IMG/VR virus record: IMGVR_UViG_3300028608_000022
Span: 1-52,065 of that record
Direction: 5' to 3' (one strand)
DNA length: 52,065 nucleotides
Origin: a virus
Positions 1 through 52,065 of the stretch are shown piece by piece. The notes beneath the pieces are model-generated. The model did not search any database, was not told where the DNA came from, and saw nothing but the letters and a program-made list of their open reading frames with translations. Within the stretch, counting starts at the first letter, position 1, and every line of letters begins with the position of its first letter. A program made the translations under genes and the position numbers.

Positions 1-1084
1 GCAACCACTCGTCCGACTCGGGCGGCACGCTGGCTTCCAAGTCGAGCGTGATGAAAGGGCTCTGGCGGATCTTGGCCCAGATGCCGCTGGCCATCAGCTG
101 CGCAAAGTTGTCGCTGGTGATCAGGCGGCGCGTTTGGAACCAGTGCCCGAACCGACCGTCATCCTTCCATTCGGTCGGCTCTTCCAGGCAGATGCCGCCT
201 TCCCACTGAAGCGGGTTCTTCGGCGTGTTCACGTACTCTTCCAGGAAGCCCGCAGCCTGGTAGCAGCGGCGCACGACGTCCTTGTGCTCGAGCATCAGCT
301 TGAGCGTCGCCGCAGCCTTTTGGTAGGGCTTCTCGGCCGCCGCGCTCAGCTCGGCGATGTCCGCGTCTAACCTGGACCACTCGCCCTTGTCGATGATTTC
401 GGCCAGCTCGTGCATGCCCTCGTCCTGGGCCACCACGTACAGGTCCAGGAATTTGGCTTCGCCCAGGCCTTTGGCGCCGGGCAGCGTGTCCGACTTGTCG
501 CCGACCAGCGCCTTGTACAGTCGGTTCAATTCGACCGGGATCATGCCGTTGACCAGCGGGTTCTTGGTGCGGTCGATCAGCTCGGATTGGTAGCGCACGC
601 GCACGGTGTCGCCGTTGTCCAGCGTCAGGCCGTCGCCGTCGTCCATCAGCACGTAGATCTGGCCTGGCAGGCGCTTGGCCAGGTAGGCCACCACGTCGTC
701 AGCCTCGACGCCGTCTTGCTTGACGGACACGGTGCCCATGCCCTTGAAGTAGGACACGGCGAAGTCTTGCAGCTTCGCGTACTGCTCCAGGACCTGCGGC
801 GCGCGCTCTTCGCGCTGCTTGTAGCCGGGGTAGATGTTGCGCCGGATCTGCGTGCCGCCCTGGCCTTCCAGGACGAAGATGACGTCCATCGGGCAGGCCT
901 CGAGATCGCGCAGCGCCTTGTTCATGTAGTTCAGGAACGCTTCCATGCCGTGGCGCCAGCTGTTGACGTGCACCTTGCGCCCGTTGAAGTCGACTTCCTC
1001 GCCGAATTCTTTGTCGATGCCGGCGAAGTAGCAGCGCTTCAGCACGCTGCTCAAGTCGGTGATGAGTGTCGGTGCCTTACGCAT
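1..1084 (-). CDS. DNA polymerase I-type protein, N-terminal part (5'-3' exonuclease domain and start of 3'-5' exonuclease), cut by window edge
   Basis: The 361 visible residues start with a 5'-3' exonuclease (flap nuclease) fold. Residues 127-137 (VEADDVVAYLA) and 147-157 (MDDGDGLTLD) carry acidic metal-binding clusters, and residues 195-212 (GDKSDTLPGAKGLGEAKF) form the helix-3-turn-helix DNA clamp typical of PolA N-termini. Residues 343-351 (PFITLDLEA) look like the Exo I motif (DxE) of a proofreading domain, so this is probably a full PolA-type polymerase whose polymerase domain lies left of the window rather than a stand-alone flap nuclease. The ATG overlaps the last 8 nt of the dNMP kinase gene, and GGAG lies upstream. 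It is the most distal seen gene of the replication block and should remove primers and copy phage DNA. The polymerase domain itself is inferred, not seen. Confidence 0.85.
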   Translation of the reverse strand, partial: MRKAPTLITDLSSVLKRCYFAGIDKEFGEEVDFNGRKVHVNSWRHGMEAFLNYMNKALRDLEACPMDVIFVLEGQGGTQIRRNIYPGYKQREERAPQVLEQYAKLQDFAVSYFKGMGTVSVKQDGVEADDVVAYLAKRLPGQIYVLMDDGDGLTLDNGDTVRVRYQSELIDRTKNPLVNGMIPVELNRLYKALVGDKSDTLPGAKGLGEAKFLDLYVVAQDEGMHELAEIIDKGEWSRLDADIAELSAAAEKPYQKAAATLKLMLEHKDVVRRCYQAAGFLEEYVNTPKNPLQWEGGICLEEPTEWKDDGRFGHWFQTRRLITSDNFAQLMASGIWAKIRQSPFITLDLEASVPPESDEWL

Positions 1085-1664
1085 CTCGATCTCCCTTGTG
1101 AATTCCCTGTTCCGACATCACAGCGTCCACCGCTGCGAAGAGGTCGCCCATGGATCCGGTGTTGCTGACCCAGCTGTCGGTGGCCGGGTGGAAGTCCACA
1201 GGCGTGTTGCTGCGGTGATCTGCGCCGGGCTCGCGGCGGTGCGGCCCATGCAAGTGGATCAGGTGGCCGCCGCGCTGGCGCAGCCAGGCCGCCTCGGCGT
1301 TGTCCTTGATGTTGCGCACGTCGCTGATCACAGCCAGGCTGCGGCGGTTCTTGTCGCTCAGCAGCGACGACATGCGGGCGTCCAGATGGTCGATCCAGAA
1401 ATTCTTGCCGAACGTGTCCACGAACCAGTCGGTGCCGATACGCTGGTGCAACTGACGCAGCGTCTGGCCGCCCAGGCACTGGAACGGGTGGTTCTTGTAC
1501 GTGCCCTGCTCGTCCACAGGGATGCCCAGAACGATCTCAGCGATCTGGTAGATCGGGTGGGCGAACGACAGGTGCGTGGCGCCGTACTGCGCAGCCAGGT
1601 ATTTGGCCACGGTGTCCTTGCCCACACCGATCGGGCCGGTCAGTCCAACAATGCGTAGGGTCAT
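1077..1664 (-). CDS. Deoxynucleoside monophosphate kinase-like protein
   Basis: The 195-aa product opens with a P-loop (GLTGPIGVGKDT, residues 7-18) and has a later DVRN motif in a beta-strand context (ISDVRN). This is the arrangement of T4 gp1/T5-type dNMP kinases, which phosphorylate dNMPs (family knowledge) and would feed dNTP synthesis here. The open frame extends further upstream, but the ATG at 1664 follows the phage's shared SD element (CAAGGAAC) and overlaps the stop of the upstream gene as ATGA, so it is preferred. Its end overlaps the polymerase start by 8 nt, so the two are probably translationally coupled. Confidence 0.8.
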   Translation of the reverse strand: MTLRIVGLTGPIGVGKDTVAKYLAAQYGATHLSFAHPIYQIAEIVLGIPVDEQGTYKNHPFQCLGGQTLRQLHQRIGTDWFVDTFGKNFWIDHLDARMSSLLSDKNRRSLAVISDVRNIKDNAEAAWLRQRGGHLIHLHGPHRREPGADHRSNTPVDFHPATDSWVSNTGSMGDLFAAVDAVMSEQGIHKGDRDA

Positions 1665-1966
1665 GATTGTTCCTTGAGTCTTTCGAGAACCACTTTGTAT
1701 TGGATGTCGTCGTGCGAGACGCTGCTCAGGCTCTCGAGCGCGGCGACAATGAATCGGCAGTCCTCGGGATTGCTCATCCGGCGACCGCCAAAAATACGCC
1801 GCCAAGTTTGGCGGTCGATGTGCTTGGGGCAGAGGGCCGCTTTCACGCCGGCCAGCGCCCCCCTCGGTTGCTTGAAAGACGCCAGCGCCCACCGATACAT
1901 CTCTTTTCGGTCGGCGCTGACGTCCTGCACAACCACCCGGATGTCGCTATCGTTCTTGCAATGCAC
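1661..1966 (-). CDS. Hypothetical protein, 101 aa
   Basis: A basic protein with no recognised domain, lying between the ExoX-like exonuclease (20-nt overlap) and the dNMP kinase (ATGA overlap). The longest start is a GTG at 1966 without a good SD. In-frame GTG codons about ten residues in, or the ATG at 1900 (MYRWAL), are alternatives. The overlap pattern argues that the frame is real, but the start is uncertain. Its place inside the nucleotide/replication cluster is the only functional hint. Confidence 0.55.
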   Translation of the reverse strand: MHCKNDSDIRVVVQDVSADRKEMYRWALASFKQPRGALAGVKAALCPKHIDRQTWRRIFGGRRMSNPEDCRFIVAALESLSSVSHDDIQYKVVLERLKEQS

Positions 1967-2633
1967 GACGCAAGGCCCAGTCGTTCTGCACAGCGTCCGC
2001 GTTGGCCAGCAGCCATTCCACGTAGTTGTCGTCCAGGTCCGAGATCGGCGTGCCCTTGTGCTTGCCCCACGGCATAACGTCGATGCGGACCATCGAGTCG
2101 TTGCGCAGCTGCTCCCACGGCATGCCCATTTGCAGGATGTGGTTGGTCAGCGCCAGCGTCGTGTAGACGTCACCCAGCGCGCGGTGGGCGCGGCCCTCGG
2201 TCGGCAGGCCTAGCGACACTCGCAGCTTGTCCAGGCTGTGGCCCGGCTGGTCCTTGAGGTACTGGCGCGCCAAGCGCAGCGTGCAGCCCACGTCGTAGCT
2301 TTTGGGCACGAAGGGGTGCAGGAACTGCATGTCGTATTTGACGAAGTTGTGGCCGATCAGCGAGGTGTTCAGGCGCTCGGGCAGACGGTCGGCCATGACC
2401 TGGCGGATGTCCGGCGCCCCCGAGACCATCGCGTCGGTGATGCCGTGCACAGCGGTGGCGCCGGCCGGGATAGGAATGCCCGGGTTCACCAGGCTTTCAA
2501 ACTGGTCCACCACACGCAGCTGCGTGAAGCCTTCTGCTTGGAATTCCTCGCAGACCAGGTGTGCGTACTCGACAACGCGCGCGGCCTTGTCGATACCCGT
2601 GGTCTCGGTGTCGGCGATGAAGGTGAGAGACAT
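1947..2633 (-). CDS. DEDDh 3'-5' exonuclease, ExoX-like
   Basis: The 228-aa protein shows all DEDDh motifs: FIADTETTG with D8 and E10 (Exo I), LIGHNFVKYDMQFL with D101 (Exo II), and AHRALGDVY with H150 and D155 (Exo III). The C-terminus (MPWGKHKGTPISDLDDNYVEWLL, about 187-209) matches the small domain that follows the nuclease in exodeoxyribonuclease X and related phage proteins. It should degrade ssDNA or 3' ends, in proofreading or recombination, or supply nucleotides from host DNA. The ATG at 2633 follows AGGACCTCTC, whereas an upstream frame extension lacks an SD and would run into the terminator at 2645-2675. Confidence 0.88.
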   Translation of the reverse strand: MSLTFIADTETTGIDKAARVVEYAHLVCEEFQAEGFTQLRVVDQFESLVNPGIPIPAGATAVHGITDAMVSGAPDIRQVMADRLPERLNTSLIGHNFVKYDMQFLHPFVPKSYDVGCTLRLARQYLKDQPGHSLDKLRVSLGLPTEGRAHRALGDVYTTLALTNHILQMGMPWEQLRNDSMVRIDVMPWGKHKGTPISDLDDNYVEWLLANADAVQNDWALRRALQER

Positions 2634-2644
2634 GAGAGGTCCTA

Positions 2645-2675
2645 TGAAAACAGCCGGGCACAAGGCCCGGCTGTT
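2645..2675 (-). terminator. Rho-independent terminator after the possible ssDNA-binding gene
   Basis: On the minus strand an 11-bp perfect stem (AACAGCCGGGC / GCCCGGCTGTT) with a 5-nt loop runs into TTTTC just after the stop at 2688. With the promoter at 3751-3779 it frames the 329-aa gene as a transcript of its own. Downstream nuclease and polymerase genes would depend on readthrough. Confidence 0.8.
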
Positions 2676-2687
2676 GGGGGGTTCCGC

Positions 2688-3677
2688 TTACTGCGCGGTG
2701 TCTGCGACTTCGCCGATGATCGGCTCGGTCACACCGTGCGTCGGCGCCAGCTTGTAGAAAGTGCGTTCCTTGCCCTTGACGCGCTCAACGGAGAAGCGCA
2801 CCACGGGGTTGGCCGACGTTTCCACCAGCTTGCCCATGCGGACGGCCAGGGCGCGGTTCAGCTGGTACTGCTTCCAGTCACGGCCCGAGGCCGCCGGGAT
2901 CTGCAAGTGGACCATTTCGTTCATGTGCTTGAAATCCTTGGATTGGGAATCCAGCGCCACGCCGTAAATGTTCGTGTACTCGTTGATCTTGGCCTTCTCG
3001 AAACCCATGCTGTTTTGCAGGTGGTCACGGTACTCGGTGCAGGGCTTACCAGCCCATTCGTCTTCGTCGGCGTCGCCCATGAGCGGGTCGATGACCTTGC
3101 CGTCCTTGGAGAAGCGCACCATTTCCTTGCCCTTCTCGCTGTCGTCGCCAATCGAGATCGCATAGCTCTTGTTGTAAGAGATGATTTGGATCTCGACGTA
3201 CTCGCCGGCCTCGGCGCCTTCGTTGGTCGCCAGCATGCCGGTGTCCAGACGCAGGCGCGGGAACGAGCCGTAGCCCACTTCGAAGTCGTTCTTTTCGAAG
3301 TAGCCTTCCAGCGGGAGCAGAACGTTGACCGCGGCGCCGCCACCCATCAGGGAGGGCAGGGGGCCGGGACGCTGCGCAACCACCGAACGCTTGGACGATT
3401 CGGCTTGCGGCTGAGCGGCTTCGTCGGCCTTCGTTTCGGGCTTGGCTTCTGCCTTCGCTTCGGACTTGGGTTCAGCGGCCTTCACTTCAGGCTTGGCTTC
3501 GGTTTCAGCAGGCTTCTTATCGGCGGGAGCAGCTGCCGTTTCGGCCGCCGGGGTCTGTGTCTCCTGCGCGGCATCAGCCTGCGCCGTGGTCGTTTCGACC
3601 GCGACTTGTTGGTCTTCCTGGCCCTCGAATTCGGGTGCGGGTTGAGCGGTAGCGGTGTTGCGTTTCAGGATGCCCAT
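2688..3677 (-). CDS. Hypothetical replication-block protein; candidate ssDNA-binding protein
   Basis: A 329-aa protein in two parts. Residues about 8-98 are a low-complexity A/E/K/Q/P-rich tail, and residues about 105-329 look like a folded, beta-rich domain. No family is recognised with certainty. The single-gene transcription unit (promoter 3751-3779, terminator 2645-2675), the position between primase-helicase and exonuclease, and the charged flexible tail fit an abundant ssDNA-binding protein with its tail at the N-terminus instead of the usual C-terminus. This is inference; an ssDNA-annealing or structural nucleoid role is also possible. The SD is AGGAAAACATC before ATG. Confidence 0.8.
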   Translation of the reverse strand: MGILKRNTATAQPAPEFEGQEDQQVAVETTTAQADAAQETQTPAAETAAAPADKKPAETEAKPEVKAAEPKSEAKAEAKPETKADEAAQPQAESSKRSVVAQRPGPLPSLMGGGAAVNVLLPLEGYFEKNDFEVGYGSFPRLRLDTGMLATNEGAEAGEYVEIQIISYNKSYAISIGDDSEKGKEMVRFSKDGKVIDPLMGDADEDEWAGKPCTEYRDHLQNSMGFEKAKINEYTNIYGVALDSQSKDFKHMNEMVHLQIPAASGRDWKQYQLNRALAVRMGKLVETSANPVVRFSVERVKGKERTFYKLAPTHGVTEPIIGEVADTAQ

Positions 3678-3750
3678 GATGTTTTCCTAGATTTGCGTTT
3701 AGCGTTGAGAGTTGGTAGTGCCGCTGCAATAGTGCGTACAGCGCGGATGA

Positions 3751-3779
3751 AATTTAACCCCATCCTAAGTAGTTGTCAA
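3751..3779 (-). promoter_or_regulatory. Sigma70-type promoter, leftward
   Basis: On the minus strand TTGACA (3779-3774), a 17-nt spacer and TAAATT (3756-3751). The -35 is perfect and the spacing ideal; the -10 matches at 4 of 6 positions. It lies in the 126-nt gap between the primase-helicase and the 329-aa gene and would start transcription near 3744. Confidence 0.75.
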
Positions 3780-3803
3780 ATCCTTTTGTAGAGGACTTTC
3801 CAA

Positions 3804-6662
3804 CTATTTTTTCTTTGCAGGAAATCCTGCGATCTGGTGCTCGTTGTGGAGCAGGTTTCCATCGAGCCGAACGACGCGCGGCGAATACTCCAGCGCGATG
3901 AGCGGCGTGTCTGGCGGGTTGACCTGCAACGTGAGCGAAGAGTTCCGCAGCGCCATGAAAAATGAGTCGACGTTTTGGAACCTCACCGGCTCGCCGACGC
4001 GCTGCGCGATCTGCCGGTACTTGCTGTAGAACGCATCCACGTTGATGTCCATGTGCATCTCCGGGCCGAACGCTGCGACGTCTTCGCCGTGGTTGACGCG
4101 GATAGCGCCGAGGTCGTCTCGGCTCGATTCGGTGATCATCATGCGCAAGATCTTGACCAGCTCCGGTGTGGCTTGCAGCGACGGGTAGTGCTCAGGCGAC
4201 AGTAGCGTGTTGCGCAGCGTCTCGAAGCGCTGTTCCCAGCCGCGCGCCTCGTAGTCCGCCTTCATCTGGTGGCGCATTACCATCTGCAAGAACAGCAGGC
4301 CTGCGATGGACACGCTGGCGTTGTAAACGATACGGCTGTTGCCGTTGCGGTTCAGGTGTTCCTGCGCCACGTCGTGTGAGCGCTTGATCAGCGCCATGAT
4401 CTTGTCGTCGGCCATGTGCACCGTGCCTTGCAGCAGGAGCTTACCGATCGAGGCCAGCACGTAGGGGTTCGACTTCAACGTGCTGAAGGCTTCCTCCGCG
4501 CGGCCCTTGCGGTTCGTCTTGCTGAAATGGACCGACATGACACGTTCCTGGATGGCTGTCTCCGTCTCGGCCGTCTCCGTCGAGAACATCATGGGCGTGG
4601 TCTTCGTTTCGAACACCACGTCCGACCACGAGCTGGTGGTGCTGCGAGAGTCACCACCGCCGCGCGGCGATTGGAACGCCGGCTGGTACAGCTCGTGAAT
4701 GGTCATGCGGAATTCACGCTGGAGATCGAGCGACATCAGGTGGGGCTTGAATTCATCGACCAGCACCGGGATGGTGTTGGACGCGGTGAACATCATGCGC
4801 CGCCCGTAAGCCGTGCCCACCGCAGCGTTCATCATCTTCGGCTTGGACCGGTAATAGAACATGTGGATGAGCGCGATCGCCAGGCTGGTCTTGCCGGCGC
4901 CGGATTCACCGTACAGCTGAAGCAACGGGAACATTTCCTGGTACTTCAGAAAATAGGGCTTCTGCCAGCACGCGACCAGCCAGCCCAGGGTCGCAGCGAC
5001 CGAGTAGTTGTCCAGGTTGAAATTCAGCAGCGCGTCGACCACCTCCGCAGCGTTGCCATGCGAGCTCAGGCTGGGCGCGGCCATGACGTCGCTCTGGAAG
5101 AACCCGCCTTCGCTGCCGGTGGGTGTGCGGAAACGGTAGCTGCGGCCGTCCTCTTTCGAGAAGCAGCCCGTGGGCGCGACCCAGACCAGGCGGTCCTCGC
5201 CCCCGTTCAGATCCTCGATCAGGTTGAACCCTTCCTTGGGCAGCGTGTAAACGGGCTTGTTCAGGCGGGCCTGGTTCATCAGCACCGCCATCATGCCGCC
5301 CGCCTTGGGCGAATCCAGGCGCGGCGCGATGCCGCCCTGCTTGGCGATGAACATCTTGGTCTTGTCGGCGCTCACAAAGGTGCCGGGGTCCACCATGACT
5401 TCGCCGCGGGCCTTGCCGGCCAGCTGGCTGGTCATCATGTAGCCCATGGACTGGTCGGTCGTGGCGTCCACCAGCTCGGTGACCGTCTCGCTGCCGGGGT
5501 GCCAGCTGCATTCGCGCGACGGGCCGCGCTCGGGGTGCGAGTGGTACATGCCGTTGGTCCCCAGCATCATGCCTGCGGTCATGTCGTGGTATGAGTCGGC
5601 GTCCTGGCCTTCAGACGGCGCTGCGGTGCCGCGCAAGTCATTCACACCAGAGCTGGATTGCATGATCGAGGCCATCGCAGCGGGTTCGTACCCGTAGCAG
5701 ATGTTGTCCTCGGCGTAGCGGTACATGCGGATCAGCTCTTTCTTGACCGCCAGGCCCGATGCGTGACCGTCACCGCGGTACTTTTCGATCAGACCCTTAC
5801 ACGCATCCAGGTGGGCGTCCAGATCCTTGCCGATCGAGCAGCTGAGAATGCCCAGCTGCAATGCGATCTTGTTCAGACCCACGTCGCGGCTCAGGTTCTC
5901 GCCACTCATCAGGCGCAGCACCGACTCGGGCCACTCACCGTTCAAGTTCTTGGCGAACTGGCTGTCCAGGCGCTTTTTGCGCGCCTTCATCTGCTTCTCG
6001 ACCTCGCTCTTTATCTTCGAATACTGAGCGATCAGGGACGTCGAAGCCGTTGGCGTGGCCCAGGTCGGGTACGGCTGCGGCTCGCACGTCAGCTCGACAT
6101 ACAGCTGCTCGTTCATGCCGCGCATCTGCTTGAGCGAGATCGGCACCTTGTAGCGGCCGTTCTCTCGCTGCACGTTCGGCGTGCGCCACATGCGCCCGCG
6201 CTTGGCCGAATACACGGCCATGTCCATGTCTTCGGTGTAGAGCAGGTTGGCCAGCTCTTTGTAGATGTAGGGCAGGTACGTGACCAGCTTGTCCTTGGTC
6301 GAGCTGAAGACTTCGAACGGCACCTCGACGTGGTAGCCGCGCCCGCCGGTTGCGTAGAGACGGACACAATTCAGGTCCACGTCGTGCTCTTCTTTCAACA
6401 GGTCCAGAAAGCGGTTGACCGAGGCCGCCCCCTTCATCAAGTCCTCGCAATCCCAATCCGCGTAGAAGGGGCCGCGGTACTTCACAGCCAACCACTCTTC
6501 CTTGGTCAGTTGCTCGTCTTCATCGGCCAGGCGGTCCAGATCCAGCACCGTCACATACTTGGGCTGCTTCTGTGCGCACACTTCGGCGCGGCTGTCAGCG
6601 TTGGCTCCGCGCCACCCGCCGGCCACTTCCTTCGTGTGATAGAAATAAAGGATTTCGGTCAT
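3804..6662 (-). CDS. Primase-helicase: archaeo-eukaryotic-type primase domain plus P-loop ATPase/helicase domain
   Basis: The 952-aa protein has an N-terminal AEP-like primase: residues 67-74 (YADWDCED, motif I acidic pair), 106-112 (GGRGYHV, motif II with histidine) and about 148 (DMAVYS, motif III acid). The central to C-terminal half carries a Walker A (GESGAGKTS, 585-593) and Walker B (VLVDEF, 633-638) of an SF3/D5-like or related helicase ATPase. It would lay primers and unwind the fork. The SD is poor (AAATAACA before ATG), and the gene begins 2 nt after the helicase stop, so translation is probably coupled. Assignment to a named helicase superfamily is inference; the primase motifs are the firmer part. 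Confidence 0.85.
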   Translation of the reverse strand: MTEILYFYHTKEVAGGWRGANADSRAEVCAQKQPKYVTVLDLDRLADEDEQLTKEEWLAVKYRGPFYADWDCEDLMKGAASVNRFLDLLKEEHDVDLNCVRLYATGGRGYHVEVPFEVFSSTKDKLVTYLPYIYKELANLLYTEDMDMAVYSAKRGRMWRTPNVQRENGRYKVPISLKQMRGMNEQLYVELTCEPQPYPTWATPTASTSLIAQYSKIKSEVEKQMKARKKRLDSQFAKNLNGEWPESVLRLMSGENLSRDVGLNKIALQLGILSCSIGKDLDAHLDACKGLIEKYRGDGHASGLAVKKELIRMYRYAEDNICYGYEPAAMASIMQSSSGVNDLRGTAAPSEGQDADSYHDMTAGMMLGTNGMYHSHPERGPSRECSWHPGSETVTELVDATTDQSMGYMMTSQLAGKARGEVMVDPGTFVSADKTKMFIAKQGGIAPRLDSPKAGGMMAVLMNQARLNKPVYTLPKEGFNLIEDLNGGEDRLVWVAPTGCFSKEDGRSYRFRTPTGSEGGFFQSDVMAAPSLSSHGNAAEVVDALLNFNLDNYSVAATLGWLVACWQKPYFLKYQEMFPLLQLYGESGAGKTSLAIALIHMFYYRSKPKMMNAAVGTAYGRRMMFTASNTIPVLVDEFKPHLMSLDLQREFRMTIHELYQPAFQSPRGGGDSRSTTSSWSDVVFETKTTPMMFSTETAETETAIQERVMSVHFSKTNRKGRAEEAFSTLKSNPYVLASIGKLLLQGTVHMADDKIMALIKRSHDVAQEHLNRNGNSRIVYNASVSIAGLLFLQMVMRHQMKADYEARGWEQRFETLRNTLLSPEHYPSLQATPELVKILRMMITESSRDDLGAIRVNHGEDVAAFGPEMHMDINVDAFYSKYRQIAQRVGEPVRFQNVDSFFMALRNSSLTLQVNPPDTPLIALEYSPRVVRLDGNLLHNEHQIAGFPAKKK

Positions 6663-6664
6663 TG

Positions 6665-8098
6665 TTATTTGCCGTAAAGGGCGTCGCGCAGACTGTTCAA
6701 CGAGGGAACCACGGTGTTGATCAGCGCGTCTTTGTTTTCAAGCTGCTTGCGCAGGTGCACCTGCACCGTGCCCAAGGCGGTAAGGATCCGAACGTCGGTC
6801 ACGAATTTCTGGCCAGGCCGCTCCAGGCGCTTGACCGCCTGCCAGAAGTCCTTGGGCAGCGTGGGGATCTCCACGAACACCATGTGGTGGCAGACGTGCT
6901 GCAAACCGTCCACGCCCACGCCCCCGGACTGAGGGTTCATGACCAGGAACTGGATGTCCGGGTCGTTGATGAAGGCTTCCTTGTTTTCCTGGATCTTGGT
7001 GCCCGAGACGTCCCCGTTGATCTGCACCGCCTTTCGACCGAGGATCTTCAGGTAGGCCATGATCGACCTCACCGACATCTTGTAGGTGGCGAAGATGATG
7101 GCCTTGGTCTTGCCCAGCTCCTGGGCATACTCGTCCAAGAATTCGAACGACTCCGGCTTCAGGCTGTTGTCCTGGCCGAAATGCGCGTAGTTCACGACGA
7201 TCTGCTGGACCGCGTGGTAAAGCCGCTGCGGGGTCGTAGCGTCGATAATTTCGCCTGACTCATAGGCCAGGAGCTGCTGGTCCACCAGCGTCTTGTAGAG
7301 CGTCTGGTGGTGCTTGCCGAGGTCGTATTCGATGGCGTCGACGTTGGCGCGCGGCATGTCCGGGTGGACTTCAGGCGTGCTGACAAACGACGAATTCAGC
7401 GCCAGCGCGTTCTTCAGAATGTGCAGGTTCTTCCACTCGGTCGGCCGGCCGTACTGATCGGACGCAGCGACGTGGACGTTTTCGAACGAGCGGAAGCTGC
7501 GGTACGTGCCGGGCGCCACCAGCTTGACGTAGGCATAGGCATCGCGCGGCGTGGCCAGCGGCGTGCCGGTCGCCGGGATGATCGCAGCGTTGTGAATCTG
7601 CTGCATCTGGAAGACGTGGATGAAGTTGCCGGACTCGTAGTTCTTGATGCAGACGGCTTCGTCGATCGTCACGTTCAGGCGCCAGCCGGTGAACTTGTCC
7701 ATCAGGTACTGGTAATCGCGCTTCAGAATCGCCACGCTCATCAGGATGTAGCGCGTGTCGCGGGTCAGCGTCACCGACTTGCGGTACTGCGGCGAACCGG
7801 CGTATATCACGTTCTTGATCCCGCAGCTAGTAAGCCACTTGGACCATTGCTTCAAAAGGATCGGTGGGCAAAGCTGTATGACCACGCCACCCAGGTTTTC
7901 ATGCCAGATGCAATTGTGCAGGGTGGTTCCAAAGGTCTTGCCAGCGCCCATGTCCCAGTAATAGCCGAACTTGTCGATCGACTCTTCCACTGCGCGGTTC
8001 ACCTCGTCTCGCTGGTAAAACAGCGGCGCGTAAGGGAACGCGTATTTCTTGCAGATTTGGCTGACGCGGTCGAGGTACATAGCGGGGCGCGCCCGCAT
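6665..8098 (-). CDS. SF2 helicase, SNF2-like
   Basis: The 477-aa protein has the ordered SF2 motifs: I (MGAGKT, 50-55), II (DEAV, 146-149), III (PATGTP, 175-180), V (GGVGVDGLQH) and VI (QAVKRLERPGQ). The spacing and the Q..R..R.GQ motif VI suit SNF2-type DNA translocases, which many phages keep next to the primase. The ATG at 8098 lies in a GC-rich hairpin (8090-8109) directly after the shared SD CAAGGAACC. An ATG at 8080 (MYLDRV) is the alternative. It may help replication initiation or fork remodelling; which one is not visible. Confidence 0.88.
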   Translation of the reverse strand: MRARPAMYLDRVSQICKKYAFPYAPLFYQRDEVNRAVEESIDKFGYYWDMGAGKTFGTTLHNCIWHENLGGVVIQLCPPILLKQWSKWLTSCGIKNVIYAGSPQYRKSVTLTRDTRYILMSVAILKRDYQYLMDKFTGWRLNVTIDEAVCIKNYESGNFIHVFQMQQIHNAAIIPATGTPLATPRDAYAYVKLVAPGTYRSFRSFENVHVAASDQYGRPTEWKNLHILKNALALNSSFVSTPEVHPDMPRANVDAIEYDLGKHHQTLYKTLVDQQLLAYESGEIIDATTPQRLYHAVQQIVVNYAHFGQDNSLKPESFEFLDEYAQELGKTKAIIFATYKMSVRSIMAYLKILGRKAVQINGDVSGTKIQENKEAFINDPDIQFLVMNPQSGGVGVDGLQHVCHHMVFVEIPTLPKDFWQAVKRLERPGQKFVTDVRILTALGTVQVHLRKQLENKDALINTVVPSLNSLRDALYGK

Positions 8099-8109
8099 CG
8101 CTGCGGGCG
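8090..8109 (-). promoter_or_regulatory. GNRA-loop hairpin over the helicase start codon
   Basis: On the minus strand CGCCCGCA-GCGA-TGCGGGCG forms a perfect 8-bp, very GC-rich stem with a GCGA (GNRA) tetraloop. The A of the start codon ATG (8098-8096) is the last loop base, the rest is in the stem, and the SD (CAAGGAACC) sits a few bases 5'. It should hinder initiation at 8098, favour the ATG at 8080, or act as a translational operator. Confidence 0.55.
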
Positions 8110-8122
8110 GGTTCCTTGTGAG

Positions 8123-8614
8123 TTATTCGAGGAAAGAGGTGCGGAAGGTGACGCCGATCTCGACGCAGGACCGGGCCGCCGCTTCCGCAGCGTCCGTTGC
8201 CGCGTAGCTGTCCAGGTACGCGCGCATCGGAGCCCAGCACAGGCAGGTCCAAAGATCGGCGTACATCCGCAGTCGTTGCAGCGCCATGGCCGGGGTGTGG
8301 GTCAGGATCATTTGGCGCGTGCTGATCTCGCCGTTATCTCCGAACGGAATCATCACTTCCATCATGCCGTAGAACTGCAAGAACTTGCTGTCCGCGCTGT
8401 TCCGATGCAGCACCAGGCCGGCGTCCAGGTTCTCGACCTTCAACCCGTTCCAGGTCGCCGTCGTCGCGTCCATCAGCACCGCCAGGTTGAACACTGCCTG
8501 GTCGCTGCGCGCCTCGATCAGCTGCGGCGTGGCGCCGCGCAGCACGTCATAGGTCGATCCATGATGGGCGTTGCTTGTGATAGGGTGACCCAGGTAATTC
8601 AATATCTTTTGCAT
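8123..8614 (-). CDS. Hypothetical protein, 163 aa
   Basis: No family recognised. The start ATG (MQKILNYLGHPITSN) follows CAAGGAACCAAAA, the phage's shared SD, which rules out the longer open frame upstream. It overlaps the antirepressor-like gene by 68 nt in another frame, which is long for this genome, and precedes the helicase by 24 nt. The middle (about 80-125) reads like a mixed alpha/beta fold; the C-terminal third is Ala-rich helix. Confidence 0.75.
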   Translation of the reverse strand: MQKILNYLGHPITSNAHHGSTYDVLRGATPQLIEARSDQAVFNLAVLMDATTATWNGLKVENLDAGLVLHRNSADSKFLQFYGMMEVMIPFGDNGEISTRQMILTHTPAMALQRLRMYADLWTCLCWAPMRAYLDSYAATDAAEAAARSCVEIGVTFRTSFLE

Positions 8615-9419
8615 TTTTGGTTCCTTGAAGAATCGCCCGCTCCCAGGGGAAAATCGATGGGTGGGCGGGGATGGTGACGACGAGCGGAGCACCCTTGCGA
8701 GCATCCACAACTTTCGTCGCGGGGATCACCTTGCGCTCCAGGGCGGGGAGCTTCAGGTGATTGGCGACCGCTTCGGGTCCCGTCAACAATTCGACGTGTG
8801 CCCGGCGCATGTCGCCCAACAACTTCTCACGATAGGCTTCAGGCGAAACCTGGACGTGGCGGACGAGGCCTGGGCCTTCGTCCCAAAACGCGCGGTCGCG
8901 CACAAACAAATCCAGAACGCCGCTCACCGTGACGGTGTGGTCGATCACGTCGGCGGCCATGCGCTTGAACCCCAGGCTCAGGTCCTTGCGCATGAAGTCT
9001 GGGGACTCCATCGGTACGCATACTTCAACCAGCTTGGCGGCCTTCTCGGCGTTGACGGCGTCATCGGCCGCCTTGCGCTTGGCCATCTCAGCCACCAACC
9101 CGACCGACCCATGGCGCAGCGTTGCGCCCAGGTGGTCCTGGAAGTGGCGCACGGTGCTCTGGTCTTCGGGTTTCTTGGCCGTGACGGTGGCCAGCCATTT
9201 TTCCATGTCCTCGATCGAGGCTGCGTGAGCCGCGCGGCCGTTGAGCTTGACCGTCTCGATCGGAAACAGCTTGATGATGCTCTCGCGCGTCCTGTCCCAA
9301 CGCAGGCCCAGCGCCTCGACTACCGGCTTCAGGCAGACCCGGCCGTCCACCATCGGCACGGCCAGGCTGAGCGCCACGCCGTTGACCAAGTAGGGAAAGT
9401 TGACCGTTTCGTGGCTCAT
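8547..9419 (-). CDS. Antirepressor-like protein with P22_AR N-terminal-type domain
   Basis: Residues about 9-60 (VNGVALSLAVPMVDGRVCLKP followed by VEALGLRWDRTRESI) match the pattern of the P22 antirepressor N-terminal domain: a short beta hairpin followed by 'lkPvveaLGL.W...'. The remaining 230 residues of the 290-aa product are not recognised. In temperate phages such domains sit in proteins that antagonise repressors or bind DNA. The SD is weak, the leader carries a C(UUCG)G hairpin (9440-9457), and the 3' end overlaps the next gene by 68 nt. The antirepressor role is inference from one domain. Confidence 0.7.
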   Translation of the reverse strand: MSHETVNFPYLVNGVALSLAVPMVDGRVCLKPVVEALGLRWDRTRESIIKLFPIETVKLNGRAAHAASIEDMEKWLATVTAKKPEDQSTVRHFQDHLGATLRHGSVGLVAEMAKRKAADDAVNAEKAAKLVEVCVPMESPDFMRKDLSLGFKRMAADVIDHTVTVSGVLDLFVRDRAFWDEGPGLVRHVQVSPEAYREKLLGDMRRAHVELLTGPEAVANHLKLPALERKVIPATKVVDARKGAPLVVTIPAHPSIFPWERAILQGTKNAKDIELPGSPYHKQRPSWIDL

Positions 9420-9439
9420 ATGGGGATCAGGGATAGAAA

Positions 9440-9457
9440 CAGCAGCCGAAGCTGCTG
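9440..9457 (-). promoter_or_regulatory. UUCG-capped hairpin in the leader of the antirepressor-like gene
   Basis: On the minus strand CAGCAGC-TTCG-GCTGCTG is a 7-bp perfect stem closed by the extra-stable C(UUCG)G loop, followed by TTTCTATCC. It lies 21 nt before the ATG at 9419. It could be a weak attenuator or an mRNA-stabilising element. Confidence 0.5.
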
Positions 9458-9516
9458 GGCGGGAACGGAGCTAATGATAGCGCCAGAATCCTCGTTACGA
9501 AAGGGTTACAGCACAT

Positions 9517-9546
9517 TCGGCACGATCCTCCCGGCTATGCGATAAT
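9517..9546 (+). promoter_or_regulatory. Extended -10 promoter for a + strand small RNA
   Basis: + strand TCGGCA (9517-9522, 4 of 6 to TTGACA), an 18-nt spacer ending in TGC, and GATAAT (9541-9546, 5 of 6). The TGn before the -10 makes it an extended -10 promoter. The expected start is about 9553, exactly where the stem of the RNA below begins. All flanking genes are on the other strand. Confidence 0.6.
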
Positions 9547-9552
9547 TGCCTT

Positions 9553-9647
9553 GTCGTCACGCGGGGAAGGCTGGGGTGGTTCCTTGGGCCTTTCCTGACG
9601 ACTGGGCAAGAGACCCCCGCTGTCGAGAGGCAGCGGGGGTTTTCTTT
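9553..9647 (+). ncRNA. Putative phage small RNA with a loop complementary to the phage's shared SD element
   Basis: About 95 nt, free of any gene on this strand. GTCGTCA (9553-9559) pairs with TGACGAC (9596-9602), and after a 4-nt bulge GGGAAGGC (9564-9571) pairs with GCCTTTCC (9588-9595, one wobble). This gives a 15-bp stem with a 16-nt loop (9572-9587). The loop carries GGTGGTTCCTTGG, the reverse complement of the CAAGGAACCACC leader before several phage ATGs; with 9588 included the match to the leader at 31995-32008 is 14 of 14. A 10-nt linker leads to a 10-bp terminator. Promoter, stem, exposed loop and terminator form the classic layout of a regulatory sRNA. The function is inferred. Confidence 0.6.
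9613..9647 (+). terminator. Rho-independent terminator, + strand
   Basis: ACCCCCGCTG / CAGCGGGGGT, a 10-bp perfect stem with an 8-nt loop, followed by TTTCTTT. The T-run is only on the + strand, so it ends a rightward transcript although both neighbouring genes are leftward. It is the strongest evidence for the small RNA. Confidence 0.85.
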
Positions 9648-10293
9648 ATTGCGGCGTCTCGCCCGACGGTGCGGCGTTAAGCGCTGCCACTTGGCCCGGC
9701 GTCAGGTCACCCAGCGCGTTCTGCGCATGCTCATCGGCCAGGCGCTGCACGTCCGCCGGGTCCAGCTTCATGTTCAGGATGTCGTCCGGCATGGCCAGCA
9801 GCATCGAGATCAGCATTTCGAACGTCACGATCGTTTCGCTCGGGCTGATCTGGCCGGTGTGCACGCGCACCAGGCTCTCCAGCGCAGCGACGGTGACGTC
9901 GGCCAGGCTGCGATCCGCAGCAGCGATGCGGGGCAACCAGGCCAGCGTGGACGCTTCCAGCACCTTGGCCGGCGTGATGTCCGGGCCAGGCGGGTGCGAG
10001 GTGGCCAGCTTGGCGTTGTTGAACAGGAAATTGCGCGCGATCGTAGCGACCTTGTCGATTTCCTTTTCGAAGCTCGGGATCTGCCAGGCCACGGGCAACT
10101 GGGTCACCGGCAGAGACAGGTTGCCCTCTTCGTTCGGGTAGTGGACGCGGCCGTAAAAGACCTCGCCAGTGATGGCGTTGCCGGCGATCGTCACGCGGCC
10201 GCCGCCCATCGGGATCAGGACCAGGCCGGTGCGCTCGTCGTGCATGACCGTGAACCCGACATTGCGGGAAATCGGGGTGGCTTTTTGGGACAT
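9646..10293 (-). CDS. Hypothetical protein, 215 aa
   Basis: No family recognised. ATG after GGAGTAAGC. The N-terminal 60 residues are beta-rich and the rest is mainly helical with a Pro/Gly-rich end. The next gene upstream ends 2 nt before its start. The stop codon TAA lies within the T-run of the + strand sRNA terminator, so the two features share DNA. Confidence 0.8.
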   Translation of the reverse strand: MSQKATPISRNVGFTVMHDERTGLVLIPMGGGRVTIAGNAITGEVFYGRVHYPNEEGNLSLPVTQLPVAWQIPSFEKEIDKVATIARNFLFNNAKLATSHPPGPDITPAKVLEASTLAWLPRIAAADRSLADVTVAALESLVRVHTGQISPSETIVTFEMLISMLLAMPDDILNMKLDPADVQRLADEHAQNALGDLTPGQVAALNAAPSGETPQ

Positions 10294-10295
10294 GC

Positions 10296-10709
10296 TTACT
10301 CCAGGTTGTCAAAGTCGTATTCGACCAGCTCGGCGGCGCGCGGGGATACCGCTGCGACCTCCAGGAACTCGTCGAAATTGACCATCCGGGCTGGCGTTTC
10401 CAGCCCTTCGGTCTTCCATTCGTTGGGCGCCACCATGAAGGGGCGGGCAGCGTCTTTCAGGCGCAGCGGCGGCACAACGGGCGTGAACTCGATCCCGTGT
10501 GCCTCCATCAGATCGCCGGCCAGCGCGCGCAGGCCGGTGGCGTCAACATAGGTCGACACCGCCGGGCGGCCGCGGCGCCCGCCGTGGTTGGTGGCGTGGC
10601 GCAGGTAAGGCGCGTGGGTCGCAGCGATGCGGGAGCGGTATTTGCCGTAGGCATCGCGCAGCTCGCGCGCTTTGTACACATCCTCGAGGCTGTACCAGAT
10701 CGTTTCCAT
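10296..10709 (-). CDS. Hypothetical protein, 137 aa
   Basis: Unrecognised. The start overlaps the stop of the MazG-like gene (TAATG), with AAGGTG as SD. It contains a basic stretch about residue 40-50 (NHGGRRGRP), reminiscent of an AT-hook core, and an acidic C-terminus. Translation is probably coupled to the MazG-like gene. Confidence 0.78.
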   Translation of the reverse strand: METIWYSLEDVYKARELRDAYGKYRSRIAATHAPYLRHATNHGGRRGRPAVSTYVDATGLRALAGDLMEAHGIEFTPVVPPLRLKDAARPFMVAPNEWKTEGLETPARMVNFDEFLEVAAVSPRAAELVEYDFDNLE

Positions 10710-11305
10710 TACGACACCTTATCGTCCAGGCCGCCCTTGTCCGCGCGCGCCATCGCGGCCGCGTCGCTGTAGCCCTTGTCGGCGTAGCGGCTACCCGGGC
10801 CTTGCAGCTTCAGGTAGTTGTCGCGGCGCAGGTCGTCAGGCGAGTAGCCCAGCTGCGGGGCGACGTGGAATTCGATCACGCCCAGCGCCTGTTGCGTCAG
10901 GATCAGAATGTCGCTCTTGGAGTCGACCGGCTGGTTTTCGTACAGATCCACAGCGCGCCAGATGCGGCCCACCAGGTCCAGCAGCACGCCCACGCAGTCT
11001 TCCATATCCATGGTCTGGTCGGGCGAGATACCTTGGCCCTTGGTCAGGCGCGTGGCTTCGGGTTGGGCGTCCAGCGCGTTGAAGATGATGGCCGCGTACC
11101 ACATGAAATCGCCCAGTTCTTCGGGCAGGTTCTTGGCGATCTTCTCGTCCTGGTAGGTCTTGCCGTAGATGGCGACCTTTTTGAACGAGCTGGCGAACTC
11201 GCCCAGTTCGGTAAGCAGGCCCAGGCGGGCATGGCGCAGGCGCGCCGGCAGACTCATGGGCTTTTCGGTGCGAGCGGACACGCGGGTGTATTCGACCAAT
11301 TCCAT
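10709..11305 (-). CDS. MazG-like nucleotide pyrophosphohydrolase
   Basis: The 198-aa protein has the all-alpha NTP-PPase pattern: L-x-x-E-L-x-E-F (E33, E36) followed by a basic loop and P-E-E-L-G-D-F-x-W (E62, E63, D66), the metal-binding EExxE/ExxD arrangement of MazG-type enzymes. These hydrolyse (d)NTPs to monophosphates, cleaning nucleotide pools or lowering ppGpp signalling in infected cells. The ATG at 11305 follows CAAGGAACCGAT, which excludes the 13-residue upstream extension. An inverted repeat (11342-11360) lies just upstream. Confidence 0.8.
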   Translation of the reverse strand: MELVEYTRVSARTEKPMSLPARLRHARLGLLTELGEFASSFKKVAIYGKTYQDEKIAKNLPEELGDFMWYAAIIFNALDAQPEATRLTKGQGISPDQTMDMEDCVGVLLDLVGRIWRAVDLYENQPVDSKSDILILTQQALGVIEFHVAPQLGYSPDDLRRDNYLKLQGPGSRYADKGYSDAAAMARADKGGLDDKVS

Positions 11306-11341
11306 ATCGGTTCCTTGTGCGTTAAATGAATAAATAGTGTA

Positions 11342-11360
11342 CACCAGATTTGATCTGGTG
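11342..11360. repeat. 8-bp inverted repeat upstream of the MazG-like gene
   Basis: CACCAGAT-TTG-ATCTGGTG in an 82-bp gap between two leftward genes, followed leftward by an AT-rich stretch (TACACTATTTATT). It could be an operator at a weak promoter or a hairpin ending the upstream mRNA. No good U-run or -35 box is visible. Confidence 0.6.
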
Positions 11361-11387
11361 CGGGTTGAAAATCTTTTCTGTAGGGGG

Positions 11388-11636
11388 TTACAGAGCGCGG
11401 CGCTCCAGCTCCGCGCAAACCTCGGCCTCGGTGGCGCGGGCCATGTTGAGCAGGCGCTTGGCCTGGCGCAGCGCGCTGTGCTGGTGCACCATCGAGATAG
11501 TCATCTGGCTGCGAATCATCCGCAGCATTTTGTTGGCGTCGGCGCGGCCGCTCAGGTCGCGCACGTTGGCCAGGAAACGGGTGTTGACGTCCTGCCGGTC
11601 CAGCCGGGCGACGTTGGGATCAGAAACGGGCGGCAT
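11388..11636 (-). CDS. Hypothetical protein, 82 aa
   Basis: Helical, Arg/Ala-rich protein without a recognised domain. The ATG follows GGAGTGAACAGGT inside the end of the 330-aa gene (17-nt overlap), so expression is likely coupled. It is the last gene before the inverted repeat at 11342. Confidence 0.72.
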   Translation of the reverse strand: MPPVSDPNVARLDRQDVNTRFLANVRDLSGRADANKMLRMIRSQMTISMVHQHSALRQAKRLLNMARATEAEVCAELERRAL

Positions 11637-12612
11637 ACCTGTTCACTCCATTTGTAAGTAATTGCGTCACGTCCTCGGGGACGGTGGCCGGCAGGTCGCC
11701 TTTGACCAGGCCCAGCAGCTGCGCCGTCTTCTCCAGCGCCGCGCGCTTGATGTTGTGGCACCCAATGACCAGGTCGCCGGCTTCGTTCACACGTTCAAGC
11801 TGGAAGTGCCCCACCTGGCGCGCGCCGATCAGGTCCAGCGCCGGGAATTTACCCTCCAGCGCCAGGTTCGACACCGTCCACAGCACGGGCGCCACCGCCA
11901 GCGGCACCTGGGCGCCGCGAGTCGTCTCCAGCACCCAGCCGCCCTCGGTGTGAACCGGGCGGGCGTGATCTTCAGTGCGGGGCAGCACCATGTCGCACTT
12001 GCCGCGCAGCCAACTGTCCAGGCGCTTGGCGCGGCGTTTCCCCGCACCGGTCGGGTCCGCCGGCTGGCGGGTCTTGGGCACCAACGCTGCGTGCGCCGGC
12101 AGACGGTCATTGATCTTCGCCGCGATGCCCTCGAAATCCATGGCTCCGTCGTGCGGGTTATCGAACAGACGGCGGTACTGAGTTATTTCACCGTTAAGGC
12201 TGCGGGCCAGGTTCAGCGCGCGGATGCGGGTGTTGACGCTGCACCGCGAATTGTCGAAATCAGCGATCTGCTCTTCGATCCGCTCGATGAAAGCGTTCAG
12301 GTTATCGAAGTGATGCGCTGCGGTCCAGGTCTCCCCGGCGCCCGGCAGGCTGACCACCCTGATAGCGTCCGAGAGCTCGTAGGAGGTCAAAGACAGGCGG
12401 ATCTGGCTCTGGTGGCGCGACGTTGTCTGAGACCAGTTCTTGTTCGACAAGACCCAGCGCTGAATCCGGTTGTCGAGAAAAGCCATAGGCTCTTCGTAGC
12501 TGTATATGACGCCATCGCGCACCGACACGCTACCGGCCTTCGACCAGCGCTCTCGGATGCTGCGATGGCGAATGTCTTGTACGGCCAGGTGCAGAAACTG
12601 TTCGATATTCAT
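11620..12612 (-). CDS. Hypothetical protein, 330 aa
   Basis: Unrecognised. ATG directly after CAAGACAAGGAACCACC, one of the best matches to the shared SD and to the loop of the putative sRNA (12 nt complementary). The N-terminal half is helical; the C-terminal half (about 205-290) alternates strands and helices and has GCHNIKR. At 330 aa it is one of the longer genes of the leftward accessory block. Confidence 0.82.
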   Translation of the reverse strand: MNIEQFLHLAVQDIRHRSIRERWSKAGSVSVRDGVIYSYEEPMAFLDNRIQRWVLSNKNWSQTTSRHQSQIRLSLTSYELSDAIRVVSLPGAGETWTAAHHFDNLNAFIERIEEQIADFDNSRCSVNTRIRALNLARSLNGEITQYRRLFDNPHDGAMDFEGIAAKINDRLPAHAALVPKTRQPADPTGAGKRRAKRLDSWLRGKCDMVLPRTEDHARPVHTEGGWVLETTRGAQVPLAVAPVLWTVSNLALEGKFPALDLIGARQVGHFQLERVNEAGDLVIGCHNIKRAALEKTAQLLGLVKGDLPATVPEDVTQLLTNGVNRYAARF

Positions 12613-12643
12613 GGTGGTTCCTTGTCTTGTGGGGTGTTGCGGT

Positions 12644-12865
12644 TCAGGCGTAAACGATCTTGATGCTGTTTTCCCGGGCGTAGGAATACAGTTCTTTGCG
12701 GCGCATCGGCGCGGTCTGGTTTCCGTTTTCCAGATGCACGACGTAGCCGGTGGTCCAGCGGTAGGTGGGGCGATTGCGCCAGTCAGTGGTGGGCACCTCG
12801 ATAAGCTGCTTGGTGACCTTCAGCTCGCGCCAATTAGCCGTAGGCAGCTGAGAAGTGGCGTTCAT
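12644..12865 (-). CDS. Hypothetical protein, 73 aa
   Basis: Small, beta-rich, Thr/Trp-containing protein (TTDWRNRPTYRWTTGYVVHLENG). The ATG at 12865 has GGGGGTCC upstream and lies inside the end of the preceding gene (32-nt overlap). No function can be assigned. Confidence 0.7.
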   Translation of the reverse strand: MNATSQLPTANWRELKVTKQLIEVPTTDWRNRPTYRWTTGYVVHLENGNQTAPMRRKELYSYARENSIKIVYA

Positions 12866-13382
12866 TGCGGACCCCCAGTTCGGACAGGTTGGGGAGCGGC
12901 GAAAAGCCGTCCCAGGTGAAGATCGGCACATGCTCGGCTTCGCGCAGATCCTGCGCCGCTTCCATGGCCCGGTTCGTCAGCACCACAGCCAGGTCACGGC
13001 AGGGGTTGATGGTCGTGGCCGGGCCGAACACGATGAAGGGCTCCAGCAGCAGGAACGCCTCTTCAATGACCGCTGCGATCATGGCCGAGTTGGGCGAGTG
13101 GATCGAGTAGCCGTTTTCCAGCAGCGAGTTGACCGCGCGCTGGCGCGCCGGCTCGCCCACCGGGCGTTTCAGTTTGAACCCCGCCAGCGGCTCAGGCAGG
13201 CCGCGCCCGGGCATTTCAGACAGTAGGTGGTCTTCCACCAGGTCGTAATAGCCGAGCAGCGTTCGGCCGTTAGCCACCATGCTTCGCCAGGCTTCGCGGC
13301 TGGCCTGCGGGTTGTCGTATTCCGGGCGCTGCGCCAGCTCCAGCTTCACGCGCTTGATGTAGGTTCGGGTCGAAAGATTCAC
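12834..13382 (-). CDS. Hypothetical protein, 182 aa, GTG start
   Basis: Chosen start: GTG at 13382 with GGGAGAACGCT upstream, overlapping the previous stop as GTGA. A TTG six codons earlier lacks an SD. The protein is mixed alpha/beta with no recognised family. Confidence 0.75.
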   Translation of the reverse strand: MNLSTRTYIKRVKLELAQRPEYDNPQASREAWRSMVANGRTLLGYYDLVEDHLLSEMPGRGLPEPLAGFKLKRPVGEPARQRAVNSLLENGYSIHSPNSAMIAAVIEEAFLLLEPFIVFGPATTINPCRDLAVVLTNRAMEAAQDLREAEHVPIFTWDGFSPLPNLSELGVRNERHFSAAYG

Positions 13383-13651
13383 AGCGTTCTCCCATTGCAA
13401 GTAACCAGCGCCAGGTGCCCCTTTACCAGCGGGCCTTCCTGGGCGGTCGGCAAGTCGTTATGCGGCCCGCGCATCAGCCGCACGATAGGCTCGTTGTCCA
13501 GCAACGTCGCCGCGCGCTCAGCGCCCATTTGCTTGATGAAGTCGAGCATGGTGTTCATGCCGAAGCGAAAGCTTTGCACGTCGATGCGCGCCGGCATGAC
13601 GACTTTGGCGCCCGCATTACCCCATTCAACTTCCAGTTCTTTGGATGACAT
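13379..13651 (-). CDS. Hypothetical protein, 90 aa
   Basis: Unrecognised. ATG with GAGGTCTGAA; it sits one base after the stop of the upstream gene and overlaps the next start as GTGA. Residues about 38-60 look like an amphipathic helix followed by a loop. Confidence 0.75.
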   Translation of the reverse strand: MSSKELEVEWGNAGAKVVMPARIDVQSFRFGMNTMLDFIKQMGAERAATLLDNEPIVRLMRGPHNDLPTAQEGPLVKGHLALVTCNGRTL

Positions 13652-13652
13652 T

Positions 13653-13979
13653 TCAGACCTCTGCGTGGTCGCTCGCGGCGACCGGGTGAAGATTTACGCC
13701 CGCCTGTTTGGCGAGCTGCGCGCCCAAGCTGGTCAGGCGCAGGACCTTGGTGGCCTTCTGGTCGGGCGCGAACTTTACCATCCGCACGCGCGCCAGCCCC
13801 AGTTTACGGAGCCGGTCCATCCGGCGGGCAAGGTCCTTGCCCCAGATACCGTCGCGCCTTTGGAGGTTGGGGACCGCTTGGTTGCCGTCTAGGCAGATAG
13901 CCATGAAGACGGTGAGTTCGTGCTCGTTGAGCCTGACCTCCACCTCCCCTCTGAGCCTGTGTCCGTTGGGGTAGACCAT
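13653..13979 (-). CDS. Possible winged-helix protein, 108 aa
   Basis: The run NEHELTVFMAI ... GIWGKDLARRMDRLRKLGLARVRMVKF ... KVLRLTSLGAQLA has the look of a winged helix-turn-helix: helix, recognition-type helix after 'DLARRMDRL', then a strand-turn-strand wing. It could bind DNA, which makes it one of a few candidates to act on the TTCGGAATATTCCGAA palindromes. The family is not certain, and the SD is weak (GAGAGTTGAACC). Confidence 0.65.
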   Translation of the reverse strand: MVYPNGHRLRGEVEVRLNEHELTVFMAICLDGNQAVPNLQRRDGIWGKDLARRMDRLRKLGLARVRMVKFAPDQKATKVLRLTSLGAQLAKQAGVNLHPVAASDHAEV

Positions 13980-13982
13980 GGT

Positions 13983-14213
13983 TCAACTCTCGGCCACGGC
14001 CGAGCTTCCCAGCATGGGGCGCGCTTCGGCTTTCTTCACGCCGTAGACCTCGTTGAACTGTGCCGTCGCCGCTTCCCAGGCTGCGCGCGCCTTCAGGAGG
14101 CTGTCCGCTGCGTTGCGGGCCTCTTCGATCGCTGCCTGGTTGCGCAGGACCGCTTGCTGGTACGCCTTCAGGGTTTCAACCTGGGTGTCCATGATCTGCT
14201 CTTTGTTCGTCAT
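13983..14213 (-). CDS. Hypothetical coiled-coil protein, 76 aa
   Basis: Almost entirely helical with a heptad-like pattern (residues about 10-52). The ATG follows CAAGACAAGGAACCATC. Palindrome site 1 lies 22 nt upstream, so this is the first gene of a cluster running to 9.6 kb. Confidence 0.75.
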   Translation of the reverse strand: MTNKEQIMDTQVETLKAYQQAVLRNQAAIEEARNAADSLLKARAAWEAATAQFNEVYGVKKAEARPMLGSSAVAES

Positions 14214-14234
14214 GATGGTTCCTTGTCTTGTTTA

Positions 14235-14252
14235 TTTCGGAATATTCCGAAA
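14235..14252. promoter_or_regulatory. Palindrome site 1 (TTCGGAATATTCCGAA family)
   Basis: 18-bp perfect palindrome TTTCGGAATATTCCGAAA between the stop at 14258 and the SD of the gene at 13983-14213. Dispersed operator-like element; see the finding on the array. Confidence 0.85.
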
Positions 14253-14257
14253 TTAAT

Positions 14258-14485
14258 TCACGGTTTGACCACAAACCACCAGCCATAGCTGGGGCCGGCG
14301 GCGGCTTCGAAAGACTTGCACCCCTCGGGCATGTGCTCGGCGAGCCACGCGAGCACCACATCCCCGGCGGCGACCGGCTTCACCGGTTCGGTGCCGAGCG
14401 GGGGGTTGCGCACGCGCACCGATTTGCCGTCAGGGCCGATGGCGGTACTGCACGAGTCGCCCAGAAGGACGCGGATGATGATCAT
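14258..14485 (-). CDS. Hypothetical protein, 75 aa
   Basis: Beta-rich start (MIIIRVLLGDSC) and a C-terminal GPSYGWWFVVKP. Overlaps the upstream stop as ATGA. Last gene before palindrome site 1. No family recognised. Confidence 0.75.
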   Translation of the reverse strand: MIIIRVLLGDSCSTAIGPDGKSVRVRNPPLGTEPVKPVAAGDVVLAWLAEHMPEGCKSFEAAAGPSYGWWFVVKP

Positions 14486-14754
14486 GCTTCAGCTTCCTCG
14501 ATCGCGTCTTGTGCGGCCTTGATCGACTCCAATGCCTCGTCGAGCGCTTCCACAGCCTCGTCCAGCTTGTCGACGGCCTCTTGCATCTTTTCGCCCTTTT
14601 CCCCTTCCTGCTGGCTCTCGGGCATGTTGTCCAGCGCATCCTGCTCATCCTGGCGGGGAGCGTCCAGGTCGTCCTTCACGCTTTCCAGCTGCGTGTGCAG
14701 GTTGTCCAGGCTCTCACGCAGCGTTGCCAGGGTCTTGCGGCGTTCCTTGTTCAT
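14482..14754 (-). CDS. Acidic coiled-coil protein, 90 aa
   Basis: Strongly acidic and helical throughout, with heptad-like repeats (LDNLHTQLESVKDDLD ... VDKLDEAVEALDEALESI). This could be a small oligomerising or DNA-mimic type protein; the charge is the only hint. SD AAAGGAAAG. Its start overlaps the end of the 80-aa gene by 41 nt. Confidence 0.75.
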   Translation of the reverse strand: MNKERRKTLATLRESLDNLHTQLESVKDDLDAPRQDEQDALDNMPESQQEGEKGEKMQEAVDKLDEAVEALDEALESIKAAQDAIEEAEA

Positions 14755-14956
14755 TTTCTTTCCTTTTGGCCAGAAGCTCGGCCAGTTGAAAACCGATCCA
14801 GGCGTTGTCGGTGTCAGCGTCCATGTAGTGGTGCAGCTGACCGTTTATTTCCATCGCGGCGAAGTGGAATTTCGACCGCTTCGGGTTGCTGTTCCAGTGC
14901 TCGGCCATGCCGGCCTCGAAGCGCTGCCGCTGCGCCAAGCGTTCCTCGGGTGTCAT
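14714..14956 (-). CDS. Hypothetical protein, 80 aa
   Basis: The ATG at 14956 (MTPEERLAQRQRFEAG) has GAGGTAGAC upstream; the frame's upstream extension crosses the terminator at 14968-14987 and is not used. Contains HFAAMEINGQLHHYMD and a hydrophobic helix; unrecognised. Confidence 0.72.
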   Translation of the reverse strand: MTPEERLAQRQRFEAGMAEHWNSNPKRSKFHFAAMEINGQLHHYMDADTDNAWIGFQLAELLAKRKENEQGTPQDPGNAA

Positions 14957-14967
14957 GTCTACCTCGT

Positions 14968-14987
14968 AAAAATCCCGCCGAAGCGGG
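14968..14987 (-). terminator. Short rho-independent terminator with UUCG loop
   Basis: On the minus strand CCCGC-TTCG-GCGGG followed by ATTTTTAC, just after the stop at 14991. The stem is only 5 bp but capped by C(UUCG)G; probably a partial terminator within the cluster. Confidence 0.6.
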
Positions 14988-14990
14988 GGT

Positions 14991-15458
14991 TCATTTCTTG
15001 ACCCATTCGCCCCAGGTCTGGGTATCGGGGTCCCAAGCACGCTTCCAGTGAGTCTCGACACCTTCGGCGTTCACTTCGGTGACCTCCTGGCCGTCGTGGG
15101 TGAAGACGCGGTCTTTGAAGACCCCAACGCCGTACTTTGGCCAGTTGGCCAGGCGCCGCTCCAGGTCCGAGAAATCCAGCTCGTCGGGCTGCGCCGGCGG
15201 CAGCGGGTAACTGCTGAGTGGGCGCCACGGCCGCAGAAACTGCCACTCCGGCGTAGAAACTGAAAATCGCCCGGTAGGCGATTTTGTGGGCTGGCTGAAG
15301 GGCTCCGGCGTCGGCCCGAACAGGCTCCGGTAGTAGCCAAATCGACGCCCGGCGCGCCAGGCTTTATTGCGGCGCCGCTCGCGCTTGTTCCACTGCGTGT
15401 TGTAGCCGGTGTAACTGCGCGGCTTGGCGTTTTTCTTCAGGCTTCGAACTTTCATCAT
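14991..15458 (-). CDS. Hypothetical protein, 155 aa, basic N-terminus
   Basis: The first about 45 residues are very rich in Lys/Arg (MMKVRSLKKNAKPRS ... KRERRRNKAWRAGRRFG), followed by a Pro-rich middle and an acidic/aromatic end. The basic arm suggests nucleic-acid contact. ATGATGA junction with the upstream stop; SD AAGGTGGC. Confidence 0.75.
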   Translation of the reverse strand: MMKVRSLKKNAKPRSYTGYNTQWNKRERRRNKAWRAGRRFGYYRSLFGPTPEPFSQPTKSPTGRFSVSTPEWQFLRPWRPLSSYPLPPAQPDELDFSDLERRLANWPKYGVGVFKDRVFTHDGQEVTEVNAEGVETHWKRAWDPDTQTWGEWVKK

Positions 15459-15643
15459 GCCACCTTGATCGGAATGAATTTCTGCTCGTCCGGGTAGACG
15501 CGCGGGTTACCTTCCCACTGTGCCCACAGCGAACCCGTGGCCGCCGCCCCAGGGGTGACGGTAGCCAGCGCTGTGATTCTGACGTGGGCGCGGTGCTGGC
15601 GCAACGCCCACAGGACACTGCACATGGCGATGTAGCGTTCCAT
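15455..15643 (-). CDS. Hypothetical protein, 62 aa
   Basis: ATG with GAGGACTGACC, two bases after the previous stop. Hydrophobic start (MERYIAMCSVLWALRQH) then polar; no clear membrane segment. Unrecognised. Confidence 0.65.
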   Translation of the reverse strand: MERYIAMCSVLWALRQHRAHVRITALATVTPGAAATGSLWAQWEGNPRVYPDEQKFIPIKVA

Positions 15644-15645
15644 GG

Positions 15646-15924
15646 TCAGTCCTCGCCCTGCTGCGCGTGCCACTCTCTGGCCTTCGCCTCAAAGCGGGCC
15701 AGGATCTTTCGCAAGGCCTTTTCAAACTTGACCGCAGCCTGGTAGTCGTGAAACTCGGCCCACTCGTCCCAGACATCGTAATTGCTGGAGCCGCTGGCCA
15801 CAGCCGGGCCGCGAATGCCTTGCACCTCGATCTCGAATTCGCTCATGACCGCAGCGTCTCGCCCCAGCATGTCAGCCAGCTCAGGACTCCCGTGCGCGCT
15901 GGCGTGGTAGATGGTGGTGATCAT
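15646..15924 (-). CDS. Hypothetical protein, 92 aa
   Basis: Preferred start MITTIYHASAH at 15924: very strong SD (GGGAGGTGA) and ATGA overlap with the stop of the 320-aa gene. The C-terminal half is a long basic/aromatic helix (YQAAVKFEKALRKILARFEAKA). Unrecognised. Confidence 0.78.
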   Translation of the reverse strand: MITTIYHASAHGSPELADMLGRDAAVMSEFEIEVQGIRGPAVASGSSNYDVWDEWAEFHDYQAAVKFEKALRKILARFEAKAREWHAQQGED

Positions 15925-16883
15925 TGCGTCACCTCCCATTCAAACCCCGCGGCTTCCATGTCCTCCTTCATCGCCGCGAGCAGCGCCGGCAGGCGGGCCA
16001 TCAGAATCGCGGTCAGCTCGGCCTTGGGCAAGCACAGCTGCTCGTCGGTGGCATCGGGCCAGACGGCGCTGGACCGCGCTTTGTCCAGCTCCCGGGCCTT
16101 GCCTTCGGAGAACAGGGTGGGGACCTTCTCAAAGCGGATGAAGCCCGCGCCCTTCTTGCGCAGACTCTCGACGTGCAGGTTCAGCGAGTCCGCCCAGGCT
16201 TGTGCCGTCACCGAGTCATTGAAGGGGCAGAGTGCCCAGTTCGCTTCGTAGCCTTCCAGCGTGTAATTGTCGCTGTACTTGTAGGTATCGTTGCCTGTGT
16301 GGGAAGCGGCGACCACCTTGAACTCCGACCAGTGCTTGTTGGCCTTCGGCGTGGACACCAGGAAGTCGATTCGCGCCTGCATCCACTCCAGAAACCGGCT
16401 GCTCTTGATCTTGGTCGGGAACGGGCTGTTGCCAACGTACGCAACATCGTCCCAGGCCCAAGGCTCGCCCTGGCGCTTGCCGTGGTGATCGAGATCCCCT
16501 GCAAAATACGTCACGTTGCCGGGGTAGTGCATCGGACCATCGGTCGAGCACAAGTGCCATTTGGCCAGATGCGCCAGCTCCGGGAAGTGCTTAGCTATGG
16601 CCTTGTGGATTATCCCGCCGCTTTCGCTGTCTTCAGGGTGCCTCGGGTTCCAGATTTCGGCCGTCATGCTGAACTCGTTGTGGCCGTTGCCCATCGAGTC
16701 GTCAAAGCGCAAATCGACGACGATCCTCTTCGTCACGCCGTCTTCATTGAACTGGCGGCTGGCCTTGAACTTCTGGTGCATGAACGTGAGCTTGCCGCTC
16801 TTCTCGTTCCGGCTCGACGGATCTTTCCGGGCGATGCGGGTCAGCTGGCCAGTAACGCCGTGCATGTTGTGTGTGGTTTCCAT
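15921..16883 (-). CDS. Hypothetical protein, 320 aa
   Basis: First gene after palindrome site 2; ATG follows AAGACAAGGAACCAAG. Mixed alpha/beta, with many aromatic residues (WHLCSTDGPMHYPGNVTYFAGDLDHH about 110-135) and an acidic helical end. No domain could be named. Its size and position at the head of a seven-gene cluster suggest a main product of that unit. Confidence 0.82.
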   Translation of the reverse strand: METTHNMHGVTGQLTRIARKDPSSRNEKSGKLTFMHQKFKASRQFNEDGVTKRIVVDLRFDDSMGNGHNEFSMTAEIWNPRHPEDSESGGIIHKAIAKHFPELAHLAKWHLCSTDGPMHYPGNVTYFAGDLDHHGKRQGEPWAWDDVAYVGNSPFPTKIKSSRFLEWMQARIDFLVSTPKANKHWSEFKVVAASHTGNDTYKYSDNYTLEGYEANWALCPFNDSVTAQAWADSLNLHVESLRKKGAGFIRFEKVPTLFSEGKARELDKARSSAVWPDATDEQLCLPKAELTAILMARLPALLAAMKEDMEAAGFEWEVTQ

Positions 16884-16905
16884 CTTGGTTCCTTGTCTTA
16901 TGGGT

Positions 16906-16921
16906 TTCGGAATATTCCGAA
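16906..16921. promoter_or_regulatory. Palindrome site 2 (TTCGGAATATTCCGAA)
   Basis: Perfect 16-bp copy immediately after the stop at 16922 and 22 nt before the ATG at 16883. Confidence 0.85.
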
Positions 16922-17113
16922 TTAAGCGGGTTGTTCGGAGGGTTGCTTGACGCGCACGCCGAAGATCACAGCAACGCGCGTGCCGTCAGTGCACGGGATG
17001 GCCTGCACGCGGTCGATCTTGAGCATCTGGCCGTTGTGGTACAGCATGGCGTCGGTGTCGCCGTGGGCGCCTTGTTGCACGCCCAACTCTTCCAGCAGTT
17101 CAGATATCAGCAT
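16922..17113 (-). CDS. Hypothetical protein, 63 aa
   Basis: Small beta-rich protein; its ATG lies at the end of the upstream frame (shared base at 17113). The stop codon abuts palindrome site 2. Unrecognised. Confidence 0.75.
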   Translation of the reverse strand: MLISELLEELGVQQGAHGDTDAMLYHNGQMLKIDRVQAIPCTDGTRVAVIFGVRVKQPSEQPA

Positions 17114-17493
17114 CAGTGCACCGTGAAGGGTTCAGAGGTAAAGGTGAGGGTGACCAGCAGCGTCTCAGGCTTGGTCTCTTCGGTGTGGCCGAGGAACTTC
17201 AATTCGCCGCGGCCCTCGCGCGCTTTCTGGATGACCAGCGCCAGCAGCTCCGGCGTCATCTGCACCGGACGGGGCTTAGCTGAGATCCCGCGAATGTTCA
17301 CCTCGCCGCCCCAGCTCGTGATGGCCAGGCGTTCGGCCTTGGTCAACGCAGCGTCGATGGCCATCAGCAGCCGCTGCTCGGCCGCTCGTGCGAAATCGTC
17401 GGGCTCCTGCATCACGTACACCGCAGCGAGCACCGTCAAAGTCAGCCCGTCATAGGCAGAGTCGACCAGGCTGATTTCGATTTCTCTATTCAC
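17113..17493 (-). CDS. Hypothetical protein, 126 aa, GTG start
   Basis: GTG start with GGAGTGAAAT. Helix-rich centre (FARAAEQRLLMAIDAALTKAERLA) flanked by strands. No family recognised. Confidence 0.75.
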   Translation of the reverse strand: MNREIEISLVDSAYDGLTLTVLAAVYVMQEPDDFARAAEQRLLMAIDAALTKAERLAITSWGGEVNIRGISAKPRPVQMTPELLALVIQKAREGRGELKFLGHTEETKPETLLVTLTFTSEPFTVH

Positions 17494-17496
17494 ATT

Positions 17497-17724
17497 TCAC
17501 TCCAGGCGCTCTACGCGCACAAGGACCTTGGTCTCCAGGCCGTGCACCGCGACCCAGGAGGTGGTCTTGAAAACACGATCACGAAGATCGCGATGGCGCC
17601 GGCTGACCGGCGGGTTAAGTTGGCGCATCACATAACTGGCGCGATCCGCTGCGGTCTCAACGTAGGTGTGGTCACCTTTGTTCAGTGCGCGCAAGATCGA
17701 CGCAAAGTCGGTTCTACCAGTCAT
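17497..17724 (-). CDS. Hypothetical protein, 75 aa
   Basis: The ATG at 17724 (MTGRTDFASILR) overlaps the end of the upstream gene by 11 nt; an upstream extension would overlap it far more. Basic, with RRHRDLRDRVFKTTSWVAV. Unrecognised. Confidence 0.72.
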   Translation of the reverse strand: MTGRTDFASILRALNKGDHTYVETAADRASYVMRQLNPPVSRRHRDLRDRVFKTTSWVAVHGLETKVLVRVERLE

Positions 17725-17989
17725 AGACTTCGTACCCCAAAACAATCGGACCATCGGCGTCGATGCGCAGATACTGCGCGCCTTCCAACGCCACCTCATC
17801 GGCCAGCTTGGCCAGCCAGGCCGGGCGCCCTTCACGGGCGTCCAGCGCCAGGATCCAGCCCTCGCGGTAGGCCGCGCCGTTGGCGTCCAAATAACGCTTC
17901 GCTACCGGGTCGACCACCGAACGGTCACGCTTGTCATGCGGTACATGACTGCTCGAAATGGTGACCATGACAGATTTTTCTAGCGCCAT
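17714..17989 (-). CDS. Hypothetical protein, 91 aa
   Basis: The SD AAAGGAGAGCGTC begins in the last bases of palindrome site 3, so a protein bound at the palindrome could also hide the DNA of this gene's leader. Alpha/beta protein, no family recognised. Confidence 0.78.
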   Translation of the reverse strand: MALEKSVMVTISSSHVPHDKRDRSVVDPVAKRYLDANGAAYREGWILALDAREGRPAWLAKLADEVALEGAQYLRIDADGPIVLGYEVYDW

Positions 17990-18000
17990 GACGCTCTCCT

Positions 18001-18016
18001 TTCGGAATATTCCGAA
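18001..18016. promoter_or_regulatory. Palindrome site 3 (TTCGGAATATTCCGAA)
   Basis: Perfect copy directly after the stop at 18017 and 11 nt before the ATG at 17989, touching its SD. Confidence 0.85.
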
Positions 18017-18619
18017 TTAGATCCAATGGGGGAGGCTGTTGGACTGCGCAGCGACCCAGCCCTCGCTGCGCTCATCCGAAATCGTCGGCCGAACCCCCAC
18101 GCACAGGCCGATAAAGTCCTGGCGAACGTGGGACTTCAACAGGTAGACGTGGCCCATGACGTTCTCGTAGAAGTGCATGGTGACGCTGGGTTCGCGCACC
18201 CCCAGTTCTTTGCAGCCGCGGCTGAAATCGTACAGGTGGTGCGGCTTCAAACTGGTGTACTCAGGCTGAATGAGGTTCTGACGGGGCAGCACCCGGCGCC
18301 AGTCCGGGAACACCCCCTCAACCGGTGTGAACTCCACGTCATCCAGCTTGGCCTTGGTCGGCGATTCGATGGTCAGATGGAGAATGGTCGCTTTCTTGGC
18401 GCACGCCTGCTTGACGACCGCGGTGGGGATAACGATCTTGGCGTCATCGCTGGTGACGACCAGCCCTTGGCCAACGTGCATGCGGTTGCCGTCGGTGCCG
18501 ACCAGCCAGGTCCGGCCACCTTGGACTTCAACCAGCACGCCGTTCAGGTAGTAGCGGATGTCCTTCACAGCTGCTGCGAGGGCTACCGCTTTCAGCATGG
18601 CTTGTTCGATCTGGATCAT
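18017..18619 (-). CDS. Short sliding-clamp-like protein (DnaN-like), 200 aa
   Basis: The start at 18619 follows CAAGACAAGGAACCAATC. The opening (AMLKAVALAAAVKDIRYYLNGVLVEV) and WLVGTDGNRMHVGQG resemble a DnaN clamp repeat, in which 'atDg.Rl' is a conserved turn; later DDVEFTPVEGVFPDWRRVLP also resembles a clamp-repeat ending ('..egkFPdy.rviP'). At 200 aa it has less than two thirds of a bacterial beta clamp (about 366 aa), so it may be a reduced two-domain ring former or a clamp mimic. A role as processivity factor for the phage polymerase is inference. Confidence 0.6.
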   Translation of the reverse strand: MIQIEQAMLKAVALAAAVKDIRYYLNGVLVEVQGGRTWLVGTDGNRMHVGQGLVVTSDDAKIVIPTAVVKQACAKKATILHLTIESPTKAKLDDVEFTPVEGVFPDWRRVLPRQNLIQPEYTSLKPHHLYDFSRGCKELGVREPSVTMHFYENVMGHVYLLKSHVRQDFIGLCVGVRPTISDERSEGWVAAQSNSLPHWI

Positions 18620-18648
18620 GATTGGTTCCTTGTCTTGTGGGGTGATGC

Positions 18649-18891
18649 TTACGGGCGGTTGGGGAGATAGACACACGAGGGCGGCGACCTGTCGTAATTG
18701 ACGCGGTAGCAGGCCACGTTCAGGTCGCGGTCGACGGTGCGACAGATGCCGTCTCCGATGAGCGCGCAGCTGGGGGTCGTCGTCACTGGCGCAGGGGTCT
18801 CCTGGACCTCTCTGCCTAAGCCGTAGCCAAAGGCGAACGCTGCGCACCCAAACATAGCTGCGACGACGACCCAGGTCAGGATTTTGCTCAT
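18649..18891 (-). CDS. Small exported or membrane-anchored Cys-containing protein, 80 aa
   Basis: MSKILTWVVVAAMFGCAAFAFGYGLG is a signal anchor; FGC is a weak lipobox-like site. The rest (about 27-80) would face the periplasm and holds four more Cys (TPSCALIGDGIC ... VACY ... PPSCVY), suggesting disulphides. Possible superinfection-exclusion or envelope protein; not recognised. SD GAGGCAATC. Confidence 0.7.
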   Translation of the reverse strand: MSKILTWVVVAAMFGCAAFAFGYGLGREVQETPAPVTTTPSCALIGDGICRTVDRDLNVACYRVNYDRSPPSCVYLPNRP

Positions 18892-18900
18892 GATTGCCTC

Positions 18901-19173
18901 TTAGGTTGCGGCGGGTTTCATGGCCTGGGCTCCAATTCGACTCACGATGCTGTCGATCAACCCCAGGTCGTAGGTAGTCATGTTTTCGATGCCGTTGGAG
19001 ACGGCTACGCTCAGACGCTCTTGCACTAGCGCCTGCTGGCGCAAGCCGTGGTTCATCGCAGAGTAGTGATGCTTCTGCATCAACTCCAGAATGTCGTCCA
19101 GGTCCTTCGGGCGCAGTCGGCCCAGGTACGCATACAGGATGCGGGCGTGGTCTTCAGTGGTTATGGCTCGCAT
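18901..19173 (-). CDS. Hypothetical protein, 90 aa
   Basis: ATG at 19173 with AAAGGAGCC; 20-nt overlap with the upstream gene. Helical protein (DHARILYAYLGRLRPKDLDDILELM). Unrecognised. Confidence 0.72.
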   Translation of the reverse strand: MRAITTEDHARILYAYLGRLRPKDLDDILELMQKHHYSAMNHGLRQQALVQERLSVAVSNGIENMTTYDLGLIDSIVSRIGAQAMKPAAT

Positions 19174-19471
19174 TGCGCGGCTCCTTTCCAAATGCTTTGA
19201 CGTGGCCCAGGTAGCGCCAATCGTCGGTGGGGTTGACCTGGCTCGGAGTGCTCGGGTCTTCGCCGTTCCAAACCGAACCATCGTTGTAGTTGGCGACGAT
19301 CGCCCAGTGCTTGCCGCTACCCCGGCAAACCAGCCACCAGACATAGCCCTTGCCGGGCTGGCAGCGCGCAAACTCACGCGCCTGGGTGAACGTCATTTCG
19401 TGCTGCGGCAGGGACAGGAACGTCGTCCCCGCCTTGATGCCGCCGAATCGGAATTGGTGTCTGCGTGACAT
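19154..19471 (-). CDS. Hypothetical protein, 105 aa
   Basis: Aromatic-rich, beta-type protein (GYVWWLVCRGSGKHWAIVANY). ATG with GGAG at a normal distance. Unrecognised. Confidence 0.72.
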   Translation of the reverse strand: MSRRHQFRFGGIKAGTTFLSLPQHEMTFTQAREFARCQPGKGYVWWLVCRGSGKHWAIVANYNDGSVWNGEDPSTPSQVNPTDDWRYLGHVKAFGKEPRNASHNH

Positions 19472-19474
19472 GGC

Positions 19475-19660
19475 CTACTCCGTCTCGATGATCAGCTTGC
19501 CGACCGTGTTTCCGTTGAGGTCGCGCAGCGGCCCCTCGGCGCGGTCGCCGTACATTTCGATGCGGTGCGCGGCGTCACGCAGAATGCGTGCGACCTCTTC
19601 CGACTCGTCGCAGCCAAACGCGGCGTTGGACGTGTCGATTTCGATGGTGATCTTGCTCAT
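19475..19660 (-). CDS. Hypothetical protein, 61 aa
   Basis: Compact beta-alpha-beta type protein: MSKITIEIDTSNAAFG, a helix (EEVARILRDAAHRIEM), then a strand. SD GGAGTCGCT. This layout is common among small phage proteins; no function can be given. Confidence 0.72.
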   Translation of the reverse strand: MSKITIEIDTSNAAFGCDESEEVARILRDAAHRIEMYGDRAEGPLRDLNGNTVGKLIIETE

Positions 19661-20028
19661 AGCGACTCCAGATATTTGCGCAAGGCGGCTTGCTTTTCCT
19701 CGGCGGTATTGGGGTTGAAATTCAGGGCGTTCACAGCGGCGTGAGCGCGGGCGGCGGCAAGCTGCTCGGCCAGGTGCATAACCGCGTCGACCTCGGCGCC
19801 TTCCAGACGGCGCCGGGCTTTGGGTTTGCGGCGCGGCGGCGCGCCGTTCGGAAACAGGCGCTTGTAGCGCGTCTTCATTTCCTGCTCAGCTGCGGGGCTG
19901 GCGTCCACTTCCCACGACGAGACCCTGACCATGCCAGCGCCCACCCAGCCGGCCGCAGCGACCTGGCGCTCGTGGTCCACCATGTGGTGGTAGCAGTGCT
20001 TCGCGTCGAAATATTTTTGCCAGGCCAT
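19657..20028 (-). CDS. Hypothetical protein, 123 aa
   Basis: Has a basic Pro-rich stretch (PNGAPPRRKPKARRRLEG about 60-77) followed by an Ala-rich helix. ATGA overlap with the next gene, SD GAGGACTGATC. Unrecognised. Confidence 0.72.
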   Translation of the reverse strand: MAWQKYFDAKHCYHHMVDHERQVAAAGWVGAGMVRVSSWEVDASPAAEQEMKTRYKRLFPNGAPPRRKPKARRRLEGAEVDAVMHLAEQLAAARAHAAVNALNFNPNTAEEKQAALRKYLESL

Positions 20029-20030
20029 GA

Positions 20031-20255
20031 TCAGTCCTCGTGAATGGCGCGGAAAGAGCCGTCAGGCGTTTGCTGCACGACGATGTTGGTAGCCCCCGCG
20101 ATCTCCTGCATCAGGTCGTCAAAGAAGTTGCCAACGTCAACGCCTTGCCACTTGTCCAGGCCGAGCAGCACGCCTTTCAGCTCATCTTCCTTGTTGGCGA
20201 CTTTCGCCGCCACTGCAAGCGCTTCAAATGGGTTATCGCTGATAATCCAGGCCAT
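20031..20255 (-). CDS. Hypothetical protein, 74 aa
   Basis: ATG at 20255 with GAGGACTGATC, right after the stop of the 57-aa gene. Begins MAWIISDNPFEALAVAAKVAN; the same GAGGACTGAxC-ATGG start block recurs in three successive genes, suggesting local duplication of the junction. Unrecognised. Confidence 0.72.
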   Translation of the reverse strand: MAWIISDNPFEALAVAAKVANKEDELKGVLLGLDKWQGVDVGNFFDDLMQEIAGATNIVVQQTPDGSFRAIHED

Positions 20256-20257
20256 GA

Positions 20258-20431
20258 TCAGTCCTCGTCTTCGGCATAGGTGAATTGGCCGCCCAGCGCT
20301 TTGGCGATGTCGCAACCGGCGGCGCTGCGCGCCTCCCGGTATTCGTCGCTGCTGAGCAGTTGCGGCCCCAGGTACTGGCCTTCGATCGTCACCTCGAAGT
20401 CGCCGACCATGATGTGGAAAGTGGTGGCCAT
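20258..20431 (-). CDS. Hypothetical protein, 57 aa
   Basis: Found by reading the gap between two coupled genes: ATG at 20431 after GAGGACTGAC, stop TGA at 20258, no overlap with neighbours (1-2 nt spacing on both sides). Reads MATTFHIMVGDFEVTIEG, then LGPQLLSSDEYREARSAAG and an acidic end. The same SD block as its neighbours makes it very likely real. Confidence 0.75.
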   Translation of the reverse strand: MATTFHIMVGDFEVTIEGQYLGPQLLSSDEYREARSAAGCDIAKALGGQFTYAEDED

Positions 20432-20432
20432 G

Positions 20433-20936
20433 TCAGTCCTCGGCTTCGTCGTGGTGACCCTTGAACGCGGCCAACGTGGTGACCGAGTCGGGCGATTGGT
20501 TGATCGCGTCTTCCGCGTTCAACGCCCACTCCTGCCCGACCCAGCTTTGCCCGTTATCCGGGTAGTAACCCACGACGGTGTAGGGCTTGAGGCCGGCGTC
20601 TTCCGGTTCCATGCCCAGAAAATCCATGCGCTCTTTCGGCGTCATCAACGCCTCGCATACCGCGAACACATCGCCGCTTTCGCCCTGGTGCAGCGTGTAG
20701 ACGCGGCCTTCGGGTGTGACGAACTTGGACGAGTCCAGAACGTCGGCCCAGGTGTCCCAATAGTCCTCGCTTTCCTTCTCGTCCAGCCCCGGCCCCATCC
20801 CCAGTCGGCGATGGTCTTCGGCCGTGATGGACCACGTCGCGGATCGGCTCCCAACCCAGTCCACGCAGCTTTCCGCGAAGTGCTGCGGGATAAAGTTGCC
20901 TCGGGCGCTGTCGATCAGCAGTTCGATTGCTTTCAT
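20433..20936 (-). CDS. Hypothetical protein, 167 aa
   Basis: First gene after palindrome site 4; ATG follows CAAGACAAGGAACCAAG. Acidic, with many aromatic residues (YYPDNGQSWVGQEWALNAED). No family recognised. Confidence 0.78.
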   Translation of the reverse strand: MKAIELLIDSARGNFIPQHFAESCVDWVGSRSATWSITAEDHRRLGMGPGLDEKESEDYWDTWADVLDSSKFVTPEGRVYTLHQGESGDVFAVCEALMTPKERMDFLGMEPEDAGLKPYTVVGYYPDNGQSWVGQEWALNAEDAINQSPDSVTTLAAFKGHHDEAED

Positions 20937-20956
20937 CTTGGTTCCTTGTCTTGTTT

Positions 20957-20972
20957 TTCGGAATATTCCGAA
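20957..20972. promoter_or_regulatory. Palindrome site 4 (TTCGGAATATTCCGAA)
   Basis: Perfect copy 1 nt after the stop at 20974 and 20 nt before the ATG at 20936. Confidence 0.85.
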
Positions 20973-20973
20973 T

Positions 20974-21192
20974 TCAGGGCTTGTGCCCGACGACCGTGGT
21001 CAGGTCACCGAGCACCAGCGTGGCCGAGCCGCGCAGAATCTGCGAGCCGATGTGCTCGCGCACGCCCGGCTCGTAAACCTCGGCTGAGCGGCCCGCAGCG
21101 TGCAAATAAGCGGTGATCAGCTCAGCCTCGGGGTCAGCGCCTGGCGCGAACTCGGTTGTCGCGCCGGACTTGAGGTTGTGAATCAGGGGCAT
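20974..21192 (-). CDS. Hypothetical protein, 72 aa
   Basis: ATG at 21192 after GAGGACACC. Reads MPLIHNLKSGATTEFAPGAD and ends in strands (ATLVLGDLTTVVG). Last gene before palindrome site 4. Unrecognised. Confidence 0.72.
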   Translation of the reverse strand: MPLIHNLKSGATTEFAPGADPEAELITAYLHAAGRSAEVYEPGVREHIGSQILRGSATLVLGDLTTVVGHKP

Positions 21193-21200
21193 GGTGTCCT

Positions 21201-21860
21201 CTAGGTTTTGACGATGATGGGGACGTCGCTTCCGAGCGTCCAAAAGACCTGCTCGCCTTCGTCCGTCTGGGGGCTGCGGATCAGGAAGCTGTGGGGCTTC
21301 CAATTCCCACCCCATTGGTGTGCGACCTGATGTTCCGCGACCGTGCGCAGTTCCATCCGGTCGCCCAGGTTGACCCACATCTGGCCAGCGGGCGGCGGCG
21401 CGGGGTAGACCAGTTCAGGCACGGCCGGCACCGGCTCAACCTCGGGCACCTGGTGGCCTTCCCAATCTGACCACTCCCCCGCGCCGGGCTCGTAGCCCAG
21501 CAATTCCTTGGCGCGCGCCTTTTCCAGTTCGAAGGTGTAGGACCACATCTTGGACGGCGCCGGGTGCGGTTCGACCGACAGAATGACAATCCCGCTCTTG
21601 GAGATCGTGCGCAGCTCGTGCGCCAAGTCCGTTGCGTTTTCCGCGTTCCAGGTCAGCATGGCGCGGCGCGGCTTTTCGATGGATTCGATAGCCACGAGGG
21701 CGGACATGACTACGCTGTAGAGCCGGTTGTAGTCATCGCCCGTGGGCGGGCGCGAGTCCTCAAATCTCGGCGCCGTGCCGTTCAACTTGGCGTCGTAGAC
21801 CCTGACGCGGGCTTTCAGGCCGGCCAGGGCCAGCAAGATCTTTTCGGCGTAGGTTTTCAT
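21201..21860 (-). CDS. Hypothetical protein, 219 aa
   Basis: Helical N-terminal half (MKTYAEKILLALAGLKARVRVYD), Pro-rich linker (about 137-165), C-terminal strands. SD GAGGAAGTCTGAA. No domain recognised. Confidence 0.78.
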   Translation of the reverse strand: MKTYAEKILLALAGLKARVRVYDAKLNGTAPRFEDSRPPTGDDYNRLYSVVMSALVAIESIEKPRRAMLTWNAENATDLAHELRTISKSGIVILSVEPHPAPSKMWSYTFELEKARAKELLGYEPGAGEWSDWEGHQVPEVEPVPAVPELVYPAPPPAGQMWVNLGDRMELRTVAEHQVAHQWGGNWKPHSFLIRSPQTDEGEQVFWTLGSDVPIIVKT

Positions 21861-21871
21861 TTCAGACTTCC

Positions 21872-22084
21872 TCAGCGGTAATAACGAAGTCCGTCGTCTT
21901 CAGCGACGAACCACTTTTTCGGAATACGGGTGCCGGGGTGGCAGCATTCGGCAACCGGGAACGTCCTGTAATGCGTGGCACCGTGGCCGAACTTGATTTC
22001 ATACGCGGTAGGCCCGCGGTGATACTCGACCTCGGTCACGTCGTCGCGCACCGGCAGGCGGTGCTTGAGATTAGGCTTAGCCAT
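21872..22084 (-). CDS. Hypothetical protein, 70 aa
   Basis: Basic, beta-rich; ATG with GGGGTCAACC. Contains CCHPGTRIPKKWFVAED. Unrecognised. Confidence 0.72.
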   Translation of the reverse strand: MAKPNLKHRLPVRDDVTEVEYHRGPTAYEIKFGHGATHYRTFPVAECCHPGTRIPKKWFVAEDDGLRYYR

Positions 22085-22093
22085 GGTTGACCC

Positions 22094-22627
22094 CTAAAGT
22101 TCATGCGCAAATTCTTGGAGCTTTTCCAGATCCTTGCGCTTGAGTTGTTGACGCAGGCGCTGCCCGATATCGCAGCAGGTGTCATACGTATTGCGCGCCT
22201 TGATACTGTCGCTGCTGTAGCCGAATTCGGCGCACCAGTCGAGGAACGAATAGTTAACCGCGTCGCCGTCTCGCACGAGGCTGCACACCACGTCCACGTA
22301 GTCCGGCACGATGGGCTTCAGGTGGCGCTGCTCCATCCGCTCGCGGTGGATCGTGTTGGCCGTGCCAAGGTCTTTCAAGCTGTACTTGTGGGGCTTGTAG
22401 CCAAACGGCAGCACAGCGCGCACGTCATGCGGCTTGGCCCAGACGCGGTGGCCCAAGCCGGTCTTGTAGGTCGTGCGGTACGTGCCCATCACAACGTCCC
22501 ACGCATCGTGCTCCCACTTGTCCTCGGTGCGCTTGCCGAGGTAGCTGAGGGTGGGCGCAATGCCCAACTTGTCGATCAGCTTGCGGGCCGATTCCCGCGC
22601 CTTCTCATGGTCGGGTATGTCTGCCAT
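22094..22627 (-). CDS. Hypothetical protein, 177 aa
   Basis: Lys/Arg-rich alpha/beta protein with several Cys and His residues (about 110-165). SD AGGAAGACTGAC, start right after the 195-aa gene's stop. Unrecognised. Confidence 0.76.
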   Translation of the reverse strand: MADIPDHEKARESARKLIDKLGIAPTLSYLGKRTEDKWEHDAWDVVMGTYRTTYKTGLGHRVWAKPHDVRAVLPFGYKPHKYSLKDLGTANTIHRERMEQRHLKPIVPDYVDVVCSLVRDGDAVNYSFLDWCAEFGYSSDSIKARNTYDTCCDIGQRLRQQLKRKDLEKLQEFAHEL

Positions 22628-22628
22628 G

Positions 22629-23216
22629 TCAGTCTTCCTTGTTCACGCCTGCGGCGATGGCCAGCTGGACCAGTTCCTGCCAGCCCAGCGACCAGGTCTT
22701 GCCCGTCACGCGGGACTGGATCATGGGCGAGAGGTTCATCGAGGTCATCAGCTCGAATTCATCGCCAGCGGCGCCTACGTGCTGGCTCATGAAGACCGCG
22801 GTTTTCGGGTGGATGGTGCCCACGGCCACGTCCGACAGTTCGCTGCGGCAGACCTGGCCGCGCACGCCGTCTTCGAACTTGACGCAGTAGACCGTGTCCG
22901 CAGTGACCGGGACATCTTCCACCTCCAGAACAGTCACCTTCTGGGGCTTCACGCCGCTGACGCCGCCAGGCACAAAGGTCATCTGGCGGCCGATCAGGTC
23001 GCCGTCGTTGTAGCGCGCGGCCACCTTCAAAGCGATAGCCTGCATCGCATCTTCGGTCTTGATCACCCCGTCCGGGAACCGTTCCCGCCGGCCGCTGCCG
23101 TCGATCAACTGCCCACTGACCCGCACCACTTCCATACCCTCTTCGTCCAACAAGCTCCAGCCACCTTGCCAGAATCCCAAGCTCAGGCGCTGCGGCACCA
23201 CGTTTTTCTTGTCCAT
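22629..23216 (-). CDS. Hypothetical protein, 195 aa
   Basis: First gene after palindrome site 5 (15 nt), SD CTGGAGAACAGC. Beta-rich, with a central KVTVLEVEDVPVTADTVYCV. No family recognised. Confidence 0.78.
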   Translation of the reverse strand: MDKKNVVPQRLSLGFWQGGWSLLDEEGMEVVRVSGQLIDGSGRRERFPDGVIKTEDAMQAIALKVAARYNDGDLIGRQMTFVPGGVSGVKPQKVTVLEVEDVPVTADTVYCVKFEDGVRGQVCRSELSDVAVGTIHPKTAVFMSQHVGAAGDEFELMTSMNLSPMIQSRVTGKTWSLGWQELVQLAIAAGVNKED

Positions 23217-23231
23217 GCTGTTCTCCAGGTT

Positions 23232-23247
23232 TTCGGAATATTCCGAA
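23232..23247. promoter_or_regulatory. Palindrome site 5 (TTCGGAATATTCCGAA)
   Basis: Perfect copy 2 nt after the stop at 23250 and 15 nt before the ATG at 23216. Confidence 0.85.
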
Positions 23248-23249
23248 TT

Positions 23250-23975
23250 TCAGATTTTGTAGACCACGCTCGCCGACCAGTATTCGCAGTCGGCGGGCGC
23301 AGCGTCGCGGGCAAATTTTTCCAGCCCCGCTTGGGTGGATCCGGCCGGCGCATAGTCCTGCTGAAGCAGTCGGTGCGCCGCGCTGTACCAGCTGACAAGC
23401 TGGATCGGCGAGGACCAGGTCGGGACGACCGGCTCGTCCAACCAGTCATGGAACGCAGCGAGTTGAGCGGGGAGATCGAACGCGACGCTTATCGGCCCCA
23501 GCGCGCCATCGGCCGACAGCACTTTCCATCTGCGAGAGAGACCGCGACTAAACGACGCGATGCACCTCGACACCACCGAACTGGATTCGGCCTCAACCAA
23601 ACAAACCCGGTCCCGGCCATCTTCGCTGACGTGGAACGTCTTCATCTGCGGCGCGCTGGCCTGGTCCAGCAGCTTCATGCGAGGCATGTTCCCGAAGCGC
23701 GCGGGCTCGCCGTCAACAACGCCCATGGCGTTGCCCACGAATTCGGCCAGCGCCCGGTCCCCCGCCGTCCGAGGCGTGGCCACGTCCACATCATCGATCT
23801 TGACCAGATGCACCTCGTGCGCCGTCATTTCAAACGGCTGCACGAAGCCCGGAACGCGCACTGTTTCCACGTCCAGACCTTTCATGATCATGTCGCGCAG
23901 CCGGCTCTCTTCGCCAGGTTTCGCCGGCATCGTTACCGATGCACGGATCAGTACGTCGTAGGTGTATCGCGTCAT
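23250..23975 (-). CDS. Hypothetical protein, 241 aa
   Basis: ATG at 23975 overlaps the previous stop as ATGA and has GGAG 8 nt upstream. Starts with a strand (RYTYDVLIRASVTMPAKPG). Unrecognised; ends at palindrome site 5. Confidence 0.78.
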   Translation of the reverse strand: MTRYTYDVLIRASVTMPAKPGEESRLRDMIMKGLDVETVRVPGFVQPFEMTAHEVHLVKIDDVDVATPRTAGDRALAEFVGNAMGVVDGEPARFGNMPRMKLLDQASAPQMKTFHVSEDGRDRVCLVEAESSSVVSRCIASFSRGLSRRWKVLSADGALGPISVAFDLPAQLAAFHDWLDEPVVPTWSSPIQLVSWYSAAHRLLQQDYAPAGSTQAGLEKFARDAAPADCEYWSASVVYKI

Positions 23976-24382
23976 AGCCAAAGCTCCTTTACCGCTTCAT
24001 GCGGCGTGGCGCCAGCCGCGTGCAGCTGGCGCATTTCAAAAGTGTCGTCGACGTCTCTACCGATATCCGCCGTCAAAATGGCCGAGACCTTCGCGCGCCA
24101 ATTTTGGTAATCCCGTTCACGATCAACCCAGGTTGCCGTGTCCAGCCCTGCGCCGCCCGCCAAATGCACCTTGAGCGCGGCCAGCGTGAACCCGTCCGGC
24201 GCATCCCCGTCGATGGACTGATACAGCAGCCGCTCGACCACCATCACCCCCAGCAGCGCGGACACCGCGCGCCCGCCGTGCCTGGCGTCCAGGATTTCAT
24301 CGGCCAGCGACACATCCGACTCGTTCCTGAAGCGGCGCATCAGGTCATCGACGAAGACGTCCAATTCTCGGTCGGTCTTCAT
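23972..24382 (-). CDS. Hypothetical protein, 136 aa
   Basis: ATG at 24382 with a near-ideal SD (GGAGGCGTG) and ATGA overlap. Helical, acidic. No family recognised; ATGA junctions on both sides mean the three genes 24669 to 23250 are likely co-translated. Confidence 0.77.
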   Translation of the reverse strand: MKTDRELDVFVDDLMRRFRNESDVSLADEILDARHGGRAVSALLGVMVVERLLYQSIDGDAPDGFTLAALKVHLAGGAGLDTATWVDRERDYQNWRAKVSAILTADIGRDVDDTFEMRQLHAAGATPHEAVKELWL

Positions 24383-24669
24383 CACGCCTCCAAATCGTTG
24401 TAAATCGGTTTGATCTTGGCCAGGCCGGGCATCTTGCGATCGGACGGATACCGCATGCCCACCAGCACCGCATGGCTGGACCACGAATATTCCTGGCTCA
24501 ACTCCTTCATGCGCTGCTCGACCTGGTCACGGGTGCATGCAACGTCCACCGTCGCCAGGTTGGCCGGCCCACCGTAGGCCACGGCTGCGTTACGGCCGCC
24601 CTGGCCGTTGTCGTAGAACTCGGCGCGCTGCACATTCAAGCGCAGCGCATAGATGGCTTGCTTAGCCAT
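24382..24669 (-). CDS. Hypothetical protein, 95 aa
   Basis: SD AAAGGAGACGACC lies at the edge of palindrome site 6, as in the gene at 17714. Alpha/beta protein, unrecognised. Its start overlaps the end of the 280-aa gene. Confidence 0.77.
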   Translation of the reverse strand: MAKQAIYALRLNVQRAEFYDNGQGGRNAAVAYGGPANLATVDVACTRDQVEQRMKELSQEYSWSSHAVLVGMRYPSDRKMPGLAKIKPIYNDLEA

Positions 24670-25504
24670 GGTCGTCTCCTTTCGGAATATTCCGAATTTC
24701 GCGCAGATGGTTGATGATTTCGGCGCGCTGCTCTCGCAGCGGCTCGACCGCCCGGCGCGTCAGCGCCACCAGGTTCGTGCAGTCAGCCTGTACCGACAAC
24801 TGCGCGCCAATCGCCACCGCGTGCTTGATCATCTGGCTGATTTCCTGGTGCAGCGTGACCAGGCGACCGCGCAAGGCCAGGCGTTCAGCGTCCAACTCCG
24901 CTGCGATTTCGCCCGCCAGCCCGGTGGCCACTTCAAACATGTATTCGCCCGCGTCGCTTTCGATCCCCCACAGCGCATGCGCATAGTCGATCTTGACGCT
25001 GGCCGCGTCCACACCGTGCGGGACGTGCACAACGACCACGCCGATGTAGCGCCAGTCGTCGTCGCACCAACCCTGCAAGAATTCAAAATCACGGCGCACC
25101 GCTTCAGCCGCAATCTCGCCACGCGTGAGCGGCTTATTCCGATCGCGGCCAGGGATGGTGACGGTCTCGATCCCGGGCTGGCCACGCGCACTGCGGCGAA
25201 CCACACGCGGCACCGCCAGGCGCTCCAGCAATTCGGCCTTCGCCTCATCGCCCAAGCCCCACCCGTCACTCAGCGCAATTCTCATCGCGCCCGCCGCGTC
25301 ATAAAAGCGCCGGCTGCTGCGATCCTGGCTCAGTATCCATTCGCCAGGCCGCTTGTCGCGCGTCGTCCATTCCGACACCGGCCCGTGCCCATCGCTGCGG
25401 TTCCAGGGAACCGTGAAATCGTCGTCATCACACACGAACACCTTGTAGACGCGCCCGTCCAGGACAAGCGTCGTATCGCCTTCACCCAAAATTGTCTTGT
25501 TCAT
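24662..25504 (-). CDS. Hypothetical protein, 280 aa
   Basis: ATG at 25504 with GGAGAACAGC. Residues about 195-265 are a long helical region, possibly coiled coil. Palindrome site 6 lies inside the last codons and is read as IRNIPK, so the C-terminus seems to be dictated by the DNA site. Unrecognised. Confidence 0.78.
   Translation of the reverse strand: MNKTILGEGDTTLVLDGRVYKVFVCDDDDFTVPWNRSDGHGPVSEWTTRDKRPGEWILSQDRSSRRFYDAAGAMRIALSDGWGLGDEAKAELLERLAVPRVVRRSARGQPGIETVTIPGRDRNKPLTRGEIAAEAVRRDFEFLQGWCDDDWRYIGVVVVHVPHGVDAASVKIDYAHALWGIESDAGEYMFEVATGLAGEIAAELDAERLALRGRLVTLHQEISQMIKHAVAIGAQLSVQADCTNLVALTRRAVEPLREQRAEIINHLREIRNIPKGDDHG
24681..24696. promoter_or_regulatory. Palindrome site 6 (TTCGGAATATTCCGAA), inside a coding end
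   Basis: Perfect copy within the final codons of the 280-aa gene and 11 nt before the ATG at 24669. Confidence 0.85.
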
Positions 25505-25517
25505 GCTGTTCTCCAAA

Positions 25518-25748
25518 TCAGCCTTCGCTGGGTGCCGAATCCACCAGGAGCATCAGCCCCAGCTTCTCCAGCCCGTTTAATTCCTGCTGCGTCATGACCT
25601 TCGATTCCAGCGCGTTGATCGCCTGGGTAACCTGGTGCTCCTGCACAAACCCGCAGTTGCGCAGCTGGAGCCGAACCAGGGGGCTAAGCCCCTTTGGCTT
25701 GAGCGTGCCGCGCATGCGCTCCAGCATTTCGCCGAACGTTTCCGTCAT
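25518..25748 (-). CDS. Hypothetical protein, 76 aa
   Basis: Helical (FGEMLERMRGTLKPKG ... QVTQAINALESKVMTQQEL). SD GGGGGCTGAC. Unrecognised. Confidence 0.74.
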   Translation of the reverse strand: MTETFGEMLERMRGTLKPKGLSPLVRLQLRNCGFVQEHQVTQAINALESKVMTQQELNGLEKLGLMLLVDSAPSEG

Positions 25749-25757
25749 GTCAGCCCC

Positions 25758-26030
25758 CTAGAATTCGGTCATACGGCCCATGGCCGCCAGACAATCAGCG
25801 AGCCCCGCCACGCGAGCCATGATGTCAACGCGCGGCGCGTCCGGGGTTTCGGCATACAGCGCGGCGCGATCCGATGCAGCGCCAGCGATGCGAAGGCACA
25901 GCGCGGCCAGCGTTTTAGGGCGACGGCGCAGGCCTTGCAACGTGAAGTCAGCGCACTCATGCAGCGGCTTACCCTTTTCCAGCATGGTGACAACGGACCC
26001 GGCACGGGCCTTCAGTTGATGGTCTTTCAT
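25758..26030 (-). CDS. Hypothetical protein, 90 aa
   Basis: ATG at 26030 (MKDHQLKARAG) with GGAGAAAAGAAC; the longer frame would read through palindrome site 7. Helical, Ala-rich. First gene after site 7. Unrecognised. Confidence 0.76.
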   Translation of the reverse strand: MKDHQLKARAGSVVTMLEKGKPLHECADFTLQGLRRRPKTLAALCLRIAGAASDRAALYAETPDAPRVDIMARVAGLADCLAAMGRMTEF

Positions 26031-26045
26031 GTTCTTTTCTCCGTT

Positions 26046-26061
26046 TTCGGAATATTCCGAA
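26046..26061. promoter_or_regulatory. Palindrome site 7 (TTCGGAATATTCCGAA)
   Basis: Perfect copy 15 nt after the stop at 26077 and 15 nt before the ATG at 26030. Confidence 0.85.
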
Positions 26062-26076
26062 AATGTGAGCCGATGC

Positions 26077-26217
26077 TCACATCCGCCACACAAAACCCAG
26101 CACCGGGTCCAGCCCAATCGCAGCCGTGGCCAGGCCGACGGCGCCGTACTTCACGATGCGATTGGGGACGCGCGCGACCAGCCAGCAGGTCGCGGCAATA
26201 GCGATAAACGAATTCAT
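26077..26217 (-). CDS. Small membrane protein, 46 aa
   Basis: ATG at 26217 overlaps the upstream stop as ATGA. MNSFIAIAATCWLVA is followed by a basic turn and GAVGLATAAIGLDPVLGFVW, giving one or two membrane segments. Function unknown. Confidence 0.65.
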   Translation of the reverse strand: MNSFIAIAATCWLVARVPNRIVKYGAVGLATAAIGLDPVLGFVWRM

Positions 26218-26561
26218 CTTGGCATTTCCAGGTAGGCGGCCAGCGCCACGATATGGGGCTGAACCGCGTGAAATTCGGGCTCGGTCGTGTTCCGATAAAC
26301 CCAGTTGACCGCCAGCAGCGAGCGCGCCAGCACCGTATCCACATTGCCGCGCGACCAACCAAACCGCAGCTTGGCTGCGATCACCGCGACCGGCGCGCCC
26401 TCCTTGATCAGGCGGCCCACGGTCTCGACCGGCGCATGACGGGCCAGCGGCGTGCCGGGGCAATGCAGCGCGTCGGCCTTAAAGACGTGGCTCTCACGAT
26501 GGCGCCCGCAGTGCTTGCAGGCCCGGAACCCGTCCTGCTCGAAGGTGGTCTGGTCAGCCAT
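26214..26561 (-). CDS. Possible zinc-knuckle protein, 115 aa
   Basis: N-terminal CKHCGRHRESH ... HCPG suggests a small metal site; residues about 55-85 (VGRLIKEGAPVAVIAAKLRFGWSRGNV) resemble a helix-turn-helix. ATG at 26561 inside the end of the upstream gene (8-nt overlap). It could bind DNA; unconfirmed. Confidence 0.72.
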   Translation of the reverse strand: MADQTTFEQDGFRACKHCGRHRESHVFKADALHCPGTPLARHAPVETVGRLIKEGAPVAVIAAKLRFGWSRGNVDTVLARSLLAVNWVYRNTTEPEFHAVQPHIVALAAYLEMPR

Positions 26562-26952
26562 AGACCAACTCACCCAGCACCGCGACCTGCACCACGCAAT
26601 CAGCGTCGATCGCATCCAAATCGCCCGCATCACCGCAGACAATCGCGCGCAGCAGCGCCGTTGCATAGCGCGGGGCCGGCATGGTCAGGCCCGTATCCTC
26701 GCGCTGCTCCAGGATATTGACCACGGCCTGGCGCAACTCAACCGGGCCAATTTCGCGGCTCTTGACGCCCGCATCGGTGCTGGCCTCATGCTCGGTCACC
26801 ACGCAACGCGCACGCCCATTGTCAGCGGTGCGCTCAATGGTCTTGAAGCGCGCCCAATCATTCGAGCCACCCTCGGCTGCGATATCGAGCACGTCGCGCA
26901 AAAACGAATCGGAAACGACCAGCGTGACGCTGGCCTTGATGGTGTCGGTCAT
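26554..26952 (-). CDS. Hypothetical protein, 132 aa
   Basis: Starts MTDTIKASVTLVVSDSFL; the middle has ARCVVTEHEA and a helical end. SD AGACAGGGAG. It follows the GC-rich repeat at 27006-27043. Unrecognised. Confidence 0.76.
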   Translation of the reverse strand: MTDTIKASVTLVVSDSFLRDVLDIAAEGGSNDWARFKTIERTADNGRARCVVTEHEASTDAGVKSREIGPVELRQAVVNILEQREDTGLTMPAPRYATALLRAIVCGDAGDLDAIDADCVVQVAVLGELVYG

Positions 26953-27005
26953 TTGAAACTCCCTGTCTTATTGGGTATTCGTGAAGGTAAAGCGAGGGTA
27001 AATCC

Positions 27006-27043
27006 AGTCCGGGCCCGAAGTGATTTGAGTCCGGGCCCGGACT
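27006..27043. repeat. Tandem GC-rich inverted repeat after a stop codon
   Basis: AGTCCGGGCCCG occurs at 27006-27017 and again within a perfect 16-bp palindrome AGTCCGGGCCCGGACT at 27028-27043. On the minus strand the two can pair as a 12-bp stem right after the stop at 27042, but no T-run follows. Either a protein site or a roadblock hairpin/factor-dependent terminator. Confidence 0.65.
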
Positions 27044-27263
27044 ACCACAGCCTGCTCATGGCCAGAATGACCGAGCGGGCAAGTTCAGGCCGGTTGGCCC
27101 GATTCAGAACCAGGATCAAACCGGCAAAGCTCAGCGCGCGGCGCCAGAAGCCGGCGTGCTCACGCAGCACCGTGGCCACAGCCTGCTCCGCGCTGTGAGC
27201 ACCCGATATCAGGGGCTGGGCGCGGCGGGCAGCGGTGCTCAGCTGGCGTTTGATCTTGGACAT
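27042..27263 (-). CDS. Hypothetical protein, 73 aa
   Basis: Basic N-terminus and one hydrophobic helix (RRALSFAGLILVLNRANR). Its ATG directly abuts palindrome site 8, whose right half supplies GGAA as the only SD candidate. Unrecognised. Confidence 0.7.
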   Translation of the reverse strand: MSKIKRQLSTAARRAQPLISGAHSAEQAVATVLREHAGFWRRALSFAGLILVLNRANRPELARSVILAMSRLW

Positions 27264-27279
27264 TTCGGAATATTCCGAA
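27264..27279. promoter_or_regulatory. Palindrome site 8 (TTCGGAATATTCCGAA)
   Basis: Perfect copy immediately upstream (0 nt) of the ATG at 27263. Confidence 0.85.
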
Positions 27280-27298
27280 AACGGGTTCAGGGTGGGGT

Positions 27299-27868
27299 TC
27301 AGGCGGTGACGGGCGGCAAGGCCAGCACCGACGGAATCACGATCCAGGCTAGGTCAGAGTCACGTTCGGCGCACTCGGTCAGGCGGGCGATGGCGGCTTG
27401 GAAAGGCAGCAGTTCGGCATGCTCGGGCATGGTCGACGTGCCGCCACCGGACATTTGGTAGATCCAGCGCGACTGCGGGTTGTTCACGTCTTCGGGCAGC
27501 TTGTGGGCCACCACGTATTGCTGGGGCTTCTTAGGCAGCGACTGGGGGTTGAACGGCCGGCCCAGATGATCACGGGGCAAGGCTGCGGCCATCGTGCCGT
27601 GACTCATGTTTTCGTGCGTGAACCGGGCTTGTGACCCCAGCGGATGCACAGTCACGCGCTCGTGCGGCCAGGGGTGGGCCGGTTCAGCCTGCAATCGGGC
27701 ATGCACCGCGGCGTGGAAGTCAGCGCGCAGCTTATCGGTCAGCGCCCGGGCGGCGTCGAGATCGGGCACCTGGCGGCGAACGCGGGCGCTGGCATGGAAG
27801 GTGAACGACGCGCCGACTTCGATGTCAACTTCGATTTGCCGCCCGTAATTGGTGGGGCTTTTGGTCAT
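27299..27868 (-). CDS. Hypothetical protein, 189 aa
   Basis: ATG at 27868 with CGGAGCCATC. Beta-rich N-terminus (IEVDIEVGASFTFHASARVRR), helical middle, later SGGGTSTMPEHAELLPF. No family recognised. It follows the terminator at 27888-27920, so its expression needs readthrough. Confidence 0.77.
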   Translation of the reverse strand: MTKSPTNYGRQIEVDIEVGASFTFHASARVRRQVPDLDAARALTDKLRADFHAAVHARLQAEPAHPWPHERVTVHPLGSQARFTHENMSHGTMAAALPRDHLGRPFNPQSLPKKPQQYVVAHKLPEDVNNPQSRWIYQMSGGGTSTMPEHAELLPFQAAIARLTECAERDSDLAWIVIPSVLALPPVTA

Positions 27869-27887
27869 GATGGCTCCGTGTAGGGGC

Positions 27888-27920
27888 AAAACGGGCCGCT
27901 GTGAGTTTTACAGCGGCCCG
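27888..27920 (-). terminator. Rho-independent terminator, leftward
   Basis: On the minus strand an 11-bp perfect stem (CGGGCCGCTGT / ACAGCGGCCCG) with an AAAACTC loop followed by TTTTG, 50 nt after the stop at 27971. It would limit transcription from the 28.55-kb promoter to the first gene unless antiterminated. Confidence 0.85.
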
Positions 27921-27970
27921 CTAAGGGTGTGGGGTGGGTAGAGGCGGAAAACGGCGTAGGGGCCGTTTTG

Positions 27971-28513
27971 TTAGCTTTGGGCGGCGGGGTGCGTGGCGAG
28001 GTACTGGGTCACCAGGCTAAGGACGACCCCCACCACCTCGCGGTTCATCACGGCATGCGCGATCACCTGGAGAATGCTGCGACCCAGCGTGTCCGGCAGA
28101 GACGCTATGTCGATGGCTCGGCCGTAAGCGTCCCACCATTCGTAGGTTCGGCCGGTCTCGTGAAAGCGCAAGAACGTGCGCAGGTGCTCGGCGGACGGGT
28201 CCACGGGGTTGAAGATCACCCGGCGTTCGATCGAATAGGTCACGCCGTCTTCGTCAGGGAAGCGCGCCAGGCCGGTGGTGTTATGCGCAACCGCAGCTTG
28301 CGCCGGATCGGAAACCCAGTTGTCCGCGCGATTGAGGTAGGACATGCCGCGTTCGGATCGGCGCACGACGACCGCAGCGGCCACGGGGGCAGGGGACTCG
28401 AGCTCGATGAGGTCGTAGTGGGCGGGCAGCGCGTCCTTCGCAGCGGTGGCTTGGTCGGCGCTCAAGAAGGGGCCAATGGCGTGGGTAGAGCTGTGATTGA
28501 GGATGGCGTACAT
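27971..28513 (-). CDS. Hypothetical early protein, 180 aa
   Basis: First gene left of the iteron region, with its own promoter (28545-28572), SD CAAGGAACC and terminator (27888-27920). Being alone in a strong unit next to the origin, it is a likely immediate-early product and a candidate regulator, antiterminator or initiator. No domain recognised: an alpha/beta start, VAAAVVVRRSERGMSY, a charged middle and a C-terminal helix. Confidence 0.8.
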   Translation of the reverse strand: MYAILNHSSTHAIGPFLSADQATAAKDALPAHYDLIELESPAPVAAAVVVRRSERGMSYLNRADNWVSDPAQAAVAHNTTGLARFPDEDGVTYSIERRVIFNPVDPSAEHLRTFLRFHETGRTYEWWDAYGRAIDIASLPDTLGRSILQVIAHAVMNREVVGVVLSLVTQYLATHPAAQS

Positions 28514-28544
28514 GGAATTGGTTCCTTGAAGGGGTTTCCAGAGT

Positions 28545-28572
28545 TTTACAACATCTAATGGGAGTCGGTCAA
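28545..28572 (-). promoter_or_regulatory. Sigma70-type promoter, leftward
   Basis: Minus strand TTGACC (28572-28567), 16-nt spacer, TGTAAA (28550-28545). The start would be near 28538, giving a short leader before the ATG at 28513. It is the most likely early leftward promoter. Confidence 0.6.
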
Positions 28573-28916
28573 GAAAAGAGGGTGGAATAGGTAGTTATAG
28601 ATAGTTCTACAACATTATTTATATGTATTTAATCGCATTGCTTCTCGTGCTGTTGCAATTGTCAGTTTCGCAGTTTTGAGTTTTAGGTTTTCGATGGGAT
28701 CGATTTAACTCGACTCCCCTATTGTTACATTACAAAATGCTATGTCCTTGATTCGCTGCGAGAAATTTAATTCTCCACAGATTTTCATATTTGGGGACTG
28801 TTCATTTCGTGCGCAAACAGGGGGGTTTTACAACTTAAAAAGTCGAGTTTTACAACGGTTCAAACAGCGTTTAGTCCAAAAACGTAAGGGTTTACCCTCG
28901 AAAATGGGGCTGTTTG

Positions 28917-29867
28917 ATTGGGGTCTGGGCAATTGCCCCTACCCCAATGAAGTTGCCCCTACCCCAATAGAATGTAGAGGGGGGATTGACAATGTCTAAT
29001 GGCTGCGAAAGCCGCGCCAGCTCTGGCTAGGCTGCGTTATTCCCCGATTTTCGGAATATTCCGAAAACTCAAACCGAGTACGAAATACGAATACATCGCG
29101 AATCAGCGGCCTCATTTTGTCGTGTGCATGCTGTTACCAAAAAGCCCCGTTTTTTATTGCTCACCCCACATTGAACCGTTTCCCGCTTTTATCGTGCCTT
29201 ATTGGGGTTCGGGCAACATCATTGGGGTAGGGGTAATTCGGGCTGATTTTGGGTCTTGAAAATCTCAAATCCGGCTGATAAATACCGGATGTTTCCGAAA
29301 ACGCGGTTTTCCGTGTAACTTTGGAGTCCGTTAGTTGCCCCTACCCCAATAGGTCGCATTAGGGAAATCCCTAGTTTTACATTTTCTAACCGCGACAAAA
29401 GCGGGTTAGTTCGCATTTTGGCCGTTTTTGCCCCACTCCCAATAAAAGTGAATCATTGGGAGTGGGGCAACCAAAACTGCCATTTTCTAGGGGTTTACCC
29501 TGAAAACGACCGTGCGAAAACATCGATGGGGGTAGGGCAATAACTGCTTACATTTGCCAGACACATTTGTCAGTTACAGGACCTGCGACCAACTGCTACC
29601 GACCTTGACGGCTGCGAATCAGGCGCTCTACCGCGTCCCTACTGGTTCTCCGGCCTGTTTGACAGTAATTCTCAATAAAATTACCCCACTCCCAGTGCTG
29701 ATCTATTGGGGTAGGGGCAACTCTATTGGGGTAGGGGTAACTACCTTCTATTGGGGTTCGGGCAACTCTATTGGGGTAGGGGTAACTACCCCATTTATCC
29801 CAAATGCTAGGATTTCCGCCCCCATTTCACATTCTATTGGGGTAGGGGCAATTGCCCCTACCCCAAT
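28917..29867. repeat. About 16 iterons, consensus ATTGGGGTAGGGGCAA
   Basis: Forward copies: 28917, 29201, 29221, 29455, 29526 (degenerate), 29705, 29725, 29750, 29770 and 29836. Inverted copies: 28933, 28953, 29335, 29428, 29681 (degenerate) and 29852; each is 16 bp (the 29526 copy 15). Subtypes vary only at the centre: GTAGGGG, GTTCGGG, GTCTGGG and AGTGGGG. Copies at 28917/28933 and 29836/29852 are head-to-head without spacing, and 29428/29455 form an exact inverted pair of the AGTGGGG subtype. The forward copies at 29705-29785 are spaced 20-25 bp apart, about two helical turns. Confidence 0.9.
29050..29065. promoter_or_regulatory. Palindrome site 9 (TTCGGAATATTCCGAA)
   Basis: Perfect copy inside the iteron region, not next to any gene start. 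Confidence 0.85.
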
Positions 29868-29871
29868 AGAA
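29832..29871. repeat. 40-bp perfect palindrome built from two head-to-head iterons
   Basis: Each 20-bp arm is TTCTATTGGGGTAGGGGCAA; the second arm is its exact reverse complement with no spacer. Two iterons (29836-29851 and 29852-29867) make up the core. Such a sequence can extrude a cruciform or bind a dimeric initiator. Confidence 0.9.
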
Positions 29872-29892
29872 GTAGCCCCTTTTCGGCTGATT

Positions 29893-29908
29893 TTCGGAAT
29901 ATTCCGAA
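29893..29908. promoter_or_regulatory. Palindrome site 10 (TTCGGAATATTCCGAA)
   Basis: Perfect copy 1 nt after the stop at 29910, at the right edge of the iteron region. Confidence 0.85.
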
Positions 29909-29909
29909 A

Positions 29910-30473
29910 TTACTCTGCTGGAAGCCAAACTAGGCGGCTCAAGGCGTCCGCTTGGGCCTCCAGCATGGCCTTTTTGTCCCTCGAAACGACCAAATTACGT
30001 TCTGCGCCGTTGATCCAACGGCGCATCTTGACGCCCATTTTCTCCCCCCTTGACACTTGTTCAAGTTGGGTATAGATGCACATCAAAGAATCAACGATGT
30101 CGGCCGGGGCGCGACCCATTTCTCCTAGCAGGTCATGCGTTAGCGCATCGCGCATGCTGATGTAGCAGTCCATGCCGCTGCGAGTCGCCTCAAAAAGCTG
30201 CATAGCGCGCCGCCGGTCATGTGTGCGCAGCATCCGGGACCATCCACCGTTACCCGTGGCGCGGAACACTTCATATATAGCGCGCCCTTTCTCCCTCGCC
30301 CCCCAAATCTTCGGATAGGCATTCGTCAGGATCCCGCGCACCGTGGCCAGCTTTTCGGAATATTCCGAAATATCGGTCATCCCGGCTGCGTGATAGGCCA
30401 CGCGACCGATATCCACGGTTTCCCGTGGCACGGTCGCGCCTGGTCGCTCAATAGTAATGGTTCCCATTTGCAT
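29910..30473 (-). CDS. Hypothetical protein beside the iteron region, 187 aa
   Basis: SD GGGAG before ATG (MQMGTITIERPG). Basic, helical protein (REKGRAIYEVFRAT ... MLRTHDRRRAMQLFEATRSG). Palindrome site 11 lies within its N-terminal coding region and is read as ISEYSEK. Its position next to the iterons makes it a candidate initiator or iteron-binding protein, but no Rep family signature is visible. Confidence 0.75.
   Translation of the reverse strand: MQMGTITIERPGATVPRETVDIGRVAYHAAGMTDISEYSEKLATVRGILTNAYPKIWGAREKGRAIYEVFRATGNGGWSRMLRTHDRRRAMQLFEATRSGMDCYISMRDALTHDLLGEMGRAPADIVDSLMCIYTQLEQVSRGEKMGVKMRRWINGAERNLVVSRDKKAMLEAQADALSRLVWLPAE
30354..30369. promoter_or_regulatory. Palindrome site 11 (TTCGGAATATTCCGAA), inside a coding region
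   Basis: Perfect copy within the 5' part of the 187-aa gene; in frame it reads SEYSE. Confidence 0.85.
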
Positions 30474-30512
30474 TAACTCCCTTTATGGATGGGCCTGCAC
30501 TGCAAGCCTATC

Positions 30513-30541
30513 TATAAAGAGACCCGGCTTAGGCCGGGCTC
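30513..30541 (-). terminator. Rho-independent terminator, leftward
   Basis: On the minus strand GAG-CCCGGC, CTAA loop, GCCGGG-T-CTC (9 bp with one bulged T) followed by TTTATAG, 11 nt after the stop at 30552. It bounds the 205-aa gene as a separate transcript. Confidence 0.7.
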
Positions 30542-30551
30542 TGACGCTGCA

Positions 30552-31169
30552 TTATTCAGCGGCCACCGGGGCGGAAAGCGTGGCCGTCATATCGGCGCGC
30601 AGCGCTTCCAGCGCCTTGAACATATCCATGGATTCGCGGCGATGATCCTCAGCGGACGCTTTCTTATTGAGAGCCATCGTACGCAAGCGGGCTTCCAATG
30701 CTTGCATGCGACCGAATTGATCCATCAGCGCATCAAGCTTGCTGGACTGCGGCACGGGTGCGGCTGCTGCGTTCGCTTGTTCAGCTTCGGGCGACTGGTT
30801 CGCGCCGTTGGCCGGGGCGTCCTTGGCGGGTTCGTCCTTCTTGACGGGCGTCAACGCGACCAGTTGCGCGAACGTCTGCACGCCGGCGATGTCGGCGGCG
30901 CGGCCTGCCGTGGCGGCGCTGGCGCATGCGCGGAATACCTTCAGCGCGTACTCGCGGGCCTTGTCCTTGCTATCGGCCCATGCCTCTTTCGCTGCGGTGC
31001 GAGCGTCCGCGTCGCCCAGATAGAGCCAGACGGCTGCGGCGCTGATGAAAAACTTACCTTGTGCCGACTTGAACGCTTCGCCGGTCTGGCGCAGATAGCC
31101 ATGGGCGGCATTGGTGGACTTGATGGCGGCTTGAGCTTGAGCGGGCGTGGTGTGCGAGGTGGCGTACAT
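30552..31169 (-). CDS. Hypothetical protein, 205 aa, from an operator-controlled promoter
   Basis: ATG at 31169 (MYATSHTTPAQAQAA) with GGAGTTACCGCT. Two helical parts (about 1-95 and 145-200) joined by a Lys/Pro/Ala/Asn-rich linker (about 100-140). It has a dedicated promoter, a 21-bp operator-like palindrome at its start site and its own terminator, so it is probably autoregulated or an early control protein. No DNA-binding fold is evident by eye. Confidence 0.78.
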   Translation of the reverse strand: MYATSHTTPAQAQAAIKSTNAAHGYLRQTGEAFKSAQGKFFISAAAVWLYLGDADARTAAKEAWADSKDKAREYALKVFRACASAATAGRAADIAGVQTFAQLVALTPVKKDEPAKDAPANGANQSPEAEQANAAAAPVPQSSKLDALMDQFGRMQALEARLRTMALNKKASAEDHRRESMDMFKALEALRADMTATLSAPVAAE

Positions 31170-31194
31170 AGCGGTAACTCCAGGTTGTTTGTAT

Positions 31195-31215
31195 TGCACT
31201 AAATTATTTAGTGCA
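31195..31215. promoter_or_regulatory. 21-bp palindromic operator candidate at a transcription start
   Basis: TGCACTAAAT-T-ATTTAGTGCA, a perfect 10-bp inverted repeat with a 1-bp centre. It covers the expected start of the leftward promoter at 31223-31251. A half-site TAGTGCA at 31244-31250 overlaps that promoter's -35 box. Confidence 0.75.
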
Positions 31216-31222
31216 TGTAGAG

Positions 31223-31251
31223 ATATTAAAGGAATAAAAAAGATAGTGCAA
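31223..31251 (-). promoter_or_regulatory. Leftward promoter of the 205-aa gene
   Basis: Minus strand TTGCAC (31251-31246), 17-nt AT-rich spacer, TAATAT (31228-31223). Start near 31216, inside the operator palindrome. Confidence 0.6.
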
Positions 31252-31309
31252 GCGATTAATTAATAAATCTCGCAAGGGGGCACGGTTATTTGTGGATCGC
31301 GCGCCACGG

Positions 31310-31325
31310 TTCGGAACGTTCCGAT
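31310..31325. promoter_or_regulatory. Variant palindrome TTCGGAACGTTCCGAT
   Basis: Same arms as the TTCGGAATATTCCGAA sites but with an ACGT centre and one end mismatch. It lies between the leftward (31223-31251) and rightward (31411-31438) promoters. Confidence 0.65.
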
Positions 31326-31410
31326 TGACGGTAGGAATTGAGGGGGCGAGGGGTGGCCTACCGTTATGTATGCGGCCTGGACACGCGCCTCAACTAGGTG
31401 GGTCTCGGAC

Positions 31411-31438
31411 TTGCAAAATTTTTGAAAAAACGGATAAT
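31411..31438 (+). promoter_or_regulatory. Rightward promoter of the 31.5-41.6 kb block
   Basis: TTGCAA (31411-31416), 16-nt AT-rich spacer, GATAAT (31433-31438, 5 of 6). Start near 31445, 25 nt before the first rightward ATG. With the leftward promoter it makes a divergent control region; 31170-31469 holds no gene. Confidence 0.65.
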
Positions 31439-31469
31439 GGGGGCTCAGGTACTTACTGGACTCACATTA

Positions 31470-31979
31470 ATGGCTCGAAAACCCTACCCCAACCCTGTTC
31501 CGGTGCGTGACGGCAATAAACGCGCTTCCACCCTAGACGTCATCGAGCGGATCCGAACCCGATGGCCTGAATATGACGGCTCAGCCATCGATTGCCCCGT
31601 CCACGGCAAGGTCGCCATCGCCGATCGGTACGGTTTCGCCACCAGCCGGAACATGAACTGCCCCGCCTGCGAGAAGGCGCGCTGCTCGCCCCCGACCGTT
31701 GAAGAGATGCGCAACAAGCTGCGTCACGAGCACCCGAATCTGGATTGGCCCGAGCCGAGCTGGACTGAAAATCAGGGGCGCAACCGCAAAGTCATGGCCC
31801 ATTGCACCATTCACGGTATTGCCTGGGTCGCACCTGTGCAGTTCCACAAGAACGGTTCCCACAAGTGCCCGGCGTGCTTCCCGTCAGGCGGCCGCGTCAC
31901 CACGCTGTACCGTTCCAAGTATTTCGCCCAAAAGGGCTTGCCCGAGCACATCGAGCGCGCCCTGAAAGATCCTGAATGA
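31470..31979 (+). CDS. Zinc-ribbon repeat protein, 169 aa
   Basis: Two copies of the pattern C-P/T-x-H-G ... C-P-A-C: residues about 38-65 (IDCPVHG ... NCPAC) and about 110-135 (HCTIHG ... KCPAC). This C..HG/CP.C unit is known from phage and bacterial zinc-ribbon proteins linked to endonuclease-like domains. No nuclease motif is visible here, so a nucleic-acid-binding role is inferred. First gene of the rightward block; the SD is weak, and the ATG at 31470 sits 25 nt after the predicted start. Confidence 0.78.
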   Translation: MARKPYPNPVPVRDGNKRASTLDVIERIRTRWPEYDGSAIDCPVHGKVAIADRYGFATSRNMNCPACEKARCSPPTVEEMRNKLRHEHPNLDWPEPSWTENQGRNRKVMAHCTIHGIAWVAPVQFHKNGSHKCPACFPSGGRVTTLYRSKYFAQKGLPEHIERALKDPE

Positions 31980-32008
31980 CCTCACCCGACCCAACCCAAG
32001 GAACCACC

Positions 32009-32677
32009 ATGAAGACCCTGTACGAGCTCCTGCAAACCCCCGAAAAGTTGACCCTCGCTGCGATCCAGGAATGGCGCGAAAGTGGCCGGCCGATGGGCAC
32101 CCAGGATATGCATGTCGCCCACTTCTATGACGTCGCGCTCTTCGCCGTGGCTGATTGCGTGGCCCGGGTGAACGCTGCGCTCGCCACGATCCCGGCCATC
32201 ACACCCTTGGCGCCCGCCCCCTTAGACGCTGAAGTCCTGCCCGAAGCCGCCTTGCCCCCGCGACCCGAGCCGAACGTGGCCGCCGCGCGGCTGTGCGGCA
32301 CGGACATGTACTCTGGCGCGCAGATGCTCGCCTACGGACGCGAATGCGCCGAGGCGCAGCGCAAGGCGGACAGAGCCATTGCGGTCGAGCGCGGTCGCCG
32401 CGACGCCCTGTCAAGCGCCCCTGCGGATTCCCAGGCCCAGGTCACCGAGGCCGACGATGAAGAAGAAAGCCCGGCCGACGCCTGGCGCCGCCTCGCACTG
32501 CAGTTCGACGACCACCGCATGCAGGCCAAGCACCACATCCAAAGGATGCTGGAGAACCCGAAGGCACACGCAGACGCAGCTCGGGAATTCCTGGCCGCGC
32601 CGCCGTTGAGCGGAGAGCAGGTGCTGGCGCAACGGATCGAAGCCATCGCTGAGGCTCAGAAAAAGGGAGAGGCATGA
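32009..32677 (+). CDS. Hypothetical protein, 222 aa
   Basis: ATG preceded by CCCAAGGAACCACC, a 14-nt exact complement of the putative sRNA loop region (9575-9588), so this is the best predicted target. Starts MKTLYELLQTPEKLTLAAIQEWRESG; the C-terminal half is helical and acidic. No family recognised. Overlaps the next gene as ATGATGG/TGA. Confidence 0.78.
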   Translation: MKTLYELLQTPEKLTLAAIQEWRESGRPMGTQDMHVAHFYDVALFAVADCVARVNAALATIPAITPLAPAPLDAEVLPEAALPPRPEPNVAAARLCGTDMYSGAQMLAYGRECAEAQRKADRAIAVERGRRDALSSAPADSQAQVTEADDEEESPADAWRRLALQFDDHRMQAKHHIQRMLENPKAHADAAREFLAAPPLSGEQVLAQRIEAIAEAQKKGEA

Positions 32678-34011
32678 TGGAAAACCAGAACAACGCCGCC
32701 CAACCCAGGCTGACGGATGCCGAAATCCGCGGCGCCATCGCCGACGCCCACCAGTCGCACGGGGATCCCAAGACTGGGTACATACTGGCGGTAGGCCGCG
32801 CCATCGAATCCGCCCTGCTGGCCAAGCTGCGCGCGGAGGGCGTGCAGGCGGGCGATGAGCGTTTCCGTTCTGACGTTCGGGAGCTATGCGCATATGCCGA
32901 AGGGTCGATGTCGGTCCACATTGATACCGTTCACCGAGTCCGCGCCGCCCTGGCAAGCGCCCCTGAAAGCTTCCAAGCCCGCGTCCAGCCTTGGATGATG
33001 GACTGCTTCGGCCCGGAGATTTCCGCCGACCGCCAAGAACGCAACCACCGGTTTCTCGAAGAGGCGCTGGAGCTGGTCCAAGCCTGCGGCGCAACCGCCA
33101 GCGAAGCGCATCAGTTGGTGGATTACGTGTTCAACCGCCCGATTGGTGAGCCGGCGCAGGAAGTTGGCGGCGTGACGGTAACGCTCGCTGCGCTGTGTCT
33201 CGCCAACGGTTTGGACATGCACAAGGCGGCCGAAACCGAGCTGGCCAGGATCAGCGAACCGGCCATCCGTGACAAGATCCGGGCCAAGCAGGCGGCCAAG
33301 CCCAAGCACGCCCCTCTGCCAGAGGCCAGCGCCCCTGTAGCCGAGAAAGACGACGCCGCCCTGCGCAAAATGTGGGAGCTGGCCGGCGGCAGTTTCCACG
33401 GTCCTCGCGTGGAGACCGGCACGATGCCCGAGGCGCAGCTGTTGCCGTTCCTACGCCGCCTGGCCAGCGCCCGGTTGCCGGCTATCGACCACGAGACGGA
33501 ATTCCACGTCTGGCTGTCGGCCGAGCAGGAAGAGCGGTTTTCCAAGTGGGTGGGCGTCGAGCATATGTCGCCGTGGGCGCGGTCGGTTGCACGTCTGGCG
33601 CTGATGCTGAACTCGTCCAATCGGGGGCTTGTCGACTACCAGGCCGCGCAGCACTTCGCCCGTGAGCTACTGCATCGCCTGGAGTATTCGTTCAAGGTCT
33701 ATCCGGCCCCGGACTTGGAACCCTACGCCGTGCGCGCGGCCAACGCTGTGGATGGTGAGACCCGCCGCCGCATGGGCGTGGCGCTGACCACGTACCTGGA
33801 TGAGCATGTCGAGGATGGCGCGTGCACCTTCGATCACTGCGACAGCGGCACGATCGACGAGCTGCTGAACGCGGTGCTGGCCGAGCTGCCGCAGCCTTCG
33901 GATGACGAAAAGTTGGCGTCGGCGCTTGAAGTGCTCAAGGCCCGCGATTTCGGCCTGGCCGCGCATGCGCTGAACAGGGCCATCGGGCTGGCGAGGTTGG
34001 TGAAGCCATGA
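32674..34011 (+). CDS. dATP/dGTP pyrophosphohydrolase domain protein (DUF550/MazZ-like), 445 aa
   Basis: Residues about 121-210 match the DUF550/MazZ pattern: RNHRFLEEALELVQA (EExxE), LVDYVFNRPIGEPAQEVGG, VTLAALCLANGLDM and ELARI ... IRAKQAAKP. Family members hydrolyse dGTP/dATP to monophosphates; in some phages this supports 2-aminoadenine DNA. The N-terminal 110 and C-terminal 235 residues are extra and unrecognised, so this is a long fusion compared with the usual single-domain protein. ATG with GGGAGAGGC. No purZ-like gene is seen in this window. Confidence 0.75.
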   Translation: MMENQNNAAQPRLTDAEIRGAIADAHQSHGDPKTGYILAVGRAIESALLAKLRAEGVQAGDERFRSDVRELCAYAEGSMSVHIDTVHRVRAALASAPESFQARVQPWMMDCFGPEISADRQERNHRFLEEALELVQACGATASEAHQLVDYVFNRPIGEPAQEVGGVTVTLAALCLANGLDMHKAAETELARISEPAIRDKIRAKQAAKPKHAPLPEASAPVAEKDDAALRKMWELAGGSFHGPRVETGTMPEAQLLPFLRRLASARLPAIDHETEFHVWLSAEQEERFSKWVGVEHMSPWARSVARLALMLNSSNRGLVDYQAAQHFARELLHRLEYSFKVYPAPDLEPYAVRAANAVDGETRRRMGVALTTYLDEHVEDGACTFDHCDSGTIDELLNAVLAELPQPSDDEKLASALEVLKARDFGLAAHALNRAIGLARLVKP

Positions 34012-34178
34012 GCGACCTCTACAAGTGCGACGAATGCGGGCACGAGTGCCGAACCGAGGACATGGGCGCCGATGCGTGCTTTAACGGCGTGGACGAAGAC
34101 TGGTCGAACTGGATCTGCCCGATCTGCCAGCAGTGGCCGCAATCCCTGGAAGACGGCTGGACGAAGGTGAAGCCATGA
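34008..34178 (+). CDS. Zinc-ribbon mini-protein, 56 aa
   Basis: Found by reading the gap: ATGA overlap at both ends (34008 with the previous stop, 34175 with the next start). Reads MSDLYKCDECGHECRTEDMG ... WICPICQQWP: two CxxC pairs of a rubredoxin/zinc-ribbon type knuckle. Function unknown. Confidence 0.78.
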   Translation: MSDLYKCDECGHECRTEDMGADACFNGVDEDWSNWICPICQQWPQSLEDGWTKVKP

Positions 34179-34450
34179 ACCCGCTGCGCACCCTGGCCGC
34201 CTGGTACAAGCGGATCTTCCCGCCGTACCAGCCGATCAAGCCCTTGCTGCTGGAAATCATCGAGGCAAGCCCTGGCTGCACGGCGGGCCAGATCAGCCGG
34301 CGCCTGGACCTGCCGTTTTCGTTTATCTTGCCGGTCCTCTTCGAGATGGCGGTGGGCGGGGAGGTGCTGGTCCACTCCGTTCGCTTGCCCGTCTCCCAGA
34401 CTTTTTACGTTGTGCAGTTTTACCCCCTCAACCAAGGAACCAAATCATGA
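34175..34450 (+). CDS. Possible winged-helix protein, 91 aa
   Basis: LLLEIIEASPGCTAGQISRRL followed by DLPFSFILPVLFEMAVGGEVLVHSV has the helix, turn, helix and wing order of small winged-helix regulators. ATGA overlap with the 56-aa gene. It could be a transcription regulator of the phage; target unknown. Confidence 0.7.
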   Translation: MNPLRTLAAWYKRIFPPYQPIKPLLLEIIEASPGCTAGQISRRLDLPFSFILPVLFEMAVGGEVLVHSVRLPVSQTFYVVQFYPLNQGTKS

Positions 34451-35343
34451 TCATCCCGAAGATGCCCGCTGGCTGCTACGCCCACCCGCTCGCCAATTTC
34501 TTGGTCGGCACCACCACGATCAACAAGGCCGGCGTCATCAAGGCCACACTGGCGGTCGAGGCGTCGAGCCTGGAATCGCCTTACAACGACGTGCGCGCGC
34601 TGCTGTCGCCGGAACAGAACGGCCTGGTGCCGGTGCTCGTTTTCATTGACCAAAAGGCGGTGAAGGTTGACGAAACCCCGCAAAAAATTGACGAAACCGT
34701 CGCGCGTGCTGACGGTGATGTCGCCTCACCTGGCCCCGTGTATGGGCTGACATCAGCGCCTGAGACCCGAAATGACCCGGCTGTCGCTGCGATCCAGTTT
34801 GCGCTGAAAACTGACGACGGTCTGACGTGGTTGCGGTTGTGGAACGAGGGCGAGTTCGAAGCCTGCCGCAAGGAATGGCTGGACTCGCCCGCGGCGTGCT
34901 TCATCGGCGCCGACCAATTCTTTGTGCCGCCCAGCTCTGAGTTGACTGGCGACGGCAGCGGGGAGGCGCTGCCGCCCGTGGAAGACGGCAACCCGCTGGA
35001 ACGGGTCAAGCGGCGCGCGCCCACGCAGCTGCCCGACCTGTTGAAGGCCACGGGCGCCGTGGACGCGGTGATCGACAAGCTGGTGGGCGTGAAGGAAGAG
35101 TTCATCGTGGTTGTGCAGCGGGTCGGCGCCGGCTTTCAGGTCAGCTACTCGTGGGACGGCGCGCGCATGGAGACACGCGAAGCTGCGATCAAGGTGGGGC
35201 TGGAAGACGTCGGCTCTGACGACTTCAACATCGGCGTGGTCAAGGGTCTCCAGATGGTTGATTTCGGCTGGATGGAGGAATCGCTCGGGGAGGACGCTGA
35301 GACGTTGGCCGACATCGCCCGCCAGATCGGGCTCAAGCCGTGA
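34447..35343 (+). CDS. Hypothetical protein, 298 aa
   Basis: Start preceded by CCAAGGAACCAAATC, and ATGA overlap with the previous gene. The N-terminal 75 residues are beta-rich, then a variable linker, then a domain about 195-298 (FIVVVQRVGAGFQVSYSWDG ... LADIARQIGL). Unrecognised. Confidence 0.78.
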   Translation: MIIPKMPAGCYAHPLANFLVGTTTINKAGVIKATLAVEASSLESPYNDVRALLSPEQNGLVPVLVFIDQKAVKVDETPQKIDETVARADGDVASPGPVYGLTSAPETRNDPAVAAIQFALKTDDGLTWLRLWNEGEFEACRKEWLDSPAACFIGADQFFVPPSSELTGDGSGEALPPVEDGNPLERVKRRAPTQLPDLLKATGAVDAVIDKLVGVKEEFIVVVQRVGAGFQVSYSWDGARMETREAAIKVGLEDVGSDDFNIGVVKGLQMVDFGWMEESLGEDAETLADIARQIGLKP

Positions 35344-35735
35344 CCGAGGCCGCTGCGTTTGCTTTCGTTGCGACGGTGGCGCTCGCAGCGGCTGTCGGGT
35401 TCCTGGCCGGCGTCGTGTCGGCGCTCGCGCGGGCAGTTTCTGGCGGCTCTATGTCGGCCCCTTCGCTTTTATATTCGGCATGCGCTCGGCGGGCGCGCGC
35501 CACTACAAAGGAAAATCATGACCCTCTACATTGTTATCGCCGTGGCCGTGCTGCTGGTCATTGCGTTCATCATCCTGGACCGCGCGTGCTTCGTGGTCTC
35601 GATCGGGCTCTGCGTGCCCCGGCGCTGGAAGGGGCACCTGTTCGGCAATCCGTGCAACGCGCGCATCTCGATCTGGCATTGCGGGCTGTTCTCGTTGATC
35701 CGGTTCGACACCGTGAACCCGGTGCAGACGTTTAG
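35340..35735 (+). CDS. Doubtful GTG-start frame with N-terminal membrane segment
   Basis: GTGA overlap with the previous stop. The first 35 residues (TEAAAFAFVATVALAAAVGF ...) make a convincing membrane helix and fill the 174-nt gap that otherwise has no gene. The remaining 70 residues overlap the next gene out of frame and look like chance coding. Either a real gene with a long overlap or a non-coding gap. Confidence 0.35.
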   Translation: MTEAAAFAFVATVALAAAVGFLAGVVSALARAVSGGSMSAPSLLYSACARRARATTKENHDPLHCYRRGRAAGHCVHHPGPRVLRGLDRALRAPALEGAPVRQSVQRAHLDLALRAVLVDPVRHREPGADV

Positions 35736-35985
35736 CGATTTCCTGATGGCCAACGAGAGCTTGGAGGATTATTTGGCGGTGCGCCGGCCGCAGGTGCGCG
35801 CCAGGCTGCGGCGCCAGGAGGCCAAGGCTCGTGCGCAAGCGCGCGCCCAGGTGCAGGACGGCTTGCGCATGTGGCGCGACAACGCCATGGAAGCCAACGA
35901 GCGCGCCAATGTCCTCCAGCACCGCGTGTACGCGCTGGAGACCACGGTCAGGACGCTGCGGGGGATGGGCGATGACGGTAAGTGA
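35518..35985 (+). CDS. Membrane-anchored protein with charged helical tail, 155 aa
   Basis: ATG after AAAGGAAAATC. N-terminal membrane helix (LYIVIAVAVLLVIAFIILD), then a soluble part with WHCGLFSLIRFD, then a long Arg/Ala-rich helix, probably coiled coil (about 85-150). Unknown function at the inner membrane. Confidence 0.75.
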   Translation: MTLYIVIAVAVLLVIAFIILDRACFVVSIGLCVPRRWKGHLFGNPCNARISIWHCGLFSLIRFDTVNPVQTFSDFLMANESLEDYLAVRRPQVRARLRRQEAKARAQARAQVQDGLRMWRDNAMEANERANVLQHRVYALETTVRTLRGMGDDGK

Positions 35986-36226
35986 GAACACGGCGCGCCA
36001 GCGCGCGCTGAAGCACCTGGCGCAGTACGGATATGGCGGCAGCTTTCTGTCCTGGATAGGCGGCGCCATGTTCCCGGACAACCAGGCGCGCACGCGGCAG
36101 GGGTTGGCGCTGGCGGCCTCGCGCATCGTGCGCAAGATGCGCGATGACGGTCACATCACGTTCAACGAAGAGGGCAACTACACGATCACGCAAAAAGGAC
36201 GTGACTGGCTCGCTGAAAACCCCTAA
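35972..36226 (+). CDS. Possible winged-helix protein, 84 aa
   Basis: RIVRKMRDDGHITFNEEGNY followed by TITQKGRDWL resembles the end of a winged helix (recognition helix, wing, closing helix). ATG at 35972 with GGGGGATGGGCG; overlaps the previous gene by 14 nt. Another candidate regulator. Confidence 0.7.
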   Translation: MTVSENTARQRALKHLAQYGYGGSFLSWIGGAMFPDNQARTRQGLALAASRIVRKMRDDGHITFNEEGNYTITQKGRDWLAENP

Positions 36227-36253
36227 CATACGGCTTTTCAAGGGAGGGAAGCC

Positions 36254-36568
36254 ATGAAATGGAAATTCTGGAAGCGCGCCGAGCCCACGCCGCAAGGGGC
36301 GATGGTCGAGCTGTTGGAGCTGACGGTCAAGGCCGCGCGCCGTTGCGCATACGACCTGGCGCACGCGGCGGACATGGTCAAGGATGACCACTTTCGCCCC
36401 ATCTACCGCGACCGCGCGCGGCACTGGCTCAAGGTGTTCAACCCGGCCGACGGCCCCAAGGATTACCGGGCGCGCCTGCACTACGAGCTGGACATGAAGG
36501 ACATGGAAATTGAACGTCTGAAGAGCCAGCTGATGCGCGCGGGTGTGGAGCCCGAAGAGCAGTTTTAA
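36254..36568 (+). CDS. Hypothetical protein, 104 aa
   Basis: Strong SD AAGGGAGGGAAGCC. Helical, basic start (MKWKFWKRAEPT) and an acidic helical end (LDMKDMEIERLKSQLM). Unrecognised. Confidence 0.77.
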   Translation: MKWKFWKRAEPTPQGAMVELLELTVKAARRCAYDLAHAADMVKDDHFRPIYRDRARHWLKVFNPADGPKDYRARLHYELDMKDMEIERLKSQLMRAGVEPEEQF

Positions 36569-36607
36569 GCCGGGAATTTTGGAATGAAGTCACAAGGAAC
36601 CAATGCA

Positions 36608-37306
36608 ATGAAGACACCTGAAATCATCAAGGCCGTTCAGGCGCTGCAATCGTGGCGCGTGGAGCTGGACGTCAACATCCACCAGATGAGGGAAAGCCTG
36701 GGCGTGTTGCAAGCGCAGTCGGACAAGCACGGCGAGGCGATCAACCGCCTGCTGGGCGTGGGTGGCTCGCCCTCGCCGCTGCTGCCCCTGGAGGGCATCG
36801 ACAGCCTCCCGGAAAATGACCCGCTGGTCAGCACTGCGGCACCGGGCTTTGGCGAGGGGTTCGTCAACCGCCAGGCCAAGGCCATCATGCGCGAATGCGC
36901 GGTCGCCGGCACCGAGAAGATCGATGGGCGCGCGATGGCGGAAGTCACTGACCGCGCGACCGCTGCGCACTTTGAATCGAAGGTGCCTGACATCCGCGCG
37001 GCGGCCGCCGTCGCGCGCTTTGAATCGAAGGTGCCCGAGGTCCGCGCGCTGGCGCCAGTGGGGATGATGATGGTGCTGCCGCAGCTTCAGGTCGATGACA
37101 TGGCGACGGATTTGTCGATCGGCGTGGCTGATGTGCGCGAGGTCGAGATCGCCGTCTTGCGCCACCTGGCCGTGACCATGGAACCGCACATCCGCCGGCT
37201 GCGCGCGCTGTCCTTGCACCCGGATGTGGATTCGATCACAGCCGCTGCGATCACAATGTTCATGACGCAGTGGACGACCGCACTGGGTCTGGGAGAGCAG
37301 GCATGA
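36608..37306 (+). CDS. Hypothetical protein with a short internal duplication, 232 aa
   Basis: ATG at 36608 after CACAAGGAACCAATGCA. N-terminal coiled-coil-like helix (about 1-55). Residues about 119-145 hold a tandem duplication: AHFESKVPDIRA followed by ARFESKVPEVRA, also near-identical in DNA. C-terminal helical part. No family recognised. Confidence 0.76.
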   Translation: MKTPEIIKAVQALQSWRVELDVNIHQMRESLGVLQAQSDKHGEAINRLLGVGGSPSPLLPLEGIDSLPENDPLVSTAAPGFGEGFVNRQAKAIMRECAVAGTEKIDGRAMAEVTDRATAAHFESKVPDIRAAAAVARFESKVPEVRALAPVGMMMVLPQLQVDDMATDLSIGVADVREVEIAVLRHLAVTMEPHIRRLRALSLHPDVDSITAAAITMFMTQWTTALGLGEQA

Positions 37307-37524
37307 CCGACAAGACCAACAGCTGGGTGCGCGCGGTGGTCACGCTGGACATCGCGGTCAGCGGCCCTTGGGGGGCTAGCGCCACCAACGACCAGATGAT
37401 CAACGACGCCAAGAGCGCCGCCCGCAACATCATCCAGGACATCGTTCAGAGCAACCGCGGCGCGAGCGCGGTCGGCGAACCGGTATTCAAAGTTGTAACC
37501 GTTTTTCCGGAGAATCAGAAATGA
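37303..37524 (+). CDS. Hypothetical protein, 73 aa
   Basis: ATG at 37303 overlaps the previous stop as ATGA. Strand (WVRAVVTLDIAVSG), helix (NDQMINDAKSAARNIIQDIVQ), strand: a small alpha/beta protein. Unknown function. Confidence 0.76.
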   Translation: MTDKTNSWVRAVVTLDIAVSGPWGASATNDQMINDAKSAARNIIQDIVQSNRGASAVGEPVFKVVTVFPENQK

Positions 37525-37841
37525 CCCAGAAATTCGTTCACACCATCCAGATCGAACGCTGCGCCACCTTTGAATTCCCGGACGCCATCTTCACGCCCGA
37601 GCACCTGGCTGTGGTCCAGGCCTACAGCGAAGCCGGGGGTGAGATCAAGACGGCCCAAGACCTGCGCATTGCCATCGCTTCGTACTGGGCGCTGTACGGC
37701 GAAGGCTACGCTGAGCCTTACGGGTGCAATATCCTGACCCACGCGGCAGATGCGCAGTACCACGGCCCGGACGGGTCTCCCCTCGTGCTGGTCAGCAACG
37801 AGGATTCTGAGATCGTTGACGGAGAAGAACGTGAGCTATAA
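37521..37841 (+). CDS. Hypothetical protein, 106 aa
   Basis: ATG with CCGGAGAATCAGAA and overlap with the previous stop. Acidic alpha/beta protein. The last residues overlap the GTG start of the next gene by 11 nt. Unrecognised. Confidence 0.76.
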   Translation: MTQKFVHTIQIERCATFEFPDAIFTPEHLAVVQAYSEAGGEIKTAQDLRIAIASYWALYGEGYAEPYGCNILTHAADAQYHGPDGSPLVLVSNEDSEIVDGEEREL

Positions 37842-38346
37842 AGCCCTGATCTCCGTATACGCCACGCGCACGCCGGCCGGCACGTATTACACGCTGGCCC
37901 TTGGCGACGAAAACGCCTCGTACCGCCTGGGCGGACCCAAGATGACGCAGGACACCAAGGTGCTGCACGTCTTCCCGGTCAAGATCTCCGAACTGCTGAC
38001 CGAGACGCTGTCGCTGTTCCCGACCCGCGCGTTGCACGACGTGGTGCAGGAGCGCGCGCGCCAGGTGGCTGTCGAAGGTCGCACGGTCGAGGCCGATGAC
38101 AAGAACGACAGCGGCCAGATGGCGGTCGCCGCCGGCTATTACGCGCTGGCCAGCGGCTGGCCCTACAGCCACAACCGCAGCGGAGACCAGACCATGGAGT
38201 CGCCTCCGCAGCATTGGCCGTGGGCCGCCGAGTGGTGGAAGCCGCGCACCGCGCGCGAGAACCTGGTGCGGGCCGGCGCCCTGATCATCGCCGAGATCGA
38301 GCGCCTGGACCGCGCGGCGCCGCCGGACGAGGATGAAGATGCCTAG
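37831..38346 (+). CDS. Conserved phage protein with ER.RQ..EG.T..DD motif, 171 aa, GTG start
   Basis: GTG at 37831 with GGAGAAGAAC. Residues about 70-165 (VVQERARQVAVEGRT, DDKNDSGQMAVAAGYYALA, WPWAAEWWKP, ENLVRAGALIIAEIERLDR) follow a pattern common in tailed-phage early proteins of unknown function. The family is seen in many proteobacterial phages; no activity is established. The N-terminal part is extra. Confidence 0.78.
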   Translation: MSYKALISVYATRTPAGTYYTLALGDENASYRLGGPKMTQDTKVLHVFPVKISELLTETLSLFPTRALHDVVQERARQVAVEGRTVEADDKNDSGQMAVAAGYYALASGWPYSHNRSGDQTMESPPQHWPWAAEWWKPRTARENLVRAGALIIAEIERLDRAAPPDEDEDA

Positions 38347-38542
38347 CCCGCCCATACCCATCTGGACCGAGGTCGTGTGCTTGCAGTGCGCGCACACCGG
38401 CCACGGCCAATTCACCCGCTACGCCAGGAACCGCACCCAGCTGCGAAAAGACGTGCTCGCCGATGGGTGGTTGCTCAAGCATGGCGACATCTTTTGCAGC
38501 CCCAAGTGCCTGGCCGATTACGAGGTCAATAATGGCCATTGA
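38339..38542 (+). CDS. Small zinc-binding protein candidate, 67 aa
   Basis: ATG at 38339 overlapping the previous gene by 8 nt. Two Cys pairs (VVCLQCAHTGHG and FCSPKCLADYE) form a likely zinc knuckle. Function unknown. Confidence 0.74.
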   Translation: MPSPPIPIWTEVVCLQCAHTGHGQFTRYARNRTQLRKDVLADGWLLKHGDIFCSPKCLADYEVNNGH

Positions 38543-38729
38543 CATCCAAGCGGTCATTGACGACATCCGCAAGAATGGCACGCGCCTGACGCCCTACCGC
38601 CTGGGCCTGGAGGTCGGCCGGCGCGGCCTGGCGCTGGAAAGCCCTTACGACGCCGGCAGCGCCGCTGAGCGGCTGTTCCAAGATGGCGTCAACCACGCGC
38701 GCGAGCAGCGCGATACCAAATCCGAATGA
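38532..38729 (+). CDS. Hypothetical protein, 65 aa
   Basis: ATG at 38532, 11-nt overlap with the previous gene. Helical (IDIQAVIDDIRKNGTRLTPY ...). Unrecognised. Confidence 0.7.
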   Translation: MAIDIQAVIDDIRKNGTRLTPYRLGLEVGRRGLALESPYDAGSAAERLFQDGVNHAREQRDTKSE

Positions 38730-38743
38730 TCCTGGGAGGGACC

Positions 38744-39136
38744 ATGAACTACCTGAAAAACTACCTGGCCAGCAAGCACTACGCCTACCGCGGCGGGCCG
38801 CCGCCTGAGCCGGTGATGACCGAAGCCCAGGACGCAGCGTTCAACGGTCTGGTGAAGACGCTGGACCAGGTCCAATTCTTGATGGACCTGGCCAACAAGG
38901 CGCGCGCGGACGCGGCCGCCGAGCTGATCGGGCGCGCGGCGATGGTCAAGCTGCAAGCCAATCAGAAGAACCCCACTCGAGTGCGCATCGACGGGGTGAG
39001 CGTAACGCTGCGCATGGACCCGACGGGCACCACCTACTACATCGATCTGGACATCACGCTCATCGAATCGCCGCTGCACACCCGGCTGCGCCGTCGCCGC
39101 ATTCCGTTGGGTCAGCTTGTCGAGGTGCTGCCATGA
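38744..39136 (+). CDS. Hypothetical protein, 130 aa
   Basis: ATG at 38744 with GGGAGGGACC; an ATG at 38726 that overlaps the previous stop is the alternative. Helical centre, beta-rich end (RVRIDGVSVTLRMDPTGTTY ...). Unrecognised. Confidence 0.75.
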   Translation: MNYLKNYLASKHYAYRGGPPPEPVMTEAQDAAFNGLVKTLDQVQFLMDLANKARADAAAELIGRAAMVKLQANQKNPTRVRIDGVSVTLRMDPTGTTYYIDLDITLIESPLHTRLRRRRIPLGQLVEVLP

Positions 39137-39840
39137 GCGTAGTCCTCTGCCCGTTTTGTGGCCACAATGACGTGCACATGGGCTACACGCACCACGGCGC
39201 CTATGCGGTGTGCAGCAAGTGCAACGCCTCGGGTCCGATCAAGAAAAACGACCTCGAGGCGCGCCGAGCCTGGGATGTGCGTTTTGCCCATACCCCAACT
39301 GGAGAGCTTCCCAAGCCTGCTGGGCACTTCTATCACGAGGACATCTGCGGCGACGAGGTTGGGCCGCCCACGCCGTACTGGGGCGAGCGCGGCGTGCGTC
39401 AAGCTATCGCCATGGCTATGGCCGTGCCGGCGCCACGCCCGCGAGTGCACGGTGACCGACTACCTCGGGTCGGCGAACCCGTGCTGATCCACCTGGCGCG
39501 CGAGGACAAGTGGGTCGAGCACGAGGTGGTCGGCTACCACGTCCTGGGTGACCACGAGCACAGCCGGCACCTGCATCGCGTCTTTGTGGATGTCGAGGAT
39601 GCCAACGGCGTGCCGAACTCGCGCATGCTGTGCGATGTGAAGCACCTGGACGGCTCCTACTTTCACGCGCCCAGCCCGCTGCCGTGCGACTACGACGTCA
39701 TCGCCTGGCTGTCCCAGAACACGGTGATGGTCGACGGCTACCCGATCTACCGCCCGAGCGGGGACAACAACAGGCTGACCGTCTCTTCCGAGTTCCGCAC
39801 CCACATACGCGGGTTCATGCCGGTGAAGCGCCATGGATGA
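39133..39840 (+). CDS. Lar-like zinc-ribbon protein, 235 aa
   Basis: Residues 5-50 (LCPFCGHNDV ... VCSKCNASGPIK ... ARRAWDVRF) match the Lar-type zinc ribbon: CPFCG, a second CxxC, and a closing 'A...W..R'. The Lar protein of the Rac prophage alleviates EcoKI-type restriction, but many phage proteins with this ribbon are uncharacterised. Residues 100-235 form a second, His/Asp-rich domain, unusually long for the family. An anti-restriction role is inference. Confidence 0.72.
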   Translation: MSVVLCPFCGHNDVHMGYTHHGAYAVCSKCNASGPIKKNDLEARRAWDVRFAHTPTGELPKPAGHFYHEDICGDEVGPPTPYWGERGVRQAIAMAMAVPAPRPRVHGDRLPRVGEPVLIHLAREDKWVEHEVVGYHVLGDHEHSRHLHRVFVDVEDANGVPNSRMLCDVKHLDGSYFHAPSPLPCDYDVIAWLSQNTVMVDGYPIYRPSGDNNRLTVSSEFRTHIRGFMPVKRHG

Positions 39841-40114
39841 CCTAATCGGCAAGATCCTGATTTTCGGCCTGATCGGTAGCGTCGGCGGGATAGTGATAAT
39901 TCTGCTTTTCGCTTTCCGGCCGCGCTGGTTTCTGATCCAGCACATCAACGAACCCCGTCACGTATGGGCGCCGATGAAGCTGTGGGGCTTACCGGGCATG
40001 AAGCCGATATGCTTCATGTTCTTTCGGGTCTGGGGACCTTTTAAAACTGAGGCCGAAGCCGAGCTGGCGGCGCGCGCTGAACTGGAGAAATTCGATGGAC
40101 GAAAAAGTGATTGA
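39833..40114 (+). CDS. Small inner-membrane protein, 93 aa
   Basis: One clear membrane segment (ILIFGLIGSVGGIVIILLFA, about 8-27) followed by a basic aromatic stretch (FRPRWF) and a soluble helix. Overlaps both neighbours. Unknown function. Confidence 0.74.
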   Translation: MDDLIGKILIFGLIGSVGGIVIILLFAFRPRWFLIQHINEPRHVWAPMKLWGLPGMKPICFMFFRVWGPFKTEAEAELAARAELEKFDGRKSD

Positions 40115-40436
40115 TGGGGTCTTGGACATGCTCAAGGGCACGCCCAAGCCGGCCGGCACGCTGCCAGGCACCGACGAGCCGTACTGGGACGCTGCGCAGG
40201 TGCGCGCGCTGATGGACCGACTCACCACGGCCCAAAAGGACGCGATGGTGCTGAACGTCCTGGCCAGTCACGTATACGACCTGGACGTAAAGTGGCGCAA
40301 GTCGCCCAACAAGATCGAGCGCCTGAAGCTGGATATCCGCGCGACAACGCGTTCGGGTAGCCGTGGCGAGCTGGACCGTATCCGCGCGGCCGCCGAGGAC
40401 ATCTCGCTCCTGTCGAGCATGGAGAACCTGGCATGA
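40095..40436 (+). CDS. Hypothetical protein, 113 aa
   Basis: ATG with CTGGAGAAATTCG inside the end of the previous gene (20 nt). Helical, soluble protein. Unrecognised. Confidence 0.75.
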   Translation: MDEKVIDGVLDMLKGTPKPAGTLPGTDEPYWDAAQVRALMDRLTTAQKDAMVLNVLASHVYDLDVKWRKSPNKIERLKLDIRATTRSGSRGELDRIRAAAEDISLLSSMENLA

Positions 40437-40636
40437 TGGGGGTCGAGTTGTTCATCAGGTCCCTGCTGGTGGGTTTGGGCTTTTGGGGTGGCGCGCTGGT
40501 TGTGTACTGGTTCTATACCCAGATGAGAAGGCCCACGGAGCCGTTGGTGAGCCGCCAGCCCATGCCACCGACGCCCGCCAGGAACGTGAACCCGGCGCCC
40601 ACCTATCCAAGAGCCCAACCCAGGAGAACCAAGTGA
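40433..40636 (+). CDS. Small membrane protein with Pro-rich tail, 67 aa
   Basis: Membrane helix (LFIRSLLVGLGFWGGALVVY) then a Pro/Arg-rich soluble tail. ATGATGG start overlaps the previous stop. Could take part in lysis or envelope functions, but no spanin or holin signature is seen. Confidence 0.72.
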   Translation: MMGVELFIRSLLVGLGFWGGALVVYWFYTQMRRPTEPLVSRQPMPPTPARNVNPAPTYPRAQPRRTK

Positions 40637-40875
40637 AATACGCACCCCTCTACGTGGCCCTCGTCCTCGCGGTGATCGCGGTTGCGATCCCTGTGTACCT
40701 GGTATTCGTCCAGAAGGTGGATCTGAATTGGGTCGCCGTCTTGATTAAGATGTGGGAAGGCTTCCTGTACGGCACCGGGTTTATGCTGGCGCTCGTGCTC
40801 TGGTACAGCACAATTTCGGCGCTGCCCGACAAAAAGGTCGAGACGCCAACCATTACCGCGCAAGGAGAGAAATGA
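40633..40875 (+). CDS. Small membrane protein, 80 aa, GTG start
   Basis: GTG at 40633 with AGGAGAACCAA, GTGA overlap. Two membrane segments (PLYVALVLAVIAVAIPVYLV and MWEGFLYGTGFMLALVLWYS). A holin-like shape, but the location far from lysis genes and lack of an endolysin nearby leave the role open. Confidence 0.74.
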   Translation: MKYAPLYVALVLAVIAVAIPVYLVFVQKVDLNWVAVLIKMWEGFLYGTGFMLALVLWYSTISALPDKKVETPTITAQGEK

Positions 40876-41498
40876 TGGGATGGTCCTACGGGTATGACCA
40901 AAAATGGAAACGTGATGTCGGCTACGGCGTGCCGGCCAAGTGCGACCACCCCGGCTGCAACGCGGACATCGATCGCGGCTTGAGCCACGTCTGCAAGAAC
41001 GAGCATCCGTTCGGCCAAAGCCCTGAAGGCGATGACGACGGCTGCGGCCTCTACTTCTGCGAGGCGCACCTGAGCTCTGGCGCCTGCGAACGCTGCGTCT
41101 TGGGTGCCGAGCCTTTCGAGCCGACCAAGGATGTGCCGGAGTGGGTCGATTTCAAGCTGAGCGATGACAGCTGGGCGGAATGGCGCCGGAGCCACCCGAA
41201 CGAAGTGGTGGCCATGATGGCCAACGCCGGCCAGCGCAGCAAGCCGGTGGCCGACCCTGGCGAAGAGGTCATCCTGGGGCAACCCGTCGAGAACGAGCTG
41301 CCCTCGACGCCGCCCGAAGACCTGGCGGGCGAGGAATCGCCGGCCCCCTCTGAAGACCCGGTGGTCGAGGATCCGCAAACCCCGCCTGAAGACGACCCTG
41401 TCATCACGGCGCCGGCCGACCCCGAAGAAGAGCCGACCACCGACGTGCCCACCCCGCCCGAAGAAGAAGACGATGAAAACCCGCCCCAGCCTGCTTAG
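40872..41498 (+). CDS. Cys/His-rich protein with acidic Pro-Glu tail, 208 aa
   Basis: The N-terminal about 75 residues carry many Cys and His (CDHPGCNADI ... HVCKNEHPF ... CGLYFCEAHL ... CERC), probably binding two zinc ions. From about residue 130 a disordered P/E/D-rich tail follows. SD AAGGAGAGAA. The end overlaps the 43-aa gene. Unknown function. Confidence 0.75.
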   Translation: MMGWSYGYDQKWKRDVGYGVPAKCDHPGCNADIDRGLSHVCKNEHPFGQSPEGDDDGCGLYFCEAHLSSGACERCVLGAEPFEPTKDVPEWVDFKLSDDSWAEWRRSHPNEVVAMMANAGQRSKPVADPGEEVILGQPVENELPSTPPEDLAGEESPAPSEDPVVEDPQTPPEDDPVITAPADPEEEPTTDVPTPPEEEDDENPPQPA

Positions 41499-41604
41499 CG
41501 ATTTGTGCGACATCCTGGGCTGTAAGTTCTTGCTCACACATGTCGCGGCAGTCGCCGGGGCGATGGTTGTCACCTATTTATTGGTTCGGATCGTGGTGCC
41601 GTAA
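41473..41604 (+). CDS. Tiny membrane protein, 43 aa
   Basis: ATG at 41473 preceded by GAAGAAGAAGACG, starting inside the acidic tail of the previous gene. Reads MKTRPSLLSDLCDILG ... HVAAVAGAMVVTYLLVRIVV with one membrane helix. Last gene of the rightward accessory block. Confidence 0.5.
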   Translation: MKTRPSLLSDLCDILGCKFLLTHVAAVAGAMVVTYLLVRIVVP

Positions 41605-41632
41605 TACCGGGGCAACCACAACATATAGACCC

Positions 41633-41676
41633 AAGACTCGAAAATGCCTCATCACTGGTGTTTTCGAGTCTTTATC
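41633..41676 (+). terminator. Hairpin terminator at the accessory/packaging boundary
   Basis: AAGACTCGAAAA (41633-41644) pairs with TTTTCGAGTCTT (41661-41672), a 12-bp perfect stem with a 16-nt loop followed by TATCG. The stem is AT-richer than other terminators here and the T-run is short, so it may be partial. Confidence 0.6.
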
Positions 41677-41690
41677 GTTACACTTCCGCC

Positions 41691-42185
41691 ATGAATCCAA
41701 ACGCGATCGACCACTTTGCCAATTTCGAGGATTTCGGAGGCAAGGACCTGGAGAAAGAAGTCCTCCAGGGGGACGAACTCGCCTACAAGCAATTCATCGA
41801 GCTGTTGGCCGAGATCAACGATCCGAACCTGCTTCAGCTGGCCAAGATCCAGCTCGAGGCCAAGATGCCGACGGTGCGCGCCGACCAGATCGACCTGACG
41901 GCGGACGCCGGCCAGGCGCTGACCATCGCCAAGCTGTTGCTGGCCGACGCGGCCGCCGACAAGCGCGCACCGTACAACCAGAAGACCGCTGCGCTGAACG
42001 GCCTGAACCGCGCGCTGACGCAGCTGCAAGCGCTGCAATCCAAGATCTATAACGTCGACCGGGCACGCAAGCTGGAAGAGGCGCTGCTGGTCACGTTGCG
42101 CGGGCGCGATGACGCGGGTGAGATTTTGAACGAATTCCGAGAAACCTACGAACGCCTCACGGGCGACAGAATCCAGGCCGAATAA
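41691..42185 (+). CDS. Candidate small terminase subunit, 164 aa
   Basis: Helical, acidic protein (DFGGKDLEKEVLQGDELAYK ... AALNGLNRALTQLQALQSKI). Its size, central coiled-coil-like helices and position as first gene of the packaging block suggest a TerS, but no DNA-binding helix-turn-helix is clear. No SD is visible before ATG, only 15 nt after the terminator hairpin; translation may be weak or leaderless-like. Confidence 0.55.
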   Translation: MNPNAIDHFANFEDFGGKDLEKEVLQGDELAYKQFIELLAEINDPNLLQLAKIQLEAKMPTVRADQIDLTADAGQALTIAKLLLADAAADKRAPYNQKTAALNGLNRALTQLQALQSKIYNVDRARKLEEALLVTLRGRDDAGEILNEFRETYERLTGDRIQAE

Positions 42186-42463
42186 TGAACACACCCAACC
42201 CGAAACACCCCCAGCCGCCCACCTCCCTGGTGCGCGAGGTTGCCCGTCGCACCGGCCTGACGCGCGAGCAAGCCTACAACGCGGTTTCGGAGGCGTTGGC
42301 CATCATTCGGGATTCCGAGAGCGTGATGATTCGGAACTTCGGCACCTTCTACCGCTCGCACCGCAAGGGCCACCGCCGCCCGATGCCCGGCGCGGTGGAC
42401 CAGCTGGTCGACGTGCCGGCTTACAACCGCCTGGCGCTGCGCACCAAACCCGAACGCGATTAA
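42185..42463 (+). CDS. HU/IHF-family DNA-binding protein, 92 aa
   Basis: LVREVARRTGLTREQAYNAV ... VMIRNFGTFYRSHRKGHRRPMPG ... VPAYNRLALRTKP follows the HU/IHF fold: two helices, then a beta saddle with FGTF and a basic arm with Pro (RRPMPG). TAATG overlap with the previous gene. Between the TerS candidate and TerL, it may bend DNA for packaging, as IHF does at lambda cos. Packaging role is inference. Confidence 0.85.
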   Translation: MNTPNPKHPQPPTSLVREVARRTGLTREQAYNAVSEALAIIRDSESVMIRNFGTFYRSHRKGHRRPMPGAVDQLVDVPAYNRLALRTKPERD

Positions 42464-42472
42464 GGAGGCCTC

Positions 42473-42883
42473 ATGAACCTCGAGCTCGTTTTTTACAGCG
42501 TCCTCGCTGTAGGGATCTACCACCTGCTGGCGCACGTCGTTCTGGCGCTGCCGCGCGCGGTGTCGCTGGCTGCGGCCACGCTTACGCTCAACGCCCGCTG
42601 CGGCGTGCGAGGGTGGCCGGTGTGGTGCCAGGCATTCGGCGCAGCGTGGAAGCAGATGCTGCGCAACGCCGCGCCGCAGCGGGTGGTGCTGGTGTCGCGC
42701 AACTTCCGGGGAAGCCTCACTTGGAGCGGGATTTTGCCGCGCCGATGGGAATGGTCCATGGACGGGAATTCAGAGCTGTCGATCACCTCATTTGCGCCGA
42801 ATGTGCATGGCCAGAATTGGGTCATGTCGAAAGACGGCCGGATATGCATCGTTGAGCGCGACAAGGTGACGGTGGAACCGTGA
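42473..42883 (+). CDS. Membrane-associated protein, 136 aa
   Basis: SD AAGGAGGCCTC. Hydrophobic N-terminus (VFYSVLAVGIYHLLAHVVLA) and an amphipathic or second segment, then a beta-rich soluble domain (about 75-136, WEWSMDGNSELSITSFAPN). Its place just before TerL is unusual for a membrane protein. Unknown function. Confidence 0.72.
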   Translation: MNLELVFYSVLAVGIYHLLAHVVLALPRAVSLAAATLTLNARCGVRGWPVWCQAFGAAWKQMLRNAAPQRVVLVSRNFRGSLTWSGILPRRWEWSMDGNSELSITSFAPNVHGQNWVMSKDGRICIVERDKVTVEP

Positions 42884-44601
42884 CCGCAGCGGCTAAGCGC
42901 GACGCGCGCCTGAATGTAGGGAATATGTTTGGGCGCCTGGACACTGCGGTGTCCAGCAGCTACGCGCACGACAAGGTGCCTGGCTGGATCGAGAAGCACA
43001 CCTATCTGGGTGGGCGGAACTTCAGCTTCAAGGGCCACGAATACCAACTCGACATCCTGAAGAGCGAAAAGCGCGTCCAGTACGTGAAGAAATGCTCCCA
43101 GGTGGGCGTGTCGGAGATCATGGTGCGCAAGGCGCTGGCCGTCTCCTACATGATCCCGGATTTTTCGACGATCATCACGCAGCCGACCACGGGCGCGGCC
43201 AGCATGTTCTCGCGCACGCGCCTGGATCCGACCATCGCCAACGCGCCGCTGCTGAAGGATGCGCTGGACTCCAACGTCGACTCGTCCGAACTGAAAAAGA
43301 TCGGCACCAGCTACATCTACATCCGGGGCACCTTCTCCCAGAACGCCGCCATCTCGATCCCTGCCCACTACCTGGTGCACGACGAGGTCGACTTCTCGGA
43401 CCAGGACGCGCTCACCAGCTTTCAGTCCCGCCTGACGCACTCGCCCTACAAGTGGCAGACGCACTTCTCGACGCCCACGTTGCCCAAGTTCGGCATCGAC
43501 GGGCTGTTCCAGAACTCGAATCGCTGGTTCAAATTCTGCAAGTGCAACCACTGCAACCACCAGTTCATCCCGTCATACCTGACCGACGTCATCGTGCCAG
43601 GGTTCAACGACGACATCCTGATGATCGACAAGGGGCGCCTGGCGTTTACGCGCTGGCGCGAGGCGTATCTGGCCTGCCCGAAGTGCAAGAAACAGCCTGA
43701 CCTGGGTGAGCAGTATCGGGAGATGGTCTGCGAGAACCCGAACGAGCAGCACGAGGCCGACGGCTACCAGGTGAGCCCGTTCGATGCGCCCAGCTTCATC
43801 TCGGTCCAGGACCTGATGTCGACGCGCACGCGCTACGAGCGCACCACCGACTTCGTGAACTTCAGCCTCGGGCTGTGCCAGGAAGACCACCTGTCGGGCA
43901 TCCAGGAAGCCGACCTGGACATGATGCTGGCTGCGTACAGCGGCAACCTGGTGGGCAACGTGATCGGCATCGACATGGGCCAGACGATCCACTACGCGGT
44001 GGCGGGGATCGATGGCGGCAGCACCATGGACTTCGGCGAGCTGGGCACGATCAATTTCAAGCGGATCGACGAAGAGCTGACCAAGCTGGTGGCGCGCACC
44101 AACCCTATCGCCATCGTGATGGACGCGCTGCCCTTCACCGAAACGGTGGTGCGCCTCCAGCGGCTGTTCCCGAACCTGTACGCCGGCCTCTACGTGAACG
44201 CTGCGGGCCTACGGGCGTTCAAGATGATGGACGAGGAAGAGGACAAGACCAAGGCCATCCTCGACGAGCGCCAGATCAACATCAACCGCGACATCGCCCT
44301 GGACTTCCTGATGGAAGACATCCGTGGCATGCGCGTGGGCGTGAACCCGGCGCAGGACCACAACACCATCCTGTCCTGGCGCAAGCAGATGCGGGACATG
44401 CGCCGGCTGCGCTACGGCGACCCGAAAAAGCCGGACAACGAGCGCTACCGCTGGGTCAAGTCCAAGGACAAGAACGATCACTTCCACCACGCCATGCTGT
44501 ATGCCTGGGTGGCGAGTAAGCTGCGCCTGGCCATGGCGCCGCGCGTGATCTTGCCGACCACCTCGCTGATCTCGAAATTCAAGGTGAAGCGCTCCCTTTG
44601 A
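42880..44601 (+). CDS. terL: Large terminase subunit
   Basis: The 573-aa protein has an ATPase domain with a degenerate Walker A (KKCSQVGVSE, 70-79) of the GpA kind and Walker B (YLVHDEVDFSD, 164-174). A zinc finger follows (CKCNHC 220-225, CPKC 266-269), then an RNase H-like nuclease domain with GIDMG (363-367) and a second acid in VMDALPFTE (413-421). It pumps and cuts DNA at the portal. GTG start, GTGA overlap with the previous gene. The stop codon lies inside the -35 box of the promoter at 44598. Confidence 0.92.
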   Translation: MTAAAKRDARLNVGNMFGRLDTAVSSSYAHDKVPGWIEKHTYLGGRNFSFKGHEYQLDILKSEKRVQYVKKCSQVGVSEIMVRKALAVSYMIPDFSTIITQPTTGAASMFSRTRLDPTIANAPLLKDALDSNVDSSELKKIGTSYIYIRGTFSQNAAISIPAHYLVHDEVDFSDQDALTSFQSRLTHSPYKWQTHFSTPTLPKFGIDGLFQNSNRWFKFCKCNHCNHQFIPSYLTDVIVPGFNDDILMIDKGRLAFTRWREAYLACPKCKKQPDLGEQYREMVCENPNEQHEADGYQVSPFDAPSFISVQDLMSTRTRYERTTDFVNFSLGLCQEDHLSGIQEADLDMMLAAYSGNLVGNVIGIDMGQTIHYAVAGIDGGSTMDFGELGTINFKRIDEELTKLVARTNPIAIVMDALPFTETVVRLQRLFPNLYAGLYVNAAGLRAFKMMDEEEDKTKAILDERQININRDIALDFLMEDIRGMRVGVNPAQDHNTILSWRKQMRDMRRLRYGDPKKPDNERYRWVKSKDKNDHFHHAMLYAWVASKLRLAMAPRVILPTTSLISKFKVKRSL

Positions 44602-44627
44602 CATCTTGAAAACCCGCGCCGTATACT
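44598..44627 (+). promoter_or_regulatory. Strong sigma70-type promoter between terL and portal gene
   Basis: TTGACA (44598-44603, perfect), 18-nt spacer, TATACT (44622-44627, 5 of 6). Start near 44634. It is the best promoter in the window and is followed by a terminator 90 nt later with no gene between. Confidence 0.8.
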
Positions 44628-44720
44628 GATTGCTCAGGCGTCTCACCCGCAGTGCCTTTTCCGCTTTCAGTCCACTCAGCGTCCCTCCCTTCCGCACCCG
44701 TGGCTGTGGCCGATCTGGCC

Positions 44721-44754
44721 AAACCCCCGGCTTCCCCGCCGGGGGTTTTCTTTT
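44721..44754 (+). terminator. Strong rho-independent terminator upstream of the portal gene
   Basis: AAACCCCCGGC (44721-44731) pairs with GCCGGGGGTTT (44738-44748), an 11-bp stem with loop TTCCCC, then TCTTTTG. It ends transcripts from the promoter at 44598 and from upstream, unless antiterminated. Confidence 0.88.
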
Positions 44755-44813
44755 GCTCGGTTGCGTTTTTTCACGTTTTGCCTTAGATTTCTGGCAAATT
44801 CCCTGGGTTACGT

Positions 44814-46415
44814 ATGGCTAAGCGCGAAGGCGGTTTCAAGAGCTGGTTTCTTTCCCTGCGCCAGTCGGCGACGGGGGAAGTGGCCGACCCCTTCAGCGTC
44901 GCAGTCACCGCAGCTTCCCGTGGCAGCGCATCGACGAACCTTCCCGAGCCAGGCGAGCCCAAGCTGAAGGGCAAGGGCGGCGTCGCAGTTCCCACCGTCT
45001 TTGACACCGCGCGGCCGGACACCGGCACGGCGATGAACCTGACGGATCGGGAGTCGACCAACCTGGACCTCACCACGCTGCGGTCCACGGGCAACACCAA
45101 AGAAAACGTTGGCATCTTCGCCAAGGTCAACCCTGAGCTGGCTTCTGCGGTTGACGCTTACGTGCGCCTGGCGCTGCGCAAGTACACAGTGGTGGCCTAC
45201 GACCGCACGACCGGCGCCATCAACCCGCAGTCCACCCGCGACATGTGGGCCTGGATGCAGTCCAACGACTTCATCGGCAACTACGCCGAGGGGTTCGTGA
45301 CCGTGCAGCCCATCCAATCGCTGCTCGAGTCGCTGGCGCACGAGCTGCGCTACTACGGTTCGTGCATGCTCGAGGTCGTGCTGAACGCGGCGCGCGTGCC
45401 CGACCGCCTGGTGCCCATCGGCACGCGCGACCTGGAGTGGTGGCCGACCAACAAAAGCAAGGCCGTCATCCCCGTGCAGGACGTGGGCGGCGACAAGATC
45501 CGCCTGGATTTCCCGACGATCATCTACACGTCGCTGGACCAGGACCTCTACTATTCGAACAGCGACAGCCCCATGGAACCGGCCCTCCAGCCCGTTCTCA
45601 TGGCGATGCAGTTCCTGAACGACGTGCGCCGCGTGATCCGCGCCGCCGTGCACCCCCGCTTGATGGTGTCGCTCAAGGCCGAAGAGCTGCGAAAGATGAT
45701 CCCGGTCTCGATCTCGGCCGACCCCAAGAAAAGCGAAGAGTGGTACAACTCGATCGTTTCGCAAGTCACCAATACGATCAACGGGTTGGAGCCTGAAGAG
45801 GCCTTCGTCCAGCTGGACATCATGGAAGCGTCCTACCTGAGCCGCGGCAACACGTCGCTGGAGCGGGAATACGACATCATCGACAAGATGGCCACGGGCA
45901 AGATCTCGGCCGGCGCCAAGACGCTGCCCAGCGTTATCGGCAAGGGCGAGAACCAGACCACGGCCTCGGTCGAGTCCATGATTTTCGTCAAGCAGGTCGA
46001 GGGCGCGCTGCAAGCGCCGCTCAACCGCGTGATGAGCCGCGCCATGACGCTGATCGCGCGCCTCGGCGCCGCAGACGTCTACGTCGAGTTCAAGCTGGCC
46101 GACATCGATCTGCGCCCCGAGTCTGAGCTGGCGGGCTTCCGCTCGCAACAGCAGGCCCGCATCCTGGAGCAGCTGAGCCTGGGTATCATTTCGGACGACG
46201 AGGCCAGCATCTCGCTGAATGGCCGGCCCGCGCCCGCCACGATGCAGCCGCTGTCGGGCACGTTCTTCTACAAGCCGAACGCCAACGCGGCGGACGGCAA
46301 CAACAATTATTCGAACACCGCAGCAGGCGGCACGGCCGGCGCAGATGGTGGTGGCGGCGCGTTGAACGAAAACCTGAAACCCAAGACGTCCCCCAACAAG
46401 GCCGGCAGCAACTAG
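44814..46415 (+). CDS. Portal protein
   Basis: The 533-aa protein lies between TerL and the S49 protease, where the portal is expected. It shows the portal-like run ESLAHELRYYGSCMLEVVLN (crown/wing strands after 'ElL..Gs...e'), a central helical region (AMQFLNDVRRVIRAAVHPRL ... EYDIIDKMATGKISAGAKTL) and a disordered Gly/Asn/Ala-rich C-terminus (about 485-533). It forms the dodecameric ring for DNA entry and tail attachment. ATG after CTGGGTTACGT, a weak SD. Confidence 0.85.
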   Translation: MAKREGGFKSWFLSLRQSATGEVADPFSVAVTAASRGSASTNLPEPGEPKLKGKGGVAVPTVFDTARPDTGTAMNLTDRESTNLDLTTLRSTGNTKENVGIFAKVNPELASAVDAYVRLALRKYTVVAYDRTTGAINPQSTRDMWAWMQSNDFIGNYAEGFVTVQPIQSLLESLAHELRYYGSCMLEVVLNAARVPDRLVPIGTRDLEWWPTNKSKAVIPVQDVGGDKIRLDFPTIIYTSLDQDLYYSNSDSPMEPALQPVLMAMQFLNDVRRVIRAAVHPRLMVSLKAEELRKMIPVSISADPKKSEEWYNSIVSQVTNTINGLEPEEAFVQLDIMEASYLSRGNTSLEREYDIIDKMATGKISAGAKTLPSVIGKGENQTTASVESMIFVKQVEGALQAPLNRVMSRAMTLIARLGAADVYVEFKLADIDLRPESELAGFRSQQQARILEQLSLGIISDDEASISLNGRPAPATMQPLSGTFFYKPNANAADGNNNYSNTAAGGTAGADGGGGALNENLKPKTSPNKAGSN

Positions 46416-46423
46416 GACACACC

Positions 46424-47425
46424 ATGAATATTTTGACCCTGCTTGGCGGACAGATGCTGTGGATCGGGGACGGTAACTCGCTGCAAAGCCTGGCCGCCAA
46501 CCTCCTGCCCGACGAGTTCAAGATCATGATGGACATCGCGGAGAAGGACCGCCGCGAATACTTGGACGGCCGCGCCGCGCGCCAAGCTCGCGTTGAAGCG
46601 CGCAAAACGGCAGTCGAGGCCGCCATCGGCGCCGTCGCCAACGCCCGCGTCTCATTCGACGACGAGGGCGATGAAGACGACGAGGACGAAGAAAAATACC
46701 ACTTCCACTCGGCCACCTATCGGCGAGAGGGCAGCACCGCCATCATCGGCATCCGCGGCCCGCTGGTGAACAGCGACAAGTGGTATTTGCGCTACATGGG
46801 CGTGGTGGGCTACCCGCACATCATCGACCAGGCCATGCGCGCCTACAACGATTCCAACGTGACCAACATCGTGCTGGACATCTCGTCGCCGGGCGGCGCG
46901 GTGTCGGGCGTCAGCGAAGCGACGAACGTCCTGAGCGCCATCGCCGCCGAGAAGCCCATGGTGGCCTTCACGCCCAGCATGATGTGCTCGGGCGGATACT
47001 GGCTGGGCGTCAGCGCCTCCAAGATCTACTCGGCCTCGCTGGCCCAGATCGGCTCGATCGGCGTGGCCATGACGCACATGGAATACAGCAAGATGCTGGA
47101 GAAGAGCGGCATCACCGTGGACGTGCTGCGCAAGGGCGAATTCAAGATGCTGATGACGCCCTACGAGCCGCTGAGCGACAAAGCGCGCGCCCAGGCCGAG
47201 AAGGACATGGACACGATTTATGACGCGTTCACGATGCACGTGGCCATCGGCCGCGGCGTCACGCAGGACCAGGTCAAAGAGGGCATGGCTGAAGGTCAGG
47301 TGTTCTGGGGCCAGGAAGCAAAGCGCGTCGGGCTCGTCGATGAGATCGGCGATATCGGCCTGGCGGTTGCAAATTCACGGCAGCTCGCTGATAATCGCGC
47401 AGCGACTGCTACGTTTGGTCACTAA
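46424..47425 (+). CDS. S49-family head maturation protease (lambda gpC-like)
   Basis: The 333-aa protein has the SppA/ClpP-type fold signature: LDISSPGGAVSG (151-162), the oxyanion and serine region MMCSGGYWLGVSASKIYSA (S189 as nucleophile) and RKGEFKMLMTPYEPL with K241 as the likely dyad lysine. An acidic stretch (80-90, EGDEDDEDEE) precedes the protease domain. It cleaves scaffold and head proteins inside the procapsid. SD AGGACACACC. No in-frame scaffold extension follows, unlike lambda C/Nu3. Confidence 0.9.
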   Translation: MNILTLLGGQMLWIGDGNSLQSLAANLLPDEFKIMMDIAEKDRREYLDGRAARQARVEARKTAVEAAIGAVANARVSFDDEGDEDDEDEEKYHFHSATYRREGSTAIIGIRGPLVNSDKWYLRYMGVVGYPHIIDQAMRAYNDSNVTNIVLDISSPGGAVSGVSEATNVLSAIAAEKPMVAFTPSMMCSGGYWLGVSASKIYSASLAQIGSIGVAMTHMEYSKMLEKSGITVDVLRKGEFKMLMTPYEPLSDKARAQAEKDMDTIYDAFTMHVAIGRGVTQDQVKEGMAEGQVFWGQEAKRVGLVDEIGDIGLAVANSRQLADNRAATATFGH

Positions 47426-47440
47426 ACAGAGGCTTATGTC

Positions 47441-48160
47441 ATGAAGAAAACCGTTGAACAGCTGTTGGCTGCTGCCAAAGCCAAAGCCGACGCCCAAGCC
47501 GCAGCTGCTCAAGGTGCAGCCGCTGTGACGGCTGCGGCCAACTCCCCCGCGAACCCTGCCGCTCCGGCAGCTGCCGCGACCGATCCCGCGACGGCCACTG
47601 CTGCCGGCCCCAAGGACGGCGAAAAACCTGGTGAGCCCGCAGCCACCGCCCCTAACGCGGCCTTCGTGATTGAGGGCGGCAAGGTGTTCATCAACGCCGA
47701 CCAGGTCAAGGACGGCGTCTTCTCGGCCAAGGTCGAAGACAAGGACGGCAAGTTCGCCATCGCCGGCCTGTCCATTCCGGCCGCTGAGCAGCCCAAGGAC
47801 ATCTCCGCGCTGGCCACCGAGCTGGGCGCCATGGCTGTGGCCCGCAGCGCCGCTGAAGCCGAAGTCACCGAATTGGAAGGCCAGCTGGCCGTCTGCGTCG
47901 GCATCGTCTCCGCGTCCCTGGACAAGATGAACATCGCCCTGGGCAGCGCCAAGGTCGACGTTTCCAAGCTGGGCGTGAGCGAGCTGATCGCGCAGCACAC
48001 GGCGGTGTCGGCGCAATTCGCTGCGAAGTTCCCGGTCGGCGGCGTTGCCGCAGTGGCCGCTTCGCAGGAGCCCACCAAGAAAACCGATGTTTCCACCGAA
48101 CAGCGTGAATTCATGTCGCGTGTGTCGGCGATCAACCCCAAAGTTCAGTCCGCTCAATAA
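47441..48160 (+). CDS. Candidate scaffolding protein, 239 aa
   Basis: The N-terminal 75 residues are Ala/Pro-rich and disordered; the rest is mostly helical (ISALATELGAMAVARSAAEA ..., about 125-165). Position between protease and decoration protein, composition and length suit a scaffold (usually supplied by Nu3-type genes). SD GAGGC. Not recognised by a domain; could also be a minor head protein. Confidence 0.6.
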   Translation: MKKTVEQLLAAAKAKADAQAAAAQGAAAVTAAANSPANPAAPAAAATDPATATAAGPKDGEKPGEPAATAPNAAFVIEGGKVFINADQVKDGVFSAKVEDKDGKFAIAGLSIPAAEQPKDISALATELGAMAVARSAAEAEVTELEGQLAVCVGIVSASLDKMNIALGSAKVDVSKLGVSELIAQHTAVSAQFAAKFPVGGVAAVAASQEPTKKTDVSTEQREFMSRVSAINPKVQSAQ

Positions 48161-48172
48161 GGAGCTTTCGCC

Positions 48173-48634
48173 ATGGCGATCAAGAAAGTTTACGTCGGCG
48201 AAAAGCCGACCGATATCCAGCACAACATCACGGTCAAGGTGGGCACGTCCGCCGACAAGCCGACCGACGCTGACAAGGGCAAGCCCTTCAAGCTGGGCGG
48301 CGACTCGACGTTCGTCCGCTGCGCTGATGGCGACCCCATCGAGGCCATCTTGATGGCTCTGGAGCCGGCCACCGCTGACGGCGTGATGGTGGGCACGGTC
48401 AAGACCGGCGGCTACAAGGAAGCCATCATGGCCGCGGCTGGCTGGGCTGTCGGTGACTTCGTTGTGGCTGCTCCGCAAGCCGCCAACGGCGTGCTGAACG
48501 ACGCAGCTCAGTACCCCCGCCCCAAAGTCAAGGTTGACGCTGCCGCCGCAGGTCCGTTCATGTGGCGCGTCATCAGCGTCGTTGAAGGTGCCGTTGGCGC
48601 CATCAACGCCGTCGTAACCCTGCAACGCGTCTAA
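48173..48634 (+). CDS. Candidate capsid decoration/cement protein, 153 aa
   Basis: Very strong SD (AAGGAGCTTTCGCC). Beta-rich protein with DGDPIEAILMALEPATADGV and VGTVKTGGYKEAIM ... VGDFVVAAP, resembling DUF2190-type capsid cement proteins. Placed just before the major capsid gene, as lambda D. Assignment is by context and pattern. Confidence 0.7.
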   Translation: MAIKKVYVGEKPTDIQHNITVKVGTSADKPTDADKGKPFKLGGDSTFVRCADGDPIEAILMALEPATADGVMVGTVKTGGYKEAIMAAAGWAVGDFVVAAPQAANGVLNDAAQYPRPKVKVDAAAAGPFMWRVISVVEGAVGAINAVVTLQRV

Positions 48635-48667
48635 CGCGCGGCACCCCAGCCCTCCTAGGAGAAGAGT

Positions 48668-49858
48668 ATGAAAGTCAAGTTCATGGGTGCCGACGGTGCG
48701 CTGACCGAAGCGAGCCTGAGCGCCAACATGTATGAAGCTGCCAGCAGCGCCCGTGTCACGTTCGGGGCGTACCTGGCCAGCAACTTCAAGACCGACGAAA
48801 CCAAGTACGGTTCGGTCCTGGACCAGATGATGGCCTCGGCCGGCCTGTTCTCGAAGGACGACCCCAGCAAGGGCATCCACGCCGCGACGGTTGAAGCCGC
48901 GATGAACGGCACCTGCGACAGCCAGTACAAGGCCCAGGGCTCGACCAACGTGGAAGACGTGGCCCCGGCCTCGCGCATTCTGTTCCCGGCTGCGATTCTG
49001 CGCATGATCGAGAACAAGCTGTACGCCAACCGCGACAGCGAAATCGCCCTGTTCGATTCGTTCATCGCGCAGAAAGAAACCATCGCCGGCAAGCGCTTCG
49101 AATACCCGGTGCTGGACTTCACCCGCCCGGAACGTTCCCGCTCCAGCCGCATTTCGCAGCTGTCCGAACCGAACCTGATGATGGTCCTGACGACCAGCGA
49201 CAAGGCCGGCAACATCCCGGTCTACTCGCTGGGCTTGCAGATCTCCGACGAAGCCGCGCGCTCCAGCACCATCGACTTCGTGTCGCTGTCGCTGGCCCGC
49301 CAGGCTGAAGTTGAAGCTGCTGAGCGTCTGGACGAGTGCATTTACGCCATGGTCAACGGCGACGTCGACCTCGGCATCGCTGCACTGCCCACGGTCAAGG
49401 TCAACACGTTTGACTCGAGCATCACCGAAGCCGGCAAGATCACGCACAAGGCCTGGCTGAAGTGGTTGGCCGCCAAGCGCCGCACGACCAGCATCACCGT
49501 GGTCATGATGACGCTGGACACGTTCCTGAAGGTCGAAGCCCGCGAAGGCAAGCCCCTGAAGGAAACGGACTCCACGTCCGCCCCGTTCAACCAGCGCCCG
49601 GACGTGATTCCGACGCTGATCAACCTGAACATTCAAGGCGTGCGCGTCTACCTGGTGGAACCCACCGTGATCCCCGACGACACGATCGTCGGCTTCGACC
49701 CGCGCTACGCCATGCGCAAGATCACCAACAGCGAAGCCCAGTACAAGGCAGCGCAGCAGTTGGTGATGCGCAAGGCCAGCGAAATGCGCTGGGACTGGGG
49801 CAACATCGTCCATCGTCTGTATGACGAGGCGTGGTCTGTCCTCAGCCTGACCGTGTAA
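48668..49858 (+). CDS. Major capsid protein
   Basis: The 396-aa product has the best SD of the window (TAGGAGAAGAGT), and a hairpin terminator follows. Composition and order (long N-arm helices, RFEYPVLDFTRPERSRSSRI, DVIPTLINLNIQGVRVYLVE, terminal RWDWGNIVHRLYDEAWSVL) fit an HK97-fold capsid protein, and its place after protease, scaffold candidate and decoration protein is canonical. The fold is inferred by context, not by a diagnostic motif. Confidence 0.82.
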   Translation: MKVKFMGADGALTEASLSANMYEAASSARVTFGAYLASNFKTDETKYGSVLDQMMASAGLFSKDDPSKGIHAATVEAAMNGTCDSQYKAQGSTNVEDVAPASRILFPAAILRMIENKLYANRDSEIALFDSFIAQKETIAGKRFEYPVLDFTRPERSRSSRISQLSEPNLMMVLTTSDKAGNIPVYSLGLQISDEAARSSTIDFVSLSLARQAEVEAAERLDECIYAMVNGDVDLGIAALPTVKVNTFDSSITEAGKITHKAWLKWLAAKRRTTSITVVMMTLDTFLKVEAREGKPLKETDSTSAPFNQRPDVIPTLINLNIQGVRVYLVEPTVIPDDTIVGFDPRYAMRKITNSEAQYKAAQQLVMRKASEMRWDWGNIVHRLYDEAWSVLSLTV

Positions 49859-49885
49859 ACTCGGTCAAGCTGCACCCCACCACAG

Positions 49886-49914
49886 GGGCCAGGCTGCGGC
49901 CTGGCCCTTCTTTC
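49886..49914 (+). terminator. Terminator after the major capsid gene
   Basis: GGGCCAGGC-TGCG-GCCTGGCCC (9-bp stem) followed by TTCTTTCT, 27 nt after the capsid stop. Probably partial, so that capsid mRNA outnumbers the downstream connector mRNA. Confidence 0.75.
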
Positions 49915-49927
49915 TGGAGATCCCATC

Positions 49928-50383
49928 ATGGCAAAGCAAAATAACGAGCAAGGCCTGACCCGCCCTCAGACGGCTTCCGAGCAGGCTGACCAGAAGGCGT
50001 CCGAACAAGCGGCCGCCGCTGGCCAGGAAACCGGCGCGGCAACCCCGGCCACTCCCGTTCAAGACGCGGGCCAAGCGGCGCCGGCCACCCCCGGCCCGGG
50101 CGAACCTGGTTCGGCCAGCAACGCCGATGCCGAACGTGGCACCGTGGACACCAGCAAGGCTGCGCTGAACACGCCCACCGTGGCCGACAACACGCCCAAT
50201 GGCCGCAAGGCCGCCAAGGATGTGAACGTGGGCGACAGCTGCACGATCACCAACCTGCTGGACGCGCCGCTGCGCGATTTCGAGACCGACAAGGTCTACG
50301 AATTCAACGTGCCCACCAAGACCGAGATGACCTCGTTCTTGGACGGCCAGCGCGAAGCCGGCCGCATCCGCGTGGAGAAGTAA
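49928..50383 (+). CDS. Hypothetical structural-region protein, 151 aa
   Basis: SD CTGGAGATCCCATC. Residues 1-95 are disordered, rich in Ala/Gln/Pro/Thr; residues about 98-151 (VNVGDSCTITNLLDAPLRDF ... FLDGQREAGRIRVEK) look folded. Perhaps a capsid fibre or a head protein; unrecognised. Confidence 0.76.
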   Translation: MAKQNNEQGLTRPQTASEQADQKASEQAAAAGQETGAATPATPVQDAGQAAPATPGPGEPGSASNADAERGTVDTSKAALNTPTVADNTPNGRKAAKDVNVGDSCTITNLLDAPLRDFETDKVYEFNVPTKTEMTSFLDGQREAGRIRVEK

Positions 50384-50890
50384 GTGGCAACGGTATCCAA
50401 ACTCACCGACCTGATTTCCGCAGATGAAGTCCGCGGCCTGTTGGGCGTCTCCGCTAAGGAGCTGCCCGACGCGCGGGTGGATCTGCCGATCTACCTCAAG
50501 ATCGTCAAGACTTCAGTCGGGGCTTTGGATACCGATCGCCGCATCTGGGCGGCCTATGAAGACCTCCCTGACTCGAATCTGAGCCCTGCCCAGACTCGAT
50601 TCAAGGACGCCTTTGAAACCTACACCGGCTTGAAGGGCGCCAGCGTTATCGCGGTAGCGCTGCCTTCCATGGCGGTGCGCAGCCTGACCGACGGAAAGGC
50701 CGGGTTCACGCGCGAGTCAGGCGCGGCGGACGACGTGCGCGTCAATCTGGACCAGGCGCTGGCCGACGCGGCCTACGAGCTGACCGCTGCGGCCGCAGAC
50801 CTCCTGCCGGTGACGCCGCTGGTCTCGGATATCGGGTTCTTGTTCGCTACGGCCACGCCCGGGGCGACTGACCCCGTGACGGGAACCTAG
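50384..50890 (+). CDS. Head-tail connector/adaptor candidate, 168 aa, GTG start
   Basis: GTG with GGAGAAGTAA directly after the previous stop. N-terminal helical region (KLTDLISADEVRGLLGVSAKEL) of the type seen in gp6-like head completion proteins, and a helical C-terminus (LDQALADAAYELTAAAADLL). Position after the capsid gene supports a connector. Identity is by context. Confidence 0.65.
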   Translation: MATVSKLTDLISADEVRGLLGVSAKELPDARVDLPIYLKIVKTSVGALDTDRRIWAAYEDLPDSNLSPAQTRFKDAFETYTGLKGASVIAVALPSMAVRSLTDGKAGFTRESGAADDVRVNLDQALADAAYELTAAAADLLPVTPLVSDIGFLFATATPGATDPVTGT

Positions 50891-50892
50891 CC

Positions 50893-51744
50893 ATGGACAT
50901 GCGCGATGTCGCCAGCTTTTTCGACGACACCCAGGTCTACGACGCCATCAGCGGCCAGCTCATCACGCTTGGCCAGCTGGACCTCTACGACGACTCGCAG
51001 CGCGACGGCGTAGGCACCGAGCGCCGCATCCTGTCCTATGACGACCGCAACAACGTCGTTTGGCCCCCGCACAAGCAGCTGACGATCTCGGGCAAGACCT
51101 GGATCGTCGGTTCGTCCATGCCCGACGATTTCCAGGGCAGCGTCATCCGCCAAAAGGCTGTGATCCAGCGCGCAGACAACGTGTTCCTGCGGGCCAGCGC
51201 CTTTGACTGGATTCGTGGCTATGACCCTGTCGCATCACCGTGCGGCGCGGTCTGGACCAAGGACATGAAGTACGAGGAATCCACCAGCGAGGTCCGCTCT
51301 TTCTACACCCTTTGGGTGGGCGGGGAGGACCTGACGCGGGACGGGGATTTCGTAGAATTCAATGGGCGCATGAACTACGTGCGCAACAGCTACCTGTCCA
51401 GCGTGGGCATGCGCGCCATCGAGGTGGTGGAGCTGCCGGTGGACTGCTTGCAGGAAGTCCTGGTGCGCCAGACGACAGCGGTCTACGACACGACGACCGA
51501 CTCCCCCGGTGGCCCCATCGACGTGCCGGTCATGGCGCTGGTGATGCAGTATTTCGACCAGTACCGGATCGTGTCCCGCGCGATGATCAAGCCCGAGCGC
51601 GGCGATCTGCAAGCGCGCATCGCGCAGGACGACCTGCCGTACCTGAAGGTCGACGACGTGTTCATCATCGGCGGCATGGAGTATCGCGTCAACGTGGCCC
51701 TGCCGGAGCCTGACGAGACGTTCCTGGTGCACCTGAAGCGATGA
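50893..51744 (+). CDS. Neck/head-closure protein candidate, 283 aa
   Basis: Beta-rich protein (YDAISGQLITLGQLDLYDDS ... HKQLTISGKTWIVGSSMPDD) and a C-terminal about 75 residues with YLKVDDVFIIGGMEYRVNVA, as in head-closure proteins that finish the connector. ATG with only GGGAACCTAGCC as SD. Longer than typical stoppers (about 110 aa), perhaps a fusion of two such domains. Confidence 0.65.
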   Translation: MDMRDVASFFDDTQVYDAISGQLITLGQLDLYDDSQRDGVGTERRILSYDDRNNVVWPPHKQLTISGKTWIVGSSMPDDFQGSVIRQKAVIQRADNVFLRASAFDWIRGYDPVASPCGAVWTKDMKYEESTSEVRSFYTLWVGGEDLTRDGDFVEFNGRMNYVRNSYLSSVGMRAIEVVELPVDCLQEVLVRQTTAVYDTTTDSPGGPIDVPVMALVMQYFDQYRIVSRAMIKPERGDLQARIAQDDLPYLKVDDVFIIGGMEYRVNVALPEPDETFLVHLKR

Positions 51745-52065
51745 TCAGGATCACCAACCTCCCCCAGTTCGAAGCCGCGCTAGAGGCCGCGGTGCAGCGA
51801 GAGCTGCGCCAGTCGTTTCTGCCGGTGGCTAAGGCCGTCGTCTATGACATGGCCAAGGCGTTCATCAATGGGGACGAGGGGTACGCCGGCACGCCGCAGT
51901 GGTCGGGGAACGCCGCCGCCAACTGGTATCTGACCGCCGGCCAGCCGGCGACGCAGTTTCGTGAGTATTTCGACACACCGGAATACCCGCTGCCCGAGGG
52001 CGTCGAGCCTCCCTACAGTGGCCACGAGCCGCGCCAGGAAGCGCTCCAGATCTCTCTGTCGCGCA
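51741..52065 (+). CDS. Tail-completion/neck protein candidate, N-terminal part, cut by window edge
   Basis: ATGA overlap with the previous gene. The 108 visible residues (IRITNLPQFEAALEAAVQREL ... WSGNAAANWYLTAGQP ... YSGHEPRQEALQ) have the N-terminal helix and the later loop common to HK97 gp10-like neck proteins that bridge connector and tail tube. The end is outside the window. Confidence 0.65.
   Translation, partial: MIRITNLPQFEAALEAAVQRELRQSFLPVAKAVVYDMAKAFINGDEGYAGTPQWSGNAAANWYLTAGQPATQFREYFDTPEYPLPEGVEPPYSGHEPRQEALQISLSR

Follow-up and report, generated by a model that had tools for sequence, protein, structure and literature searches.

Within the window, meaning the whole 52,065-bp stretch of virus DNA analysed here (record IMGVR_UViG_3300028608_000022), a gap of 226 nt at 9420-9645 lies between two leftward genes, 8547-9419 and 9646-10293. 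On its + strand the gap carries a promoter candidate, a hairpin and a terminator in series, and no long gene-like reading frame accounts for this element. The features at the locus are as follows.

9517 to 9546, + strand: sigma70-type promoter candidate with extended -10, TCGGCA-N18-GATAAT with TG before the -10
9553 to 9647, + strand: proposed sRNA of ~95 nt, consisting of hairpin, short linker and intrinsic terminator (MFE -57.3 kcal/mol)
9553 to 9602, + strand: hairpin 1, 16 bp (7 + 9, with a 4-nt bulge) and a 14-nt apical region, predicted by folding
9575 to 9588, + strand: apical antisense sequence GGTGGTTCCTTGGG, complement of CCCAAGGAACCACC, matching the leader at 31995-32008
9610 to 9643, + strand: intrinsic terminator hairpin of 15 pairs, 9 of them G-C, with a T-rich tail, adjoining the stop codon of gene 9646-10293 (- strand)
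8547 to 9419, - strand: gene adjoining the sRNA, with weak similarity to the P22 antirepressor N-terminus (P22_AR_N, E 5e-4, below the curated cutoff)

Terminase, portal and helicase assign the phage to a varied set of tailed phages of ~75-90 kb, among them Vibrio phage SHOU24, Pseudomonas phages Lana and UAntarctica, Achromobacter phage JWF, Xylophilus phage Lumi and Caulobacter phage Seuss. These named members are about 25-31% identical to the window phage across the three proteins, and terminase identity to IMG/VR contigs reaches 38-42%. Searches with the nearby DNA, the neighbour gene and the helicase alone returned no close relatives, and annotated phages gave no near DNA match to the sRNA locus. 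From about 1 to 31 kb the genes run leftward and include replication and nucleotide functions (primase, helicase, exonuclease, dNMP kinase and MazG); rightward genes follow this block, and from 42 kb on they include those for packaging and the head. No tRNA or tmRNA was found, and GC skew gives no origin signal at the sRNA locus.

The promoter candidate scores 9 of 12, a moderate match, and lies directly 5' of the hairpin; it would put the RNA 5' end at the foot of the stem, about 9551-9553. If transcription starts near 9553, the first base of the RNA is the first base of the stem. Promoter-like sites over the scanned 20 kb occur at chance level (4 versus 3.4 expected), and the promoter-like and terminator-like classes in the scanned regions as a whole stand at chance or only moderately above it; the terminator at 9610-9643 is the strongest in the scan. 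The predicted folding energy of the two-hairpin unit is -66.9 kcal/mol (z -8.2), compared with only -48.0 for the complement strand; hairpin 1 alone gives -36.5 kcal/mol on the + strand versus -25.0 on the - strand. The + strand RNA folds better because its G-U pairs turn into C-A mismatches in the complement. Three weak inner pairs are possible in the apical region, so that the tip may be partly closed. Judged by its sequence, the locus would be an sRNA gene with its own promoter and its own intrinsic terminator. The initial annotation had placed an extended -10 promoter and a terminator on the + strand of a gap between leftward genes, all of which we recover at the positions given above; its 15-bp stem and 16-nt loop are close to the hairpin described here without being exact. 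Rfam yielded no family match for the locus at gathering threshold, and its weak matches (rnk leader, rdlD, anti-hemB) fall far under the cutoffs and were treated as chance.

The tip of hairpin 1 carries the antisense motif GGUUCCUUG. As the initial annotation proposed, the sequence at 9575-9588 is the exact complement of the 14 nt directly upstream of the ATG at 32009, and the annotation's count of at least 12 more starts sharing 8-12 nt is borne out by 12 further starts with matches of that length, the one before the helicase gene having a long spacing. The predicted target leaders are these.

31995 to 32008, + strand: best target, CCCAAGGAACCACC, ATG at 32009, 14 nt perfect, net about -20 kcal/mol
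12613 to 12624, - strand: CAAGGAACCACC (12 nt), gene 11620-12612
34432 to 34442, + strand: CCAAGGAACCA (11 nt), gene 34447-35343
36593 to 36602, + strand: CAAGGAACCA, gene 36608-37306
1669 to 1676, - strand: CAAGGAAC, deoxynucleoside monophosphate kinase gene 1077-1664
8110 to 8118, - strand: CAAGGAACC, helicase gene 6665-8098, spacing long at about 14 nt, a weaker case
8618 to 8627, - strand: CAAGGAACCA, gene 8123-8611
11309 to 11317, - strand: CAAGGAACC, MazG-like gene 10709-11305
14216 to 14225, - strand: CAAGGAACCA, gene 13983-14213
16886 to 16895, - strand: CAAGGAACCA, gene 15921-16883
18623 to 18632, - strand: CAAGGAACCA, gene 18017-18619, with RusA-like and processivity-factor-like matches
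20939 to 20948, - strand: CAAGGAACCA, gene 20433-20936
28519 to 28528, - strand: CAAGGAACCA, gene 27971-28513

Beyond the three longest matches (14 nt before 32009, 12 nt before 12612 and 11 nt before 34447), the remaining targets match over 8-10 nt. Net pairing energies for all 13 are predicted at -8 to -20 kcal/mol after a tip-opening cost of 5.5 kcal/mol; duplex energy alone discriminates poorly, shuffled G-rich loops pairing with many starts nearly as well. The octamer CAAGGAAC occurs in 16 copies versus 1.37 expected: 13 before gene starts, 2 in coding sequence (2765 and 14742) and 1 as the complement of the hairpin tip. The 13 leader copies share the consensus CAAGGAACCA and precede 10 leftward and 3 rightward genes. 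The octamer matched by the tip is the one most enriched among the leaders of the genome. Among 281 strong hairpins on both strands, the sRNA hairpin alone has a tip antisense to the leaders of at least three genes, and the complementarity is confined to that tip: along the sRNA, 9577-9586 is the sole stretch with matches to many leaders (10-13 each). A copy of the octamer at the sRNA is unsurprising, since chance copies exist outside leaders; its position in the tip is surprising.

Gene starts were taken from simple gene calls, with gene 8123-8611 added by hand, to give 88 in total. The SD element stands at 13 of them, mostly before genes with their own leader, and the earlier description of it as phage-wide was too broad. 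In 10 of the 13 element genes the gap upstream measures at least 20 nt, compared with 19 of the 75 others (p 0.0006). Genes carrying the element are thus genes with a leader of their own, and tightly packed genes often come after them. The element is absent from all 12 genes beyond 41.6 kb, structural genes included, a difference that is not significant (p 0.2). Functions recognised among the targets are dNMP kinase, MazG-like, RusA-like or processivity-factor-like, and helicase.

A second repeated sequence occurs in the genome. The 16-bp perfect palindrome TTCGGAATATTCCGAA has 11 exact copies in window 14236-30369, where 0.1 would be expected even allowing up to 3 mismatches; they lie at 14236, 16906, 18001, 20957, 23232, 24681, 26046, 27264, 29050, 29893 and 30354. 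The palindrome sits in intergenic leaders of leftward genes and the adjoining region, with 3 copies directly upstream of CAAGGAACC leaders, and is likely an operator or another repeated regulatory site.

Gene 8547-9419, next to the sRNA, has no SD. A 29-codon frame on the - strand (window 9427-9516) ends 7 nt before the ATG of this gene, an arrangement in which translational coupling is possible. The P22_AR_N match was not reproduced with the ortholog of the gene in the nearest relative, and a search of solved structures with 8547-9419 found none. From its 5' end at about 9553, the sRNA lies ~130 nt upstream of the ATG at 9419. It therefore does not lie across an antirepressor RBS in the manner of P22 sar, and the assignment of the gene as an antirepressor is itself weak. 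The placement of a candidate sRNA beside an antirepressor-like gene nonetheless offers, by analogy with P22 sar and P1 c4, a lead.

The nearest relative is a 40-kb contig (L211), whose helicase and primase are 57% and 53% identical to those of the window phage and whose ortholog of 8547-9419 is 35% identical (E 2e-40). In the gap before that ortholog, the antisense strand carries a terminator adjoining the upstream stop codon, and a strongly structured antisense RNA candidate lies at 9105-9215 on the - strand (z -6.2). No clear promoter was found for it, and it shares part of its length with an antisense frame of 139 codons. The candidate comprises a hairpin over the ortholog's start region, a second hairpin and the terminator, and is arranged like a cis-antisense RNA on that gene. 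L211 has no CAAGGAACC leaders and no widely shared SD, and its candidate RNA matches no shared SD. The candidate is, in this single sister phage, a positional counterpart of the sRNA without detectable sequence similarity or shared SD.

These observations bear on the leading alternative, which we regard as possible rather than probable: that the RNA works, like P22 sar or lambda OOP, as a cis-antisense RNA, here of the leftward operon, mainly by pairing perfectly with the leftward mRNA just upstream of 8547-9419 and the replication genes and leading to cleavage or a block, with the other SD matches secondary or accidental. The antisense candidate with a terminator in the same gap of L211, lacking any SD match in trans, speaks for it, and the weak P22_AR_N match of the neighbour gene points the same way, given that sar and c4 both control antirepressor genes (PMC5320573 and PMC12197685). 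Yet the RBS of 8547-9419 stays uncovered, and the identity of the tip as the complement of the most enriched leader element is left unexplained. The position of the locus is kept once, in L211, and the match between loop and regulon was seen nowhere else among the relatives searched, none of which has CAAGGAACC leaders. This single case would be consistent with an older antisense RNA that acquired, in the window lineage, a loop matched to the leader.

It is unlikely that the - strand CAAGGAACCACC at the locus is instead the relic leader of a lost leftward gene, with the hairpin a mere stabilising or terminating structure. The element does have the orientation of the 10 of 13 leader copies that belong to leftward genes, and chance copies outside leaders exist, the sites at 2765, 14742 and 48421 likewise matching at least 13 leaders. 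However, the opposite-strand CAAGGAACC at the sRNA has no start codon in range and so is not an ordinary RBS, its flanks are not leader-like, and the copy coincides precisely with the tip of a hairpin whose fold is better as + strand RNA and which has a predicted promoter and terminator of its own. Quite improbable is an action mainly on host mRNAs with AAGGA SDs, or on the ribosome as an anti-SD mimic, that reshapes host translation and hits phage leaders also or secondarily: the tip contains UUCCUU, which resembles the core of the 16S anti-SD, and might pair with many SDs of the AAGGA type, and phage trans-acting sRNAs with host targets exist (PreS and DicF, PMC12197685), but the match extends past AAGGA (C before, ACCA after) in a way typical of the window phage's leaders.

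Other members of the group use different leaders, ACTTTTGGAGATTGAAATG-like about 17 times in G001, AAGGAGAACTGAGATG in G009 and CCTAAGGAG in G029. These three genomes have repeated SD leaders without a convincing matched sRNA, so a repeated leader does not need one. Intergenic antisense copies of enriched leader octamers in other group genomes and large contigs revealed no hairpin-plus-terminator counterpart, and a scan of G026, G027 and G029 gave no convincing antisense-loop candidate. Two cases are suggestive without being convincing. In G009 (L123), a perfect 6-bp hairpin at 37409-37428 between two genes, with no clear promoter or terminator, has an 8-nt loop AGTTCTCC antisense to that phage's SD element GGAGAACT, the element itself lying on the other strand. 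In G024 (L187), a 12-bp gene-end terminator at about 2438-2470 has a loop CCTAGTCCT antisense to the AGGACTA leaders of that genome. An antisense terminator in L212 resembles the end of an ordinary gene. The pattern GGGGTGGTTCCTTGGGCC recurs in one other viral contig (L155) in a context that is not shared, with about one chance match expected on a rough estimate; there, at about 5492-5523, a perfect 13-bp inverted repeat, GGCCCAAGGAACC-GGGGT-GGTTCCTTGGGCC, has 18 nt in common with the sRNA tip region, probably by chance. The shared leader AAGACAAGGAACCA followed by ATG was found in 16 contigs at one copy each and was taken as chance.

Two further observations concern the group at large. G001 (L103/L104) carries, at about 13.5-29 kb, leader palindromes AACTAGACGTCTAGTT (core in more than 20 copies) and GTTACTAGTAAC beside its own SD element TTTTGGAGATTG, and repeated palindrome-plus-SD leaders seem to recur in the phage group with different sequences. 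Around 38356 on the - strand of G002 (L107), two long tandem hairpins are followed by an 11-bp terminator, in a region with no open frames on that strand; they are another candidate phage RNA.

Phage RNAs that occlude ribosome binding are known. The c4 RNA of P1 and P7 is a short phage RNA with complementary sequences in hairpin loops, one of which partly covers the RBS of a phage gene (PMC5320573), much as the loop at 9575-9588 is complementary to the phage RBS at 31995-32008. Whereas RNase P releases c4 from a longer transcript, and c4 forms three stem-loops, carries a second specificity loop and acts on one operon, the candidate sRNA has a predicted promoter and terminator of its own, one antisense loop and about 13 starts in trans. 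The Rfam C4 family gave no match at gathering threshold, nor any up to E 10 in 9400-9760. According to the available text of PMC12197685, P22 sar is a 68/69-nt phage RNA that blocks translation initiation of the antirepressor ant; it has a single target, whereas the candidate sRNA matches scattered leaders and leaves the RBS of its neighbour gene uncovered. Lambda OOP is another short RNA, 77 nt long, that runs antisense to an operon of a phage (PMC12197685); it targets cII in cis via RNase III and has no loop matched to a shared SD.

A further parallel in mechanism is bacterial. The NfeR1 or alpha-r14 'cuckoo' sRNAs of alphaproteobacteria have anti-SD hairpin loops with many predicted mRNA targets (PMC10746234). 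Like them, the candidate carries an anti-SD sequence in a partly unpaired hairpin tip, complementary here to 13 starts over 8-14 nt. NfeR1 family members, however, carry CCUCCUCCC in each of three hairpins and match the general SD; the candidate is phage-encoded, has a single antisense hairpin with a different motif in its tip, and fits an SD variant characteristic of some of the phage's own genes. VpdS and PreS are phage-encoded, trans-acting and Hfq-dependent sRNAs; the available text of PMC12197685 describes them mainly through effects on host RNAs, reports that VpdS affects host and phage mRNA levels, and describes for neither a single loop matched to a phage leader repeat. Within its incomplete coverage, our literature search found no phage sRNA in which a single loop fits a leader repeat of the same genome. 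The initial annotation's view that no phage regulator of this kind had been described was too strong, since c4 and sar block an RBS; what differs is one loop set against many starts in trans. The novelty is thus a combination of known principles, the RBS-blocking phage RNA and the multi-target anti-SD loop.

A phage-encoded, trans-acting, SD-blocking sRNA is in our judgement the best explanation of the locus, one that we hold with middling confidence. An sRNA whose tip is matched to the phage SD, as the initial annotation had it, remains the best reading of the anatomy, and L211 has an antisense RNA candidate in the orthologous gap; expression and function of the sRNA we infer. Under this explanation the promoter would be used and the RNA would accumulate, the gap giving rise to an independently promoted and terminated sRNA of ~95 nt, antisense to the leftward operon, whose 5' hairpin tip is complementary to the Shine-Dalgarno element. 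The tip would pair in trans, over 8-14 nt, at the starts of about 13 phage genes, and pairing would cover the AAGGA core and block binding of the 30S ribosome. Several target starts head tightly packed gene clusters, so that early or middle genes may be turned down as a group. Readthrough mRNA from the leftward genes would include a perfect complement to the sRNA and might titrate it during early infection. A fuller scenario, which we consider doubtful, is that the loop co-evolved with a duplicated SD leader and serves as a global switch of translation for a regulon of phage genes scattered over the genome; leftward mRNA would titrate the sRNA, the switch would close as leftward transcription falls, and the RNA would derive from an antisense RNA located at an antirepressor-like gene.

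Transcription factors are the usual explanation for temporal control in phages. If the trans-acting, SD-blocking sRNA is real, the phage would possess a compact post-transcriptional regulon that genes join by gaining the leader and leave by losing it. This would also supply one reason why some phages have repeated, extended SD leaders beyond what 16S pairing needs. The candidate in the orthologous gap of L211 marks the locus as one worth checking across the group of ~80-kb phages.
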